Source: a virus
IMG/VR virus record: IMGVR_UViG_3300028844_005083
Span: 1 to 48,033 of that record
Direction: 5' to 3' (one strand)
Length of the DNA stretch: 48,033 bases
The notes beneath the pieces are model-generated. The model saw nothing but the letters and a program-made list of their open reading frames with translations, had not been told where the DNA came from and searched no databases. Of the stretch, positions 1 through 48,033 are shown piece after piece (the first letter of the stretch is position 1; each line of letters opens with the position of its first letter). The translations under genes and the position numbers were made by a program.

Positions 1-20
1 AAATAAGGATTGATTGCCAT
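1..20 (-). CDS. 5' end of a gene cut by the window edge, probably neck protein gp14
   Basis: An ATG at 20 on the minus strand follows the stop of the upstream gene (26-28) by five bases and opens a frame reading MAINPY before the window ends. Only six complete codons are visible, so homology cannot be judged. In T4-type phages the gp13 neck gene is followed by gp14, and an N-terminus with Asn-Pro-Phe/Tyr is common in marine gp14 homologues. The identification is inference from position. Confidence 0.4.
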
Positions 21-25
21 TTAAA

Positions 26-775
26 TCACCCCACCATGAAGTCGGGAGGCAGTTCGTATCTGTCCTGCACCTCTTCTTCGATTGTTCGGATTTCTTCTAA
101 CGCCTCACTAAGGATTCTCTGCCCGTCGAACTGTACACCGCCTGGCAGCTGAATACCAGTGAACTTGGAAAGGTTGTTACCCCATGCTCTCTTGATCAGA
201 GCAGTGAAATACTTCTTCAGCAGTCGGTCGTTGTAAATCTCGGTGTAGGTCTCTGGGTTAAGGGCAGTGTATGCCTGCATGACAATATAGTCGCCCACAT
301 TGACATCTTCAGACCAGTCGAAGTCGCCGAACACCCTATTCATCACCCTGCTAAACCTGAAGTTCTTATCAGGATCCAAAATATCCTGTAGAAGCTCCAG
401 ATGCTGTTTGGTGATGGTGTAATTAGTCAGTGTACCTGGTGTGAAAGTACCAAAAAAGTCGTTAAGTGCCAGTTGGTAACTGGCATCGAACATGTTGACC
501 GAGGTCGAAGCGAGATTGAAAATCTTCGTCACTGATACCAGTCTATCGTCGATCGCATCGGTGTCAATATACTTGTTGTCGATATCAGTCTGTGTTATCT
601 GATGGGTGATAAAGGTTTCGATTACACCATCAAAATGATACTCAGCAAAGAACTGCAATGCATCATCAAGAGCATCTTCCACCTGCTGATCATCCACATT
701 GATATCAATTACAGGAGCACCAAGTCTCCTGAGTGAATAGTCTTTGAGTGATTGTCTTGAATTGGGTTGTGCCAT
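26..775 (-). CDS. Neck protein, gp13-like
   Basis: A 249-residue protein. Its N-terminal region (about residues 17-55) has the pattern RRLGAP, then INVDDQQVEDALDDAL, then EYHFDGV, which I recognise from the neck/head-completion family of T4-type marine phages, usually called gp13. That protein joins the filled head to the tail with gp14. No membrane segment or signal peptide is present. The gene lies at the downstream end of the minus-strand baseplate operon, which is where T4 has gene 13, and a probable gp14 starts five bases after it. The start ATG at 775 gives the full conserved domain. The family is fairly clear, but the choice between gp13 and another head-tail connector rests on gene order. 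Confidence 0.65.
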   Translation of the reverse strand: MAQPNSRQSLKDYSLRRLGAPVIDINVDDQQVEDALDDALQFFAEYHFDGVIETFITHQITQTDIDNKYIDTDAIDDRLVSVTKIFNLASTSVNMFDASYQLALNDFFGTFTPGTLTNYTITKQHLELLQDILDPDKNFRFSRVMNRVFGDFDWSEDVNVGDYIVMQAYTALNPETYTEIYNDRLLKKYFTALIKRAWGNNLSKFTGIQLPGGVQFDGQRILSEALEEIRTIEEEVQDRYELPPDFMVG

Positions 776-786
776 GTGTTATCCTA

Positions 787-2118
787 CTAAGAGAGCCTGA
801 ATGCCCATCCAGAAAGTCTTGCATTGCCAGTACTGGCTGCGAGACTCAGGGTGAAATTACCCGTGTCTGTGCCAGACTTCGCCAGTCCAGTTCCCCCGCT
901 TTCGTTATCACTGCTAGAGTGCCTACTATTATTATTAATGTGATAAAGGATAGTATGTCCAGAGGAATTGGTGAAGGCCATCGATGTCCCGACGGGTGGT
1001 GCTGAATCTCCACCAGTGGTAACATCATTATGGTCAGTGTTTACGGCCTGGTCATACTGCCTTAGTTCTCCCACTGCCATGGTACTCATATCCTTGTCGT
1101 TCTTAGTTCCCACTGTAATCAGTGAGACCCATTCTGCCAGATCGGCACCTGTACTCTTCAAGACCTTGCCAGCGGCACCAGCGGCACTGCCCTGTGCATA
1201 GACCTTATTATTGAGGTCAATACCATCCGCTCTCATCCTGAAGATGGAGTCCATCGCACCATGGGTCTGACCACTGCCGTCTCCGACCTTGAAGTCAAAT
1301 GGGTGGGTGCTAGCAGAGGTACTAAACCCAGTCAAGAACTTCATCTCATTGTCTGCCTGAATATGACCTCTGGCAGTCATATAAATGTCTGGACCAATGT
1401 CGACATCGTTAACCATTCTAATGCCGTTTGAATTTCCACCCTGTGCCACGTGAATCCTGCAACTGGAGGTAAGAGAAGAAGTACCGAAGCCGACTTGTGC
1501 AAGATCTCCCGTAGTACCTTTAATTCTAATAGCGGTTTGATCTTCTTCGGGGGTGGTAGTAAAAAGTTCTACCCTCTTGGAGTACGGTCCAGCTCCACCG
1601 CCAGTGGCAGCAAGGATGGTTCCGATCCCACCAGTGGTAGCAACACCAGAAATATCAGCCGCTTCTAGGGTCATACCACCAGTTGCAGTGGCGGTGACAC
1701 CATTGATTGAGAAGACTGCGGAGGGTACGTTTCCTGTTCCTCCACTGAATTCTGCGGTTCGACCGCTGATTGTCTGTACAGCCTGTCTGGCACCAGTCAA
1801 ACCGTTGATAGTGTTGACAATATGACCAGAAATACCCGCATTAAATACATGGTCGCCATGCCATGTAATGCCACCAGTGATGTTAGCGGGGAGATCTAAA
1901 CCAATATTGTAGTTGCCATTACCGTTGTCGGTAATCAGGATTCCGTCTTTTTGACTACCAGTTAGGTAATTAGCGGTATCAGCTGTGATGCTGTATACCT
2001 CTATTGGGTTCACCTTGTTCACCATGTCGTTAGAGACATTAAACCAAGTATAGAAGGTGTCCGACAGGAACAGACTTGCTACATTGTCGTCTGATGGGGG
2101 TGTTACGCTTGATGGCAT
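787..2118 (-). CDS. Virion structural protein, probable short tail fibre or baseplate-attached fibre
   Basis: A 443-residue protein. The N-terminal segment (about residues 15-45: LSDTFYTWFNVSNDMVNKVN then PIEVYSI) is a module I know from fibre-like structural proteins of marine T4-type phages. The rest is rich in Gly, Thr, Ser and Ala with repeated beta-type strings (ITGGITW, GNVPSAVFSINGVTATATGG), as in trimeric fibre shafts. The C-terminus (SGWAFRLS) ends in aromatic and hydrophobic residues. It lies between the DUF4815 protein and gp13, where T4 keeps its short-fibre and whisker genes (12, wac). A late promoter box at 2143-2150 sits just upstream, and AAGGAT precedes the ATG. Receptor and exact role cannot be read from sequence. 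Confidence 0.6.
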   Translation of the reverse strand: MPSSVTPPSDDNVASLFLSDTFYTWFNVSNDMVNKVNPIEVYSITADTANYLTGSQKDGILITDNGNGNYNIGLDLPANITGGITWHGDHVFNAGISGHIVNTINGLTGARQAVQTISGRTAEFSGGTGNVPSAVFSINGVTATATGGMTLEAADISGVATTGGIGTILAATGGGAGPYSKRVELFTTTPEEDQTAIRIKGTTGDLAQVGFGTSSLTSSCRIHVAQGGNSNGIRMVNDVDIGPDIYMTARGHIQADNEMKFLTGFSTSASTHPFDFKVGDGSGQTHGAMDSIFRMRADGIDLNNKVYAQGSAAGAAGKVLKSTGADLAEWVSLITVGTKNDKDMSTMAVGELRQYDQAVNTDHNDVTTGGDSAPPVGTSMAFTNSSGHTILYHINNNSRHSSSDNESGGTGLAKSGTDTGNFTLSLAASTGNARLSGWAFRLS

Positions 2119-2137
2119 GCTTTCTTATCCTTGTCTA

Positions 2138-5100
2138 TCAGCTATTTATAGCCACTGCCCTTAGATTCTTGATCACTGGGAGATTGAGATCTGAGGTACC
2201 ATCTTCTGCATAGACCACTATTTTGATGGCGTAAGTGGAGAATTGACCAATGGTGGTGCCAGTGGCTGGAGCATATGTGTACGTGTTGAGAGTATTATTC
2301 TCGATGTCGTTATCAAATTCCTTGGTGGTGTCACCATCTCTGTAGAGCTGAGTATACGTCTGGTCGTCGAAATTATCTGAACTATTGTTGACCTTTGCGA
2401 AGACCTTAACATGACCCTCATTGGGTGCTACATCTAAGAACACTCTCAGGTCATTGGCAGTAGAGTTGCCAAAGTTGACCTTCTTGGAAATGTACCTGCA
2501 TACACTATTGTTGGCGGCTGCAGAGTTATTAGAGGTTTCACCCAGAACCACACCTGTTTGATTGTTATCCGTGTCATACTTGGAATCGGATAGGACCAAC
2601 CCTAGTCTGTCTAGGTTGACCACTGGTGTCAATGTATTAGAGGTAGTACTACTATAGATTAGATCCACCTGTAATCCACCGTTTGTGCTCAAACCGTTGA
2701 TTTTCTCAGACAGAGGAGTGTTCTTGTTAGGAGTCACTCCATTGTAGGTCATTGCGTTGAGGTTGTCCTTGACTACAAACGTGGGGAAGACCGTATCTGA
2801 GGTGAACAAGTTGTCGTTGCTGGCAACCACTACGTCAGAAACGTCAATAATGCTTCCTTGAAGATCAGTATTGAAAGATGCCGTCCTTGTAGCGAGTCCA
2901 GTGCTTCCTCCAGTGAAACTGCATCTGCTAATACCCATCATGACGGATTCAGCCGTCGTTTTCATTCTGCTGCCATTATTCAAGGGCATGAACAGGGACC
3001 CGACCCTAATTCCAGAAGATCCGACGTTCAGTGACTGAACGAGATCCCCAGCCGTGTTGGTGTCACCACTGGTGTTGAGGTATGGTTGGTTAATCACTGA
3101 CCTAAACAAGGCATTCTGATCCCCGTTAGTGAACATGCAGACCGACCAGTTACCTGGTGGCAGATAGACAGGGGATGGGAACGAGAACTTAGTTGCGACT
3201 GATCCTGGTCCATCTGAGACATTGATATCGGTAGCCTCAAGAGTCACCGTACTGTGAGGTACCGAAATAAATTCATGAGGAGCATCGTTAATCATAGGTC
3301 TAATTTGGATCGTAACAGGGAAAGTAGGATCAACTGTCTTGAAGTAGAAACTGATGCTGCTTAAGAATAGACCCTGAGGGAATGCTCCTGCGTCAACAAT
3401 TATCTCTTGTGAAAGAGGATCCAAACCGTTCTGCACATCCCCGTAGTTGGAGTCCAGACTGTCCAAGAACGTGTCACTAATAATGTTCTCACTCTTGGCA
3501 GATCTTCTTCTGCTACTGGACCCGATATCAGCGACGATGGTGGAGTTCTTAACGTTCTGCAGACCCTGGGAGAAGTATTTCGTATCTCCTGCAGTCAAAG
3601 TGTTAGACAGGTTGTTGCTGATACTGCTGGTGAACCTGATAGATTTTTCGCCAGATAACAGTCCAGAATCCAGGGTCAGTTCTGCCGTGAATCCACCAAC
3701 ATTGTTTGCAGTGTAACCATCAGCAGAGTTCCCAATGATCTGACCATCAACAAATGCATAGAGAGTCGAGTTGGGCAAAAAGCCTTTGCCCGTGACACTC
3801 AACGTCTTAGATCTCATCTTGGGTAAGACACTTTCATCTACTGTCTTGTCATTGACGGTTCTCTTGATCCTATCTGGTAGCTTGGAATTTGCACCTTTAA
3901 CGGGACTCTTGTAGTCCCTGCTGCTGGGATCAACTACGGGGATCGAGGAGTTAATCGAGTCTGTCCCGAACCAGTGGGTTAGAAACTCATCCTTCTGACC
4001 TCCCCAACCAGCGGATCTTCCTCCGTCGCCTTCCCAAGAGGACGTAGTAACGAAGTATTGGTTGTTCTCTCCGAAAGTATTTACTAAGACCGATGGGTTC
4101 TCGTTATTATCGTAGTAAAAATCGCACTTGGGCGATACTTCCAGGAATCCCAGGAAATCGGTGATACCGAATGGGTTGATCTGAATGGTGCTGGTACCAG
4201 TGGCACCAGAGAAGACTGTGGTTTCATTGAAGGAGTAGGTCAAGACGTTATTGTCAGAAAGGACCATACCACTGGGAATAGTGGCCTGAGTCAAACCCAA
4301 ACCGCTGGTCTCGAACGAAGGTCTGAGACCTCTGAATCTATAATCCATGCTGCAGTTGTGATCTTTATTGAATACATCTGCGAATTGGTGACTGCTGAAA
4401 TCATCCACCATCACTGATGGACTAACCACAGTCCCAGTGATACTGGCGGCTCTGGATTGGGCATCACTGAAGAGGAATTCAATATATCTGTCTCTCTGAA
4501 CGTTGTCGGTGAGGTTGGAGATCTCACCGATTTCTTTCATCGTGAACCTGTTGTTGTCCAGATACTTGACGTTAACATCCTTGTTGATGTCGAAAACGTA
4601 AGGGCTGGTCTCCAGAATGAACAGATCCATGTCTTCTTCTGTGGTGACAGGAGGTTGGGGGTTATCGGATGCTACACCCTTGATTAACCTGTAAGTTCTG
4701 TCCTTACACAAGGAGACCACATCTATTCTCGGTAAGAAGTATGAGTACCCGATCCTGCTCGAAGCACTGCCACTCTTATCGAAGGGAACACCGAACTCAT
4801 TGAAATCATTCCCTGATTTTTGTATTGGTCTAAAGTCGACACAGTTACCCAATCTGAAAGACTCACCAGAGTCTGGGTCTACGAACGTTGGAACTGAAGA
4901 GAAATTGGTGGAAGCGGAGTTATCTAGATAACTATCCAGAGTGACTGGACCTATTCCGCTGTGGGTGTACTTGGTGTAGGAGACTATCAAGTCATAAGAC
5001 CCGTCGCCCACTAGGTCGACAACTGGGACATATAACTTAGATCTGAAGATAGCAGATCTTCTCTGACCGTCGTCCAAGAAATCAATTCCTGACCCAGTGA

Positions 5101-7186
5101 CGTTAGTAGTGATATCGGTTGCGTTGTTCTGAGCATATGTGATCTCTTTCACATGGGCATCGCTTAGAACAAATTCAATGCATTGAATGCCGTCTCTGGT
5201 CACTGTGGTGCTGGAGGAAACCGAAGTTTCAGTAACCGTGTCTAGATTCAGTGTCCTGTAAATGTTTTGACCAGACATGTTGGTCGAATCGAACACTACA
5301 GGATGGACAACCGCGAAGGTGATTCCCCCAGCTGGACCAGCTGTTAGGCCGCTGATTGTAATGGTTGGGTTAGGCTGGTTGGCACCCACTACACTAGCAT
5401 CAAAAGCAGCCTCAGGCAGTAACGAAGCGGGAGAACCAGCAGTCTCTCCATAGAAAACGAGATAGTTTTCATCGTCTTGATCAGGTACCGAACGACCACC
5501 AGATAAAGTTATGCTGGAAGAGGTTGAAGATTCTGGAAGATTGAATAGAGAAACCTCGTTGACCAAGAACTGCGATCTTCTCTGCGTAGAGGATCCTGGT
5601 CCGTTGGAGACCACCCTATTGCTCGAAACTGGGAATATTAAAGATCTTGAGTTAGCGTCGAAGGGACCAGTCTGTCCAGCACTATTTGCTTTCAACTTAT
5701 AATAAGAACCAGTGGCTCCAGTATGTCCTCCAGCGGCAACCGACTTGTTGGATACTAGGAATGTCGACTCACTGAACACTTCACCAGCTCTTAAATCAAT
5801 ATTGAACAGACTAACCTTGGTTCCCTCTGGATCTCTACTGATTGACCTGACATTGCAGGAACCAATAGTGACACCAGCAGAGGCATTGAAGGGACCAGTC
5901 TTACCGTAGATAAAGAACTCATCCAGATCTTCCAAAGAAGAAGTGGGGGTAGATACCGTCTGGTCTCCGATGCCATAACCAGAAGCACCTCCAGAGTCCA
6001 CCAGCACGTAGTTTCCTACTGGAGTGGACATGAACTCGCTTAAAGAGGGAACGATGTTAGTCGTTCTGGTCTTATCGGCAGCAATATACGTAGTGCTTTG
6101 GGTATCAATTTCAAACCCGCCCACGTAGGACTTGTTGGGTTCGATACCGACTGCGAACTTAGTAGAGTCTCCTGGGCTGAATACCGAGGTGTGCTCCACT
6201 ATTCTCACTTTAGGTGTATTAACAGTATAATTTCCAGACTCGTCGAATGTCCTTCTGGCGAAGGTCTCTTCCAAGTCCGCATACTCTGTATATTTCACCT
6301 TCTTGGTACTCTTACCACTGACGAGTCTCACCAATTCAACGAAATTCTTGCTGTCGAAGGTTAGACCAGAAGAATCGCCCAAAGAAGACGTGAACGGGAT
6401 AAAGTCTAGTGTTACCCCGATTTTATATCGGTCCGATCCAGGGGCATTATAGTTGTAATAACCAGCCGCTGGGTCTTTAAGTGTACTATCTTCAACCGAG
6501 TCAACGATGTCTCTAGTCAGTGACCAACCAACCGAACTGGTTGGGTTGGAAAAGTCTCTGTATCTGTCATCACTGTCCGCATAGGTAATACCAGCCGTTT
6601 TAAACGGTGCAACATTCTGGGTAGATGTGTTGATGAAAAACCCGTCAAGGTAGAAAATACCTTGATCAACCGAAATGAAGGTGGCATTGTCACCGATCGA
6701 GGGTGCTGTCACCCCACCAGCAGCAATGCCGAAAGTGATCCCAGAAGCATCTGAAGTTGCCAGGGTGCCACCAGCGGAGAAGGACCCATTCGAGGTGTAC
6801 TGGTAGATTACAACCTGATTTGGATCCTTGTCTAATGTTGAACCCGCCAGTGTTTTTACCACTCTTGCATTGACGGTACCATTTGAGATGGTCTTGCCGA
6901 CTAACGATTCTAGATTGGATGTCGAAAGGGAGTTAGCGGTGTCTACCCTAAGGTAGGAGGCATTCGCCTCTGCAATTCCACCACCAGCAACCACTGCACC
7001 GTTCTCAAAAATATGGGACCCAATGCTTTCTACTTGATTCTGAAGGACGGTCTGGATTTGCGTCAGTTCTCTTGCCTGAACGGCAGTGCCAGGTCTAAAC
7101 AGTGAACGCAGATAGCCCTTGTCGACATCGAAGTCGTCGAAATAAGGGTCTTTATTGAAAAGATCAGAATTATACGATCTTGGCAT
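2138..7186 (-). CDS. Giant virion protein with DUF4815-type N-terminus (baseplate or tail fibre)
   Basis: This is the largest gene here, at 1682 residues. The N-terminus (PYFDDFDVDKGYLRSLFRPG, then AVQARELTQIQTVLQNQVES) is diagnostic for the DUF4815 family of phage structural proteins. These are large baseplate- or fibre-associated proteins in marine T4-type phages. The remainder is a long Ser/Thr/Gly/Asn-rich string of beta-type segments, with an IPT/TIG-like stretch near residues 1130-1170 (TLYAFVDGQIIGNSADGYTA). There are few Cys residues and no membrane segments. It follows gp8, the place of T4 genes 9-11, so it may take the role of the fibre-attachment proteins. That role is inference; the family call is from the sequence. 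Confidence 0.75.
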   Translation of the reverse strand: MPRSYNSDLFNKDPYFDDFDVDKGYLRSLFRPGTAVQARELTQIQTVLQNQVESIGSHIFENGAVVAGGGIAEANASYLRVDTANSLSTSNLESLVGKTISNGTVNARVVKTLAGSTLDKDPNQVVIYQYTSNGSFSAGGTLATSDASGITFGIAAGGVTAPSIGDNATFISVDQGIFYLDGFFINTSTQNVAPFKTAGITYADSDDRYRDFSNPTSSVGWSLTRDIVDSVEDSTLKDPAAGYYNYNAPGSDRYKIGVTLDFIPFTSSLGDSSGLTFDSKNFVELVRLVSGKSTKKVKYTEYADLEETFARRTFDESGNYTVNTPKVRIVEHTSVFSPGDSTKFAVGIEPNKSYVGGFEIDTQSTTYIAADKTRTTNIVPSLSEFMSTPVGNYVLVDSGGASGYGIGDQTVSTPTSSLEDLDEFFIYGKTGPFNASAGVTIGSCNVRSISRDPEGTKVSLFNIDLRAGEVFSESTFLVSNKSVAAGGHTGATGSYYKLKANSAGQTGPFDANSRSLIFPVSSNRVVSNGPGSSTQRRSQFLVNEVSLFNLPESSTSSSITLSGGRSVPDQDDENYLVFYGETAGSPASLLPEAAFDASVVGANQPNPTITISGLTAGPAGGITFAVVHPVVFDSTNMSGQNIYRTLNLDTVTETSVSSSTTVTRDGIQCIEFVLSDAHVKEITYAQNNATDITTNVTGSGIDFLDDGQRRSAIFRSKLYVPVVDLVGDGSYDLIVSYTKYTHSGIGPVTLDSYLDNSASTNFSSVPTFVDPDSGESFRLGNCVDFRPIQKSGNDFNEFGVPFDKSGSASSRIGYSYFLPRIDVVSLCKDRTYRLIKGVASDNPQPPVTTEEDMDLFILETSPYVFDINKDVNVKYLDNNRFTMKEIGEISNLTDNVQRDRYIEFLFSDAQSRAASITGTVVSPSVMVDDFSSHQFADVFNKDHNCSMDYRFRGLRPSFETSGLGLTQATIPSGMVLSDNNVLTYSFNETTVFSGATGTSTIQINPFGITDFLGFLEVSPKCDFYYDNNENPSVLVNTFGENNQYFVTTSSWEGDGGRSAGWGGQKDEFLTHWFGTDSINSSIPVVDPSSRDYKSPVKGANSKLPDRIKRTVNDKTVDESVLPKMRSKTLSVTGKGFLPNSTLYAFVDGQIIGNSADGYTANNVGGFTAELTLDSGLLSGEKSIRFTSSISNNLSNTLTAGDTKYFSQGLQNVKNSTIVADIGSSSRRRSAKSENIISDTFLDSLDSNYGDVQNGLDPLSQEIIVDAGAFPQGLFLSSISFYFKTVDPTFPVTIQIRPMINDAPHEFISVPHSTVTLEATDINVSDGPGSVATKFSFPSPVYLPPGNWSVCMFTNGDQNALFRSVINQPYLNTSGDTNTAGDLVQSLNVGSSGIRVGSLFMPLNNGSRMKTTAESVMMGISRCSFTGGSTGLATRTASFNTDLQGSIIDVSDVVVASNDNLFTSDTVFPTFVVKDNLNAMTYNGVTPNKNTPLSEKINGLSTNGGLQVDLIYSSTTSNTLTPVVNLDRLGLVLSDSKYDTDNNQTGVVLGETSNNSAAANNSVCRYISKKVNFGNSTANDLRVFLDVAPNEGHVKVFAKVNNSSDNFDDQTYTQLYRDGDTTKEFDNDIENNTLNTYTYAPATGTTIGQFSTYAIKIVVYAEDGTSDLNLPVIKNLRAVAINS
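2143..2150 (-). promoter_or_regulatory. T4-type late promoter box
   Basis: TATAAATA on the minus strand, lying in the last codons of the DUF4815 gene. The predicted start point is near 2137, about 19 bases before the fibre gene's ATG at 2118, with AAGGAT in between. It would allow the fibre gene its own late transcript. Confidence 0.6.
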
Positions 7187-7197
7187 CTCTTCTCCGA

Positions 7198-9171
7198 TCA
7201 GATATCAAGAGTGATCTTGAATAGCTCTTCTTGTTCTAGGTTTCTGGTGATACCAGAGGTCGTGTTCTTTATGTATAGGATCTCTCCAGTACCGAACTCG
7301 AATTCTGGGACTTTAATTCCTTCGATTGCACATGCTACCGACGAGTTAGATAGCAACTCATTGATAGCGAATCCTGGTGCTCCTGCTGTCTCCCCTTTAT
7401 ATATGGTGGTGACGTATAAATCTGCCGTCACACCGCCTGCGGGGAGGAATTCCATTACGGTAGCAGTCGATCCAGACGCACCTCTGATCGCGAAATCGAG
7501 TGTTATGTCAGATCTGGAGAAGGCTGTTGCTGCGTCAGCACCCGTCGCTCTAACACTCAAGATCGTCGAAAGTCTGTATGTATCTTCTTCTATCTGGGGG
7601 ACCGATTCCTCTTGGTACTTGGCGACACCGAAAGGTTTACCAGATGAAGTCCAAACCGCTCCAGTTCCCAGTCCGACCACGATCTCTCCTGGTCTGAACT
7701 TGGACCCCACATCCTTTAAGGTTACTACTGCTCTTCTGCTGTCCGACCTTCTGACAAATCTTTCTACTTCTCCACAAGATCTGCTAGATTGTCCCACTAC
7801 GAAATCTCCTGGGACTAGTGCTTGTGCTCCGAATTCAACATCTGCGGTTAGAGCATCCATCACTAAATCAGTTAAAGATCCAGAAGCAATACCCACCACT
7901 TCTCCTTTATTATCACCAGTGGCATGAATCGGGTTTCTGATCAATCCATACTGATAATAATTATTGACCTGAGGGAAATCACCTTCTCTGTTATCACCCG
8001 TGATCAAGGAAATATCAGAACTGAGGTTTACCAAAATCTGCATCTTGGTTGCTGATAACTCTGATTCTGGGTCTGACCCATGTCCACCCTTAGGACCTAG
8101 GTGAGCATCCAACGTGGCACCGCTGGCATTGCCGAGAGTGGTGCCAACCCTTGCAGAAACGTAGGTATATCCACTACCCTCATTGACTAAGTCGATCGTA
8201 GAAAGAGTGATGCCACTGGCATTAACGTCCATGATAGCATTTGCGTCGGCACTAACACCATCTCCTTCAATGACTATCTCAGGTATGATCTCGTATTTAC
8301 TAGTGGTGTCTGGCAACACTGACCAGTTAGAATCTACTGTGGCCTTTCTAATGGCACCTTCATAATCCGTAATTTTCTTCTTCTGTCCGACCCCAGTTCC
8401 CTGAACGATTCTTAACATATAACTGTTAAAGTAATCATTGCTATCGGAAGATCCTGCTTCTAGGATCACATACCCAGTAGTACCAGTATTGGCGGCTGAC
8501 TGAGCAAGGGTGGTGGAGGTACTCTTGATTGATCTATCGTATGCCTGTCCAGTATCCATCACTTCAATATAAGAAAGACTTCCTTTGACTGCTGCATACT
8601 GGGTTGAATACTGAAGTCTCCTAGTATCGAAATACCTAACTGGGTCGTCTTCTGCCACTTCTAGATTTCTTATGGGAACTTCGGCGGCTGTAACGAATCT
8701 AGCAAGATTCTGGGGTACTTGGTACATGAACTTCCAGATATAGCCGTCTGCAGTCTTGATATTTGATTCACTTTCTCCGAACGGTTCAACAATGCTATTA
8801 AGGGCATTGCTACCCGTCGCTCCATTGTAGATACATTTATAAACCTTCTGGTCACCAGTGTAGGTATAATATCTTGAGGATGATTCCGCGCTCAGGGACA
8901 TATCTTTGTCTGAGGTGTACATTTCGTAAGTGCTGCCGCTGGTCCAAGCGGTGACTGGAATCATCAAAGCCGCATCAGACGAAGTCACCTTTTTCGCAGC
9001 GATCATTCTTCTGTATAGGTCGTTGTAAGACTCTGTAGAATCAGTATAATCGGCAGACACCCCAGCTTCTGGTCTAGCAATAAAGAACAGAAGGCTGTTA
9101 TCAGAGTCTGGCGATAGATCTTCGATAACGTTGTTTAAAACATATCTTTTTAATGGAGTTTCAAATGTCAT
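7198..9171 (-). CDS. 8: Baseplate wedge protein gp8
   Basis: A 657-residue protein, about twice the length of T4 gp8 (334). The N-terminal half carries the gp8 pattern: a FFIARPE stretch near residue 30, a Tyr-rich VYKCIYN strand near 140, then EPFGESE followed by TADGYIWKFMYQVP (about 165-190), which matches the EPGDGYVWEYLFEIP region of T4 gp8. gp8 dimers form part of each of the six baseplate wedges. The C-terminal half has Gly-rich repeats of the type EGSGYTYVSARV, found in extended beta domains of marine phage versions. It lies between the gp7-position gene and the DUF4815 gene, as in the T4 order 6-7-8. A late box at 9287-9294 lies about 115 bp upstream. Confidence 0.85.
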   Translation of the reverse strand: MTFETPLKRYVLNNVIEDLSPDSDNSLLFFIARPEAGVSADYTDSTESYNDLYRRMIAAKKVTSSDAALMIPVTAWTSGSTYEMYTSDKDMSLSAESSSRYYTYTGDQKVYKCIYNGATGSNALNSIVEPFGESESNIKTADGYIWKFMYQVPQNLARFVTAAEVPIRNLEVAEDDPVRYFDTRRLQYSTQYAAVKGSLSYIEVMDTGQAYDRSIKSTSTTLAQSAANTGTTGYVILEAGSSDSNDYFNSYMLRIVQGTGVGQKKKITDYEGAIRKATVDSNWSVLPDTTSKYEIIPEIVIEGDGVSADANAIMDVNASGITLSTIDLVNEGSGYTYVSARVGTTLGNASGATLDAHLGPKGGHGSDPESELSATKMQILVNLSSDISLITGDNREGDFPQVNNYYQYGLIRNPIHATGDNKGEVVGIASGSLTDLVMDALTADVEFGAQALVPGDFVVGQSSRSCGEVERFVRRSDSRRAVVTLKDVGSKFRPGEIVVGLGTGAVWTSSGKPFGVAKYQEESVPQIEEDTYRLSTILSVRATGADAATAFSRSDITLDFAIRGASGSTATVMEFLPAGGVTADLYVTTIYKGETAGAPGFAINELLSNSSVACAIEGIKVPEFEFGTGEILYIKNTTSGITRNLEQEELFKITLDI

Positions 9172-9176
9172 TTATA

Positions 9177-11225
9177 TCACTCTGGTGTTAGTGTAACCGT
9201 ATCTAACTGGGTGAGAACAGTACTGAGTTTAACAGAACCTATTTCAGTGCTAGAAATTACACCGCCAGGTATGTTATCACTAACGGTATTTATATAGGCT
9301 GTCGTACCACTGCTTATGCCTTCCAGCAACCCAGAAGTGGCACCGAAGGATTCAGAACCTGTTATCAGAAATCTCCCAGAGAATGCCTTGATATTCACGT
9401 TACCAAACCCGCTGATGGTCTCCGAGGAAACTACCTCTCCTACTGGCATGGTTCTGCCACTTTCTCCAATGGGGTTCAACTGCCTAACAATTTCCCCATC
9501 TTGGAACGCAGGATAAGGATCACCAGACGAAGGAGTTTCAGAATCTGAGATCTGAAGCCTGACCAGATTGTAATTTTTAGAGAATCCTAGTCCTTTGATT
9601 CCTCTTGTAGAAAAATGGGGGTATACCTCCCAATAGTTCCCACCAGTTATTGTACCAGAAGGACCGTAAAAGGTCCCCCCTAATGCCGCATCCACCGCGT
9701 ATTGTGAACCCTGAACAGCATTCTGTGTGCCACCTGGTCCGAAGGAAGCGGTTTGTCCAATGCTTTCCGCTACGTGGATGGTGGCACCCAAAGAACCACT
9801 TGCACCAGGATTCAAAAAGCTGGGAGATGCTGGTGCAGAATCATCGTCTTCGTTGTAGTACGTGTTACCTTCGGCAAGCCTCCACGGGTAACCAGCTGGA
9901 TAAAGATCTAGCCCCCCGCTGCCGCCAGTCCCGTTTGCCCTTAGGGACCTAATGGTGACATGTCTATAAGGGGTATAATGTCCGATCACTGGCACTTCAT
10001 ACTGGTTGAAATACCTGCCAGTTTCTGCTGTGATCGATACCCCCTCTTCCAGAAGGTATTCGCCGAACTGTTTGAATCCAGCTGGGTGGACCATTTTCTG
10101 GGTGGATTCTTTGTACTCTTGCAGGTTCCTGGATGATCTAACCACATAAGAATATTCTTGGTAATAATTACCATCTCTTATCTTACTGGTACTGCTTATT
10201 AGACCTTCTCCACCATCCCAGAATCCCTCGGTCTGTCTAATACTAGCCCCACCAGTGACCACCAGGACCGCTGCGGTACCTCCACCGTCGGTGCTTATCC
10301 CAGCACTCAGTGTTTCAGATAGTCGATAGTTGATGCCAGTGTCTTCCATTATAAAGCCTTTGACTTCACCCAAAGGCCCGACTGACCCGACATAAACTTC
10401 TGCACCGACACCAGTAGCAGATCCAGAAATATTAACCTTATCTCCGACTTTATATCCACTACCTTCGGCAGAGATCCCGATGACGTCCACGGTAGGATAA
10501 ATGTATTCTTCGGTCGTAGCACCACCAGTTAGATCGAAGGTTATATATTTTTCAGCCTCAAACGAACCGAACACACCACTTAGTTCCACCTCAATAAATT
10601 CATTATCATACCTCAGTATGTGATTGGTGGACTCCACAAAACCGTAGGCTGAGATGGAGCCTAAAGTAGGTCCAGCCTGCTCTACCCTTCTTCCCACCAT
10701 ATCGGGTACATTGGCAATATCAGTGGTTCTTGTGACCTTGAGGATGGAGGGTTGTTTCCACCGTCCGTCAGATAACTTTAAAATGTCCTGACTGGGATAA
10801 TATAATTGCGGTTCTTCACCAAAAAGCAGTCTAAAGAAAGTCTTATATGACTTCTCCGTACCTTTGGCACGGTAGAAGTCCAGCATCCTTTTTACCATTT
10901 TTCTTTTGTCTGTATCAGTTGACGCTAAGATCTCAGGGATGCCGTTTGCTAATTCATTAGTGAATCTTTTAACCAATTCGTCCTTGGTGTCGTCTACATC
11001 TCTATAATTTATTAAATTATTGGATTCATACTTAGGATTATCTTCAAACTCCATCCACTCGTAGTATTGCTTCAGGAATTCGGTGAATTGGGTATGATCA
11101 GTCGCTACGAACGACGGTACCTGTCTCCCCACAAGATTAGAGACTCCGTTATCGATATCTAAGGAGACACCGTCTAACTTGATTATTGCAATTATATCTT
11201 GTGGTAGCAGTAAAGGTACTAGCAT
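9177..11225 (-). CDS. Baseplate structural protein at the gp7 position
   Basis: A 682-residue protein. Residues about 30-150 carry a module well known from marine T4-type phages: VPSFVATDHTQFTEFLKQYY then EWMEFEDNP, followed by KRMLDFYRAKGTEKSYKTFF, RLLFGEEPQLYYP and DILKLSDGRW. The rest has Gly-rich repeats such as AEGSGYKVGDKV, similar to those in its gp8 neighbour. Phage annotations usually call this family a virion structural protein. Its place between gp6 and gp8 corresponds to T4 gene 7, a wedge component of 1032 residues, but I see no direct similarity to gp7, so that equivalence is positional. The ATG at 11225 follows the gp6 stop closely. The first 20 residues are hydrophobic (LVPLLLPQDIIAII) and the true start could be further in. 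Confidence 0.65.
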   Translation of the reverse strand: MLVPLLLPQDIIAIIKLDGVSLDIDNGVSNLVGRQVPSFVATDHTQFTEFLKQYYEWMEFEDNPKYESNNLINYRDVDDTKDELVKRFTNELANGIPEILASTDTDKRKMVKRMLDFYRAKGTEKSYKTFFRLLFGEEPQLYYPSQDILKLSDGRWKQPSILKVTRTTDIANVPDMVGRRVEQAGPTLGSISAYGFVESTNHILRYDNEFIEVELSGVFGSFEAEKYITFDLTGGATTEEYIYPTVDVIGISAEGSGYKVGDKVNISGSATGVGAEVYVGSVGPLGEVKGFIMEDTGINYRLSETLSAGISTDGGGTAAVLVVTGGASIRQTEGFWDGGEGLISSTSKIRDGNYYQEYSYVVRSSRNLQEYKESTQKMVHPAGFKQFGEYLLEEGVSITAETGRYFNQYEVPVIGHYTPYRHVTIRSLRANGTGGSGGLDLYPAGYPWRLAEGNTYYNEDDDSAPASPSFLNPGASGSLGATIHVAESIGQTASFGPGGTQNAVQGSQYAVDAALGGTFYGPSGTITGGNYWEVYPHFSTRGIKGLGFSKNYNLVRLQISDSETPSSGDPYPAFQDGEIVRQLNPIGESGRTMPVGEVVSSETISGFGNVNIKAFSGRFLITGSESFGATSGLLEGISSGTTAYINTVSDNIPGGVISSTEIGSVKLSTVLTQLDTVTLTPE
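9287..9294 (-). promoter_or_regulatory. T4-type late promoter box upstream of gp8
   Basis: An exact TATAAATA on the minus strand within the 3' part of the preceding gene, with a predicted start about 110 bases before the gp8 ATG. The match is exact, but chance occurrences of this AT-rich octamer are expected once or twice in a window this size. Confidence 0.45.
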
Positions 11226-11228
11226 TTA

Positions 11229-13127
11229 TCAGTATCCAGTTGAGGATGAGGACGATCCCGATCCAGTTGAGGATGAGGATGAGGGGTTAATAGTAACCCC
11301 AGGCACTTCTGAAGACATGACCACTGATACCGCTTCGGAATCTTCTGGATCAATGATCAGGATTGTTCTTCTGCTACTATCAATGTCTTTTGTAGCTGGT
11401 ACTGCTCTGACTCTAATGTCTTCGTAATCGATAGAAGAGTTTATGTTCAGACTAGACAGGCTGACCGTGCCAGCTACATAATCAACACTACCAGCATTTG
11501 GATTTATGATCTCGGTGTTGCCCACCAAGTCTTCTACCAGTCTCAACTTGCCGCTACCATCATCCTCGAAGAAGACATTTTTCTGGGCTCCCCCCGAGGT
11601 AGAGATCTTAAACCTGCTGCTGGTCACAACTCCAGCCATATGACCGTCGTGTGGATGGTAGATCGGGTTGTTGAAATCCAAAATGAAACCCTGGGTTTCA
11701 TTGTTGTTGGGGCTATATCTCTTTTCCATTGTGATGTCGGTCTCATTGCTGAGAATTGAGGCATCAGAGTCATCGATTTCTTTCAGGAATTTGGAGTACC
11801 TTAACCCTTTGCTGAACTTCTCAAGATAGGTGTCCGTATAATCTCTGATTCTAGAAGCAACCAACGCCTGAAGAGAAGAAGACTGGAGGGAGGAGACATC
11901 AGGATTATAATTGACTGCCGAACTAATTCTAAGATAGATGTAGTCTGGGTCAGTTATGTTTACCCTGATTCCCACAATATTCTTAGATTTCAGGATGGTA
12001 TCTGCTATTGATTTCTTCCTGGTTTCGGGGATAATCAATCCAGATTGAGGCTTGAAGGCAATATAGACCGACCCGAAATCTGGTGGTATATTATCTTCGC
12101 CACCCCAGACACTAACAGACTCCACATCTGGATAATCATTAACCAAGATAGATTGGTAATCCCTAACGGTCACCGCTCTATTTTGAGATTGATAACCCAG
12201 CGGAGATCTAAATCTGATGGATTCGATCGACTCCCGCTCTGCTCCACCTGATGCCTCGGATACCACCTCAACAACATTTCCACTACCGAAGGAGAAGGAT
12301 CTACTACCAGATGTGTCCCTTTTACCAATGCCGTTGGAGGACGATCCTTCGGAAACCAGATAGTTGACAGTGACCAGATTAGCGTTCTCTAATGCCTTAC
12401 CAATCACCCCATCTCCGAAGTAGATCTCGTATTTACCGTCTTCTACCTCTTGCAAGAAGTAGGCCTTAGATGTGCTGGTAAGGTCATTGAAATTAGTTCC
12501 CAAATCCCACAAGTCGACAAATCCAGTGCTGTCTGTGGCACTATTCTGGACCCTAACCCTGAGGGTTGAGGTATCGACATCGCTCTCTGGGATGATGAAC
12601 TTTCTCCTTGGATCATTCGAATCATAGATGAAAGATTGAGATCTCGATACCCCTTGCTGGAGGACCACGTTAGAGAAGTGGAATCCGTTGGTGGCTGCCA
12701 GGTCGATCTTGGTGGGTGTTTTAACAGAGAAAGTATAACTCTCGCCATCCTTGGATGCAGTGAACTGCTCCCCTCTGGGGATATTGTAACTTTCAGTGTA
12801 TCCTACCGTGCTTCCTAAGGTGATGTTCACTGTTGCCTCTGATCCCCTAACCGAAGTGGGGGTATATCCCAAGTGCTTGGCATGGGACACGATGTTGGAC
12901 CTATCTGCAGCACTATCCAGGAACATCTCATTGGCGATCATGTTGTTATAGAAGGCCTCGTAGTGGGTGTTATAAGCAAGTGCATCCAGCAGGATGTTTA
13001 TGCCAGCACCTTCGAAGTTGTAGTCAGCAAAAGCAGTCTGACCACCCAGATAGTTCTTCAAGGAACTTTTAATGGAATCGAAATCCAAGTTGTTCACCGA
13101 AAGATTCGTTTTATTGCTTGTAGACAT
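11229..13127 (-). CDS. 6: Baseplate wedge protein gp6
   Basis: A 632-residue protein (T4 gp6 is 660). The N-terminus is highly diagnostic: FDSIKSSLKNYLGGQ, then YNFEGAGINILLDALAYNTH and the YNNMIANEMFLDSA stretch (about residues 15-75), followed by LGYTPTSVRGS. gp6 forms the continuous inner ring of the baseplate that holds the wedges together and belongs to the wider gpJ-like baseplate family. The last ~25 residues are a Ser/Gly-rich tail (SSSSSTGSGSSSSSTGY) encoded by a 27-bp repeat, which is unusual for gp6. Its ATG overlaps the gp25 stop (TAATG at 13125-13129), so the two are translationally coupled. Confidence 0.92.
   Translation of the reverse strand: MSTSNKTNLSVNNLDFDSIKSSLKNYLGGQTAFADYNFEGAGINILLDALAYNTHYEAFYNNMIANEMFLDSAADRSNIVSHAKHLGYTPTSVRGSEATVNITLGSTVGYTESYNIPRGEQFTASKDGESYTFSVKTPTKIDLAATNGFHFSNVVLQQGVSRSQSFIYDSNDPRRKFIIPESDVDTSTLRVRVQNSATDSTGFVDLWDLGTNFNDLTSTSKAYFLQEVEDGKYEIYFGDGVIGKALENANLVTVNYLVSEGSSSNGIGKRDTSGSRSFSFGSGNVVEVVSEASGGAERESIESIRFRSPLGYQSQNRAVTVRDYQSILVNDYPDVESVSVWGGEDNIPPDFGSVYIAFKPQSGLIIPETRKKSIADTILKSKNIVGIRVNITDPDYIYLRISSAVNYNPDVSSLQSSSLQALVASRIRDYTDTYLEKFSKGLRYSKFLKEIDDSDASILSNETDITMEKRYSPNNNETQGFILDFNNPIYHPHDGHMAGVVTSSRFKISTSGGAQKNVFFEDDGSGKLRLVEDLVGNTEIINPNAGSVDYVAGTVSLSSLNINSSIDYEDIRVRAVPATKDIDSSRRTILIIDPEDSEAVSVVMSSEVPGVTINPSSSSSTGSGSSSSSTGY
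11234..11279. repeat. 27-bp-period direct repeat at the 3' end of gp6
   Basis: The 19-base string starting atccagttgaggatg occurs at 11234-11252 and again at 11261-11279. It encodes the Ser-rich C-terminal tail of gp6 on the minus strand. Replication slippage here would change tail length in 9-residue steps without shifting the frame. Confidence 0.75.
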
Positions 13128-13516
13128 TATCTCAGCCTCTCTAGTGTCAGGTTAACAACTACTGGATCTGGGATATTTTTCACTCTGAAATAGATCCCGA
13201 TATTGAAGCCATTTGCTTCTTGATCTGCAATGACTTGTACTTCAAAAAGATCGATCCTGGGTTCGAACTGCTTGAGTGCAGATACGATATTCTGTCTTAA
13301 ATGCATTGCAGTCACGGGAGACAGAGGCTCGAATAGCATTTCTCTAATGCCAGGCTCTATGTCTGGGTTGAAAGGTTTTTCATATTTTGCCATTAAAACA
13401 AGATTCTTGACGGATCTTTTTACGGCTTCTACCCCCTCCTTCACTGTTACATCTCCAGTGGTGGGGTGTGCAATAAAGTCTAGATCCAAATCTCGCCATC
13501 TGTCTATATTAGCCAT
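13127..13516 (-). CDS. 25: Baseplate wedge protein gp25
   Basis: A 129-residue protein, close to T4 gp25 (132). It shows the GPW/gp25 family pattern: VKRSVKNLVLMAKYEKPFNP near residue 35, DIEPGIREMLFEPL near 52, then IVSALKQFEPRI and a final beta-strand pair. gp25 has a lysozyme-like fold but is structural, and it joins gp6 and gp53 in the wedge and helps trigger sheath contraction. The start overlaps the end of the upstream gene by 8 bases and the stop overlaps the gp6 ATG, placing it in a tight minus-strand operon. Confidence 0.9.
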   Translation of the reverse strand: MANIDRWRDLDLDFIAHPTTGDVTVKEGVEAVKRSVKNLVLMAKYEKPFNPDIEPGIREMLFEPLSPVTAMHLRQNIVSALKQFEPRIDLFEVQVIADQEANGFNIGIYFRVKNIPDPVVVNLTLERLR

Positions 13517-14171
13517 GAATGTTCGCTCCTATCATCTGTCCTTCAATATATCTGGCGAACTGTGGCATCTCTAAGGTGACTAAGTCGTCATCCAACTCAT
13601 CTGCCTTGTCCCAGTTGCACCATTCTACCAGCAGACAACCTACCGTCAAAACACCTCTTGCATTCTTTAACGGTAACATAGAATAAACTAAAGTATGGTT
13701 TGCCTCCAAGTGTCTCTTAAGATGACAGTCGGGGAGACTAGAAGTGATTTCGACTGATGCCTGGTCTCTGGACAAGATCTCCAGCATTTCCATAAAAGCG
13801 GTGACCTGTAAGTTCTGTCTAGAACCCATTGATTCAGATACGCCTACCACGCAGGATTCATGCGTCAGGGAGAATTTCTTCATGGATGATCCATCCAAGA
13901 AATTGCCCCCATTGTGGAATTGCAATACTGCTGCTCTCTCAGCACCCAGTTTCACACGAATCTCGGTCAGAAATTCATGGATTCTAGTATGCTGTTCCCT
14001 ATAAGAAGAAGCACATGGGTTTATAATCTTCTTTTTGTTTTTTACACTGCTATTGATGGTGGTTGCCCCTATCGCCAGACCAGCCATAACCACTATTAGG
14101 ACCATCCCCACTTCAATCCAGGATCCCAATATGTCTATAGCCCAAAAAGAATTGTCTACTGAGTCTACCAT
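13509..14171 (-). CDS. Membrane-anchored GAF-like domain protein inside the baseplate operon
   Basis: A 220-residue protein. Residues about 15-40 form one hydrophobic segment (WIEVGMVLIVVMAGLAIGAT) followed by a Lys-rich stretch (KNKKK), so the N-terminus is probably outside and the rest cytoplasmic. Residues about 60-210 resemble a GAF-type fold: RIHEFLTEIRVKLGAERAAV, LQFHNGGNFLDGSSMKKFSL then THESCVVGVS. The FHNGG...KKFS..HE pattern recurs in uncharacterised phage and bacterial proteins. No known baseplate protein has this make-up. A late promoter (14191-14198) and GGGGAGG lie directly upstream, and the gene overlaps gp25, so it is expressed with tail genes. Its function is unknown; it could be an infection- or membrane-related sensor. 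Confidence 0.6.
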   Translation of the reverse strand: MVDSVDNSFWAIDILGSWIEVGMVLIVVMAGLAIGATTINSSVKNKKKIINPCASSYREQHTRIHEFLTEIRVKLGAERAAVLQFHNGGNFLDGSSMKKFSLTHESCVVGVSESMGSRQNLQVTAFMEMLEILSRDQASVEITSSLPDCHLKRHLEANHTLVYSMLPLKNARGVLTVGCLLVEWCNWDKADELDDDLVTLEMPQFARYIEGQMIGANIHG

Positions 14172-14190
14172 GTATACCTCCCCATGGCTC

Positions 14191-14198
14191 TATTTATA
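14191..14198 (-). promoter_or_regulatory. T4-type late promoter box
   Basis: TATAAATA on the minus strand, 20 bases before the ATG of the GAF-like gene, with the strong ribosome site GGGGAGG in the short leader. It would drive the GAF-like protein, gp25 and gp6 as a late transcript. Confidence 0.75.
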
Positions 14199-15081
14199 TG
14201 TTGTCGACGTCATCCAGCTTCGACTTCAGGGTGTCAGTCTGCAGGCTATCAAGCAATACAGACCCGAAAGCAGTATCTTTCGACATGCTGAGTACAGACG
14301 CGCCTCTAGAATACTTCTTGAGGAAGTTCAAAGAGTCAGATAATGCTTTGTTATCCCTTGTAATCAGATCAGAAGCATCAGATGAAAATCTATTTGCTAT
14401 GGAAACAATATCCCCCAGATCAGATAACTCCACCTCTACATTACTTGGGTCGAGAACGGTGGACTCCCCGTCTAGGGTGAAACCCAAGTTCTGTCCGTTG
14501 ATGGAGAAACCGTCTCTACCCACAAAACTCTCTATATCCGACATCAATCCCTTTCCAGAGAACAATATAGAGGAGAAGTGTATTGAATAGTTGTCCTCGA
14601 CGGGAGCGGTTGCTCCTCTCATGGCATCCTGGGCAGAGTTAATGGCTGAGGCTATACCTTGGAGTGCATTAAACCCGAAGAGGTCTCCATCGAACACATC
14701 ATAATGGGAACCACCCGATGCACCACTGATTCTGGCAGTATGATCTTTGAACTCAGTTGTTAATTTGGTACCCAGACTAGAGCATGCTGCAGCGGCTGCT
14801 GATGTCTGCTGATATAAAGGTGGGTAGTTGGGCACTGATGGACTTGATCCAGCCACAGCGGCACCCAGAAATGTCAGCAAAGACGATGCCCTGCTCAACC
14901 CCGCCGCATTCATAAAGATGTCACCCTCTACTGGGTTTTGGAACAGAGACACACCGTCAATAGCAAGTTGGATTACTTCCTTTTCCGCACTTGTATACTG
15001 AGGATCTGGTATGTCTACACCAGAGGTAGTGCCGTCTGGATTGGTGATTACAGTAGAAAATGTCTGGTGTGGGTATGCCAT
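14194..15081 (-). CDS. Uncharacterised virion-operon protein
   Basis: A 295-residue protein whose family I do not recognise. It is rich in Ala, Ser and Asp with long helical stretches: a central Ala-rich segment (QQTSAAAAACSSLGTKL near residue 95) and a C-terminal half with many Asp and Leu. It has no signal peptide and no clear membrane segment, though a short hydrophobic patch (LLTFLGAAVAG) lies near residue 68. It lies between the PAAR tip gene and the GAF-like gene, three bases after the PAAR stop, in the hub/spike section of the operon. A structural or assembly role in the hub is inferred from context only. Confidence 0.55.
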   Translation of the reverse strand: MAYPHQTFSTVITNPDGTTSGVDIPDPQYTSAEKEVIQLAIDGVSLFQNPVEGDIFMNAAGLSRASSLLTFLGAAVAGSSPSVPNYPPLYQQTSAAAAACSSLGTKLTTEFKDHTARISGASGGSHYDVFDGDLFGFNALQGIASAINSAQDAMRGATAPVEDNYSIHFSSILFSGKGLMSDIESFVGRDGFSINGQNLGFTLDGESTVLDPSNVEVELSDLGDIVSIANRFSSDASDLITRDNKALSDSLNFLKKYSRGASVLSMSKDTAFGSVLLDSLQTDTLKSKLDDVDNI

Positions 15082-15083
15082 GT

Positions 15084-15353
15084 TTATCCTATTAGTACGT
15101 TAGAAGATCCAGTGGATGTATGCCCACAAGTGGCAGGGTCACCTTGCTTAATCACTGGTTGTCCGCCAGCAAGAACCGATCTTGGTCCCCCGATGAGCAT
15201 TGCTGCACCTGCGTGCTGGTTCTCTCCATGACCAGCAACGGCATCGCCCAATACAGAGATAGGAAACCCGTTCACAAGAACACTAGAGACTCCTGGACCT
15301 AAAATGGTACCAGCGGCAGTATCTGTCAAAGTCCTTGTTGCTCCTTGTGCCAT
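15084..15353 (-). CDS. PAAR-domain spike tip protein (T4 gp5.4-like)
   Basis: An 89-residue protein made of a single PAAR domain: an early GPGVSSVLVNGFPISVLGD strand pair, then VAGHGENQHAG with the metal-binding His residues, GGPRSVLAGGQPVIKQGD, and the late Cys/His pair in ATCGHTSTGS. PAAR proteins sit on the end of the central spike, fold around one metal ion and sharpen it for membrane puncture. T4 has the 97-residue gp5.4 in this role. The gene lies close to gp5 (17754-18677), as expected for spike parts. Its ATG overlaps the upstream stop by one base. Confidence 0.88.
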   Translation of the reverse strand: MAQGATRTLTDTAAGTILGPGVSSVLVNGFPISVLGDAVAGHGENQHAGAAMLIGGPRSVLAGGQPVIKQGDPATCGHTSTGSSNVLIG

Positions 15354-16468
15354 CAGAAGCTCCTAGAGGTTTCTTTGATCGGAATAGGGGCAACACCACC
15401 AGAGGACTGGAAGTCTGTCCTTACTAGCGAGGTTAGTTTAGAGGGATCTTTAGGATCGGGGATGCCAAGAACGCCCTTTACTAATGCCCCCCCACCAGGC
15501 GCGTTATTTAGCTGATAGTTGGTGGTGTCAATGAATGGATTTTCGGTTAGGGTAATGTCATCTAAACTCACGGCAAGATCAGCAGTCTGAGCAGTCGTAA
15601 CTGCTCCGAATGCATTCTGGTATGCAAGAAGGCCAAAAGTAATATTATTAGTTCCCTTACTATTTTTGATTCCAGTACCAACACTATAAAGTATATTGCC
15701 ATATATCGCCGATGGTGTCGAGGTCCTGACCGTTGTGGGCCCCTCTACAAATTCTACCCCCACATCCATATTGTATATGGTATTATTGACAAGAGTCATG
15801 GCACCCTGACTACCACCAGTACAACTTATGCCGACATGGCTCTCTGCCCCATCCTCATTAATAACCAAACAGTTTATTATCTGGTTCTGTCTAAATCCAG
15901 TAGCGGCTACTATTGCCGATCCCGCAGATCCAGAAGCAGCATCTATAACCACCACACAGTTCACCATCGTTCCACGATTGCATTTGAAAACTTCGTCACC
16001 TGCTTGAGTAACTTTACCTTGGGCAAAACATTCAACAGCAGCAGAATCAATGATTTCCATCACATTACCAAACGAATATGAGTTTACGGCCTTGCATCTA
16101 TACGCAACACTACCGTCCCCCCTTATGTTGATTGCGGGAGTGCCATCTCCGTCCGCATCAACATCAAAATACCTTAGTTCCACACCCTCCGCATTAAAAT
16201 AGATTGGGGAGAATGTCTGGTACATTCCGCCGTCGCCTGGAGTCGTTTCATAACCTTCGACTACAGTATTACCCGTATTCGTGTTTGAGTTGGTGGTAAA
16301 AGTGAGGTTTGTAGTCTTCACGCCTTCTCGCGACGTGTGCCTTTTACAGTATAGGTGATCACCAGCACTAAGGGCGTCTAGTGCCGTCTGGAGATCTTGA
16401 TAGGCGTTTGCCTCGCTGCTACCGTCGTTATCACCACTTGCTTGACTGTAATAGTATACTGTTGCCAT
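15353..16468 (-). CDS. Right-handed beta-helix protein (pectate-lyase-like fold), probable virion protein
   Basis: A 371-residue protein. The first 40 residues (VYYYSQASGDNDGSSEANAY, then QDLQTALDALSAGDHLYCK) are the typical opening of parallel beta-helix proteins related to pectate lyase and tailspikes. After this come coils with short hydrophobic strands and Asn/Gly turns, such as RCKAVNSYSFGNVMEI, NQIINCLVINEDG and MTLVNNTIYNMDVGVEF. No catalytic residues can be assigned. It is encoded between the PAAR tip and the collagen-like fibre, so it is probably a virion protein contacting the host surface or a polysaccharide. Location on the particle is inferred. Its ATG overlaps the preceding stop by one base. 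Confidence 0.65.
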   Translation of the reverse strand: MATVYYYSQASGDNDGSSEANAYQDLQTALDALSAGDHLYCKRHTSREGVKTTNLTFTTNSNTNTGNTVVEGYETTPGDGGMYQTFSPIYFNAEGVELRYFDVDADGDGTPAINIRGDGSVAYRCKAVNSYSFGNVMEIIDSAAVECFAQGKVTQAGDEVFKCNRGTMVNCVVVIDAASGSAGSAIVAATGFRQNQIINCLVINEDGAESHVGISCTGGSQGAMTLVNNTIYNMDVGVEFVEGPTTVRTSTPSAIYGNILYSVGTGIKNSKGTNNITFGLLAYQNAFGAVTTAQTADLAVSLDDITLTENPFIDTTNYQLNNAPGGGALVKGVLGIPDPKDPSKLTSLVRTDFQSSGGVAPIPIKETSRSF

Positions 16469-16785
16469 TAGTCACTCGAAGAATAAAGAAGAGGTCGGAC
16501 ACAAGGTTTTGCAATAACCGCTGTAGCTGCAGTATCAATATCCCCAAGAAGAGCACCAAACACAGCAGCAACTGCATTGATGTCTGCACCAGTCAAACGA
16601 CTGATGCCCTCTGCATCCCTACCGTCTACAACGGGTGAGGTATCGTTTGGAAAATCGCTGCTTAGCTGTGCCCACTTAAGTGCAAAATCATCCCCTCGTG
16701 CTTTCATATATCGAATGTTCTCGCACATGGGTCTAATATATTCGTTGACGAATTTAATCGCCTCTGCGTCTGTGATGTCTGCCAT
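16468..16785 (-). CDS. Small conserved-looking protein in the spike operon
   Basis: A 105-residue, probably mostly helical protein: DAEAIKFVNEYIRPMCENIR followed by FALKWAQLSSDF, then LTGADINAVAAVFGALLGDI. I do not recognise a named family. There is no signal or membrane segment. It lies ten bases after the collagen-like fibre gene and overlaps the beta-helix gene by one base, so it may act as a chaperone or adaptor for one of them. That role is a guess from position. Confidence 0.5.
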   Translation of the reverse strand: MADITDAEAIKFVNEYIRPMCENIRYMKARGDDFALKWAQLSSDFPNDTSPVVDGRDAEGISRLTGADINAVAAVFGALLGDIDTAATAVIAKPCVRPLLYSSSD

Positions 16786-16795
16786 TGAGCTTCTC

Positions 16796-17752
16796 CTATA
16801 AAGCTGTTAAGTTCAAAAATAGCTGTACCTTGTCCACATCGCCAGAATTACCGTGGACAAAGGGATATATCCACTCCCCAGCGGCTAATGTAGACCCAGC
16901 ACTGTTACCGTTATTGCCCAAACTATGGTAGTATGTTAGCCCAGCACCACCCAAAAATGTTAGGATGTCTACGTCTGACCCTCCTGAACTTCCTATTTCT
17001 AAAGTCACCCCAGATGTGGCACCGACAGAACCTACGGGACCTGTTAAACCTTTGACCTTTTTCACGCAAAGCTCGATTCTCTTATCGGACCCAGATAGAC
17101 CGCTCTGAATATAGGCTGCCGCGTTGGATACAAAATATCCAGATGACATTTGTCGGAGGGCATCTAGTTTATCACCAGTACCCAGAGGAGAACCGCTTCC
17201 ATCTAGGATGAACCCGATGGACAATGTACCACCCCCTCCAGCCTCCCCGTCGGCTCCAGTAGCACCAGTCGCTCCAGTGACACCAGATGTACCAGTAGCA
17301 CCAGTCGCTCCAGTCACACCAGCAGGTCCAGTCGCTCCAGTGACACCAGATGTGCCAGTAGCACCAGTAGGTCCAATCCCTCCAGTAGGGACACTGATAG
17401 TAATGCCACCGCTACCAGAGGTTATAGAGACATTTTCTCCAGCGAGAAAGACAACGTCACCAGTCAAGTTATTGATGGTCTCAACATTGTTGATGTCGAT
17501 CCCTCTTCTTAGATCAGAAGTACCTGAAGGTCCAGGTTTCTGGGCAACATCAGTACCTAAATTAACAGAACCTTTTCTCCCTCTAAGAATAATGGCTATT
17601 TCATCAAGGTTATCACCGAACAATATGGTCTCTTCACTGGTCAACTGCCTAGTAGAAGACTTAGATACAACCACAGTATCACCAGAAAGGACCAGTTTGA
17701 CCCCAGCCTTTTCTAGGAAGTTTACTAAAGTTTGTGCAGTTGTGTTGCTCAT
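16796..17752 (-). CDS. Collagen-like fibre protein
   Basis: A 318-residue protein. Residues about 1-120 form a non-repetitive N-terminal part (LVNFLEKAGVKLVLSGDTVV). Then about 17 Gly-X-Y triplets follow (GPTGATGTSGVTGATGPAGV and on), a collagen-like triple helix, at about residues 125-172. A Gly-rich linker leads to a C-terminal beta-rich head of roughly 140 residues. This is the usual plan of phage collagen-like fibres, which trimerise and display a receptor-binding or decorating head. It lies two bases from gp5, which is an uncommon position. The GXT triplets are Thr- and Ala-rich rather than Pro-rich. Confidence 0.75.
   Translation of the reverse strand: MSNTTAQTLVNFLEKAGVKLVLSGDTVVVSKSSTRQLTSEETILFGDNLDEIAIILRGRKGSVNLGTDVAQKPGPSGTSDLRRGIDINNVETINNLTGDVVFLAGENVSITSGSGGITISVPTGGIGPTGATGTSGVTGATGPAGVTGATGATGTSGVTGATGATGADGEAGGGGTLSIGFILDGSGSPLGTGDKLDALRQMSSGYFVSNAAAYIQSGLSGSDKRIELCVKKVKGLTGPVGSVGATSGVTLEIGSSGGSDVDILTFLGGAGLTYYHSLGNNGNSAGSTLAAGEWIYPFVHGNSGDVDKVQLFLNLTAL
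17248..17385. repeat. DNA repeats encoding the collagen-like region
   Basis: Short repeats of 9-, 18- and 63-base period on the minus strand encode Gly-X-Thr triplets. The longest near-identical unit starts gctccagtgacaccagatgt at 17271 and recurs at 17334 with one difference over about 35 bases. These repeats allow triplet gain or loss by recombination. Confidence 0.7.
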
Positions 17753-17753
17753 A

Positions 17754-18677
17754 TTAGTTCAGCAAAATGGTAGAGGCGTTCTGCCTGATACTGCTAGTAT
17801 CTACTGAAATAGTACTAGACCCGTTTCCACCACTTATATTTACACTCCCCGATGCCTTAATTTCTATATTTCCGTCTGATTCTATGTTCTGTGTAGACTC
17901 GGACTTTATGGTTGAACTGCCCTTAGTCAAGATAGAAGAGTCTCCATCCACCGTGATGTTACAGCTACCTTTAACATGTACATTATGGTCAGATACAAAT
18001 ATTTCGTGAGAAGTACCTTTAACTTTCCTAACCATCGAACCATCTGGGTGGATCTCGACGAAGGTACCCGACTTATGGTATATGTGGATTCTCTCAGACC
18101 CATCGGTGTCATCTATCTCAATGATATGACCAGATTCCGACTGTTTAACCTTGTTGAAAGGATATGCGGCATTATAAGGCGTTTCTGGTTCTTTGACAGA
18201 GCCTCCGCCTCCTGCACCACCAGCGGTGTCCATCTCGTCCAAATCGTCCTTTTTGGTCTGAACTATGGTCTCATCTATTTTCTCATTTCTGGCGAGTCTG
18301 TTGGTATCCGCTTCTCCAGTTATGCCAGGATAGACACCGTCGGGGTCAGAAAATCCAAGATTTACGTTTGGTCCAGATTGGGGGATTCCACCCAGAGTGC
18401 CAATGAACACAGGCTGCTGACACGACTGACCATCCCTGAAAAATCCAAAGACCCATGTGCCGTTGACTAGACCTAGGGGAGAGTCGCCTATCCCGTCCAC
18501 CGACGCGGAGGTTACAGGTCCCATCGGGTGCGCCCAGGGTAGATCTGAGGTGGGCAGCACCTGCTTGTCTGGAGTATGATAACCCAGGCATCTTACCCTA
18601 CACCTACCCAGTTTAAGAGGATCATTGCGATCCTCTACTACTCCTTGGAACCATTTTAAATCTGGTGTATCAATCAT
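17754..18677 (-). CDS. 5: Baseplate central spike/hub protein gp5, without a lysozyme domain
   Basis: A 307-residue protein. Residues about 8-100 match the OB-fold of T4 gp5: LKWFQGVVEDRNDPLKLGRC and RVRCLGYHTP, then LPTSDLPWAHPMGPVTSASV, DGIGDSPLGLVNGTWVFGFF. The C-terminal ~100 residues (HEIFVSDHNVHVKGSCNITV, GSSTIKSESTQNIESDGNIE) are strand repeats of a needle-like triple beta-helix. T4 gp5 (575 residues) has a lysozyme domain between these parts. It is absent here and replaced by a charged linker (KKDDLDEMDTAGGAGGGG), as in many marine relatives. Peptidoglycan must therefore be opened by another protein. It overlaps the gp27-like gene by four bases. Confidence 0.88.
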   Translation of the reverse strand: MIDTPDLKWFQGVVEDRNDPLKLGRCRVRCLGYHTPDKQVLPTSDLPWAHPMGPVTSASVDGIGDSPLGLVNGTWVFGFFRDGQSCQQPVFIGTLGGIPQSGPNVNLGFSDPDGVYPGITGEADTNRLARNEKIDETIVQTKKDDLDEMDTAGGAGGGGSVKEPETPYNAAYPFNKVKQSESGHIIEIDDTDGSERIHIYHKSGTFVEIHPDGSMVRKVKGTSHEIFVSDHNVHVKGSCNITVDGDSSILTKGSSTIKSESTQNIESDGNIEIKASGSVNISGGNGSSTISVDTSSIRQNASTILLN

Positions 18678-20011
18678 GCGAATAGCGACGAGTCTGGTCT
18701 TTCGTCTTCCTTACTGCTTCCTAAGAATGTCTTTTCATCTGGTGGTTGGACAGGCAAAGAATCCCTGCTCAGCTCCACCATATTCGTGTATTCTTTTCCA
18801 CTGGTATTTAGTATGCCGTGTCTGATACTAGTGATAAGATATCTGCCGCTTCCATACTTGTCGAACCAGTCTGGGTCATTGCTCTTTTTAGGTTCATTAG
18901 AAGGTAGGCTAAGACCAACCACCATCCCAGCACGTAGGGTGGAATCCCCAGCTACAGTAATTAAGATGGAGTTTCCCCTCCAACTCATCCGATTAGAGAG
19001 GGATTTAAGGTATTCAGACTCATACTCTGAGTTATCGAAATCTTGCCCATAAGCCTGCTCTTGTCTGGTCAAAAGAACAGTTTTGCCGTCACCTATGCCA
19101 GTATACCTAGACTTAAAAGGTAGCTCTCTGTTAGACTCAACATGGTTCGATTTGTCGAAGTCCAACTGATGGTTATAGTTCAGAATTTTAATCGATTTAG
19201 TAGTAAGATCATGGCTCATCAATCTTGAAGACATCATCGAGCTTCTTAGGTCTGATTCGGTATCGAAATCTTCTTTGATCTGGATATCTTGTATTTTTAG
19301 GAACTCGCGACGGATCTTATCAGTTCCGTCGTCGATGGAACTGAGTTTGGAGTGATACTCCTTCATGGTCTGACCATTAGACAGCCTGCCTACACTAGCG
19401 AACACCAAAGACCCCAACGTCTCAAAGAGGATGTAGTTAGAATCATGGGGTCCCTGTGCAGAAACCGCTTTGGTGGACAAAAATCTGATAGCATCAAGGG
19501 GTCTGAGGTTAGGGATCACGAACTTGTAGTTGCCTCTAGTCTCTTCCGCCTCTACGTTCACTTCAGGTAAGTATTCCTTGGCGATTTGAACCACCATGTC
19601 AGATATCTTACCCTCGTATGCCCTGCTAACACGCCTAGACTCATTGTAAAAATGATTCCTCGACCTTAATCCCAGTTCATAGATCTCGGACCTATCATCC
19701 AACTTCTTGGTTCTGCCAGTCATCGACATCACATCTAGCCTGGTGGTGATCAACTTGGATCCAATGCCAGGAGTCTTGAACGAGATCTCCACCGATTCTG
19801 TCCCCAGTAGGGGAAGGTGAGTTCTGAAACCAATAGCATCCACCACCTTCATCTGTCCTTTGAGAATAGGACTGGTCAGATCTTCATATAGATCTACATG
19901 CATGACCAGGTTGCTGATGTCTACAGAACCACCTTGTTCTGATTTCAGTATGATCTTTTCTACTGAAACGTCGTTGATCTTATTATAACTGTCTGGATCT
20001 GGTGAAGACAC
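18674..20011 (-). CDS. Baseplate hub protein, gp27-like
   Basis: A 445-residue protein. The opening (VEKIILKSEQGGSVDISNLV then MHVDLYEDLTSPILKGQMKV) and later EYLPEVNVEAEETRGNYKFV and LRPLDAIRFLSTKA are typical of the gp27/VgrG-type hub fold. This protein forms a trimeric torus linking the tail tube to the gp5 spike. T4 gp27 has 391 residues. Its position directly upstream of and overlapping gp5 supports the assignment, since gp5 and gp27 form one complex. I assign the hub role from the N-terminal pattern and the partner gene, not from an alignment to T4 gp27. Confidence 0.7.
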   Translation of the reverse strand: MSSPDPDSYNKINDVSVEKIILKSEQGGSVDISNLVMHVDLYEDLTSPILKGQMKVVDAIGFRTHLPLLGTESVEISFKTPGIGSKLITTRLDVMSMTGRTKKLDDRSEIYELGLRSRNHFYNESRRVSRAYEGKISDMVVQIAKEYLPEVNVEAEETRGNYKFVIPNLRPLDAIRFLSTKAVSAQGPHDSNYILFETLGSLVFASVGRLSNGQTMKEYHSKLSSIDDGTDKIRREFLKIQDIQIKEDFDTESDLRSSMMSSRLMSHDLTTKSIKILNYNHQLDFDKSNHVESNRELPFKSRYTGIGDGKTVLLTRQEQAYGQDFDNSEYESEYLKSLSNRMSWRGNSILITVAGDSTLRAGMVVGLSLPSNEPKKSNDPDWFDKYGSGRYLITSIRHGILNTSGKEYTNMVELSRDSLPVQPPDEKTFLGSSKEDERPDSSLFA

Positions 20012-20016
20012 TTATA

Positions 20017-20961
20017 TCATCTCCCCATTAATTTTTCGAAGTCTTGAATCACTTTTTGCACGTACTCTGGTCTGACTAGTTTGATGGTCCTATTCGTCTC
20101 ATTCTCTAGATCTTCATGGTCGAAATTAGTCTTAACGTAAGTGCTGGAATCGTTGACGATATATCCGTACAACAGTGTTGCCGTAAAACCACAGACTGCC
20201 TCGTAGAAATCAAAGGCTGGAGAATCTGGTCCAGAAATTCCACCAGTATTTCCAATGATTGCCTGCTGTCCAGTACTTCCCTGAGGCGCACTACCTAGAG
20301 GATTAAGAATGGTACCATCTACTGGGTTCTGGAATTTGTTCAGAGCACTGATGGATTGAGATACCTTTCTGCTAATCCTAGCAGACATATTATATGTGGA
20401 TCCATCAGCACTGGTACCAATAGCAACGATGTAATCACCACTAGAGAAACCATCCCCAGTAACATGGGTGACTTCAAGCCTGGAGTAAGTTTTATCCCAC
20501 TTCCTCACCAAGGCTGCGGACCCAGCATTATATGGGAAAGGGTTAGTGGTCGGACCGATACCAGACCCACTAACTCCCATAATAGTATCGTTTCTAACTG
20601 GATTAAATTCTTCGGGCAATGCGTCTTCGGTGGACCAGTCTGTCAGAAAATACGTTTCGCCTCTGTACTTATTGAAGGCATAAGACTCCAGATTCCTCTG
20701 AGACAATGCCCAGTCATAGTAAGGATTGGTCACATCGTTGAACAACATGATCATCCAGTGTAGCTCGGAATCGCCATATATTTTCTCTGCAACTATGTCT
20801 GGAGTATCCCCGTCTCTGAGTTGATACTCAACAAACATCTCCCCATTTTCTTTGATGTATTCTCTGAACTTTACCCTTTTTACAATGTCAACAGCAGATT
20901 TGGTAGTATCGCCATTGTCAAAAGAGTAGTTTACCTTGGGGAATTTACTAAAATAAGACAT
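20017..20961 (-). CDS. 53: Baseplate wedge protein gp53
   Basis: A 314-residue protein, longer than T4 gp53 (196). The N-terminal ~105 residues match the family: YFSKFPKVNYSFDNG, KRVKFREYIKEN, the LysM-like stretch YQLRDGDTPDIVAEKIYGDS then ELHWMIMLFNDVTNPYYDWA, and SYAFNKYRG. gp53 joins gp6, gp25 and the hub, clamping wedges into the ring. The extra C-terminal part (about 110-314) ends with ENETNRTIKLVRPEYVQKVI, which resembles the usual gp53 C-terminus, so the additional length is a large Gly/Ser-rich insertion in the middle. It sits between gp48 and the gp27-like gene. Confidence 0.88.
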   Translation of the reverse strand: MSYFSKFPKVNYSFDNGDTTKSAVDIVKRVKFREYIKENGEMFVEYQLRDGDTPDIVAEKIYGDSELHWMIMLFNDVTNPYYDWALSQRNLESYAFNKYRGETYFLTDWSTEDALPEEFNPVRNDTIMGVSGSGIGPTTNPFPYNAGSAALVRKWDKTYSRLEVTHVTGDGFSSGDYIVAIGTSADGSTYNMSARISRKVSQSISALNKFQNPVDGTILNPLGSAPQGSTGQQAIIGNTGGISGPDSPAFDFYEAVCGFTATLLYGYIVNDSSTYVKTNFDHEDLENETNRTIKLVRPEYVQKVIQDFEKLMGR

Positions 20962-20963
20962 GT

Positions 20964-22151
20964 TCAGTAACCAATCTTAATCTTGTTACGGTTAATGGAC
21001 TCTAACTCAGTAAATTGGAGGGTCATACTTACCGCTGTGGGTGCTCCGTCTGGGAACATAGACAGCCTATCTAGTGGGGTATAGTTCACCGACACGTTGG
21101 TCAACGCGGTTCTTCCTATTTTGTTAATCCACTGGTTCTCTTTGGCGACTGTCCCAGAGTATTCAGCACCCAAGAAAGATCCGATCTGTTGAAGGGGGTT
21201 CAATGATGGATATTCGATATCAATAAAAGAGATCTGGAATTCAGAGGGCATGTTATAAAATGCCTGGTTATTAGAGACCTCAGGGTGTGCATGGAATCTG
21301 AACAACTTGATGATTTCCATCACATCATGGGATTCCTTTTTGGATCTGGGGAAGAAGTTGAAGGCGAACTCGAAGGTTCTATACTCCACATCATTGAATA
21401 ACTGCTCTTTCCTCGGATTCTTGACGGCACCAGTCACCGCATTCAGAGCAGCCTCGGAGTTGAGTCCTCCACCAGCTATCTCAGATAGCGAGTCGGCAAA
21501 TCCTGCAGCCTTCGCTGCCAAACCTGGTACTAGTGCACCAATTTCTGCATCCAGGATTCCCTTAATTAACCCGAAGTCTTGGTCCGAATATGTCAAGGAA
21601 TCTGTGTTCTGGAGTCCGACAGGCATGTAGAGTGTCACTTTATCTAGTGATTTTTCCGTTGCTTTCCCCAGCCTGGTATCCTCGCTGACATTATCCACCT
21701 CTAACTGCTCCCTCTTTTGTGCAGACTCGTCATTCGGAGTCCCAATGCCAGATAGAAGGTTACCAGCATTTGACAGAGGATTACCACCGCTGAATATTTG
21801 CCCAACACCAGACGAAATATCCTCTCCTAGACCAGATATGGCATCCTTAGCACTGCTGAAGATGTCTTTGGTCGAGTTGGTAACGTCTTCCATTTTAGCG
21901 GGTTTTTTGTAAAAAACATCAAAATGGACTAAATTACCCTTCGTGGGGTTGTTATGGATATCCTCTGGATAAACCAATACTGTGGGTGTGTCACCCTTCA
22001 GGTTATTGAGGTTACCTGAGTTCTGGAACGCATTAAAGAACGTAGCATCACCAGCTCCATTGATAAAATTTTCTACCTGGGAATTGGCAGATCCTGCTGG
22101 GTTATCAATGGGACCGATTGCGCCCGATGTGTTCTGGAAAGATTCTGGCAT
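20964..22151 (-). CDS. 48: Baseplate tail-tube junction protein gp48
   Basis: A 395-residue protein (T4 gp48 is 364). Family features are a KVTLYMPVGLQNTDSLTYSD motif near residue 170, a long Ala/Gly-rich helix, then VEYRTFEFAFNFFPRSKKES with a following EIIKLFRFHAHPE stretch, and a final beta region with VSVNYTPLDRLSMFPDGAPT. gp48 caps the hub and, with gp54, starts tail-tube growth. It is the first gene of the minus-strand tail operon, 20 bases from a perfect late promoter box, with GGGAGG before the ATG. Confidence 0.82.
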   Translation of the reverse strand: MPESFQNTSGAIGPIDNPAGSANSQVENFINGAGDATFFNAFQNSGNLNNLKGDTPTVLVYPEDIHNNPTKGNLVHFDVFYKKPAKMEDVTNSTKDIFSSAKDAISGLGEDISSGVGQIFSGGNPLSNAGNLLSGIGTPNDESAQKREQLEVDNVSEDTRLGKATEKSLDKVTLYMPVGLQNTDSLTYSDQDFGLIKGILDAEIGALVPGLAAKAAGFADSLSEIAGGGLNSEAALNAVTGAVKNPRKEQLFNDVEYRTFEFAFNFFPRSKKESHDVMEIIKLFRFHAHPEVSNNQAFYNMPSEFQISFIDIEYPSLNPLQQIGSFLGAEYSGTVAKENQWINKIGRTALTNVSVNYTPLDRLSMFPDGAPTAVSMTLQFTELESINRNKIKIGY

Positions 22152-22170
22152 GTAGACCTCCCTGTTCTAC

Positions 22171-22184
22171 TATTTATATAAATA
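22171..22184. promoter_or_regulatory. Two overlapping divergent late promoters
   Basis: The 14-base string TATTTATATAAATA contains TATAAATA on the minus strand (22171-22178) and on the plus strand (22177-22184), sharing two bases. It lies between gp48 (minus) and gp4 (plus). The minus transcript would have a ~14-base leader with GGGAGG. The plus transcript would begin almost at the gp4 ATG. Confidence 0.85.
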
Positions 22185-22191
22185 AAAAGCC

Positions 22192-22653
22192 ATGTCTTAT
22201 AAAGGTAAGTACAAACCCAAAAAGCCCGAGAAATATCTGGGTGACCCTTCTAAAGTGACCTACAGGTCTCTATGGGAGAGGAAGTTCATGGTTTATTGTG
22301 ATGAGAACGATTCTATATTGTCCTGGGGGTCAGAAGAGGTTATTGTACCATATCGGTCTCCAAAAGACAACAAGATGCACCGATACTTCGTGGATTTTAT
22401 CGTTGAGATGGTAAGGAAAGACGGTATAAAAGAGGTCACTCTGATTGAGATAAAACCAAAGAAACAATGTCTAGAGCCTGAGAGAAAGACCAAGACCAAA
22501 AGACGATACCTCACTGAGGTGATGACCTATGGGATCAACCAGGCTAAATGGAAAGCGGCTACAGACTTCGCAGAAAATAGAGGCTGGACGTTCAGGGTCA
22601 TGACCGAAGACGATCTATTCAAGGGGAAGAAGAAAAATGCCAAAAGACGTTGA
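22192..22653 (+). CDS. 4: Head completion protein gp4
   Basis: A 153-residue protein that matches T4 gp4 (150) along most of its length: YKGKYKPKKPEKYLGDPS, VTYRSLWERKFMVYCDEN, WGSEEVIVPYRSP, HRYFVDFIVEM, TLIEIKPKKQ and AENRGWTFRVMTEDDL. gp4 is needed to finish filled heads before tail joining. Its E...D...EIKPK pattern resembles a nuclease fold. The ATG is only seven bases after the TATAAATA box and has no ribosome-binding sequence, so the late transcript is almost leaderless. The gene overlaps the next by 17 bases. Confidence 0.92.
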   Translation: MSYKGKYKPKKPEKYLGDPSKVTYRSLWERKFMVYCDENDSILSWGSEEVIVPYRSPKDNKMHRYFVDFIVEMVRKDGIKEVTLIEIKPKKQCLEPERKTKTKRRYLTEVMTYGINQAKWKAATDFAENRGWTFRVMTEDDLFKGKKKNAKRR

Positions 22654-23236
22654 TCCTTTAGAAGAAATAGATGATCTATCTAAATTCTTCGGTATTGATA
22701 GTAAAGAAAAGAGTTCCCTTGCGTGGTTCAGAAAAAACATGCAGTATATCTATGGGTCTGTAGGTGCAGATGCGGCAATGGATGGGTCAAAAGGAAAAAT
22801 CAAAGAGGATGGTCGACCTGGTAAACTGTATATGTTCAGATACAGTCCCAAAACCAAGAAGAAGCTGCCTTATTATGATGCATTCCCGATGGCTGTTCTT
22901 CTAACACCACCCAAAAAAGAAATGATGGGTATAAACCTGCATTATCTACCCCCAAAATATAGGGAGATATTTTTCTCTAGTCTCTTGGCAATAAACTCAG
23001 ACAATAGTCTGAGCGATAGTGCTAGATTCAAGGTGTCTTACGATATACTCAAGGGGTCATCCAAGTTCAGATTCTTCAAACCATGTATCAAGAAATATCT
23101 TATGAGCAAGGTAAGATCAGAGATGGTGATCATACCACCGAAATACTGGAATATTGCGGTTAATCTTCCCACAGAGGCTTTCGTCAAGCAGAAAAAGCAG
23201 GCTGTGTGGAAAGAAAGCATAAATAAAATAAGATAG
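22637..23236 (+). CDS. Probable DNA end protector, gp2-like
   Basis: A 199-residue protein. The central pattern GRPGKLYMFRYSPKTKKKLP, YYDAFPMAVLL and then GINLHYLPPKYREIFF resembles proteins in T4-type phages that are usually labelled DNA end protector (gp2), which binds packaged DNA ends and blocks RecBCD. In T4, gene 2 lies next to gene 4, matching this order. The protein is basic and has no membrane segment. The ribosome site AAGGGG is within gp4. I rely on a remembered motif and gene order, so the gp2 name is moderate. Confidence 0.55.
   Translation: MPKDVDPLEEIDDLSKFFGIDSKEKSSLAWFRKNMQYIYGSVGADAAMDGSKGKIKEDGRPGKLYMFRYSPKTKKKLPYYDAFPMAVLLTPPKKEMMGINLHYLPPKYREIFFSSLLAINSDNSLSDSARFKVSYDILKGSSKFRFFKPCIKKYLMSKVRSEMVIIPPKYWNIAVNLPTEAFVKQKKQAVWKESINKIR
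23218..23225 (+). promoter_or_regulatory. Possible late promoter (CATAAATA)
   Basis: CATAAATA, one base from the T4 late consensus, near the end of the gp2-like gene. The predicted start is ~16 bases before the ATG at 23247, with AGGGGA in between. Spacing is right but the box is not exact. Confidence 0.4.
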
Positions 23237-23246
23237 GGGAACTTTC

Positions 23247-23999
23247 ATGCCAAGAATAGACAGAATGGTTGCCAACGTCAGAAAATTCGGGGTGTTTACC
23301 CCGAATAGATACCTGATCGAGTTCTCAGGACTCGTAGGTGCTTTCGATTTATTCATGGGTAACAGATTGAGTCTCATGTGCAACAGGATAAACGTTCCTG
23401 GGAGAGGTGTTGCATCTTCGCCAGACTCTAATGCTTTGGGTCCTTCATCCGAGATCCCATATGCGCCTCTGTATGAGAACGAGTTAGAGATCGAGTTCTA
23501 CCTCGCCAAAGACATGTGGGAAAGACGGACATTCGAGTCTTGGATGGACACTATTGTGGATCCAGCAAGCGGTAGAATGGCGTACTTTAAGGATTATGCC
23601 TGCGATGCATACATCTACATTTTGAACGAATTCGATTTTCCGCTTTATCGCATCAGACTAGAAGAAGTCTGGCCTAAGCAGGTGGGTGCTATCGAATTGT
23701 CTAACGAAGGGGGGTCGGAGGTCGCCAGACAGTCGATCACCCTGAACTTCTCTAGATACATACCCACCATCGTGACCACTGGTGGTGCGGTAGCAGAAGA
23801 GTTCTTATACGATATCCCGTCTGTCAGGAAATTCGACACCAATACTGGTGGCCTGATGAACGATCTGGGTATCTTTGGTGGTAAATTTGGTAACCCCTTA
23901 AATTATTCCCAGACTTTCCAATCATGGGCAGATGCGGGTGCAATTGTTGAGAAACCTTTACAGAATTTTAACCTTGGTGGAATTGGAACTATCATCTGA
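23247..23999 (+). CDS. Tail-tube-like protein, probable tube initiator gp54
   Basis: A 250-residue protein with the tail-tube fold pattern. An N-terminal FGVFTPNRYLIEFSG strand is followed by LSLMCNRINVPGRG, YENELEIEFYLAKDMWERRT, FESWMDTIVDP, MAYFKDYACDAYIYILNEFD and EEVWPKQVGAIELS with SITLNFSRYIP. These are features of gp19/gp54 proteins: T4 gp19 (163 residues) builds the tube, and gp54 (320) starts it on gp48. The length lies between the two. As the neighbours are hub genes (gp26, tape measure) rather than the sheath gene gp18, gp54 fits better than gp19. The C-terminal ~60 residues are Gly/Asn-rich. Confidence 0.6.
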   Translation: MPRIDRMVANVRKFGVFTPNRYLIEFSGLVGAFDLFMGNRLSLMCNRINVPGRGVASSPDSNALGPSSEIPYAPLYENELEIEFYLAKDMWERRTFESWMDTIVDPASGRMAYFKDYACDAYIYILNEFDFPLYRIRLEEVWPKQVGAIELSNEGGSEVARQSITLNFSRYIPTIVTTGGAVAEEFLYDIPSVRKFDTNTGGLMNDLGIFGGKFGNPLNYSQTFQSWADAGAIVEKPLQNFNLGGIGTII

Positions 24000-24015
24000 T
24001 ATGGAGATTTGATTT

Positions 24016-24705
24016 ATGGCTTTACCAGTCGTTAAGACCCCAACGTATGAACTAGTCATACCCAGCACGGGGCAAAAAGTGACATACCGACCTTTTTTGG
24101 TCAAAGAAGAGAAGATTTTAATGGTGGCGGCTGAGTCTGAAGATAGAAAAGAAATCAGCAGTGCCATGAAGCAGATTGTCAGCAGTTGCGTAGAAGATAA
24201 AATAGATGTGGACAGTCTAGCGACATTCGATCTGGAATACATTTTTGTGAACCTAAGGTCCAGATCCGTGGGAGAGACCGTTGATATCACGGTTAAATGT
24301 GAGTTCTGTGGTGAAGAGAACAAGGCAAGGATCGATTTCAGCAATGTGGAGGTTACCAAGCAGGGTAAAGGAAGCAACAAGGTAGAAATCACTGAGTCCA
24401 TGGGGATTATGATGAAGTACCCAGGAATCGACGATGTATCTGCCATTGAGAAAGCGGACCCAGTCGGTGTCATCAAGGGTTGTATTGATTACATTTATGA
24501 TGAGAAGCAGGTGTACAAAGCATCAGAAGCATCAGATTCCGAGTTAGACGATTTTGTAAACAGTCTCGGGTACAAAGAGATGGAAAAGATCAAGCAGTTT
24601 TTTGATGGGATGCCCAAGATCGTTAAGAAGGTTAAGTTTACTTGCAGCTCTTGCAAGAAGAAGAACACTATGAACATTGAAGGATTCGACAATTTTTTCG
24701 TCTGA
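24016..24705 (+). CDS. 26: Baseplate hub assembly protein gp26 (tail chaperone, short form)
   Basis: A 229-residue protein. It opens with TPTYELVIPSTGQKVTYRPF then LVKEEKILMVAAES, as in the gp26 family of marine T4-type phages. It has two Cys pairs, CEFCGEEN near residue 96 and CSSCKKKN near 215, which could bind zinc. In T4, gp26 and gp51 are hub assembly factors. The last codons before the stop contain the run T TTT TTC (24693-24699), and a conserved sequence continues in the -1 frame, so a longer product is likely. The gene is followed by the tape-measure gene, the same order as chaperone then tape measure in other long-tailed phages. GGAG precedes the ATG. Confidence 0.82.
   Translation: MALPVVKTPTYELVIPSTGQKVTYRPFLVKEEKILMVAAESEDRKEISSAMKQIVSSCVEDKIDVDSLATFDLEYIFVNLRSRSVGETVDITVKCEFCGEENKARIDFSNVEVTKQGKGSNKVEITESMGIMMKYPGIDDVSAIEKADPVGVIKGCIDYIYDEKQVYKASEASDSELDDFVNSLGYKEMEKIKQFFDGMPKIVKKVKFTCSSCKKKNTMNIEGFDNFFV
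24693..24699 (+). promoter_or_regulatory. -1 ribosomal frameshift slippery heptamer
   Basis: T TTT TTC in the gp26 frame, four codons before its stop at 24703. After slipping to TTT TTT the ribosome enters the -1 frame, which is open to 24887. U UUU UUC is a classical slippery sequence of the X XXY YYZ type. Confidence 0.7.
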
Positions 24706-24887
24706 GTTTATATCATGATAATTTAGCAAACTACTATCAAACCAACTTCGCCATGGCTAAAAGCGGGACGTGTTCAATCACTGAATTAGAAGATATGATT
24801 CCGTGGGAGAGGCAGATCTACATATCGGTTCTGACCAATCACATCAAAGAAGAAAACAGAAGGTTAGAGAGACAAAAACATGGCTGA
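24696..24887 (+). CDS. -1 frame extension of gp26 (gp51-like part, long chaperone form)
   Basis: This segment encodes about 63 residues in the -1 frame: RLSLYHDNLANYYQTNFAMA, then CSITELEDMIPWERQIYISV and LTNHIKEENRRLERQ. The patterns SL.H.NL.NYYQ.NF and MIPWER.IY are the conserved part I associate with the gp51-type piece of T4-like hub factors. The strong similarity begins before any ATG (the only in-frame ATG, at 24753, lacks a ribosome site), so a fused gp26-51 product made by frameshifting is the simplest reading. The extension overlaps the tape-measure start by eight bases. A separate re-initiated 44-residue protein from 24753 is the alternative. Confidence 0.65.
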   Translation, partial: FRLSLYHDNLANYYQTNFAMAKSGTCSITELEDMIPWERQIYISVLTNHIKEENRRLERQKHG

Positions 24888-26358
24888 AGATCCTAAATCA
24901 ATTTCAAAAGCACTGAACGAGATGGTAGATCTCCTTAAGCAGGGGAACTCCATTGCCAAATCCTCAGAGGGAAACGCACTGCAAGAGCAGGAATCGGCGA
25001 AAGAAGAGAAAAGAGAAAGAGTCCAATTACTTGACTCTATCTCCTCGCTAACCGATGGATTTCAAAAGTCTTTCCAGTCTTTTGTAGACAAGATCGCTAA
25101 ACCAGTCGGTGGTGGTTTATTCAAAGGAATTATGGGTCTATTCGGTGGTCTTCTTGCTGGTGGTACCATGGCTGCCCTTCTGGGATTCTTCGGTCCAGAA
25201 GGTAGGCTGCCATTATTCGCTGCGAAACTACTATCCCTAAGCTCTAGTTTCATGGGTGTAATTGGTAGAATTGCCCCTTTCTTGGGGCCTGGCGGTAAAA
25301 TTGCCATGATTGGACTCAAATTCCTGGGTCCTCTGATGGTCCTTATAGATGGCATCGTGGGTGCCTTTAGGGGGTTCGCAGAGTCTGAAGAGTCCAACTT
25401 CGCACTCAGACTAGTCGACGCAATGAAAGGTGCTTTTTCTCAGATCGTACAAGGTCTGACATTCGGTCTAATCAGCTTCGATACCGTATCCGCATTTGTG
25501 GACCCTTTCTTTGAGAATATTAAGAACTTCTTCGGAAACGTGTTCGCGATTGTTGCCGATCCCGAACTGTCCATATTTCAGAAGATAGGTCTGATCTTCA
25601 CTGAATACCTAGATTACATGAAAGAGTCTATAAAGATTCAACTCCAGTTGATCGTGTCAGCATTTAGCAGCATTTATGACGTGGTAAGTGAGTTCTTCAC
25701 CATAGATGGAATCATCGCTGCAGGTGAAGCATTCTTCGGATTCTTCACCAGTGTTGGTGAATGGATGTTTGAGAATTTCAAGAGACCAGTCACGTTCTTT
25801 GCCAAGCAAATAGACACCCTGCTATCCTTTATCAAGGAGCAATTCTACTCCCTGGTGTCGGCAGTTCTGGGTATTATACCCAACGTTTTGAAGCCTGCTA
25901 GCGTCGCCCAGTTAGAGAAGGATTTTGCAGAGGCAGCGTCTCAAGAAGTGCAGAATAGGGCATCCACCCAGGCGGCATATGATCAGCTATTAGCACAACA
26001 AGATGAAGAGGCTTTCCAGCAAAAGGTAGATGCCCAAGAGAAGCGAATTGCCAGACTCAAGAAGAATGGTGATCAACGCACTGCCGATAGTGAGATTGCT
26101 AACTTCGATAAGAGGTTTGGTAGTGGAGAAGATTCTGCTAGGGCAAGGAGAATATTAGAGGGTAGAAATCCCGATCTTTTCAAAGAGATCAATACCAACC
26201 AAGAATTGCAGTCGTCGCCATCGGCATCGTCTAACAACACCAACGTGGTAGCACCAGTGACGAATATTAAGAACACCACAGTAGCATCACCTGGTATCAG
26301 ACCCAGACTGACAGTCGGTGGCGAAATTCCATCAAGTGGTCTAATTTTTGCACCTTAA
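24880..26358 (+). CDS. Tape measure / baseplate hub protein, gp29-like
   Basis: A 492-residue protein (T4 gp29 is 590). The N-terminal ~70 residues are charged and helical (SISKALNEMVDLLKQGNSIA). They are followed by a long hydrophobic, Gly- and Phe-rich region (residues about 80-330, for example GGLFKGIMGLFGGLLAGGTM and GKIAMIGLKFLGPLMVLIDG) with amphipathic and membrane-type helices. A charged coiled-coil region follows (about 340-425), then an Asn/Ser-rich tail. This plan is typical of tape measure proteins, which set tail length and can enter the membrane during injection. Its place right after the frameshifted chaperone supports the role. There is no lysozyme motif. Length identity with T4 gp29 is partial, so the name is by context. 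Confidence 0.72.
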   Translation: MAEDPKSISKALNEMVDLLKQGNSIAKSSEGNALQEQESAKEEKRERVQLLDSISSLTDGFQKSFQSFVDKIAKPVGGGLFKGIMGLFGGLLAGGTMAALLGFFGPEGRLPLFAAKLLSLSSSFMGVIGRIAPFLGPGGKIAMIGLKFLGPLMVLIDGIVGAFRGFAESEESNFALRLVDAMKGAFSQIVQGLTFGLISFDTVSAFVDPFFENIKNFFGNVFAIVADPELSIFQKIGLIFTEYLDYMKESIKIQLQLIVSAFSSIYDVVSEFFTIDGIIAAGEAFFGFFTSVGEWMFENFKRPVTFFAKQIDTLLSFIKEQFYSLVSAVLGIIPNVLKPASVAQLEKDFAEAASQEVQNRASTQAAYDQLLAQQDEEAFQQKVDAQEKRIARLKKNGDQRTADSEIANFDKRFGSGEDSARARRILEGRNPDLFKEINTNQELQSSPSASSNNTNVVAPVTNIKNTTVASPGIRPRLTVGGEIPSSGLIFAP

Positions 26359-26367
26359 TATAAAGAA

Positions 26368-26395
26368 GCGGGGTGACCGATTAAAGTCACCCCGC
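26368..26395. terminator. Terminator hairpin between convergent genes
   Basis: GCGGGGTGAC (26368-26377) pairs perfectly with GTCACCCCGC (26386-26395) around an 8-base loop. It lies between the converging tape-measure (+) and gp32 (-) genes. On the minus side it is followed by TTCTTTATATT, so it fits best as the gp32 terminator; on the plus side the following bases are not U-rich. Confidence 0.8.
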
Positions 26396-26427
26396 CAAGA
26401 TCGGTCGGTCTAAAAACGACTACAATA

Positions 26428-27339
26428 TCAAGATTCGTCCGCTAGCTTCTGAAAGTAAGATAGCGCGTCATCTTCGCCGCTTTCGGATCCTCCCGTCTTT
26501 TCCTCCTCCACCTTGGTCTTAGGAGCAGCGAACTGCTCCTTTCTGACTTGGGCAACGGTGTTGTCGAGATCCGCTGCAGACTCGGCAATGTCACCACCTC
26601 TGGCACCACCACCCAGAACGATCTCAAGTCGCTTCTTAAGCTCCTCGTAAGACTTGAACTGGTCTGGGGCAATGAACTCCTGCAGCTTGTACTGCTGACC
26701 CCAGATCTTCTCGAGAACTTCATCATCCTCATTAAGAGCAGTGGGACTAGCAAACTCACTCTTGTCGTAGTTGGTGAAACCAGCGACCTTTCGGATCTTC
26801 AACTTGAAGTTAGCACCCTTCCAGAAATCGAACGGGTTTACCGCTTCCTCGTCTGAGAACTCGGGCTGGAGAGACTCCATCACCTTGTCGAAGATCTTCT
26901 TGCCGAACTTGTAGAGGAAGACCTTGCCTTCGTTCGACGGGTTCTTGGGGTCCTCAACCACCATAATGTTCGAGATGTATTGGAGGCGTCGCTTACGACT
27001 TCGGGCGATGTCCTTGTCCGACTCGTCCCCGCTGTTCCAAAGCTCGCTGTTCGCCTCGCACAGAGGACACTTCAAACCGATGGTGGTGGGACAGTTCTCG
27101 ATAAACCATCCCCCACGACCCTTGAAACCGTGATTGAAGATCCGAACCCAAGGGGTGTCTTCACCCTCTACTGGTGGAAGGAATCGAATCACGGCATACC
27201 CGTTGTCAGACTTGTCGACTTCAGGCTTCCAGAAACGATCGTCCTTGTAATTGGTCTTCTCGTTCTTCTGGATCTTGTTCAGTTCGTCCATGATGGAATC
27301 CATCTTGCCCGCACTCTTCTTCATCTTGCTAAAACTCAT
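26428..27339 (-). CDS. 32: Single-stranded DNA-binding protein gp32
   Basis: A 303-residue protein (T4 gp32 is 301). The N-terminal basic region (SKMKKSAGKMDSIMDELNKI) mediates cooperative binding. The OB-fold core contains the zinc site as NHGFKGRGG then ENCPTTIGLKCPLCEAN, giving His-Cys-Cys-Cys as in T4. The C-terminus is acidic (ESGEDDALSYFQKLADES), the tail that contacts replication partners. I chose the ATG at 27339, which has GGAGAC eight bases upstream and starts with the conserved MSFSKMKKS; an in-frame ATG at 27420 would place the promoter inside the gene. gp32 protects ssDNA during replication, repair and recombination and usually controls its own translation. Confidence 0.95.
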   Translation of the reverse strand: MSFSKMKKSAGKMDSIMDELNKIQKNEKTNYKDDRFWKPEVDKSDNGYAVIRFLPPVEGEDTPWVRIFNHGFKGRGGWFIENCPTTIGLKCPLCEANSELWNSGDESDKDIARSRKRRLQYISNIMVVEDPKNPSNEGKVFLYKFGKKIFDKVMESLQPEFSDEEAVNPFDFWKGANFKLKIRKVAGFTNYDKSEFASPTALNEDDEVLEKIWGQQYKLQEFIAPDQFKSYEELKKRLEIVLGGGARGGDIAESAADLDNTVAQVRKEQFAAPKTKVEEEKTGGSESGEDDALSYFQKLADES

Positions 27340-27391
27340 GCTGTCTCCTTTGTATTGTATGTGACAGATTTTAGTGTGTGTGATCTTGTTT

Positions 27392-27420
27392 ATTATATCA
27401 GGTAGGCTGGTTACAGTCAA
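27392..27420 (-). promoter_or_regulatory. Sigma-70 promoter of gp32
   Basis: On the minus strand, TTGACT (27420-27415) and TATAAT (27397-27392) are 17 bp apart, with TG-A before the -10 (extended -10). The start point is near 27385, giving a ~45-base leader for gp32. It overlaps the 3' end of the gp33-like gene. Confidence 0.85.
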
Positions 27421-27638
27421 GAGAACGGCAGTTCCGCCTCGGCTGGCAGGAGGTTGATATCCTGGCCTTCTCTCTTGATCTTCTCTTTGATGGGGGTGCT
27501 AATCAGCCTGGCACCCATGAAAGGTTCGATCTTGGCCTCGTCGCAGACATGTAAGACGGCGTCGATATAACTTTCATATACTCCAGTCTTCACTAGGTCT
27601 TCTACCTTTAGGCAAAAGGCTTTTTCATCTTCTATCAT
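27417..27638 (-). CDS. 33: Late transcription co-activator, gp33-like
   Basis: A 73-residue protein (T4 gp33 is 112). The pattern FCLKVEDLVKTGVYESYIDA, VLHVCDEAKIEP, then ARLISTPIKEKIKREGQDIN and LLP corresponds to the short gp33 homologues of marine T4-type phages. gp33 bridges host RNA polymerase and the gp45 clamp to activate late promoters. Its place just upstream of gene 32 matches the T4 neighbourhood 33-59-32, without gene 59. Late promoter boxes elsewhere here require this function. The ribosome site GGAG precedes the ATG. Confidence 0.7.
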   Translation of the reverse strand: MIEDEKAFCLKVEDLVKTGVYESYIDAVLHVCDEAKIEPFMGARLISTPIKEKIKREGQDINLLPAEAELPFS

Positions 27639-27654
27639 TTATGGCTCCGTTTTG

Positions 27655-27662
27655 TATAAATA
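27655..27662 (+). promoter_or_regulatory. T4-type late promoter box
   Basis: An exact TATAAATA on the plus strand, about 70 bases before the ATG at 27732. It should drive the two virion-type genes 27732-29922. Confidence 0.65.
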
Positions 27663-27684
27663 AGATGTACGTCCTTGCATGATT

Positions 27685-27692
27685 TATTTATG
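27685..27692 (-). promoter_or_regulatory. Possible late promoter (CATAAATA) for the gp33-like gene
   Basis: CATAAATA on the minus strand, one base from consensus, about 46 bases before the gp33-like ATG. It and the plus-strand box at 27655 face each other, so the two transcripts would overlap at their 5' ends. Confidence 0.4.
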
Positions 27693-27731
27693 CCCGAAGG
27701 AAACAGTCTGTCAACCATATGAGGGATAGAA

Positions 27732-28469
27732 ATGGCACAAGACAACCAAACTGACCATATTCAGATTACATCCTCCGACCCAAGTGGAGCCACTATCGGA
27801 ACGGATATTGTAAACTCTGTACATTTCCAAGAGATCAAGATCAATACTGGAGAAGATGGCGTAGACTCCACGATGAGTGACGCCTCTCCAGTGATCACAA
27901 GACCCTCCGATACGTATGATATTTACTACCCAGTAGCGGGAAGTACCAACGGAGTAGATCCAGTCATCGTCTCGGTGTCTGGTGGTATTACTTTCAACTT
28001 CTCGATCACTGGCGGTACCCTAGATACCCTCGTGAATGGTGTTTCGGCGGATATTAGATCAATCGCTGCTGGCATCACTCAAGCGGTTACGACAATCGGT
28101 CAGACCAACAAGGTGGCGGTAACGGGCGATGTGAAGCTGCTAGCAAGCACTAATAATATCGGCGATGTGGATGTACTTACAGTCTCTATCCCCGCTGGTA
28201 CTGGTATTACGGTGGGTGCCATAGTTGCCACTGCTGCAGCCGCCACTACCTTCCCAGCACTACAAGTGGAAACTGGGTTTAGGGTGACTAATTATGGTCC
28301 CAATACGGCGGTATTGGGACCAACTATGGCAAATAATGCTGCACTAATCGCTAATGGATATAAACTCCAACAGTTCGATTCTTTATTCATTGAGGCAACT
28401 GGTCCAGAGAGCCTTTTCACGATCTGTGCTTCTGGAGAGACTGCTGATTTAAGAGTTATTGGAAGCTAA
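27732..28469 (+). CDS. Probable virion structural protein
   Basis: A 245-residue protein, rich in Thr, Ala, Gly, Val and Ile, with beta-type segments (VDPVIVSVSGGITFNFSITG, KVAVTGDVKLLAST) and no Cys until one near the C-terminus (LFTICASGE). I do not recognise the family. The GAGGGA site upstream and the late promoter at 27655 indicate late expression. It is followed two bases later by another virion-type gene, so the pair may form a head decoration or a fibre with its base. Function is unassigned. Confidence 0.5.
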   Translation: MAQDNQTDHIQITSSDPSGATIGTDIVNSVHFQEIKINTGEDGVDSTMSDASPVITRPSDTYDIYYPVAGSTNGVDPVIVSVSGGITFNFSITGGTLDTLVNGVSADIRSIAAGITQAVTTIGQTNKVAVTGDVKLLASTNNIGDVDVLTVSIPAGTGITVGAIVATAAAATTFPALQVETGFRVTNYGPNTAVLGPTMANNAALIANGYKLQQFDSLFIEATGPESLFTICASGETADLRVIGS

Positions 28470-28470
28470 T

Positions 28471-29922
28471 ATGGCAAGAGCACGCCACAGGTTAACCGCC
28501 CTTAGACAAGCGGTGATCAACGAACCTAAAACGCCCCCCACCACTAAGGAATATACGGTAGATGCCCGTATAGATCACGATACCTATACCCATCATGTGG
28601 GTGGAATAGATGCCAACAGTGGTAGGGGTTTTGACGTAGGTCTAGGTGGAGCAACTGGTCATACTGGGTCTACATCTGCCTCCTACTACATGGCTTCTGG
28701 GATTCAAAAGACGGGTACGGGTCCCAACTTCACCACTTGGCAGCCCCCATACCAAAGAGAAATGTTAGAAATAGGCGCGTGGTTGCCCAATGACTTCGTC
28801 ACTTTGGATGGCGGTAATACTCCTAAGTGGAAGTATGAGTTCAACGGTAGAGACTACAGTAACTCTACTACGGGGGGCATGACCTATGACGGTTCTCTGG
28901 GTGGAAGAGCACAAAGAGCATACTTCTTAATCGATCTCAACCTGGCCTCTAATCGACAGATCGGGAGCGGTACGGCCCCGATACCAGCATCAGGTGATAC
29001 TGTATCTTCAGCACAATTGTGCCTTACCCTGAATGCTATCATGTTCCACGATAGTAATAATTTCAGTGATGTGTTATTCCCCAACTTCAGTAGTACATAC
29101 AATGTTGATTCCAATAATATCATTGCAGGGTCTTCTTTTGACGATGGTGGTACTTATTGTGCCTATAAGGTGGTTAGAGGGTTCACATCTACTGGTGAAT
29201 TAGGAGATTTGAACTGGTTGGGTTGGTCTGGAGGAATAGCATCCTCCAACGCGGAATCAGATTACTGGATAGTAGCGGGTGGTAGTAGTTATTCTGCCGC
29301 TGGTAATACTGGGGACATTTCAGACCTGGGGGTATCTTCCTGTTATCGTTTTGGAGATGGAGATTTCGGGGGAAGTGTTCCCAGAGGATTTCCTCCAATC
29401 ACTAGTGACGTAGGTAAGATCTTTGGGGACCCGAATATGGAGGTCATTGCCAGAGAAGAACTTGATGTCCAGACTCCTGGCGATCTAGAAGAAGACGAAT
29501 CCGATCCCCCAATTGATGATCCAGATGATCCAGGTGACGGTGGAGATCCTACCGAAGACGATAGTAGAGAGATTTGTTTTGATGTTACCCATATCATCCA
29601 AGATGCCATAGATAACGAGAGCAACATTGTTAGGATTGCAATCTATAGAGACGATGACGGTGGTTATGAAGCAGTCCCCACAGCGGATACCACATACCAA
29701 CCGTCCGACCCCACCTATACTCCCCCAGGGGGTGCCGCTGGAGACGTTGCTAGTCTAACCAATGTTTATGATCAGTCTCAGGACGATACAAGTACACCAT
29801 CTGACAATGGCCGAGTACTGTTCCATGACCAATTTAGGCATGCCATACGGGTGCACAGTTCTAACTCGACCACTGCTAATTTCAGACCCAAGCTGACCTA
29901 TACGTTCACTGACAGGACCTGA
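28471..29922 (+). CDS. Probable virion adhesin-like protein with DNRLRE-type features
   Basis: A 483-residue protein starting at ATG 28471, directly after the upstream stop; an ATG at 28459 would overlap that gene. After a basic N-terminus (ARARHRLTALRQAV) come beta-rich stretches, such as LGGRAQRAYFLIDLNLASNR and SGDTVSSAQLCLTLNAIMFH. An Asp/Pro-rich linker (DPPIDDPDDPGDGGDPTEDD) follows, then CFDVTHIIQDAIDNESNIVR, and finally HSSNSTTANFRPKLTYTFTD. The strand order and the final RPKLTYTF resemble DNRLRE-type jelly-roll domains of surface proteins, split by the acidic linker. A fibre or head-surface adhesin is likely. This is pattern recognition without an alignment. Its 3' end overlaps the converging nuclease gene by 17 bases. 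Confidence 0.5.
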   Translation: MARARHRLTALRQAVINEPKTPPTTKEYTVDARIDHDTYTHHVGGIDANSGRGFDVGLGGATGHTGSTSASYYMASGIQKTGTGPNFTTWQPPYQREMLEIGAWLPNDFVTLDGGNTPKWKYEFNGRDYSNSTTGGMTYDGSLGGRAQRAYFLIDLNLASNRQIGSGTAPIPASGDTVSSAQLCLTLNAIMFHDSNNFSDVLFPNFSSTYNVDSNNIIAGSSFDDGGTYCAYKVVRGFTSTGELGDLNWLGWSGGIASSNAESDYWIVAGGSSYSAAGNTGDISDLGVSSCYRFGDGDFGGSVPRGFPPITSDVGKIFGDPNMEVIAREELDVQTPGDLEEDESDPPIDDPDDPGDGGDPTEDDSREICFDVTHIIQDAIDNESNIVRIAIYRDDDGGYEAVPTADTTYQPSDPTYTPPGGAAGDVASLTNVYDQSQDDTSTPSDNGRVLFHDQFRHAIRVHSSNSTTANFRPKLTYTFTDRT

Positions 29923-30550
29923 GATAATTGTCGATTTTGTTTTTTAGGGGAACCACATAATTACGGGGGTCTTCCAAGTATTCTTGGATATCTCCATACC
30001 CTGTGGTTATGAGAATGGCAATCTGAGAGATCTTTTCACCCGTCAACTGATGCCACATGATTGCATAGGCAGTGGTCTGACAGAAATAATCCTCGACTTG
30101 ATCTTTACTCTTTAACCTTTTACTGGTTTTAAAGTCGATGATCGATGGGACTCCATTATAACAACCCACGCAATCCACCCGCCCAGCTAGACCAAGAAGA
30201 TGACTGTATAATGGGACTTCTTGTGCTCGGATATCAGTGATATTGTGTAACAGACTTTTCAGATTGGTGAACTGCTCGTAGGCTCTGAAGTTATCCCTTT
30301 CTACCTCTTTGTTATTAAGGTAGTCCTCTACCATCTCATGCACTTTGGTACCATTGGCAAGGATCCGCTTGCTCTCTTCTGCGTTCTTCTCTCTCCACTC
30401 CTTGAAGAACTCTCTCTTTTCCCACCCAACCACCGTAGTGACACTGGGATAATCTTTCCCATCAGGGGTACTATAGAACCGAGATCCGTCCTTTTGGGTG
30501 ACGGATCTCAGTTCCTCTAAACCAGATACTGGGGTGTGGATAAAGTTCAT
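29906..30550 (-). CDS. PD-(D/E)XK exonuclease (RecB/Cas4-like)
   Basis: A 214-residue protein. It has a DGKDYPSVTTVVG N-terminus, then RILANGTKVHEMVEDYLN, followed by the nuclease core: QEVPLYSHLLGLAGRVDCVG (with the GRVD Asp), VPSIIDFKTSKRLKSKDQVE (D-x-K of the catalytic site) and YFCQTTAYAIMW (the Q...Y motif of RecB-like exonucleases). No Fe-S Cys cluster of the Cas4 type is seen. Such enzymes resect DNA ends in recombination or degrade host DNA. It overlaps the kinase gene by four bases, so nuclease, kinase and PurZ-like enzyme form one operon; a salvage role for its nucleotides is possible but inferred. Confidence 0.75.
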   Translation of the reverse strand: MNFIHTPVSGLEELRSVTQKDGSRFYSTPDGKDYPSVTTVVGWEKREFFKEWREKNAEESKRILANGTKVHEMVEDYLNNKEVERDNFRAYEQFTNLKSLLHNITDIRAQEVPLYSHLLGLAGRVDCVGCYNGVPSIIDFKTSKRLKSKDQVEDYFCQTTAYAIMWHQLTGEKISQIAILITTGYGDIQEYLEDPRNYVVPLKNKIDNYLRSCQ

Positions 30551-31104
30551 AATGTTCTTTGCAGTATGAAATTACCATCTTCTTGGTCATACCACTTCAG
30601 ATTATACTTCACCTCATGCTTATCCATAGACTCTTTCAAGATACCGATGGTGGTGATATTTCCTTCTAGATCGGATCTGGACTGCTTGATCCTTTCCATC
30701 TGATATTCATCGACAGACCCGTTACGACCAGTGATCCGACTGATCTGCTCCTTCTCATCAATGTACAAAAAATGCACATTGACTTCTACACTCATCTTAT
30801 GGGAGAAATCCGTAAGATATCGATGGGCCACCATTAGCTGCTTGCTATTCCTTGGCATTCCATCGGTCACTAAAGGGACATCATAGTCTCTAGCGACTTT
30901 GCAGCAGTGCTTGAACATGGAATAGACTAGCGGATTTGCAAAAGACCAGACATTTTTCTCTGATTGCTTGTTCTTCATGCAACTGAAAGTACCCCTAAGG
31001 ATCTCCCCCACATTAAAAAGTATGTTCTCCTCTTTAGGGAACATAGCAGAGATGAAAGTCGACTTGCCACTGCCAGCTTGTCCGAGCACGTAGTGTAAAA
31101 TCAT
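30547..31104 (-). CDS. Adenylate-kinase-like nucleoside monophosphate kinase
   Basis: A 185-residue protein. It has Walker A GQAGSGKST at residues 8-16, FNVGEILR near 30 (NMP-binding start) and DGMPRNSKQL near 85, which corresponds to the DGFPR motif of adenylate kinases. A lid-like stretch ISRITGRNGSVDE follows near 125. There is no zinc lid. Adenylate kinases transfer phosphate between ATP and AMP or dAMP. The gene is coupled by ATGA to the PurZ-like gene, which would make a 2-aminoadenine nucleotide precursor, so a role in phosphorylating dZMP is an attractive inference. Substrate cannot be read from sequence. Confidence 0.75.
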   Translation of the reverse strand: MILHYVLGQAGSGKSTFISAMFPKEENILFNVGEILRGTFSCMKNKQSEKNVWSFANPLVYSMFKHCCKVARDYDVPLVTDGMPRNSKQLMVAHRYLTDFSHKMSVEVNVHFLYIDEKEQISRITGRNGSVDEYQMERIKQSRSDLEGNITTIGILKESMDKHEVKYNLKWYDQEDGNFILQRTL

Positions 31105-32174
31105 GAAGCGAAAAGTTCCTTCTGTCCACTGAGAATCTGATCAGAAGAGGTCTCCACCATGTCCTCAAGATCAGCACCCGTACCGAGAAGGCGAAGATCA
31201 CAACCTTGCTCCTTGAGGAGTCCCGCAACCTTGGAAATGAACCCGCTTCTCTCTTCATGATCCTGATAATAATTCACGAAGTTCAAGAATGCGTAGTCTG
31301 GTCGGACGTATCGACAGAACTTGCGGGTCTGGGCTGGGGAGAAGGTGAAGACTCGGCGAACCCGCTGGGTAACAGTGGTCTTCTCTTCAACTGGATAACC
31401 GCACTTCTCGGAAATATAACCCCAATCAAGCTCCTGCTGATCGTCGTAGTACGGTCCACTGGTGTTATCAGTACTTCCGACTCTGATGGGGTAGGTCCTG
31501 AGCGAGGCAATGATGCTTCCAACATCCTTAACCGAGCAACCAGCATTATCCATCATTCTACCGATCAGACAGTCTCGCGAGGTCACGTGCGGGTAGGCAT
31601 GACCGCAGTTAAGAGAGAGATCGAAACCTTGACTTCCCTCACTGAGAACAGACTTGCCCTGCTCAAGGCTCTTCTGCAGCATCTGATGGGTGTCTGCAAC
31701 ATGAGTCTCAAGGAACTTGCTGTCGCGAGCAAGATTCGCCTCTCCCTTTCGCCACATCTTCTTGGTGGTAGCGGAGCAAGAACCCTGACCAGTAGATGCC
31801 ATTTCACTGACGATCTGCTGCTCATTCACCTTGTCTCCACCAGTCACAATACATGCTAGAGGATGAATGTAAACGTTAGGGTAATGCCCCAACTCGTTCT
31901 TGATCATCTCCATTTCGTACTGGAACTGTTCTTCACCGAGAACCGCCTGGGGACCGATCAAACTGGTCATCCCATCGAACAAGCAACTGGTGGGAAGAGC
32001 CTTAAGAATGAAATCCTTACCGTCCTTGGTGAACGTGTGTCCAGCATTGGGCATGTTGTCACTGATACCAATATCAATGTCGCCCTTTGAATAAAGGTAG
32101 CCTGCAAGCTTACCCTTACCCGTGCTGCCCCACTGTCCGTCAATCAAAAAATTCACCTTGCCTTTTTGGATCAT
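31101..32174 (-). CDS. purZ: PurZ-like adenylosuccinate synthetase homologue
   Basis: A 357-residue protein, shorter than bacterial PurA (~430). Aligned by eye to E. coli PurA: DGQWGSTGKGKLAGYL matches GTQWGDEGKGK, with the catalytic Asp13 replaced by Ser and Glu14 by Thr. NAGHT retains the acid His. STGQGSCSATTKK replaces the GTTGRGIGPAY loop. SEGSQGFDLSLNCGHAYPHV matches the EGAQG.LLD...YPYV stretch, YPIRVG matches YSTRVG, and LLGTGADLEDM matches the C-terminal STGPDRTET. GS.GKG is the signature of PurZ, which joins aspartate to dGMP on the route to 2-aminoadenine (Z) DNA. The KLD motif that reads guanine of GTP is FVNYY here, also fitting PurZ enzymes that use ATP/dATP. DatZ, MazZ and DpoZ are not in this window, so a Z genome is unproven. 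GGAGGA precedes the ATG. Confidence 0.82.
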   Translation of the reverse strand: MIQKGKVNFLIDGQWGSTGKGKLAGYLYSKGDIDIGISDNMPNAGHTFTKDGKDFILKALPTSCLFDGMTSLIGPQAVLGEEQFQYEMEMIKNELGHYPNVYIHPLACIVTGGDKVNEQQIVSEMASTGQGSCSATTKKMWRKGEANLARDSKFLETHVADTHQMLQKSLEQGKSVLSEGSQGFDLSLNCGHAYPHVTSRDCLIGRMMDNAGCSVKDVGSIIASLRTYPIRVGSTDNTSGPYYDDQQELDWGYISEKCGYPVEEKTTVTQRVRRVFTFSPAQTRKFCRYVRPDYAFLNFVNYYQDHEERSGFISKVAGLLKEQGCDLRLLGTGADLEDMVETSSDQILSGQKELFAS

Positions 32175-32210
32175 GTGTCCTCCATAGTAAAAAAGGTCTG
32201 CACTTATATA

Positions 32211-32435
32211 TTAGTCTGCACCTTCGGCGTCAAGATTTGCCTTGTGATTAACCATTCTGGCATCATCCGTAGCCCTGGTCGTTTCCTTAATTTCCTTCAT
32301 CTTCTTTTCCCTAGCAGACTTCTCTGGGTCATAAGACTCCTTCTTCTCGATTGGAATCCCTCTCCAATCAGTCTCACCTTCGTCTCCGCCTAACCCGAAC
32401 GTGTCGGACGAGTTGTTCGTAATCTTCTTGGTCAT
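32211..32435 (-). CDS. Small charged hypothetical protein
   Basis: A 74-residue, very polar protein rich in Lys, Glu, Asp and Thr (EKSAREKKMKEIKETTRATD). It is probably largely disordered or helical, with no recognisable family. AAGGA lies before the ATG. It sits upstream of the PurZ-like gene in the same direction, 36 bases away, and may be cotranscribed. Confidence 0.5.
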   Translation of the reverse strand: MTKKITNNSSDTFGLGGDEGETDWRGIPIEKKESYDPEKSAREKKMKEIKETTRATDDARMVNHKANLDAEGAD

Positions 32436-32449
32436 GTCGTTCCTTTTTG

Positions 32450-32749
32450 TTAACTAAGGTATTTGTCTCTCATTTTCCTAGCGGCTTCTGGATGTCCGTA
32501 TTTTACTTCTGGTGCATTAACCATTTTCTGCACTGCATCCTGCCAACCACCCCCTCGATGGGGTTCATCAATCTTATAATTAGAATCCATTTTCATCGCT
32601 GGAGCCTGACCATAATGTCTGTAAACCGACCCCTTTTTGGCCTTGCACTTGGGACAAGGACGTTTTTCTGGTTTTTCACAGTCTTTCATCTTCAACCATT
32701 CATCCCAGACCTCTTCACATTCTTTGCATTTAAAACTATACTTGATCAT
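32450..32749 (-). CDS. FmdB-like zinc ribbon protein
   Basis: A 99-residue protein. The N-terminal half is a zinc ribbon: YSFKCKECEEVWDEWLKM with the first Cys pair and KRPCPKCKAKKGSVYRHYG with the second, the FmdB/regulatory-protein pattern. The C-terminal half is basic and helical (PEAARKMRDKYLS). Such small ribbons often serve as nucleic-acid or RNA-polymerase binders. It overlaps the upstream gene by 14 bases. Confidence 0.65.
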   Translation of the reverse strand: MIKYSFKCKECEEVWDEWLKMKDCEKPEKRPCPKCKAKKGSVYRHYGQAPAMKMDSNYKIDEPHRGGGWQDAVQKMVNAPEVKYGHPEAARKMRDKYLS

Positions 32750-33020
32750 CTTTTTTCACCTCTAATTTTTCTATCTTTACGACGAAGCTCATTGGGATTT
32801 TCTCGAGGGTGCTGCATTCCTTATCCCCCAACGTGCTTATCAGGGATATATGGTCACTGCCCTCGTACAAAACATGCCCCACCGAAACCATGGTGGGGCA
32901 ATCCTCTTTCGCTCTTTTCTTCATGCCCGATAAAGAATTCCAACCCACATCACCTATCTCTTCAGCATCGAGCCACGTGACCTTTGCAATCTCATGATTA
33001 ATGGACTTTTTCTTTACCAT
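32736..33020 (-). CDS. Hypothetical protein
   Basis: A 94-residue protein of mixed alpha/beta character (KVTWLDAEEIGDVGWN, PTMVSVGHVLYEGSDHISLI, PMSFVVKIEKLEV). It resembles small phage proteins of unknown function that process or bind small molecules, but I cannot name it. No clear ribosome site precedes the ATG. GATAAATA lies four bases before it, overlapping the stop of the upstream gene. Confidence 0.5.
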   Translation of the reverse strand: MVKKKSINHEIAKVTWLDAEEIGDVGWNSLSGMKKRAKEDCPTMVSVGHVLYEGSDHISLISTLGDKECSTLEKIPMSFVVKIEKLEVKKDDQV

Positions 33021-33027
33021 GCAGTAT

Positions 33028-33237
33028 TTATCTCGCTCTGGACCATTCCCTGCTCAACCTACGAACGTTTTCCTTACCTTCGGCGATGAACAACTCGGAA
33101 TCGCACTTATGACTGTAAATGACTCTAGCAACAATGGGGGAGGAGTGCTTGTCGGTGCAGTTGACACAGTATTGGGCGTCTGGTACTGCTTCAAGACGAG
33201 CAACGGGGATTTGAATTCCACAAGATTCGCAAATCAT
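33028..33237 (-). CDS. DksA/TraR-type zinc finger protein
   Basis: A 69-residue protein. ICESCGIQIPVARLEAVPDA then YCVNC is the DksA/TraR zinc finger (C-x2-C...C-x2-C with the RL.A.P core). Short TraR-like proteins bind the RNA polymerase secondary channel and alter promoter choice; this one lacks the long coiled-coil of DksA and has the finger at its N-terminus. The C-terminal half is basic. A role in redirecting host transcription is possible. Confidence 0.65.
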   Translation of the reverse strand: MICESCGIQIPVARLEAVPDAQYCVNCTDKHSSPIVARVIYSHKCDSELFIAEGKENVRRLSREWSRAR

Positions 33238-33246
33238 TGGTTTTCT

Positions 33247-33462
33247 CTAGGGTAGGGGCCGAGGTCGGCCCCAATCCTGATACCTTCCTGATAAAGTGAC
33301 TAAGTAACTCGGGTTACGTTTCAAACGTTTCATGTAAAGCCTGCGTCTTTTCGAAAGCAGGAATCTTTTCAACATCTTCGGTATCTCTTCTTTGTTGAGA
33401 GGAAATACCGTATGTATTTTTACTTCTTCATTCGAGACTGGTAATCTTTCGGACTTTCCCAC
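33247..33462 (-). CDS. Uncertain small basic protein
   Basis: A 71-residue open frame with a strongly basic C-terminal half (LSKRRRLYMKRLKRNPSYLV). It overlaps the upstream membrane-protein gene by 43 bases, and its last codons cover a GC-rich hairpin (33255-33272). No family is recognised. The long overlap and the hairpin make it doubtful; an internal ATG at about residue 30 could give a shorter gene. Confidence 0.35.
   Translation of the reverse strand: MGKSERLPVSNEEVKIHTVFPLNKEEIPKMLKRFLLSKRRRLYMKRLKRNPSYLVTLSGRYQDWGRPRPLP
33255..33272. terminator. GC-rich hairpin, possible terminator
   Basis: GGGGCCG (33255-33261) pairs with CGGCCCC (33266-33272) around a 4-base loop. No U-run follows on either side, so termination is uncertain. 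It lies between the zinc-finger gene and the membrane-protein gene. Confidence 0.4.
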
Positions 33463-33656
33463 ATCCGAACATTACCCATCAGATCTCTCTTACATTTCCA
33501 GATCAGACCAAACATTGCGAAGAAGGAGAGTGACATCCCGTATCCAACTGGAATGATTTCCGATACCATCAGCACCCCAAGAAAGATGTTCGTGGTGGTC
33601 ATGATCAAGAGCATCGTCATGGCATACTGCTGTTCAAACATTTTGCTCTCTATCAC
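33420..33656 (-). CDS. Small membrane protein
   Basis: A 78-residue protein with two membrane segments, MTMLLIMTTTNIFLGVLMV (about residues 13-31) and IPVGYGMSLSFFAMFGLIW (about 35-53), followed by a basic tail (KCKRDLMGN). A start at an internal ATG (MFEQQY) six residues in is also possible. The function is unknown; small two-helix proteins in phage accessory regions often act at the host membrane in lysis control or superinfection exclusion. Confidence 0.55.
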   Translation of the reverse strand: MIESKMFEQQYAMTMLLIMTTTNIFLGVLMVSEIIPVGYGMSLSFFAMFGLIWKCKRDLMGNVRMWESPKDYQSRMKK

Positions 33657-33807
33657 TAAGACTGGAATCTCGGTGCATCTCCTGGATTGCCATCCTGTGC
33701 ACCTCTTTCTGGATCATCAGTTCAACAGACGTACCCTGTCTGATTGCCCTCTCCTGAAGGGCAAGAAACTGCTTGTCACTGAGATTAATATTCGGATTCA
33801 AATGCAT
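33634..33807 (-). CDS. Small protein, possible ribbon-helix-helix type
   Basis: A 57-residue protein from ATG 33807 (a TTG at 33816 would add three residues and overlap the upstream stop). INLSDKQFLALQERAIRQGT followed by SVELMIQKEVHRMAI has the strand-helix-turn-helix spacing of small ribbon-helix-helix DNA binders. The match is loose. It overlaps the membrane-protein gene by 23 bases. Confidence 0.45.
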   Translation of the reverse strand: MHLNPNINLSDKQFLALQERAIRQGTSVELMIQKEVHRMAIQEMHRDSSLSDREQNV

Positions 33808-33812
33808 TCTTA

Positions 33813-34124
33813 TCAATTTTCCTTCTTAATGAAATCGGGACCCCACAGGTATTCAGTCATGACTGGGTGACCAAATGTCCATGGAGTAGAAACCTTACCT
33901 TCCTTACCACAAATGCCACAAACGCCGTGGGAGTGGTGGGACTCAACTGCTGCTTCGAATCTAGGACCAGAAGGTCTGACCTTGTGAGAGGCCCATTCTG
34001 TGCCAGTGAATCTGGCACCAAACCAACCGCAGTCCATGCAAAGCTCTTCTACGGGATATCCGACCCCGTAATCGCTTGCTTCTGCCAAGATGGCACGGCG
34101 GCCGTTGGGGAGATATCCTTTCAT
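33813..34124 (-). CDS. Hypothetical protein with two Cys pairs
   Basis: A 103-residue protein. Cys pairs CMDC (near residue 29) and CGIC (near 69), with His residues between (ESHHSHGV), suggest a zinc site. The N-terminus (GYLPNGRRAILAEASDYGV) and C-terminus (MTEYLWGPDF) match nothing I recognise. Four-base overlap with the upstream pilin-like gene indicates coupling. Confidence 0.55.
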   Translation of the reverse strand: MKGYLPNGRRAILAEASDYGVGYPVEELCMDCGWFGARFTGTEWASHKVRPSGPRFEAAVESHHSHGVCGICGKEGKVSTPWTFGHPVMTEYLWGPDFIKKEN

Positions 34125-34381
34125 GGACTTACCCTCCTAACTGAATTGTCTTCGCGAGAAAGCATCCACATAACACCCTGCTCGTCTTCCCATACCCAGA
34201 ATACTGGTTGGGTCGGGTCATTGATGCGGACCAACCACAGTTCGCTGGTCGCCTGCTGGATCTGCCTGCTGTCTTCGAGTTCCTTCTTGGTATCATCCCA
34301 TCGGAAGAAAAACGTCATAGAAATCAGGAGAAAGATCAAAGACATCACCACCAATAGTTCTACTGTGCTGAATGCCTTCAT
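34121..34381 (-). CDS. Small membrane protein with a prepilin-like N-terminus
   Basis: An 86-residue protein. It begins with KAFSTVELLVVMSLIFLLIS, close to the class III (type IV pilin/pseudopilin) signal: a short basic leader, small residue, Phe at +1 and Glu at +5, then ~20 hydrophobic residues. The rest is a short polar domain (DDTKKELEDSRQIQQATSEL) with Trp-rich strands. It is shorter than true pilins (~110-160 residues). It is coupled by four-base overlaps on both sides. An ordinary single-pass phage membrane protein with a chance resemblance is the alternative. Confidence 0.55.
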   Translation of the reverse strand: MKAFSTVELLVVMSLIFLLISMTFFFRWDDTKKELEDSRQIQQATSELWLVRINDPTQPVFWVWEDEQGVMWMLSREDNSVRRVSP

Positions 34382-34632
34382 TTGTGCCAGATCCTGTATT
34401 CTTCGTTTGCCGAGTTCGCTTCATCCTTAGCATACCACTCGCTATAAATGATCAATGCTTCGCTGCTGTGTGGGTAATCGGTGGTCGCTTCTCTTTCGAC
34501 GATTGCCTGACCGTTTTCAGAGATCCAAGCATCAAATTCGTCGGTCCATCTTGCTCGGTCGCCCTTTTCTATAATGCGACCAGTGACAAAACAAACATCG
34601 GTTTCATCCAGGATTCGGTCTTCTTCATTCAT
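34378..34632 (-). CDS. Hypothetical acidic protein
   Basis: An 84-residue acidic protein (NEEDRILDETDVCFVTGRII, WTDEFDAWISENG, EWYAKDEANSANEEYRIW). It overlaps the upstream metalloprotease-like gene by eight bases and the pilin-like gene by four, so it belongs to a tightly packed minus-strand operon. No family is recognised. Confidence 0.55.
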   Translation of the reverse strand: MNEEDRILDETDVCFVTGRIIEKGDRARWTDEFDAWISENGQAIVEREATTDYPHSSEALIIYSEWYAKDEANSANEEYRIWHK

Positions 34633-35017
34633 GAACGTTATCCTTCAGGTACTTTTTGGTCCACTTGTACTGCTTTCTTTCTGCCTCATCTTCGCCATCA
34701 CCGTCCCACTCCCCAGTGACCCACTGGTTCATGTGGATGAGTTCATGCATCAGAGTCGCCATGAAATCCTTGTGGGATTGGTCTCGGGCAACGGTGATAT
34801 AATATGTATCGGGGTCGTCGCCTTCTTCACAAGATCCCCAACATCCGAGATTTTCGCACGTGTCGATATCTAGTATAATCGTCTTGACCTTCTGATCAGT
34901 GTCGATTCTCTGGGTGGTGTAGCACCAACGTACGATATCAGTCGCCAGATAGCGATGGAAAAGGCTGTATGCCTTCTTAAATACGGTTGTGGGAATGTTC
35001 TCGATCACGATGTCCAT
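34625..35017 (-). CDS. Small zincin-like metalloprotease (HExxH)
   Basis: A 130-residue protein from ATG 35017. The motif MATLMHELIHMNQWVTGEWD gives HELIH, the zinc-binding and catalytic HExxH signature, with Glu residues downstream (GDGEDEAE) that could supply a third ligand. The N-terminal part resembles SprT-like or phage peptidase domains (FHRYLATDIVRWCYT). The open frame extends upstream to 35518, but that part covers other genes and has low-complexity composition, so I reject it. The -10 of a sigma-70 promoter overlaps this ATG, and a GTG three codons further in (35008) could start a leaderless version. Confidence 0.65.
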   Translation of the reverse strand: MDIVIENIPTTVFKKAYSLFHRYLATDIVRWCYTTQRIDTDQKVKTIILDIDTCENLGCWGSCEEGDDPDTYYITVARDQSHKDFMATLMHELIHMNQWVTGEWDGDGEDEAERKQYKWTKKYLKDNVHE

Positions 35018-35044
35018 TGTATCAGAGCGGCTCTCAGGAGTCAA
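35016..35044 (-). promoter_or_regulatory. Sigma-70 promoter overlapping a start codon
   Basis: On the minus strand, TTGACT (35044-35039) and TACAAT (35021-35016) are 17 bp apart, with TG-A before the -10. The spacer ends GAGCCGCTCTGA, similar to the other accessory-region promoters. The ATG of the metalloprotease gene lies in the -10 itself. Confidence 0.7.
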
Positions 35045-35222
35045 ACCACTTACCTCGTTTGATGCATCGGGTGCACTGGATGGTCTCACCCCGCTTGTGC
35101 ATCTTTCGTTGCTTGGTGATGCCCTTGCCATAGGCCGTCTCAGGAATCCCTCGGTGGGAACGGATCGCCGAACCTTCTCGTTCGGCCTCGAGATCGAACT
35201 GGTCAATAACTCGCTTCGCCAT
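35034..35222 (-). CDS. Small hypothetical basic protein
   Basis: A 62-residue protein from ATG 35222 (AAGGG upstream). It is charged throughout (MAKRVIDQFDLEAEREGSAI, KGITKQRKMHKRGETIQC). A Cys pair CTRC near the C-terminus suggests a partial zinc knuckle. The gene overlaps its upstream neighbour by 20 bases. No family is recognised. Confidence 0.5.
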   Translation of the reverse strand: MAKRVIDQFDLEAEREGSAIRSHRGIPETAYGKGITKQRKMHKRGETIQCTRCIKRGKWFDS

Positions 35223-35412
35223 AATACCCTTTCTTGTGCTTGCCCAATCCAAGCAAGGTGACTACCAGGAATTGAAATCCCGACCAACCGCCGATAACCA
35301 TCGCGAAGGCCCCGTGACCCATCCAGGAGGCCAGGCTCAGTGCACCAATGGTCAACCAGTATGAGGCAACAGTGACAAGGAAAGTCAGAACGATAATGAG
35401 CAGTGGTTTCAT
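35203..35412 (-). CDS. Small two-helix membrane protein
   Basis: A 69-residue protein from ATG 35412, with GGATGG in front. Two hydrophobic segments are seen, KPLLIIVLTFLVTVASYWLT (about residues 2-21) and WMGHGAFAMVIGGWSGFQFL (about 31-50), plus a basic C-terminus (GKHKKGYYG). An upstream extension to 35505 is an Arg-rich out-of-character stretch and is left out. The role is unknown. Confidence 0.55.
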   Translation of the reverse strand: MKPLLIIVLTFLVTVASYWLTIGALSLASWMGHGAFAMVIGGWSGFQFLVVTLLGLGKHKKGYYGEASY

Positions 35413-35414
35413 AT

Positions 35415-35675
35415 TCACCATCCTTCGTTTGAGTCGTGGCGGGACACAGCGTCCCAAGTCGGTTCGGGGGCGTCGTACTGGATCTCGTAGTCGTCGGATC
35501 CACACTCACGTTCCACACATCCGTCGAGGTAGTCGCCGAGTTCTTCCTTCGTGGTGATCCCGTACTCAGCCCAGTGCTTGAGGTCTTGGGTCAACATGAA
35601 CCCGCCGTTCGCCTTGGCGTTGAGATCGATGATGTAGTCCAGAAGTTCCCGTGCTTCGGGCGTGAAAAATGCCAT
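35415..35675 (-). CDS. Hypothetical protein
   Basis: An 86-residue protein with balanced composition: ARELLDYIIDLNAKANGGFM, KHWAEYGITTKEELGDYLDG, then an acidic end. The gene sits two bases upstream of the membrane protein in the same operon. The helical pattern is convincing for a real gene; no family is recognised. Confidence 0.55.
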   Translation of the reverse strand: MAFFTPEARELLDYIIDLNAKANGGFMLTQDLKHWAEYGITTKEELGDYLDGCVERECGSDDYEIQYDAPEPTWDAVSRHDSNEGW

Positions 35676-35689
35676 GTCAGTTGTCCTTG

Positions 35690-35923
35690 TCAGGTGGTGA
35701 AGTTATCGACGATACGCGGCGTATCGTAGAGGGTAGTGGTGCCGATCGGTTCACAAGAATCGATCTTGACTCCACGATCGTACTCGCCAGTCTGGAGACT
35801 GTCTCGCACCAATTCGGTGGCAGAGAATGCGCCATCAGCGGCGACGATGAAGAGGGATCCGTATTCGCAACCACGATAGTCAGCACGGATCGAGAAGAGG
35901 GTAAGTGTATCGTTCATGATCAT
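35690..35923 (-). CDS. Hypothetical protein
   Basis: A 77-residue protein (LFSIRADYRGCEYGSLFIVA, TELVRDSLQTGEYDRGVKID) of alternating beta and alpha type. Its ATG overlaps the stop of the upstream gene as ATGA, showing coupling; a second ATG two codons in is also possible. No family is recognised. Confidence 0.5.
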   Translation of the reverse strand: MIMNDTLTLFSIRADYRGCEYGSLFIVAADGAFSATELVRDSLQTGEYDRGVKIDSCEPIGTTTLYDTPRIVDNFTT

Positions 35924-36231
35924 CGCCCCACAGTCGCGTAGGGATCATCGGATTCGGACATCCGATCTTGGATTCCCTTGGCAGCGGAGTGGATGTCCTT
36001 GCCGATGCCAGCCATGGTGTTGCACCCACCGATGGCAACACAAAAGAGGACGAAGATGAAGATGGCGAGGTAAAAAAGCGATCGGTTCATTTGCTTGTCG
36101 ATGTCGGACATGGTGTCTTCCCTTTTCGAGGAGGAGGAGGATGAGAGAGGTGATTCTTTTTCGTAGCAATCCCAACACTTGGGATCAACTCCGCAATAGC
36201 GGTTACCGCATTCTGGACATTTATCGCTCAT
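35920..36231 (-). CDS. Zinc-ribbon plus entericidin-like membrane segment (or two in-frame genes)
   Basis: A 103-residue protein from ATG 36231 (AGGA upstream). Residues 1-25 carry four Cys (KCPECGNRYCGVDPKCWDCY). A Ser-rich linker follows, then a hydrophobic helix RSLFYLAIFIFVLFCVAIGG and CNTMAGIGKDIHSAAKGIQD, which is the entericidin/EcnA-B lipoprotein pattern (GCNT.AG.GKD). An in-frame ATG at 36111 with its own AAGGGA site would give a 63-residue entericidin-like protein alone, so two products from one frame are possible. Entericidin-type peptides are small membrane lipoproteins linked to lysis and toxin-antidote pairs. Confidence 0.55.
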   Translation of the reverse strand: MSDKCPECGNRYCGVDPKCWDCYEKESPLSSSSSSKREDTMSDIDKQMNRSLFYLAIFIFVLFCVAIGGCNTMAGIGKDIHSAAKGIQDRMSESDDPYATVGR

Positions 36232-36373
36232 TTTTGATCCTGATGCTCCTGATGTATGCGTCGGTGTGATCATCCATCAGGGCGTTGAGTTGGTTGGTGT
36301 TGAGGTTCTCGAAGGCCCACTCAGTGGACTGGATGATACCTTCCTCTTCAAGAAAAATCATGAAATCACTCAT
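36221..36373 (-). CDS. Small 50-residue protein
   Basis: A 50-codon gene with a very strong ribosome site (AAGGAGG) before its ATG at 36373. The product starts MSDFMIFLEEEGIIQSTEWA and ends IRSIRIKNER. It starts two bases after the upstream stop and overlaps the next gene by 11 bases, filling what would otherwise be a gap in the operon. No family is recognised. Confidence 0.6.
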   Translation of the reverse strand: MSDFMIFLEEEGIIQSTEWAFENLNTNQLNALMDDHTDAYIRSIRIKNER

Positions 36374-36375
36374 GG

Positions 36376-36711
36376 TCAGTTGACCTCCTTAAGAGTGTAG
36401 ATCCGACCAGCAAGCAGCTTGCCAGTTGATCCGCAGATCAGGTCCTTCTCGTACTTGACGAGGTTGGAGTACGTTCGGTAGACGAGGCCCATGACGGATT
36501 CCCAGTATCCTTCGCCGAAGGTGTCCTCGCTCAGCTCCTTGGCGGTGCCGATCTCGATGATGTCGCCATCGATCGAGATATCGAGAGAGATCTTGCCGTT
36601 ATCCATTTCAAGGAACCCGACAGAGATGGTCTCGGTCGGAGTATGGTCTCCGAAGGGGATTTCGAGGATGGTGAGGTCGATAAGGTCATTTTGATGCATG
36701 TTGGTTTCCAT
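36376..36711 (-). CDS. Hypothetical protein expressed from a consensus promoter
   Basis: A 111-residue protein, acidic, alpha/beta (LIDLTILEIPFGDHTPTETI, KISLDISIDGDIIEIGTAKE, ending ICGSTGKLLAGRIYTL). It is the first gene of the minus-strand operon below a perfect sigma-70 promoter. The predicted transcription start falls on its first ATG (36711), making it leaderless, unless the ATG at 36699 is used. The strong promoter suggests an early, abundant product acting on the host; function unknown. Confidence 0.55.
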   Translation of the reverse strand: METNMHQNDLIDLTILEIPFGDHTPTETISVGFLEMDNGKISLDISIDGDIIEIGTAKELSEDTFGEGYWESVMGLVYRTYSNLVKYEKDLICGSTGKLLAGRIYTLKEVN

Positions 36712-36712
36712 A

Positions 36713-36876
36713 CACCCATTATACCAGACCGAAGGGCTCGTGTCAAGCTGGTCATTCTATACCCCAGCTAGAGTATCAGGAGTGGGGGTGGATTCCTGTG
36801 GATGAGCTGTGGATGGCTTGTGGGTCGTTAGGGTCCCGTTAGGGTATGGGGGGTCCATTGAGATTGAGTCTCAATC
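36713..36876 (-). repeat. Duplicated control module, copy 1
   Basis: This copy shares with 43441-43612 a 38-bp identical block (36713-36750, containing the promoter), a 20-bp identical block (36796-36815) made of two copies of ctgtggatg, the tandem gttagggtc repeat (about 36828-36846), and a palindrome (36857-36876). Block order and spacing are the same in both copies; the DNA between blocks is diverged. Confidence 0.8.
36718..36746 (-). promoter_or_regulatory. Perfect sigma-70 promoter
   Basis: On the minus strand, TTGACA (36746-36741) and TATAAT (36723-36718) are 17 bp apart, both full consensus. +1 is predicted at about 36711. It is identical to the promoter at 43446-43474. Confidence 0.9.
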
Positions 36877-36881
36877 GCAAG
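36859..36881. promoter_or_regulatory. Operator-like palindrome, copy 1
   Basis: TTGAGATTGAG, one central T, then CTCAATCGCAA: an inverted repeat with one mismatch in the outer arm (core GATTGAG/CTCAATC perfect). It sits about 113 bp upstream of the -35 of the minus-strand promoter and ~38 bp before the start of the plus-strand gene at 36919, so it could be an operator for either. Confidence 0.5.
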
Positions 36882-36892
36882 AGCTACTCTTG

Positions 36893-36900
36893 AATAAATA
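36893..36900 (+). promoter_or_regulatory. Possible late promoter (AATAAATA)
   Basis: AATAAATA is one base from the late consensus; the predicted start is about 13 bases before the ATG at 36919, with CGGAG between. Its fit with the late boxes before the other LDLNFLTE-type genes supports it. Confidence 0.4.
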
Positions 36901-36918
36901 GGGCAACGGAGACACAGA

Positions 36919-37464
36919 ATGCAAGATATACCACCAGAAGAAGAATGGACCCTGAGAGATCGCATGACGTACGGCCGAGACGGCGACCAAGATTCATCAA
37001 GTGACGAAGTCTTCGATCCTAATGATGATGATGAGTTCGAAGACTTCAAACCAGAACCCGAACCAGATCTCCCTTGGTGGGCTCCTCTCCGACATTTAAT
37101 CCCCTACATCCCCTATTTGCCAATTACCCCGCTTGGTATGAACTTGGAATCAAACACGGACATCAATGATTTGGATCTCAACTTCCTGCTCACCGAATCA
37201 TCATGGATTCCAGGCTGGCACGATCACGAGACACCCGTTCCCCAGTACTCCCCCATTAGGGGTCGAGGCATTTTAGACGGACCAGGACCTTTAGGACCAA
37301 AAAATGACCCAGGATATAACGATATTGAACCATTTGACTGGGAGTTCACTCCTAAGTATCTAGATGCTTATCATCTGCCCTTGTTGAAGTATTATGCTGA
37401 CGAATATATGAAAAAGTTTTTGGGTAAAGATCAACCTCACCGACCATTTCTTACTAGCCCCTGA
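36919..37464 (+). CDS. LDLNFLTE-family protein, possible internal or propeptide-bearing virion protein
   Basis: A 181-residue protein, acidic and Pro-rich. Residues 26-52 are Asp/Glu-rich (FDPNDDDEFEDFKPEPEPD), followed by a Trp/Pro/hydrophobic patch (LPWWAPLRHLIPYIPYLPIT). Then at about residues 80-94 it has NTDINDLDLNFLLTESS, nearly the same as the N-termini of the products of 43607-43834 and 43853-44269. L-T-E fits the (I/L)-x-E cleavage pattern of T4-type prohead proteases. An internal ATG at 37138 would start the protein just before this motif, like its relatives. The C-terminal half (about 95-181) is Pro/Tyr-rich with no known fold. A copy of the duplicated control module lies upstream. 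Confidence 0.55.
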   Translation: MQDIPPEEEWTLRDRMTYGRDGDQDSSSDEVFDPNDDDEFEDFKPEPEPDLPWWAPLRHLIPYIPYLPITPLGMNLESNTDINDLDLNFLLTESSWIPGWHDHETPVPQYSPIRGRGILDGPGPLGPKNDPGYNDIEPFDWEFTPKYLDAYHLPLLKYYADEYMKKFLGKDQPHRPFLTSP

Positions 37465-37481
37465 TCTTCTGAAAGGGATCT

Positions 37482-38006
37482 ATGAGAGAACGACAAGTAC
37501 TCGTCCTTAACTCATCCGAGGAAGTATTGCGGATAGTGGACTGGCGGGACGCAGCGCGTCTGCTGGTCACGGGAAAGGCGTTCTCTCCGTTCGTAAAAAC
37601 TGAAGAATACAGCATCACCAGCACCCGAGGCGAATTCAAATTGCCAAAGGTGCTGGTGCTTTTCAAGTATGTGCATACTCCATACAAAGAGAGTACACCC
37701 ACCAAGAGAAATGTCATGATAAGGGACAAGTGGACCTGCCAATATTGCGGCAAATCCACCAAGGACAAAACCAAGCTGACTATTGACCACGTTGTCCCAA
37801 GGTCCAGAGGTGGCGATTCCACATGGACCAATCTTGTTGCCGCTTGCGAAAGGTGCAATGGGGTCAAAAGCAACAAGACTCCGAAAGAGGCAAAAATGCC
37901 CCTAAAAAATAAACCACATAAACCCACCATGCTTGAGATGCACATCGGGAGAGCGGGAACTCAGATCCTCGATGCATGGGATTCGTGGTTAAATATCGAA
38001 AAATGA
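37482..38006 (+). CDS. HNH endonuclease (free-standing)
   Basis: A 174-residue protein. The first ~90 residues (QVLVLNSSEEVLRIVDWRDA, ARLLVTGKAFSPFV) are the conserved leader of the McrA-like HNH family found next to many bacterial and phage genes. The HNH core is intact: RNVMIRDKWTCQYCGK, then LTIDHVVPRSRGGDSTWTNL (with D-H...N) and VAACERCNGVKSNKTPKEA, including both Cys pairs of the zinc site. It is not inside a recognisable intron. In phages these act as homing-type or packaging-linked nucleases. Its position next to two tRNA genes fits a mobile accessory gene. It starts 18 bases after the upstream gene. Confidence 0.85.
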   Translation: MRERQVLVLNSSEEVLRIVDWRDAARLLVTGKAFSPFVKTEEYSITSTRGEFKLPKVLVLFKYVHTPYKESTPTKRNVMIRDKWTCQYCGKSTKDKTKLTIDHVVPRSRGGDSTWTNLVAACERCNGVKSNKTPKEAKMPLKNKPHKPTMLEMHIGRAGTQILDAWDSWLNIEK

Positions 38007-38136
38007 AGGTTTTATTAAGGATAAGAGGAGAACACCCACAAACTCTCTCTGTCCTACCGCTGTTTAACGTCTGTCGGGAGACACATAATAAATCTCACAC
38101 ATTCAATGCTCACATAGCACTGCCCTCCGAAGGAAA

Positions 38137-38208
38137 GCGGGTGATCGGGGTCGAACCGACAACATTCAGCTTGGAAGGCTAACGCTCTGCCAATTGAGCT
38201 ACACCCGC
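38137..38208 (-). tRNA. tRNA-Gly (anticodon TCC)
   Basis: A 72-base cloverleaf on the minus strand. The acceptor GCGGGTG pairs with CACCCGC, the D-arm is GCTC/GAGC, the anticodon stem TTAGC/GCTGA encloses loop CTTCCAA, and the T-arm GTCGG/CCGAT has TTCGACC. CCA is not encoded. It reads GGA/GGG codons. Confidence 0.92.
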
Positions 38209-38220
38209 TTGATAAAAAAA

Positions 38221-38287
38221 TCTGGACTCAGGTGGGGGCGAGAATCTCTCGCTTTTTAAAGGTATGTTCCTCCCACCGTCGTCCAGA
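38221..38287 (-). ncRNA. Candidate structured RNA (multibranch fold with U-tract)
   Basis: A 67-base element. Outer stem TCTGGAC/GTCCAGA (38221-38227 with 38281-38287) is 7 bp. An inner stem GGTGGG/CCCACC (38231-38236 with 38272-38277) encloses a perfect hairpin GCGAGA-ATC-TCTCGC (38238-38252) and a small AGG/CCT hairpin (38260-38271). On the minus strand the outer stem is directly followed by seven U (38220-38214), then tRNA-Gly. It may be a small RNA, a tRNA-operon leader/terminator or a processing signal. It matches no RNA family I know. Confidence 0.5.
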
Positions 38288-38454
38288 CGATAAATCTTGC
38301 TCCGAGGGGATTTGCTGATTACCCCTAACGTTCGTCGCTACAATCAGGCGAGTGACTACTTGTACCGTCCCACCCTATCTCAGTCACTTGACCGTTGACG
38401 CGGGTGACCACGTGCTTTATTTCCCATAGCTAAAAATTATTCTGCCACGGAGCT
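38288..38454. other. Non-coding stretch with further pairing potential
   Basis: I see no gene here on either strand. AGTGACT (38351-38357) and AGTCACT (38382-38388) form a 7-bp stem around 24 bases, and short stems GGGG/CCCC and CTGATT/AATCAG lie next to it, so the structured RNA at 38221 may extend through this part. The remaining 38007-38136 stretch between the HNH gene and the tRNA shows nothing I can assign. Confidence 0.4.
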
Positions 38455-38479
38455 GATGGCGGCGGATCAGGCCGCCATC
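38455..38479 (+). terminator. Terminator-like hairpin
   Basis: GATGGCGGC (38455-38463) pairs with GCCGCCATC (38471-38479) around a 7-base loop, followed by ATTGTTTTCTATT on the plus strand. It would stop transcription leaving the 36919-38006 plus-strand genes. Confidence 0.6.
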
Positions 38480-38517
38480 ATTGTTTTCTATTCACTTGTC
38501 AAAGAACCAAAAGGATT

Positions 38518-38535
38518 GGAGGGCTTTCGCCCTCC
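38518..38535 (-). terminator. Terminator hairpin after the winged-helix-like gene
   Basis: GGAGGGC (38518-38524) pairs with GCCCTCC (38529-38535) around a TTTC loop. On the minus strand it is followed by AATCCTTTTGG, moderately U-rich. It lies 33 bases past the stop at 38568. Confidence 0.6.
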
Positions 38536-38567
38536 TCACCCGAAAGGGGGGTTGTCACCTGACTTTA

Positions 38568-38876
38568 TCAGGCACTGGTGGTCGGATCGTTCGGACCGCC
38601 GATGGTGTATCGGTTGCCTTCACGATCGTACCCGAAGGTACGGTTACCAGGGTGGGTGTCCCGCATGAAGTAGCGGACCTTACCACGTGGGGTTCGCATC
38701 CGATCGACCTTCCAATTTCCGAAGGCCTCCACCTGAGGAGCGATGTCGCGAATGGTGTTCGCGAGGTTCGCGATCCCGAAACGACTCTTTGCCTCAGCAA
38801 TGGTCAGACCCTTGTCGGGGTAGCTGGTGAGGAAGTTCATGACCTGACGACGCTTAGAAACGGGGCTCAGTGGCAT
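38568..38876 (-). CDS. Small winged-helix-like protein
   Basis: A 102-residue protein from ATG 38876, with GGAG upstream. SPVSKRRQVMNFLTSYPDKG, LTIAEAKSRFGIANLANTIR and then a strand pair with basic turn (FGNWKVDRMRTPRGKVRYF) are the helix-turn-helix-wing order of a small DNA-binding domain. The C-terminus is polar (YDREGNRYTIGG). It has its own sigma-70 promoter (38958-38986) and a terminator, so it is a single-gene unit, as expected for a phage regulator. Helix-turn-helix proteins of this kind are common in T4-type marine phages, but targets are unknown. Confidence 0.6.
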   Translation of the reverse strand: MPLSPVSKRRQVMNFLTSYPDKGLTIAEAKSRFGIANLANTIRDIAPQVEAFGNWKVDRMRTPRGKVRYFMRDTHPGNRTFGYDREGNRYTIGGPNDPTTSA

Positions 38877-38957
38877 TCCGTTCTCCTGTACTCCGATGTT
38901 CACTAAATTCTGCTTGTGGGACCCATCGGAAGATCTCACTCGCACTGTTGAAAACGT

Positions 38958-38986
38958 ATTATATCAGAGAGGCTTGTTGCAGTCAA
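38958..38986 (-). promoter_or_regulatory. Sigma-70 promoter, extended -10
   Basis: On the minus strand, TTGACT (38986-38981) and TATAAT (38963-38958) are 17 bp apart, with spacer end AGCCTCTCTGA giving TG-A-TATAAT. It is almost identical in its 3' half to the gp32 promoter. It drives the winged-helix-like gene with a ~75-base leader. Confidence 0.85.
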
Positions 38987-39149
38987 CCCTTTTGCATCCT
39001 GCCCATGGGCACGGACGATTGCTCAGAAGGAGCAGGGTAGGAACCCACAGGCCGATGAACGTGCCGAGAGTCTCTGAATGCATGTTGTAGACAATGATAC
39101 TACCGATGATGCTCATTAGAGCAGCAAAATAAAGAATCTTCTGGACCAT
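38964..39149 (-). CDS. Small membrane protein
   Basis: A 61-residue protein from ATG 39149, eight bases after AAGGAG. Two hydrophobic stretches, ILYFAALMSIIGSIIVYNM and TLGTFIGLWVPTLLLLSN, are followed by a Cys-containing tail (CPWAGCKRVDC). The function is unknown. Its own promoter is at 39185-39213, and the -35/-10 region of the next gene's promoter overlaps its 3' end. Confidence 0.55.
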   Translation of the reverse strand: MVQKILYFAALMSIIGSIIVYNMHSETLGTFIGLWVPTLLLLSNRPCPWAGCKRVDCNKPL

Positions 39150-39184
39150 CTTGATTATCTCCTTATCAATCATTACGAAACACT

Positions 39185-39213
39185 ATTTTATACGGGAGGC
39201 TTTCCCGTGTCAA
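39185..39213 (-). promoter_or_regulatory. Sigma-70 promoter
   Basis: On the minus strand, TTGACA (39213-39208) and TAAAAT (39190-39185) are 17 bp apart. The spacer contains AAGCCTCCCG, related to the other accessory promoters, and forms a CGGGA/TCCCG inverted repeat. It lies between tRNA-Lys and the membrane-protein gene. Confidence 0.7.
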
Positions 39214-39225
39214 CCATTACAAAAT

Positions 39226-39296
39226 GAGGGCGGCTGGGATCGAACCAGCGACCAGCGGATTAAAAGTCCGATGCTCTACCTCTGAGCTACGCCCCC
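39226..39296 (-). tRNA. tRNA-Lys (anticodon TTT)
   Basis: A 71-base cloverleaf on the minus strand: acceptor GGGGGCG with CGCCCTC (one G-U), D-arm GCTC/GAGC, anticodon loop CTTTTAA on stem TCGGA/TCCGC (terminal pair weak), T-arm GCTGG/CCAGC with TTCGATC. CCA is not encoded. Its 5' ten bases overlap the end of the upstream protein gene. Confidence 0.9.
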
Positions 39297-39487
39297 TTGT
39301 CGAACTTATCATCAATGTCCATTGGCAACATGTCTCTCAACCGTTTCATCAACTTGGCCATTTCCAAGTAATCGATCTTGTTGAGTAGGTACTTTTCATA
39401 CCCTTTAACTGCCGCCTCGGACACTTCGATAAGATCTGCTAACCACTCGGTCTTATTCTTAGGCTTTTTCCATCCTTCTTTCGGCAT
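39287..39487 (-). CDS. Small helical protein ending inside tRNA-Lys
   Basis: A 66-residue, basic, helical protein (EWLADLIEVSEAAVKGYEKY, LLNKIDYLEMAKLMKRLRDM). The ribosome site GGGAGGTGA precedes the ATG. Its TAG stop (39289-39287) is the conserved T8-A9-G10 of tRNA-Lys, so mRNA end and tRNA start share ten bases. No family is recognised. Confidence 0.6.
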   Translation of the reverse strand: MPKEGWKKPKNKTEWLADLIEVSEAAVKGYEKYLLNKIDYLEMAKLMKRLRDMLPMDIDDKFDKGA

Positions 39488-39521
39488 ATGTCACCTCCCT
39501 AAAGTATTTAGGGATCGGCGA

Positions 39522-39710
39522 TCAACCGAGAAGAAATTCCTTGATCTCACTGGAGTGCACGAACGAAGTGCAACTGACTCCCTCGAACTGGACCTGGACC
39601 ATTGGGTCGTGGTCATGATCTTCAATCAAAATCTCTGAACTTTGCACGATTGTGCACTTCCTCTTGGTCGGTTCGTGGTACATTGTTGAACCTGCTGAAA
39701 AATTGGTCAT
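39522..39710 (-). CDS. Small hypothetical protein
   Basis: A 62-residue protein from ATG 39710, overlapping the stop of the upstream gene as ATGA, with GGGAG in front. TIVQSSEILIEDHDHDPMVQ and VQFEGVSCTSFVHSSEIKEF suggest a small beta-rich domain. The open frame continues upstream to 39785, but that part lies within the neighbour and is left out. Confidence 0.5.
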   Translation of the reverse strand: MTNFSAGSTMYHEPTKRKCTIVQSSEILIEDHDHDPMVQVQFEGVSCTSFVHSSEIKEFLLG

Positions 39711-40018
39711 CGAGTGACTCCCGTAAGTTGTTCTAGTCGCTTGATTCGTGAAATCGGAATCTGAATCCACCTTCCACCTCGCCATTCGTCGCCGTTAACA
39801 TCCCATACGACGAGGATCCTGCTCTCATGTTCGAAGTCGACCCAGTCATAGACCTTGTCATCCTCGATGTGGTGGGACTTAAGGGTTACAAAGACTGTAA
39901 CGTCATTCCCGCCAGAATCCGTGTGGATGATTTCACAGATTCCCTTCTTAAGGCACGAAAGGATGGATGATCTGGTCATTGAATCAGGCTCTACTACGAT
40001 GGTGTTGTCATTAAACAT
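39707..40018 (-). CDS. Hypothetical beta-rich protein
   Basis: A 103-residue protein: SILSCLKKGICEIIHTDSGG, DVTVFVTLKSHHIEDDKVYD, SRILVVWDVNGDEWRGGRWI. It looks like a small beta-barrel (SH3- or Sm-like) protein, a fold often seen in phage regulators, but I cannot assign a family. It has a sigma-70-like promoter about 30 bases upstream and is followed by a coupled gene. Confidence 0.55.
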   Translation of the reverse strand: MFNDNTIVVEPDSMTRSSILSCLKKGICEIIHTDSGGNDVTVFVTLKSHHIEDDKVYDWVDFEHESRILVVWDVNGDEWRGGRWIQIPISRIKRLEQLTGVTR

Positions 40019-40047
40019 TATGTTCTGACCCCCTTGTGAGGACTTTG

Positions 40048-40076
40048 TATGTATTACAGGCCGAGTTACCTGTCAA
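40048..40076 (-). promoter_or_regulatory. Sigma-70 promoter (weaker -10)
   Basis: On the minus strand, TTGACA (40076-40071) and TACATA (40053-40048) are 17 bp apart. The -35 is full consensus and the -10 has two mismatches. It drives 39707-40018 and the coupled gene. Confidence 0.6.
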
Positions 40077-40079
40077 CAA

Positions 40080-40361
40080 TCAGCTTTGAAAGTATTGGCA
40101 GTACTCGCACATGGCACCGCAGCTGTTCTCGTAATCTTCACATTCACCAATGGTCCGACCACCGCATGTCTTGTAATCCATGGCACTATATTGGGTCTTG
40201 GCCTCACGAACGATTGCCTTCTCAAATTCTGGAGGACAGTTGATCAAGCAATCAGTACTGGACTCCAACGTATCTTCATTTACTTGATACTTTTCCAGAA
40301 GATTGGAAGAAAAGAACCGTTCTCGGACGTCTGGGTTGTCAAAAGAGAGGACTACTGGCAC
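40080..40361 (-). CDS. Cys-rich hypothetical protein (GTG start)
   Basis: A 93-residue protein from a GTG at 40361 that overlaps the upstream TAG stop, with a strong GGGAGGG seven bases away; the ATG at 40412 would overlap the neighbour by 52 bases. The protein starts VPVVLSFDNPDVRERFF and has a Cys-rich C-terminus (CLINCPPEFEKA, then TCGGRTIGECEDYENSCGAM and CEYCQYF), eight Cys in all, probably binding a metal or an Fe-S cluster. No family is recognised. Confidence 0.55.
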   Translation of the reverse strand: MPVVLSFDNPDVRERFFSSNLLEKYQVNEDTLESSTDCLINCPPEFEKAIVREAKTQYSAMDYKTCGGRTIGECEDYENSCGAMCEYCQYFQS

Positions 40362-40621
40362 TACCAATCCCTCCCTTGTGCTCGACCCGTGTTCATGATG
40401 ATAACATTCCACTTGTTACCCTTACACATTTCTCTGACTTGAGATTGCTTCACCCAGTCGCCGATCGTTAATTCAAGCGAATTTCGAATTTCGACAATTT
40501 GGAAGGGAGCTGGATCTTCCTTCTTGGTGTCAATCACCTTCTTATTCACAATCTTCCTGGAAGGACTGGTCTTGTGGTGGTCGTAGAGAAAGACGATGGT
40601 ACGTTGCATGGGGTCTGTCAT
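40361..40621 (-). CDS. Hypothetical protein
   Basis: An 86-residue basic protein with regular strands (RTIVFLYDHHKTSPSRKIVN, PFQIVEIRNSLELTIGDWVK, KWNVIIMNTGRAQ). It overlaps the upstream gene by four bases and ends at a TAG shared with the GTG of the next gene, so translation runs through the whole cluster 40854-40080. No family is recognised. Confidence 0.55.
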   Translation of the reverse strand: MTDPMQRTIVFLYDHHKTSPSRKIVNKKVIDTKKEDPAPFQIVEIRNSLELTIGDWVKQSQVREMCKGNKWNVIIMNTGRAQGRDW

Positions 40622-40854
40622 GATTGGTTTCCTGAGTAGATATCGATGACTTCTTTGAGCATTTCAACTATGAAATGGTATTCTTCTACCGTGATCAATT
40701 CGGGTTGGTACCCTAGAACGATGTCTGACATCTGGATAAATGTATCTGCCGCTGCCAGCCTGGATTCTGGATCAACATTGTCCCCCACTATGAGAGGGGC
40801 GATACCAGTGAGATGACGGATGTCATCAGATATCCTCGTAGAACGGATCACCAA
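40618..40854 (-). CDS. Hypothetical helical protein
   Basis: A 78-residue protein: TGIAPLIVGDNVDPESRLAA then ADTFIQMSDIVLGYQPELIT, VEEYHFIVEMLKEVIDIYSG. It is mostly helical and amphipathic. Four- and seven-base overlaps with its neighbours show coupling. No family is recognised. Confidence 0.55.
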   Translation of the reverse strand: MVIRSTRISDDIRHLTGIAPLIVGDNVDPESRLAAADTFIQMSDIVLGYQPELITVEEYHFIVEMLKEVIDIYSGNQS

Positions 40855-41261
40855 GAGATTTCCTCACAGTCGACTTCCGCGTTGATTTCTGCTTCGAGAC
40901 GGTCTCGAAGCTTGTCGTTTGCCCACTTTGCTTGCCCATTCTCTTCGATGGTAGGCTTTTCTGCCTCATTGACGACATCGACATCACCCAAGGGGTCATC
41001 CGTTCTCTGCTGACTGGCGGTGTACTTCTCGCTCACTTCAGGAAGGTGGAACACACCGACACCAGCTCGACGGGTGTGTTCATGGGTGATCCAATTCGGA
41101 ATCCACTTCTTGCCCTTCATGCTCATGCTGATCTGCCTAAGTTCAGCACGGCAAAAAGTGTCCTTGCTGAGGTTGATCCCCAGTGCAACACCGTGTTCGA
41201 TGATGCCATCCACATAGGCCTTACGCTGCTTGGTGAGATTGTTGTATTCGAAATCGTTCAT
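40848..41261 (-). CDS. Hypothetical protein
   Basis: A 137-residue protein. The N-terminus (LTKQRKAYVDGIIEHGVALG then INLSKDTFCRAELRQISMSM) resembles a DNA-interacting helical region, followed by KGKKWIPNWITHEHTRRAGV and a charged C-terminal helix rich in Glu and Asp. Similar small proteins with an IPNWI motif occur in marine T4-type phages without known function. A sigma-70 promoter lies ~90 bases upstream, inside the preceding small gene. Confidence 0.55.
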   Translation of the reverse strand: MNDFEYNNLTKQRKAYVDGIIEHGVALGINLSKDTFCRAELRQISMSMKGKKWIPNWITHEHTRRAGVGVFHLPEVSEKYTASQQRTDDPLGDVDVVNEAEKPTIEENGQAKWANDKLRDRLEAEINAEVDCEEISW

Positions 41262-41431
41262 CAGATCAACTGTCCTTGTTCTTCAAGATCGGCAAGAGTC
41301 TGCTTGCCATGTTCGCTCAAACTACCGTCTTCTTCGAAGAGGTCGTCACCCATTGTATCACAGAGGCTGCTTTCTGTCAAGTACCTTGCCTCGTGGCTAA
41401 GATCAACAGCCACAACTTCATCATTCTGCAT
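41261..41431 (-). CDS. Small acidic protein
   Basis: A 56-residue protein from ATG 41431, with AAGGTGG eight bases before it. It overlaps the end of the upstream gene by 11 bases and its stop touches the next ATG (TGATG). The composition is acidic (GDDLFEEDGSLSEHGKQTLA). A sigma-70 promoter lies inside it, so the gene could be an artefact, but the good ribosome site and coupling favour it. Confidence 0.5.
   Translation of the reverse strand: MQNDEVVAVDLSHEARYLTESSLCDTMGDDLFEEDGSLSEHGKQTLADLEEQGQLI
41352..41380 (-). promoter_or_regulatory. Sigma-70 promoter, extended -10
   Basis: On the minus strand, TTGACA (41380-41375) and TACAAT (41357-41352) are 17 bp apart, spacer end AGCCTCTGTGA. It would drive the genes from 41261 downwards. 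Confidence 0.75.
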
Positions 41432-41933
41432 TTTCAATGCCACCTTCATTATCCCAATCAACTCGATTCATGGCGTTCCATTCCTTTTCTTCTTCAAGCC
41501 ATGACCGCAAGTCATCAGCTAGAATATCGCGATCTTCTTCTGGGATGCCGTCAATGTCTCCAGCATCCTCCCACTCGGTCATTTTCCCATTGAGATACTG
41601 ACCGCAGAATCCCATACCTGGTTCTACCCACCATGCTTCTACCTCGAACTTCTGAGAGAGATCTTCGATGACTGGGATGGGCGGTGCCCATGCAGAATTC
41701 GCGTCGATGAAAAGGGCACCAGTACCGTCCTCATTCTTGACGACATCAAAACAATCGTCCTCGATCTGGAGGTCCCACTTGGTTCCCCAAGAATCAACCG
41801 CCTTTCCATAATCCCACTCACCGAGAGGAATCACTGCTTCACAGAATCCGCGATCCTTCATGGCATACATCAGGTCGGTGATTTCTTGTAGATCACCACT
41901 GATCTCGATTGTGTTTTGGCACCAATTAGGCAT
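41421..41933 (-). CDS. YubB-type ferredoxin-like domain protein
   Basis: A 170-residue acidic protein from the second ATG (MPNWCQNTIEISGD). MPNWC.N.I.I.G is the opening of the YubB/DUF1281 ferredoxin-like family found on plasmids and phages; FIDANSAWAPPIPVIEDLSQ and FEVEAWWVEPGMGFCGQY follow, matching that family's later part. The function is unknown. It overlaps the upstream 29-residue gene by eight bases. Confidence 0.7.
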   Translation of the reverse strand: MPNWCQNTIEISGDLQEITDLMYAMKDRGFCEAVIPLGEWDYGKAVDSWGTKWDLQIEDDCFDVVKNEDGTGALFIDANSAWAPPIPVIEDLSQKFEVEAWWVEPGMGFCGQYLNGKMTEWEDAGDIDGIPEEDRDILADDLRSWLEEEKEWNAMNRVDWDNEGGIENAE

Positions 41934-42015
41934 CGTCAAAGACTCCCTTGCAGAGGTAGTAAATTCCTGAAATACAGGCGATTATGATCAAGTATGCTCC
42001 GTAAGAATCAATCAT
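41926..42015 (-). CDS. 29-residue single-pass membrane peptide
   Basis: Starts at ATG 42015 within the stop of the ATPase gene (ATGA) and ends within the start of the YubB-like gene (ATGCCTAA). The product, MIDSYGAYLIIIACISGIYY then LCKGVFDDA, is one membrane helix. The tight overlaps at both ends argue that it is translated. It may help place or regulate a neighbour at the membrane. Confidence 0.5.
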   Translation of the reverse strand: MIDSYGAYLIIIACISGIYYLCKGVFDDA

Positions 42016-43385
42016 TCGCTGATCCAATCCACCTGCCAGCTCTTCTCCCGAATCTGATTTTCCAAGGCATTGTAGGTGGTGATGTCCATCTTCCACTTCT
42101 TGACATCTGCCATCCACTTGACAGCCCCCATGTGCTTGATGTCGTCCTTCTCATCAAAGGGAACCTTGATGGCGACATGAGTGGCACTTTCCTTGGCGAC
42201 CTTCTCCGCCTCATCGCGGGTCTCCTTGTCGAAGTCGGCATCGAGCTTACCATACATCGTCAGGAAGGATTCCTTGGTGGCATCGTCGAATCGGGTGATC
42301 GCCATTTCGATCGCCTTCTTCTGATCCTTGAAGATCGAGTATGCGGTCACGATGTTCGTGAGACGACGAGTCGTGATGATCTCGTCCACGGCGTCCTGGT
42401 AGTAGCACTGTCGGATCATGTCCGCCCAGCTGACCAGAGTCTTTGCGAAAGCATTATCAGAGACTCCAAGACTGTCCATCATCTTCTTGACGATCCGAGT
42501 CTCGACATTCTTCGGAGCGTATGCCTGCTCCAGAGTGACCGAGAATCGGTCAAGGAATGCCTCATTCAGCACGTTCGTACCCACAAACCGACCGTCATCT
42601 GATCCCTTGCCCTTGGTGTTGGCAGTGGCGAAGATCTGGAATCCATCAGCAGGAGCGACCCACTGCCCGATCTTCTTCAAGAAGACACCCTTGCCCTCCA
42701 GCACAGGCTGGAGACACATGATATTATGCGATGCGAGATCCACCTCGTCCAGAAGCAAGATACCACCCTGCTTCATGGCACGGACCACTGGACCATCACA
42801 CCAGACGGTCTCGCCGTTGATGAGACGGAATCCACCGAGGAGATCGTCCTCGTCGGTCTGCTTGGTGATGTTCACTCGGAACATTTCTCGCTTGAGCTTC
42901 GCACATACCTGCTCGATCATGGTGGTCTTGCCATTGCCCGACAGACCAGTCACGAACATGGGATAGAACATGCGGCTCTTCATGATCGTCACGACATCCT
43001 CGAAGTGACCCCATGGGACGTAGGTATCGATCTTGCTCGGAACCAAGGAGTCAGACTCGCCACCAGTCATGCCACGAATCTCGCTCGTCGCAGGAGAGAC
43101 CTTGGGGGTCTCGACAATGGTCTTGACCATTGCCTTCTTTGGGAGACCCGTGGTCTCATGCACGACGGTCGTCGCAGACGAACCCAGTTCGTGGATGATG
43201 TATTCACCGACGTTTTCGGTCCGACGAGTCTGATCCTGAGAGATCCAAGCGGGAGGACAGGCATAGATGCCAGTCGAGAGGCAAAGAGCCTTGATCTCGG
43301 TTCGGGTGACAGGAGAGGTCATGCCAGCATCACGCATCGCTTCAATGAAGGACTCGCGGGCTGCAATCGATTGGGCTGTTGCCAT
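42012..43385 (-). CDS. CobS/MoxR-like AAA+ ATPase with a C-terminal DUF5710-like domain
   Basis: A 457-residue protein from ATG 43385 (GGAG upstream). The AAA+ core has Walker A TGLSGNGKTT, an ITKQTDEDDLLGGFRLINGE insertion, Walker B GGILLLDEVDLAS, sensor 1 IFATANTKGKG, and an Arg-finger region with LNEAFLDRFSVTLE. This is the cobaltochelatase CobS/MoxR group, which many marine T4-type phages carry. The last ~90 residues, including VPFDEKDDIKHMGAVKWMAD then VKKWKM, match DUF5710. The N-terminal region has a helical domain (ESFIEAMRDAGMTSPVTRTE). Without CobT or CobN here, a cobalamin role is doubtful; a remodelling ATPase is more likely. It has the strong promoter of control module copy 2. 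Confidence 0.82.
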   Translation of the reverse strand: MATAQSIAARESFIEAMRDAGMTSPVTRTEIKALCLSTGIYACPPAWISQDQTRRTENVGEYIIHELGSSATTVVHETTGLPKKAMVKTIVETPKVSPATSEIRGMTGGESDSLVPSKIDTYVPWGHFEDVVTIMKSRMFYPMFVTGLSGNGKTTMIEQVCAKLKREMFRVNITKQTDEDDLLGGFRLINGETVWCDGPVVRAMKQGGILLLDEVDLASHNIMCLQPVLEGKGVFLKKIGQWVAPADGFQIFATANTKGKGSDDGRFVGTNVLNEAFLDRFSVTLEQAYAPKNVETRIVKKMMDSLGVSDNAFAKTLVSWADMIRQCYYQDAVDEIITTRRLTNIVTAYSIFKDQKKAIEMAITRFDDATKESFLTMYGKLDADFDKETRDEAEKVAKESATHVAIKVPFDEKDDIKHMGAVKWMADVKKWKMDITTYNALENQIREKSWQVDWISE

Positions 43386-43445
43386 TCTCAATGCTCCAGA
43401 GAGGAGGTATTCGTGGTCGGGACCAATCCCGAATCCTGAACACCC

Positions 43446-43474
43446 ATTATACCAGACCGAAGGGCTCGTGTCAA
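43446..43474 (-). promoter_or_regulatory. Perfect sigma-70 promoter of the AAA+ ATPase gene
   Basis: On the minus strand, TTGACA (43474-43469) and TATAAT (43451-43446) are 17 bp apart. The 38 bp around it (43441-43478) are identical to 36713-36750. The leader to the ATG at 43385 is ~55 bases and contains an inverted repeat (CGGGATTGGTCCCG). Confidence 0.9.
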
Positions 43475-43495
43475 GCTGATGGTTGACACAAGAGA

Positions 43496-43527
43496 AAACC
43501 CCCTTCTGAATATTAGGAAGGGGGTTT
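43496..43527 (-). terminator. Terminator of the 44622-43607 operon
   Basis: AAACCCCCTT (43496-43505) pairs with AAGGGGGTTT (43518-43527) around a 12-base loop; the stem can extend by one C-G. On the minus strand it is followed by TCTCTTGTG after a U-run, so it ends the small late operon just before the next promoter. Confidence 0.75.
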
Positions 43528-43587
43528 GGTCTGTGGATGAGCTGTGGATGAAGGCTGTTAGGGTCCTGTTAGGGTCCGAGAACCATA

Positions 43588-43610
43588 TTGAGATTGAGTC
43601 TCAATCTCAA
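43588..43610. promoter_or_regulatory. Operator-like palindrome, copy 2 (perfect)
   Basis: TTGAGATTGAG and CTCAATCTCAA, 11-bp perfect arms around one T. It is at the same distance (about 114 bp) from its promoter's -35 as copy 1. It could be a regulator-binding site or a hairpin at the 3' end of the upstream gene. Confidence 0.55.
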
Positions 43611-43834
43611 CCAGATCCGCCTCCGAGAATATACCAGAGGAGCAGCCCAAGGGCAGTACCACCAGCAATTATGTTATCAATTGTATCGCTAGGAGTCAGA
43701 CTTCCGTCAGGACCATCTGCTGGAGCACCATCTTGGGGTTTAAGTGGCACCAAACGCTCTCCATGGTGGGGGCCTGGATAGTGTACATCTTTTTCTTCAG
43801 TCAAGAAGTTCAGGTCTAAATCATCAATATTCAT
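43607..43834 (-). CDS. LDLNFLTE-family small protein
   Basis: A 75-residue protein starting MNIDDLDLNFLTEEKDVHYP. The first 13 residues match the 43853-44269 product and an internal stretch of 36919-37464. L-T-E is a possible prohead-protease site. The middle is Pro/Gly/Asp-rich, and a single hydrophobic segment (IAGGTALGLLLWYILGGGS) forms the C-terminus, so the mature part may enter a membrane. It is the last gene of a late-promoter operon (box at 44645-44652). Internal head protein is a hypothesis. Confidence 0.55.
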   Translation of the reverse strand: MNIDDLDLNFLTEEKDVHYPGPHHGERLVPLKPQDGAPADGPDGSLTPSDTIDNIIAGGTALGLLLWYILGGGSG

Positions 43835-43852
43835 CTTCTTTCCCTTATGATT

Positions 43853-44269
43853 TCATTTATTTGGGTCATAGCCTGGGACACTCAACATTCCCTGACTAGT
43901 ACCTGATAGAAATTTCAACAGTCCTACAAGTGCGACCCAAGGGAGGCCTGAGGGTGTCACTGGCACACCCTCGCTATCTTCTCCTGGTTGCAGGTGCCAA
44001 GGGGTGCTCATGATGGGGACTAAGGCTCCATTGGCATCGACGATCTGACCTTTAACGTTGACACTCCAAGGTTTTGGATTATTTCCAGGGATGTTGTCGA
44101 TGACGTCGGGCGCCGTATCTTCTCTATAGGGATCTATCGGTTCATATGGTCTTAGACCAATCCCACCACCCGTACTACGACCAAAAATTTCTACACCAAA
44201 TTTGGGGTCATTAGGATCGAAATCGTCCGCCTCAGTTAAAAAACTAAGGTCTAAATTATCAATATCCAT
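43853..44269 (-). CDS. LDLNFLTE-family protein
   Basis: A 138-residue protein starting MDIDNLDLSFLTEADDFDPN. It shares its N-terminus with its downstream neighbour; L-T-E-A matches the T4 prohead-protease consensus (I/L)-x-E before a small residue. The rest is Pro/Gly/Asp-rich (GGGIGLRPYEPIDPYREDTA) with a hydrophobic C-terminal part (LPWVALVGLLKFLSG). It resembles 43607-43834 in overall plan. Its ATG overlaps the upstream stop by one base. The function is unknown. Confidence 0.6.
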   Translation of the reverse strand: MDIDNLDLSFLTEADDFDPNDPKFGVEIFGRSTGGGIGLRPYEPIDPYREDTAPDVIDNIPGNNPKPWSVNVKGQIVDANGALVPIMSTPWHLQPGEDSEGVPVTPSGLPWVALVGLLKFLSGTSQGMLSVPGYDPNK

Positions 44270-44622
44270 TACCGTCTCCTCTTGGCAGATTTCTTGGCGG
44301 CCTTAGATCTGACTTTGCTTGGTCGATATCCAGACTTCGCTCTCTTCTTGGAATACTTCTTTCGGGCTTTTTTACCAGCAGAAGATCGTCGGTATTTCTT
44401 GGCCTTTGCTCTTTCAGAAGAGGACATCTTCTTATATTCTTCGAGATCAAACTCGTCATCTTCATCGTCCTCATACCCCTCTAGATCTCTGAGTGCGTCC
44501 TCGTACCCATCCATATACCCGTCTTCATATTCTTCTTCGGTATCATCTTCAATATGGGCATCTTCCCTCATATTGATGTAGGTATCCATCACTGATTTTA
44601 TCCACTCTGGGTCTTTGAACAT
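44269..44622 (-). CDS. Acidic-then-basic small protein, possibly virion-internal
   Basis: A 117-residue protein with a split charge plan. Residues 20-62 are highly acidic (DDTEEEYEDGYMDGYEDALR), while residues 68-117 are almost all Lys, Arg, Ser and Ala (KAKKYRRSSAGKKARKKYSK and on to KRRR), like a histone tail. A perfect late box (44645-44652) and GGAGGA lie upstream. The basic tail would bind DNA, and the acidic part would neutralise it before packaging or act as scaffold. This resembles small core/internal head proteins in plan, without detectable homology. Confidence 0.6.
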   Translation of the reverse strand: MFKDPEWIKSVMDTYINMREDAHIEDDTEEEYEDGYMDGYEDALRDLEGYEDDEDDEFDLEEYKKMSSSERAKAKKYRRSSAGKKARKKYSKKRAKSGYRPSKVRSKAAKKSAKRRR

Positions 44623-44644
44623 GAGCTTAGCTCCTCCGTTTTCG

Positions 44645-44652
44645 TATTTATA
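44645..44652 (-). promoter_or_regulatory. T4-type late promoter box
   Basis: An exact TATAAATA on the minus strand, 22 bases before the ATG at 44622, with GGAGGA in the leader. It makes 44622-43607 a late operon. Confidence 0.75.
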
Positions 44653-44653
44653 A

Positions 44654-44661
44654 CATAAATA
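44654..44661 (+). promoter_or_regulatory. Late-type promoter box (CATAAATA) for the resolvase gene
   Basis: CATAAATA on the plus strand, five bases before the ATG at 44667, so the predicted start coincides with the ATG (leaderless). It is one base from consensus and forms a divergent pair with the box at 44645-44652. Confidence 0.5.
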
Positions 44662-44666
44662 TCTCT

Positions 44667-45230
44667 ATGAAAACAGCAGGCGTTGACTACAGTATGACCA
44701 GCCCAGGCATTTGTACCCATTGGGGTGAAAAATGGTCTTTCGAAAACTGCCGCTTTTATTATCTGACCAAGATTAAAAAGCTGGAAGGTAAGTTCTTCGG
44801 GGGTTTGGTTTCGGGCAGACTTCTTAAAGACTTCAAGTCACCCATGGAAAGATATGATTTCATATCTGATTGGGCCTTGGATAAGACGTCTTTTTACAAT
44901 CATGTCATGATCGAAGGTTATGCCTATGCTGCTACTGGCAGGGTATTCGACATCGGCGAAAACACAGGCATTTACAAACATAAGCTGTGGTTGAATAATA
45001 CCCCTCTAAGTGTGGTCACTCCGACCCAGATCAAGAAGTTTGCCACTGGGTCTGGTGCCGCTACCAAAGAGCACATGTATGAGTCCTGGATGCAGGAGAC
45101 TGGGATGGATCTACAGCGGGAAATGACCCCAAAAAGATCCAATATCGGGAATCCCACCAGCGACATCGTCGATGCCTATTATATTTGTAAGTATTTGTTC
45201 CACGAAGGCGGACTCAAGGTAGACCCCTAA
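44667..45230 (+). CDS. RuvC-like Holliday-junction resolvase / nuclease
   Basis: A 187-residue protein with an RNase-H/RuvC-type fold: the first strand KTAGVDYSMTSPGICTHWG has the Asp near residue 7, HVMIEGYAYAATGRVFDIGE the Glu near 80, and NPTSDIVDAYYICKYLF the C-terminal Asp pair. The PTQIKKFATGSGAATKEHMY stretch is typical of RuvC-like phage enzymes. T4 resolves junctions with gp49 (endonuclease VII), a different fold; marine relatives often carry this RuvC type. It should cut branched DNA before packaging. There is no ribosome site in front of the ATG. Confidence 0.78.
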   Translation: MKTAGVDYSMTSPGICTHWGEKWSFENCRFYYLTKIKKLEGKFFGGLVSGRLLKDFKSPMERYDFISDWALDKTSFYNHVMIEGYAYAATGRVFDIGENTGIYKHKLWLNNTPLSVVTPTQIKKFATGSGAATKEHMYESWMQETGMDLQREMTPKRSNIGNPTSDIVDAYYICKYLFHEGGLKVDP

Positions 45231-45790
45231 CGGAACATTGCCATCGTTCGCCCTATGTCTGTCTGTTTAGGCGCGGGTTTCCCCGTCTTGATGTACGATA
45301 TCAGATCTCTCTCGCTCCTGATCTCGATCTCTTCGTCGGCCTCATATCCACGCTCATAAATTTCTAAAAACTCGATGTGTTTCGCCCAGTCAAGCTTATT
45401 ATAGATGATTTTAGCAGCCTTTTTCGCCGCTGGTGCACCACCTTGCTTGATTTCTAACGAGCTGACACCTGCATCGAAAACGACTCTATGCCACCCCATG
45501 CTCGCTAGCAGTCCATCGAGATTCGAGTCTCTGTCCACTTTACCACTCTTAAGATCGCCCCACATGCTCTCGGTTTCTTCGTCTCCATCTTCGAACCCGT
45601 ACGTCTCTGCCCACCTTTTCTTCAGTGCCTCACCGCCGAATTTAGACAAGTTGTTGACTACTATTTCGTCATGATAGGGTCGAACACCCCTTTTCATGGG
45701 GAAAAGGGATAATTCATCTGTTTTGACGTTGACCCACCCTTTACGGCGGAATCTGACGGCCTCGGCGATAAATTGAAGGAATGTTTTCAT
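45227..45790 (-). CDS. Protein with a T4-type capsid-targeting sequence
   Basis: A 187-residue protein that begins MKTFLQFIAEAVRFRRKG. The first ten residues nearly equal the T4 capsid-targeting sequence MKTYQEFIAE of internal proteins, which is cut by the gp21 prohead protease after Glu before Ala; here FIAE is followed by Ala. The mature part is basic and mixed (GWVNVKTDELSLFPM, HRVVFDAGVSSLEIKQGG) with an Ala/Lys helix (APAAKKAAKIIYNKLDWAKH). So it is probably packed in the head and injected with DNA. It overlaps the resolvase gene by four bases, convergently. Its own activity in the host is unknown. Confidence 0.65.
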   Translation of the reverse strand: MKTFLQFIAEAVRFRRKGWVNVKTDELSLFPMKRGVRPYHDEIVVNNLSKFGGEALKKRWAETYGFEDGDEETESMWGDLKSGKVDRDSNLDGLLASMGWHRVVFDAGVSSLEIKQGGAPAAKKAAKIIYNKLDWAKHIEFLEIYERGYEADEEIEIRSERDLISYIKTGKPAPKQTDIGRTMAMFR

Positions 45791-45791
45791 A

Positions 45792-46709
45792 TCATTTATT
45801 TAGGCGACTTAGCTTCTCAAAGTGGTTCTTCGCCTTAACTTCAGCTATGATTCTCTTGGTGATCGGATTAGTGAACTTACCAGCTATCCCACTAGGTCCG
45901 AATATTTCTTTACGCATATCATCCAGACTCGCGTCACTCATATGGTCTTTAATCTCTTCAATAAGCTCTACTACTTCTCTAGTTGCGTCCTGGTAGTTTT
46001 TCCCTTCCAACAAACTTCTACCCAACATACCTGCTACCAGCAAAAATCCAATAATTAATGCCACTAGTCCGACTATTGCTATTTCTTCGAGATAGTATTG
46101 GGATGCAGCAGCAAATCCGATGACTAACATGCCAACTGCCAGAACTGCACCACCCAACTTTCGGTCCACTTTGATAGTGACAAATGCACCACCAACAATC
46201 ATGAAGAAGCCCACAGAAAAGGCGAGAGTGATGAAACTCCGCATATTCTGTAATGCTTGTTGTCTTACTTCCCTGTCAGATTCCGCGTAATCGGCGAGGA
46301 GATCTTCTAGACCCTCTACCTGACCTATCGCGGCAGCAGCACGGACATTTGCCGTATCCAGATCTTCTAGAGCCTCTTCTATCCTCACCTGCTCTTTGTG
46401 GGCCTCTTTGGCGGAGTCTCTTATCGATCCCGCTCTTATTTCTATTTCTTCCGTCTGAGGCGTCATTTCTTCGTCTGGGATCTCGGCGGTCCTCCATAGA
46501 ATCTCTTCGGCCTCCCTGTCGATATCGTGGAGGTGAGAGTCTATGAGACTGCTTGATTGATGGATTTCGGTGGTCTGCTCTATCTGCTCTCTGACGGTGT
46601 CCACCATTTGTATTGAAGGGTGGTCTACCGAACGTGATGAAGTCGGGGTCACCGAGCAACTCATTAAGAACGACATGGTTAGCATTATACTGATTACCAC
46701 ACGCATCAT
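45792..46709 (-). CDS. Lipoprotein-like membrane protein with coiled coil and C-terminal membrane helices
   Basis: A 305-residue protein. The signal peptide MRVVISIMLTMSFLMSCSVT ends in a lipobox-like LMSC. Residues about 30-145 are a charged coiled coil (EIEIRAGSIRDSAKEAHKEQ). Three hydrophobic helices follow: SFITLAFSVGFFMIVGGAFV, GGAVLAVGMLVIGFAAASQY and IAIVGLVALIIGFLLVAGML. The tail is polar (NYQDATREVVELIEEIKDHM). The plan is that of phage envelope proteins involved in lysis or superinfection immunity, but no named family fits. GGAGGTG precedes the ATG. It stops one base before the capsid-targeted protein's ATG. Confidence 0.6.
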   Translation of the reverse strand: MMRVVISIMLTMSFLMSCSVTPTSSRSVDHPSIQMVDTVREQIEQTTEIHQSSSLIDSHLHDIDREAEEILWRTAEIPDEEMTPQTEEIEIRAGSIRDSAKEAHKEQVRIEEALEDLDTANVRAAAAIGQVEGLEDLLADYAESDREVRQQALQNMRSFITLAFSVGFFMIVGGAFVTIKVDRKLGGAVLAVGMLVIGFAAASQYYLEEIAIVGLVALIIGFLLVAGMLGRSLLEGKNYQDATREVVELIEEIKDHMSDASLDDMRKEIFGPSGIAGKFTNPITKRIIAEVKAKNHFEKLSRLNK

Positions 46710-46747
46710 TTACACCTCCAAATAATACCAAAGACAAAATCAGTGCT

Positions 46748-47047
46748 TCAACCATCATTGCGATTTTTTCTATTATGCTTTAATCTCTGGTCGTTCAATC
46801 TTCTTCTGATCATCTTCATTTCACCAGTGTCTTCATTCTGAACAATAATCGGGGTACTTGGACGTCTGAGAGAATAAGACTTGATGATCCCTAAATTGGG
46901 GGATTCACCCAGAGTCTTAGACCATCTTTCATATTTTCTTCTTCCAGTTACTTGATTAAATTCTTCTGGTGTCAACTGGAATACTTTAACACCTTTGTAC
47001 TCGCTCACGATCTTCCCCTTTTGGGGAAGATGATTCATCTCGTTCAT
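46748..47047 (-). CDS. Hypothetical basic protein
   Basis: A 99-residue protein from ATG 47047 (a GTG one codon upstream is also possible). GKIVSEYKGVKVFQLTPEEF, NQVTGRRKYERWSKTLGESP, then a very basic C-terminus (MIRRRLNDQRLKHNRKNRND). The ATG overlaps the stop of the upstream gene (TGATG), so the two are coupled. The pattern suggests a small RNA- or DNA-binding protein; no family is recognised. Confidence 0.5.
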   Translation of the reverse strand: MNEMNHLPQKGKIVSEYKGVKVFQLTPEEFNQVTGRRKYERWSKTLGESPNLGIIKSYSLRRPSTPIIVQNEDTGEMKMIRRRLNDQRLKHNRKNRNDG

Positions 47048-48033
47048 CACATCAGTTTTTTTTTCCGCTTTTTCTTGACACCCACAACACCGTCACGGTG
47101 TTGTGGGATAGCGGTGGTTGTTGTGCCAGCATCTTCTTTGTGGTAGTAATCGCCCCTAATACCTAGGTGGTCTGGGTTAACTTGGAAGTAGGTACCAGTC
47201 TTCTTAGGATCTTCTGCGGCAACGACTACCTTATATTTTCCGCTCATCCCCTCTAGATTGACGTAGTGGTAGAAAAGATCATCTCCTTCTTTATACTTCT
47301 TGGTCTCTCCGTTGGAGTTATAGGCCTGGAATCTTTGTACGACTTTCGCCTTCTTCCAACCTCTGCTCTTCGGGTTTGCCTGATCTTCCCACCACTCATT
47401 GATGGGTTGAGGAGTGCTACCAGCGAGTTCGTCTAGGGTCCAAACCGTTCTTCTCTCGACTGCTTCGCCGATCACCTTGCCACGCATGTCCTTGGCGAGC
47501 TTGCTGATTCTTCTTCTGACTTCTTTGTCCTTGGTGAAGAACTCGACATGGGCGATTCTACCGTCAGACGTAGCAATCGCAGTGTCTGAACTGTAGTTGA
47601 CCTTGATTGCCTTGGTGAATGCCTGAGAGGACTTCTTGTCTTCGAACCTGTAGGTGGCAGGAATAGCCTTGAGCGGCATGCCGCTGGCAGTCTCGTTGAT
47701 CAGTTCCTTCGCCTTCTCCTCGTCATACACTTTGAAGGTGTGGTTCTCTTTGGTTTTGTTATCCCTAATTGTGTAATGGCTTGAGCTGACTTTGACGACT
47801 CTACCCTCTAGTTTTTTTCCACCGTTCTTGGAAAAAAACTGCTGGTCTTTACCAACTGTTTGTCTTGCCTGCTTAGCGGTCAAGGTGCCCATGCCTTTGG
47901 TGGCAAGGTCTCTAAGGTCTACCGACTCGTCCAACATCAAGTCATCGTGGTTGTCGATGGCCCAAATGTGGGCATCTCCTATTTTATTAAATTCTTTAGC
48001 GATATTGCCGTCGCTATCGTAGACACAATACTT
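47047..48033 (-). CDS. Uncharacterised protein, 5' end beyond the window
   Basis: An open frame running off the right edge; at least 328 residues are visible. The reading continues upstream of the first internal ATG (47937) without a stop to 48033 (VYDSDGNIAKEFNKIGDAHI then WAIDNHDD), so the true start lies outside. Visible parts: a small domain (KGMGTLTAKQARQTVGKDQQ), a beta region KLEGRVVKVSSSHYTIRDN, a basic central part, and a C-terminal beta domain (GKYKVVVAAEDPKKTGTYFQ) with a very basic tail (VGVKKKRKKKLM). No family is recognised. Confidence 0.55.
   Translation of the reverse strand, partial: KYCVYDSDGNIAKEFNKIGDAHIWAIDNHDDLMLDESVDLRDLATKGMGTLTAKQARQTVGKDQQFFSKNGGKKLEGRVVKVSSSHYTIRDNKTKENHTFKVYDEEKAKELINETASGMPLKAIPATYRFEDKKSSQAFTKAIKVNYSSDTAIATSDGRIAHVEFFTKDKEVRRRISKLAKDMRGKVIGEAVERRTVWTLDELAGSTPQPINEWWEDQANPKSRGWKKAKVVQRFQAYNSNGETKKYKEGDDLFYHYVNLEGMSGKYKVVVAAEDPKKTGTYFQVNPDHLGIRGDYYHKEDAGTTTTAIPQHRDGVVGVKKKRKKKLM

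Follow-up and report, generated by a model that had tools for sequence, protein, structure and literature searches.

In uncultured T4-like phages, a PurZ-family gene and the adenylate-kinase-fold gene coupled to it point to a candidate variant of Z-nucleotide synthesis

2-Aminoadenine (Z) is a base that replaces adenine in the DNA of some phages. In characterised Z-phages, purZ is paired with an enzyme that removes dATP, and dGMP is supplied in other systems by MazZ. The lyase step that follows PurZ is assigned to the host in the literature, and published accounts of Z-DNA come from siphoviruses and podoviruses with PolA or PrimPol, which rely on host enzymes after PurZ (PMC8599892, PMC8342488, PMC12884076). 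Here, we examined a purZ-like gene on a linear 48 kb fragment, a whole IMG/VR record that is referred to below as the window. It probably encodes the committed enzyme of Z-nucleotide synthesis in an uncultured T4-like lineage, acting with a coupled kinase and with the PurB found in relatives; the substrates and the presence of Z in virion DNA are inferred.

The virus carrying the gene is regarded as T4-like because the window holds a T4-type structural block. The surroundings of purZ are as follows.

2138..24705, strand not assigned: T4-type baseplate, tail and head-completion block (gp6, gp25, gp53, gp48, tail lysozyme, gp4, gp2, tail tube and hub)
26428..27420, minus strand: gp32-like single-stranded DNA-binding protein, for which translation probably begins downstream of the listed TTG
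27417..27638, minus strand: gp33-like late-transcription coactivator, part of the T4 context
29906..30550, minus strand: PD-(D/E)XK exonuclease (phrog_298), overlapping the kinase gene by 4 bp
42012..43391, minus strand: CobS-like AAA ATPase, a marker of the marine T4-like group and the upstream flank of purZ in relatives

The T4-type context given in the preliminary description was thereby upheld, with homologues of gp2, gp4, gp6, gp25, gp32, gp33, gp48 and gp53 in the window and the same gene in near-complete T4-like relatives; the structural set, gp32 and gp33, together with the replisome of the relatives, are those of a T4-like myovirus. Since purZ overlaps the kinase gene and the kinase gene overlaps the exonuclease gene, by 4 bp each, the three genes look translationally coupled. 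The exonuclease is a core gene of the T4-like lineage that shares the apparent purZ-kinase transcription unit and is not itself Z-specific. Promoter-like matches in the window did not exceed their frequency in shuffled sequence. The window also encodes tRNA-Gly(tcc) (38135-38209) and tRNA-Lys(ttt) (39225-39296), both on the minus strand, and its 34625-35518 segment gave a weak match to SprT/DUF6782-like metallopeptidases, about 40% conserved in all three of the large relatives.

The gene itself and its diagnostic motifs map to the following positions.

31101..32174, minus strand: purZ, PurZ-family N6-succino-2-amino-2'-deoxyadenylate synthase of 357 aa, assigned from profiles, tree and residue alignment, with its activity inferred
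32109..32135, minus strand: QWGSTGKGK, residues 14-22, with Ser17 and Thr18 where PurA has the catalytic Asp-Glu
32034..32048, minus strand: NAGHT, residues 43-47, of the dGMP/ATP site, from sequence and alignment
31626..31640, minus strand: EGSQG, residues 179-183, in which Gln182 corresponds to Gln190 of the S-2L dGMP pocket
31272..31283, minus strand: NFVN, residues 298-301, an ATP-type base site replacing the T/K/D residues of PurA

The ORF is intact, and its strand had gone unstated. Each motif read earlier was recovered, namely QWGSTGKGK with Ser and Thr for the Asp and Glu of PurA, the retained NAGHT, EGSQG and GTG.D (here GTGAD, residues 331-335), and FVNYY in place of the KLD of the GTP site, within LNFVNYY at residues 297-303 and with the GTP-site residues in the PurZ state. 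In the alignment, NFVN is equivalent to N305, F306 and Q308 of S-2L PurZ and to N297 of phiVC8 PurZ. The weight placed on the GS.GKG signature had to be reduced: the motif is present, but discrimination between PurZ and PurA needs about nine ligand positions rather than that motif alone. Length, also offered as a PurZ marker, fails on its own, as short archaeal PurA proteins measure 339-340 aa.

The encoded protein matched Pfam PF00709 (E 2.7e-30) and PHROG 1211, 2-aminooxy adenylosuccinate synthetase (E 3.6e-60), and scored 207.8 bits with the NCBIfam PurZ model compared with 153 bits or less with the PurA models. Although this PurZ model (NF038379) ranked first, its curated cut-off of 300 bits was not met, which is consistent with a sister clade to the sequences behind the model. 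The closest solved structure in the PDB was phiVC8 PurZ (E 9e-52). Among 50,697 phage records, the top matches were known Z-phages and their kin, at about 29-37% identity, and the matches listed included no T4-like phage; a scan of genome contigs for cellular PurZ found no relative either. The ORF is kept in 10 other IMG/VR contigs at 72-100% identity.

Ligand-binding residues were next compared in a MAFFT alignment under S-2L PurZ numbering, with the set of residues taken from PMC8342488. The window protein keeps G22, S23, T24, G25, K26, N49, A50, G51, H52, T53, S131, T132, R146, Q190, T205, R240, V241, T273-T276, R280, N305, F306 and G335, and also the Val placed against the ribose 2'-OH. 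At Q308 it has Asn, the same state as phiVC8, while the variable positions G130, Y203, C204, R244 and P336 are occupied by Ala, His, Val, Thr and Ala, respectively. PurZ and E. coli PurA disagree at nine ligand positions (S23, T24, S131, T273, T274, V275, N305, F306 and Q308, where the latter has D, E, T, G, A, T, T, K and D, respectively), and the window protein shows the PurZ state at every one of them. Ser stands at the PurA Asp13 position in every PurZ locus that was fetched, in this case as Ser17 within GSTGKG. The dGMP/ATP site therefore fits the solved PurZ structures, and the Asp13 and GTP-site T/K/D residues that would mark a PurA are lacking.

In an IQ-TREE phylogeny of 51 rows, in which PurA was thinly sampled (3 rows, including 1 partial), PurA was separated from the window protein at 100/99 and a PurZ group of 45 rows was supported at 99/97. 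Within the tree, the PurZ0 clade (Wayne, Ghobes and Sapo) received 100/99 and the characterised Z-cluster PurZ clade (13 rows) 92/78. The window protein fell within a further, new clade (31 rows, 95/85), the sister of the Z-cluster PurZ, so that it does not nest with the phiVC8, S-2L and SH-Ab enzymes; 11 T4-like rows, the window included, formed a single clade at 100/99. It meets neither the GSEAKG motif nor the clade membership of PurZ0. The long rows of contigs G054 and L088 are unsurely placed, and several deep forks of the new clade are weak. Tree, active-site residues and profile ranking all back the assignment to PurZ and not PurA made in the preliminary description, and the alignment and tree against PurA, PurZ and PurZ0 that it proposed put the window outside both PurA and PurZ0. 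Judged from its sequence, the gene is a PurZ-family member of a third clade, beside the Z-cluster PurZ and PurZ0.

The gene directly downstream of purZ encodes a putative nucleotide kinase.

30547..31104, minus strand: adenylate-kinase-fold P-loop kinase of 185 aa, its start overlapping the purZ stop by 4 bp
31057..31083, minus strand: P-loop GQAGSGKST, invariant in 7 aligned homologues
30838..30864, minus strand: NMP-site motif DGMPRNSKQ, residues 81-89, comparable to the adenylate kinase DGFPR..Q

Its P-loop, DGxPR..Q motif and fold are those of the adenylate kinase superfamily. NMP-site residues D, G, P, R, N and Q are invariant in the 7 aligned homologues, and the NCBIfam adenylate kinase model was matched at E 1.8e-7; the full-length curated adk cut-offs were not reached. 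An AF2 model of the protein (pLDDT 88) retrieved adenylate or UMP-CMP kinases as all of its best 50 PDB folds. No match was found in the annotated phage collection. Linkage was counted with an iterated HMM over distinct loci, with near-duplicate contigs merged and only where the sequence is present, and the kinase directly follows purZ in 27 of the 28 loci of the new clade. In the one locus that departs from this (L071/L072), a dGTP_diPhyd_N gene takes the position of the kinase, and in 8 contigs the kinase is fused to, or then followed by, a dUTPase_2-type domain; these enzyme types beside PurZ resemble known dNTP-pool tuners of Z-phages. The kinase also occurs in two classical DatZ clusters, ordered PolA-purZ-kinase-datZ (L084) and kinase-purZ-datZ (L087/L088). 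In 12 contigs searched whole, it was matched only beside purZ, except for one weak match in G041. The clearest clue to a role for the kinase in the product line of PurZ is this linkage, and we propose that the enzyme is a dZMP (or dSMP or dGMP) kinase, with the substrate inferred. Both this kinase and PurB go unmentioned in a 2026 survey of Z-phage nucleotide enzymes (PMC12884076).

Other features of these loci were recorded. In L073-L081, contigs with a long PolA, a kinase-dUTPase_2-type pyrophosphohydrolase, fused or adjoining, follows purZ. A conserved 178-185 aa protein of unknown family lies between the kinase and the exonuclease at G006:28089-28646, with homologues in G004, G005, L053, L055 and L056, and is absent from the subclade of the window. 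Directly upstream of purZ, a 92 kb contig has an RtcB RNA ligase gene (L058:4431-5594) and another a gp32-like single-stranded DNA-binding protein (L071:4747-5949); in other clade members this neighbour is an unknown protein of 270-425 aa.

Three T4-like relatives, G004 (136 kb), G005 (136 kb) and G006 (126 kb), are taken as near complete from their gene order, because the ends of G004 and G005 map to neighbouring sites in the others. Each carries gp43, gp44, gp62, gp45, gp41, gp61 and UvsX, an adenylosuccinate lyase (PurB) gene between gp47 and gp46, and an IMP dehydrogenase domain that lacks CBS domains. PurB scored above the TIGR00928 cut-off in two of the three, and its catalytic His and Ser motifs are retained. 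The ribonucleotide reductase (RNR) of G006 was assigned to class II, and its homologues in G004 and G005 are 77% identical to it. PurB was present in all five PurZ contigs longer than 100 kb (these three, G022 of 262 kb and G041 of 395 kb). No PurB turned up in the 38 shorter PurZ contigs, a set that includes many fragments. The reverse search, from PurB, found a GSSGKG PurZ-like gene in one of 10 further contigs (G054, 341 kb); the remaining nine, all of them shorter, are possibly incomplete. Few phages have PurB at all: it was found in 26 of 50,697 records, none of them T4-like. As G041 and G054 carry gp18, gp20 and gp23 homologues, they look like jumbo myoviruses; the PurZ-like protein of G054 (L117/L118) is very divergent, in a genome that also has PurB and a class II RNR. 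The window, being a 48 kb fragment, showed no PurB, IMP dehydrogenase or RNR gene, only purZ and the kinase, and these enzymes and the polymerase are inferred for its genome from relatives whose PurZ is 72-74% identical.

A type II glutamine synthetase gene lies directly after gp61 in G006 (L031:15271-16344; G006:112771-113844), with homologues in G004 and G005 and 46-50% identical ones in uncultured megaphages of 635-735 kb. A new ligase chemistry was considered for it and rejected in favour of an ordinary type II enzyme, because it also occurs in megaphages in which PurA is canonical or absent. The 735 kb megaphage (L047; LR756501 345353-346090) has such a canonical PurA, reading QYGDEGKGK, a contrast to PurZ. 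Between RegA and gp43, a sugar-nucleotide/glycosyltransferase cluster (G006:91681-105054, covering L030 and L031; G005:12792-26176) includes a dTDP-sugar epimerase, a DegT aminotransferase and a methyltransferase.

The datZ, mazZ and DpoZ genes sought on the suggestion of the preliminary description were not found in the near-complete relatives. No homologues of DatZ, MazG/MazZ, HD_3, DUF5664, PolA or PrimPol were detected in G004, G005 or G006, and the window showed no DatZ or MazG homologue either; in place of a Z-selective PolA (DpoZ) or PrimPol, the relatives have a T4-type gp43 of the PolB family. The textbook Z-cluster is considered absent, since the near-complete relatives encode a T4 B-family replisome and lack DatZ, MazZ, PolA and PrimPol. 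Candidate substitutes were also examined and set aside. Motif B of gp43 is identical to its counterpart in HTVC008M, where no PurZ turned up, so the polymerase shows no Z signature. A dUTPase preceding gp43 keeps the usual motifs, resembles ordinary T4-like phage dUTPases (35% identity to phiM12) and is not, on this evidence, a Z-specific DutZ. A DUF1599-like protein of 115-131 aa before gp43 was weighed as a MazZ substitute; its family match is weak, its AF2 model is poor (pLDDT 65), and it is shared with Melnitz and HTVC008M, neither of which shows a PurZ.

On the best reading of these data, the lineage has a new variant of Z synthesis, dGMP to dSMP to dZMP to dZDP, that would be largely phage-encoded, with all activities and their order inferred. 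PurZ would condense dGMP and Asp, with ATP or dATP, into N6-succino-2-amino-dAMP (dSMP). Adenylosuccinate lyase, either the phage PurB seen in near-complete relatives or that of the host, would convert dSMP to dZMP, the purZ-coupled kinase may raise dZMP to dZDP, and the host NDK may complete dZTP. The IMP dehydrogenase and class II RNR of the relatives would increase the supply of guanine deoxynucleotides, and dGMP itself might come from host-DNA breakdown or from an unrecognised pyrophosphohydrolase, such as the non-Z-specific DUF1599-like protein. The B-family gp43 would then incorporate Z opposite T. Replacement of A by Z would probably be only partial, the safer guess given that no DatZ or Z-selective PolA was found, and use of dATP by PurZ, shown for the S-2L enzyme (PMC8342488), could act as a dATP drain. 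The candidate Z pathway proposed at the outset is thus strengthened by the linked kinase and PurB genes, and left without the datZ, mazZ and DpoZ it predicted.

The absence of DatZ and MazZ from the near-complete relatives and the lack of visible Z adaptation in gp43 leave some room for another use of dZTP, which we consider unlikely without dismissing it: PurZ could make dZTP mainly for nucleotide-pool control, either by drawing down dGMP and dATP or by poisoning the replication of the host, while the phage genome stays essentially adenine DNA as dATP is preferred by the B-family polymerase and is not removed. However, the genes that these phages spend on finishing dZMP (PurB) and on a purZ-linked kinase suggest that dZTP is the wanted product, and the S-2L polymerase, which has no A/Z preference, still makes Z-DNA with the help of DatZ (PMC8342488).

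It is very unlikely that the gene is instead a PurA-like auxiliary metabolic gene that, with PurB and IMP dehydrogenase, boosts host purine (AMP/GMP) synthesis during infection. Both of these partners are present, purine genes are known as phage auxiliary genes, and the glutamine synthetase encoded in these genomes likewise fits a role in nitrogen and purine supply, but Ser replaces the catalytic Asp, the GTP site has the residues of PurZ, the clade lies outside PurA in the tree, and the canonical PurA of the 735 kb megaphage differs in reading QYGDEGKGK. Even less can be said for a final modification other than Z, whether the succino-intermediate or a further derivative, with PurZ and the kinase working on dNMPs before or without PurB. 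The kinase is missing from the Z-DNA survey (PMC12884076) with its substrate unidentified, and no PurB was seen in the window or the smaller contigs of the clade; yet PurB occurs in all PurZ contigs above 100 kb, hosts have PurB, and host enzymes complete phiVC8 dZTP synthesis in vitro (as stated in PMC8342488).

We thus retain Z-nucleotide synthesis as the preferred reading. A larger claim, for which the odds are somewhat short of even, is that T4-like and jumbo myoviruses possess a third, separately assembled Z-DNA system built on a new-clade PurZ, a dedicated dZMP kinase and phage PurB, needing no host lyase or NMP kinase and no dATPase, and copied by a B-family replisome into genomes in which Z either replaces A fully or is mixed with it. 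The lineage has a kinase of its own and, in relatives, the next-step enzyme as well, so that any altered DNA alphabet it makes may need less host help than that of the studied Z-phages. If so, the known range of this alphabet would widen to viruses with a T4 B-family replisome, a compact gene set for dZTP production in cells would be at hand, and the tolerance of B-family polymerases for Z and the existence of mixed A/Z genomes would become testable questions. In the open-access literature searched, what appears new, on sequence evidence, is a further and environmentally diverse PurZ clade associated with this kinase, with a phage lyase in its large members, and with a T4 B-family replisome.

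Phages are known to use their own kinase to raise a modified dNMP, the strategy of the T4 gp1-type dNMP kinase; the kinase of the window has the adenylate kinase fold and motifs. The PurZ0 actinophages (Wayne, Ghobes, Sapo and Keanu) share the Ser substitution with the window protein. In contrast, PurZ0 reads GSEAKG, has T/M/D at the ATP/GTP base site in Wayne and Keanu, lies far from the window protein in the tree, and is not known to neighbour this kinase. PurB-like lyases are annotated in Gordonia phage Sapo (L122:11845-12942) and Streptomyces phage Keanu (L196:9182-10567), with a dUTPase gene nearby, and annotation of such a lyase in phages with PurZ0 is thus not new; PMC12884076 does not discuss these lyases. 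Like the purZ-mazZ-datZ cluster (PMC8342488), the locus has nucleotide genes adjoining purZ, and in L084 the kinase lies between PurZ and DatZ; unlike that cluster, the T4-like lineage has purZ-kinase-exonuclease without mazZ and datZ. With the PurZ enzymes of phiVC8, S-2L and SH-Ab 15497, the window protein shares the fold family, Ser for Asp13, and the ligand residues for dGMP and ATP or dATP, at 29-36% identity. Set against those phages, in its relatives the T4-like virus has PolB, with DatZ, MazZ and PolA partners not found, and it couples purZ to an adenylate-kinase-fold gene, with PurB present in its relatives.
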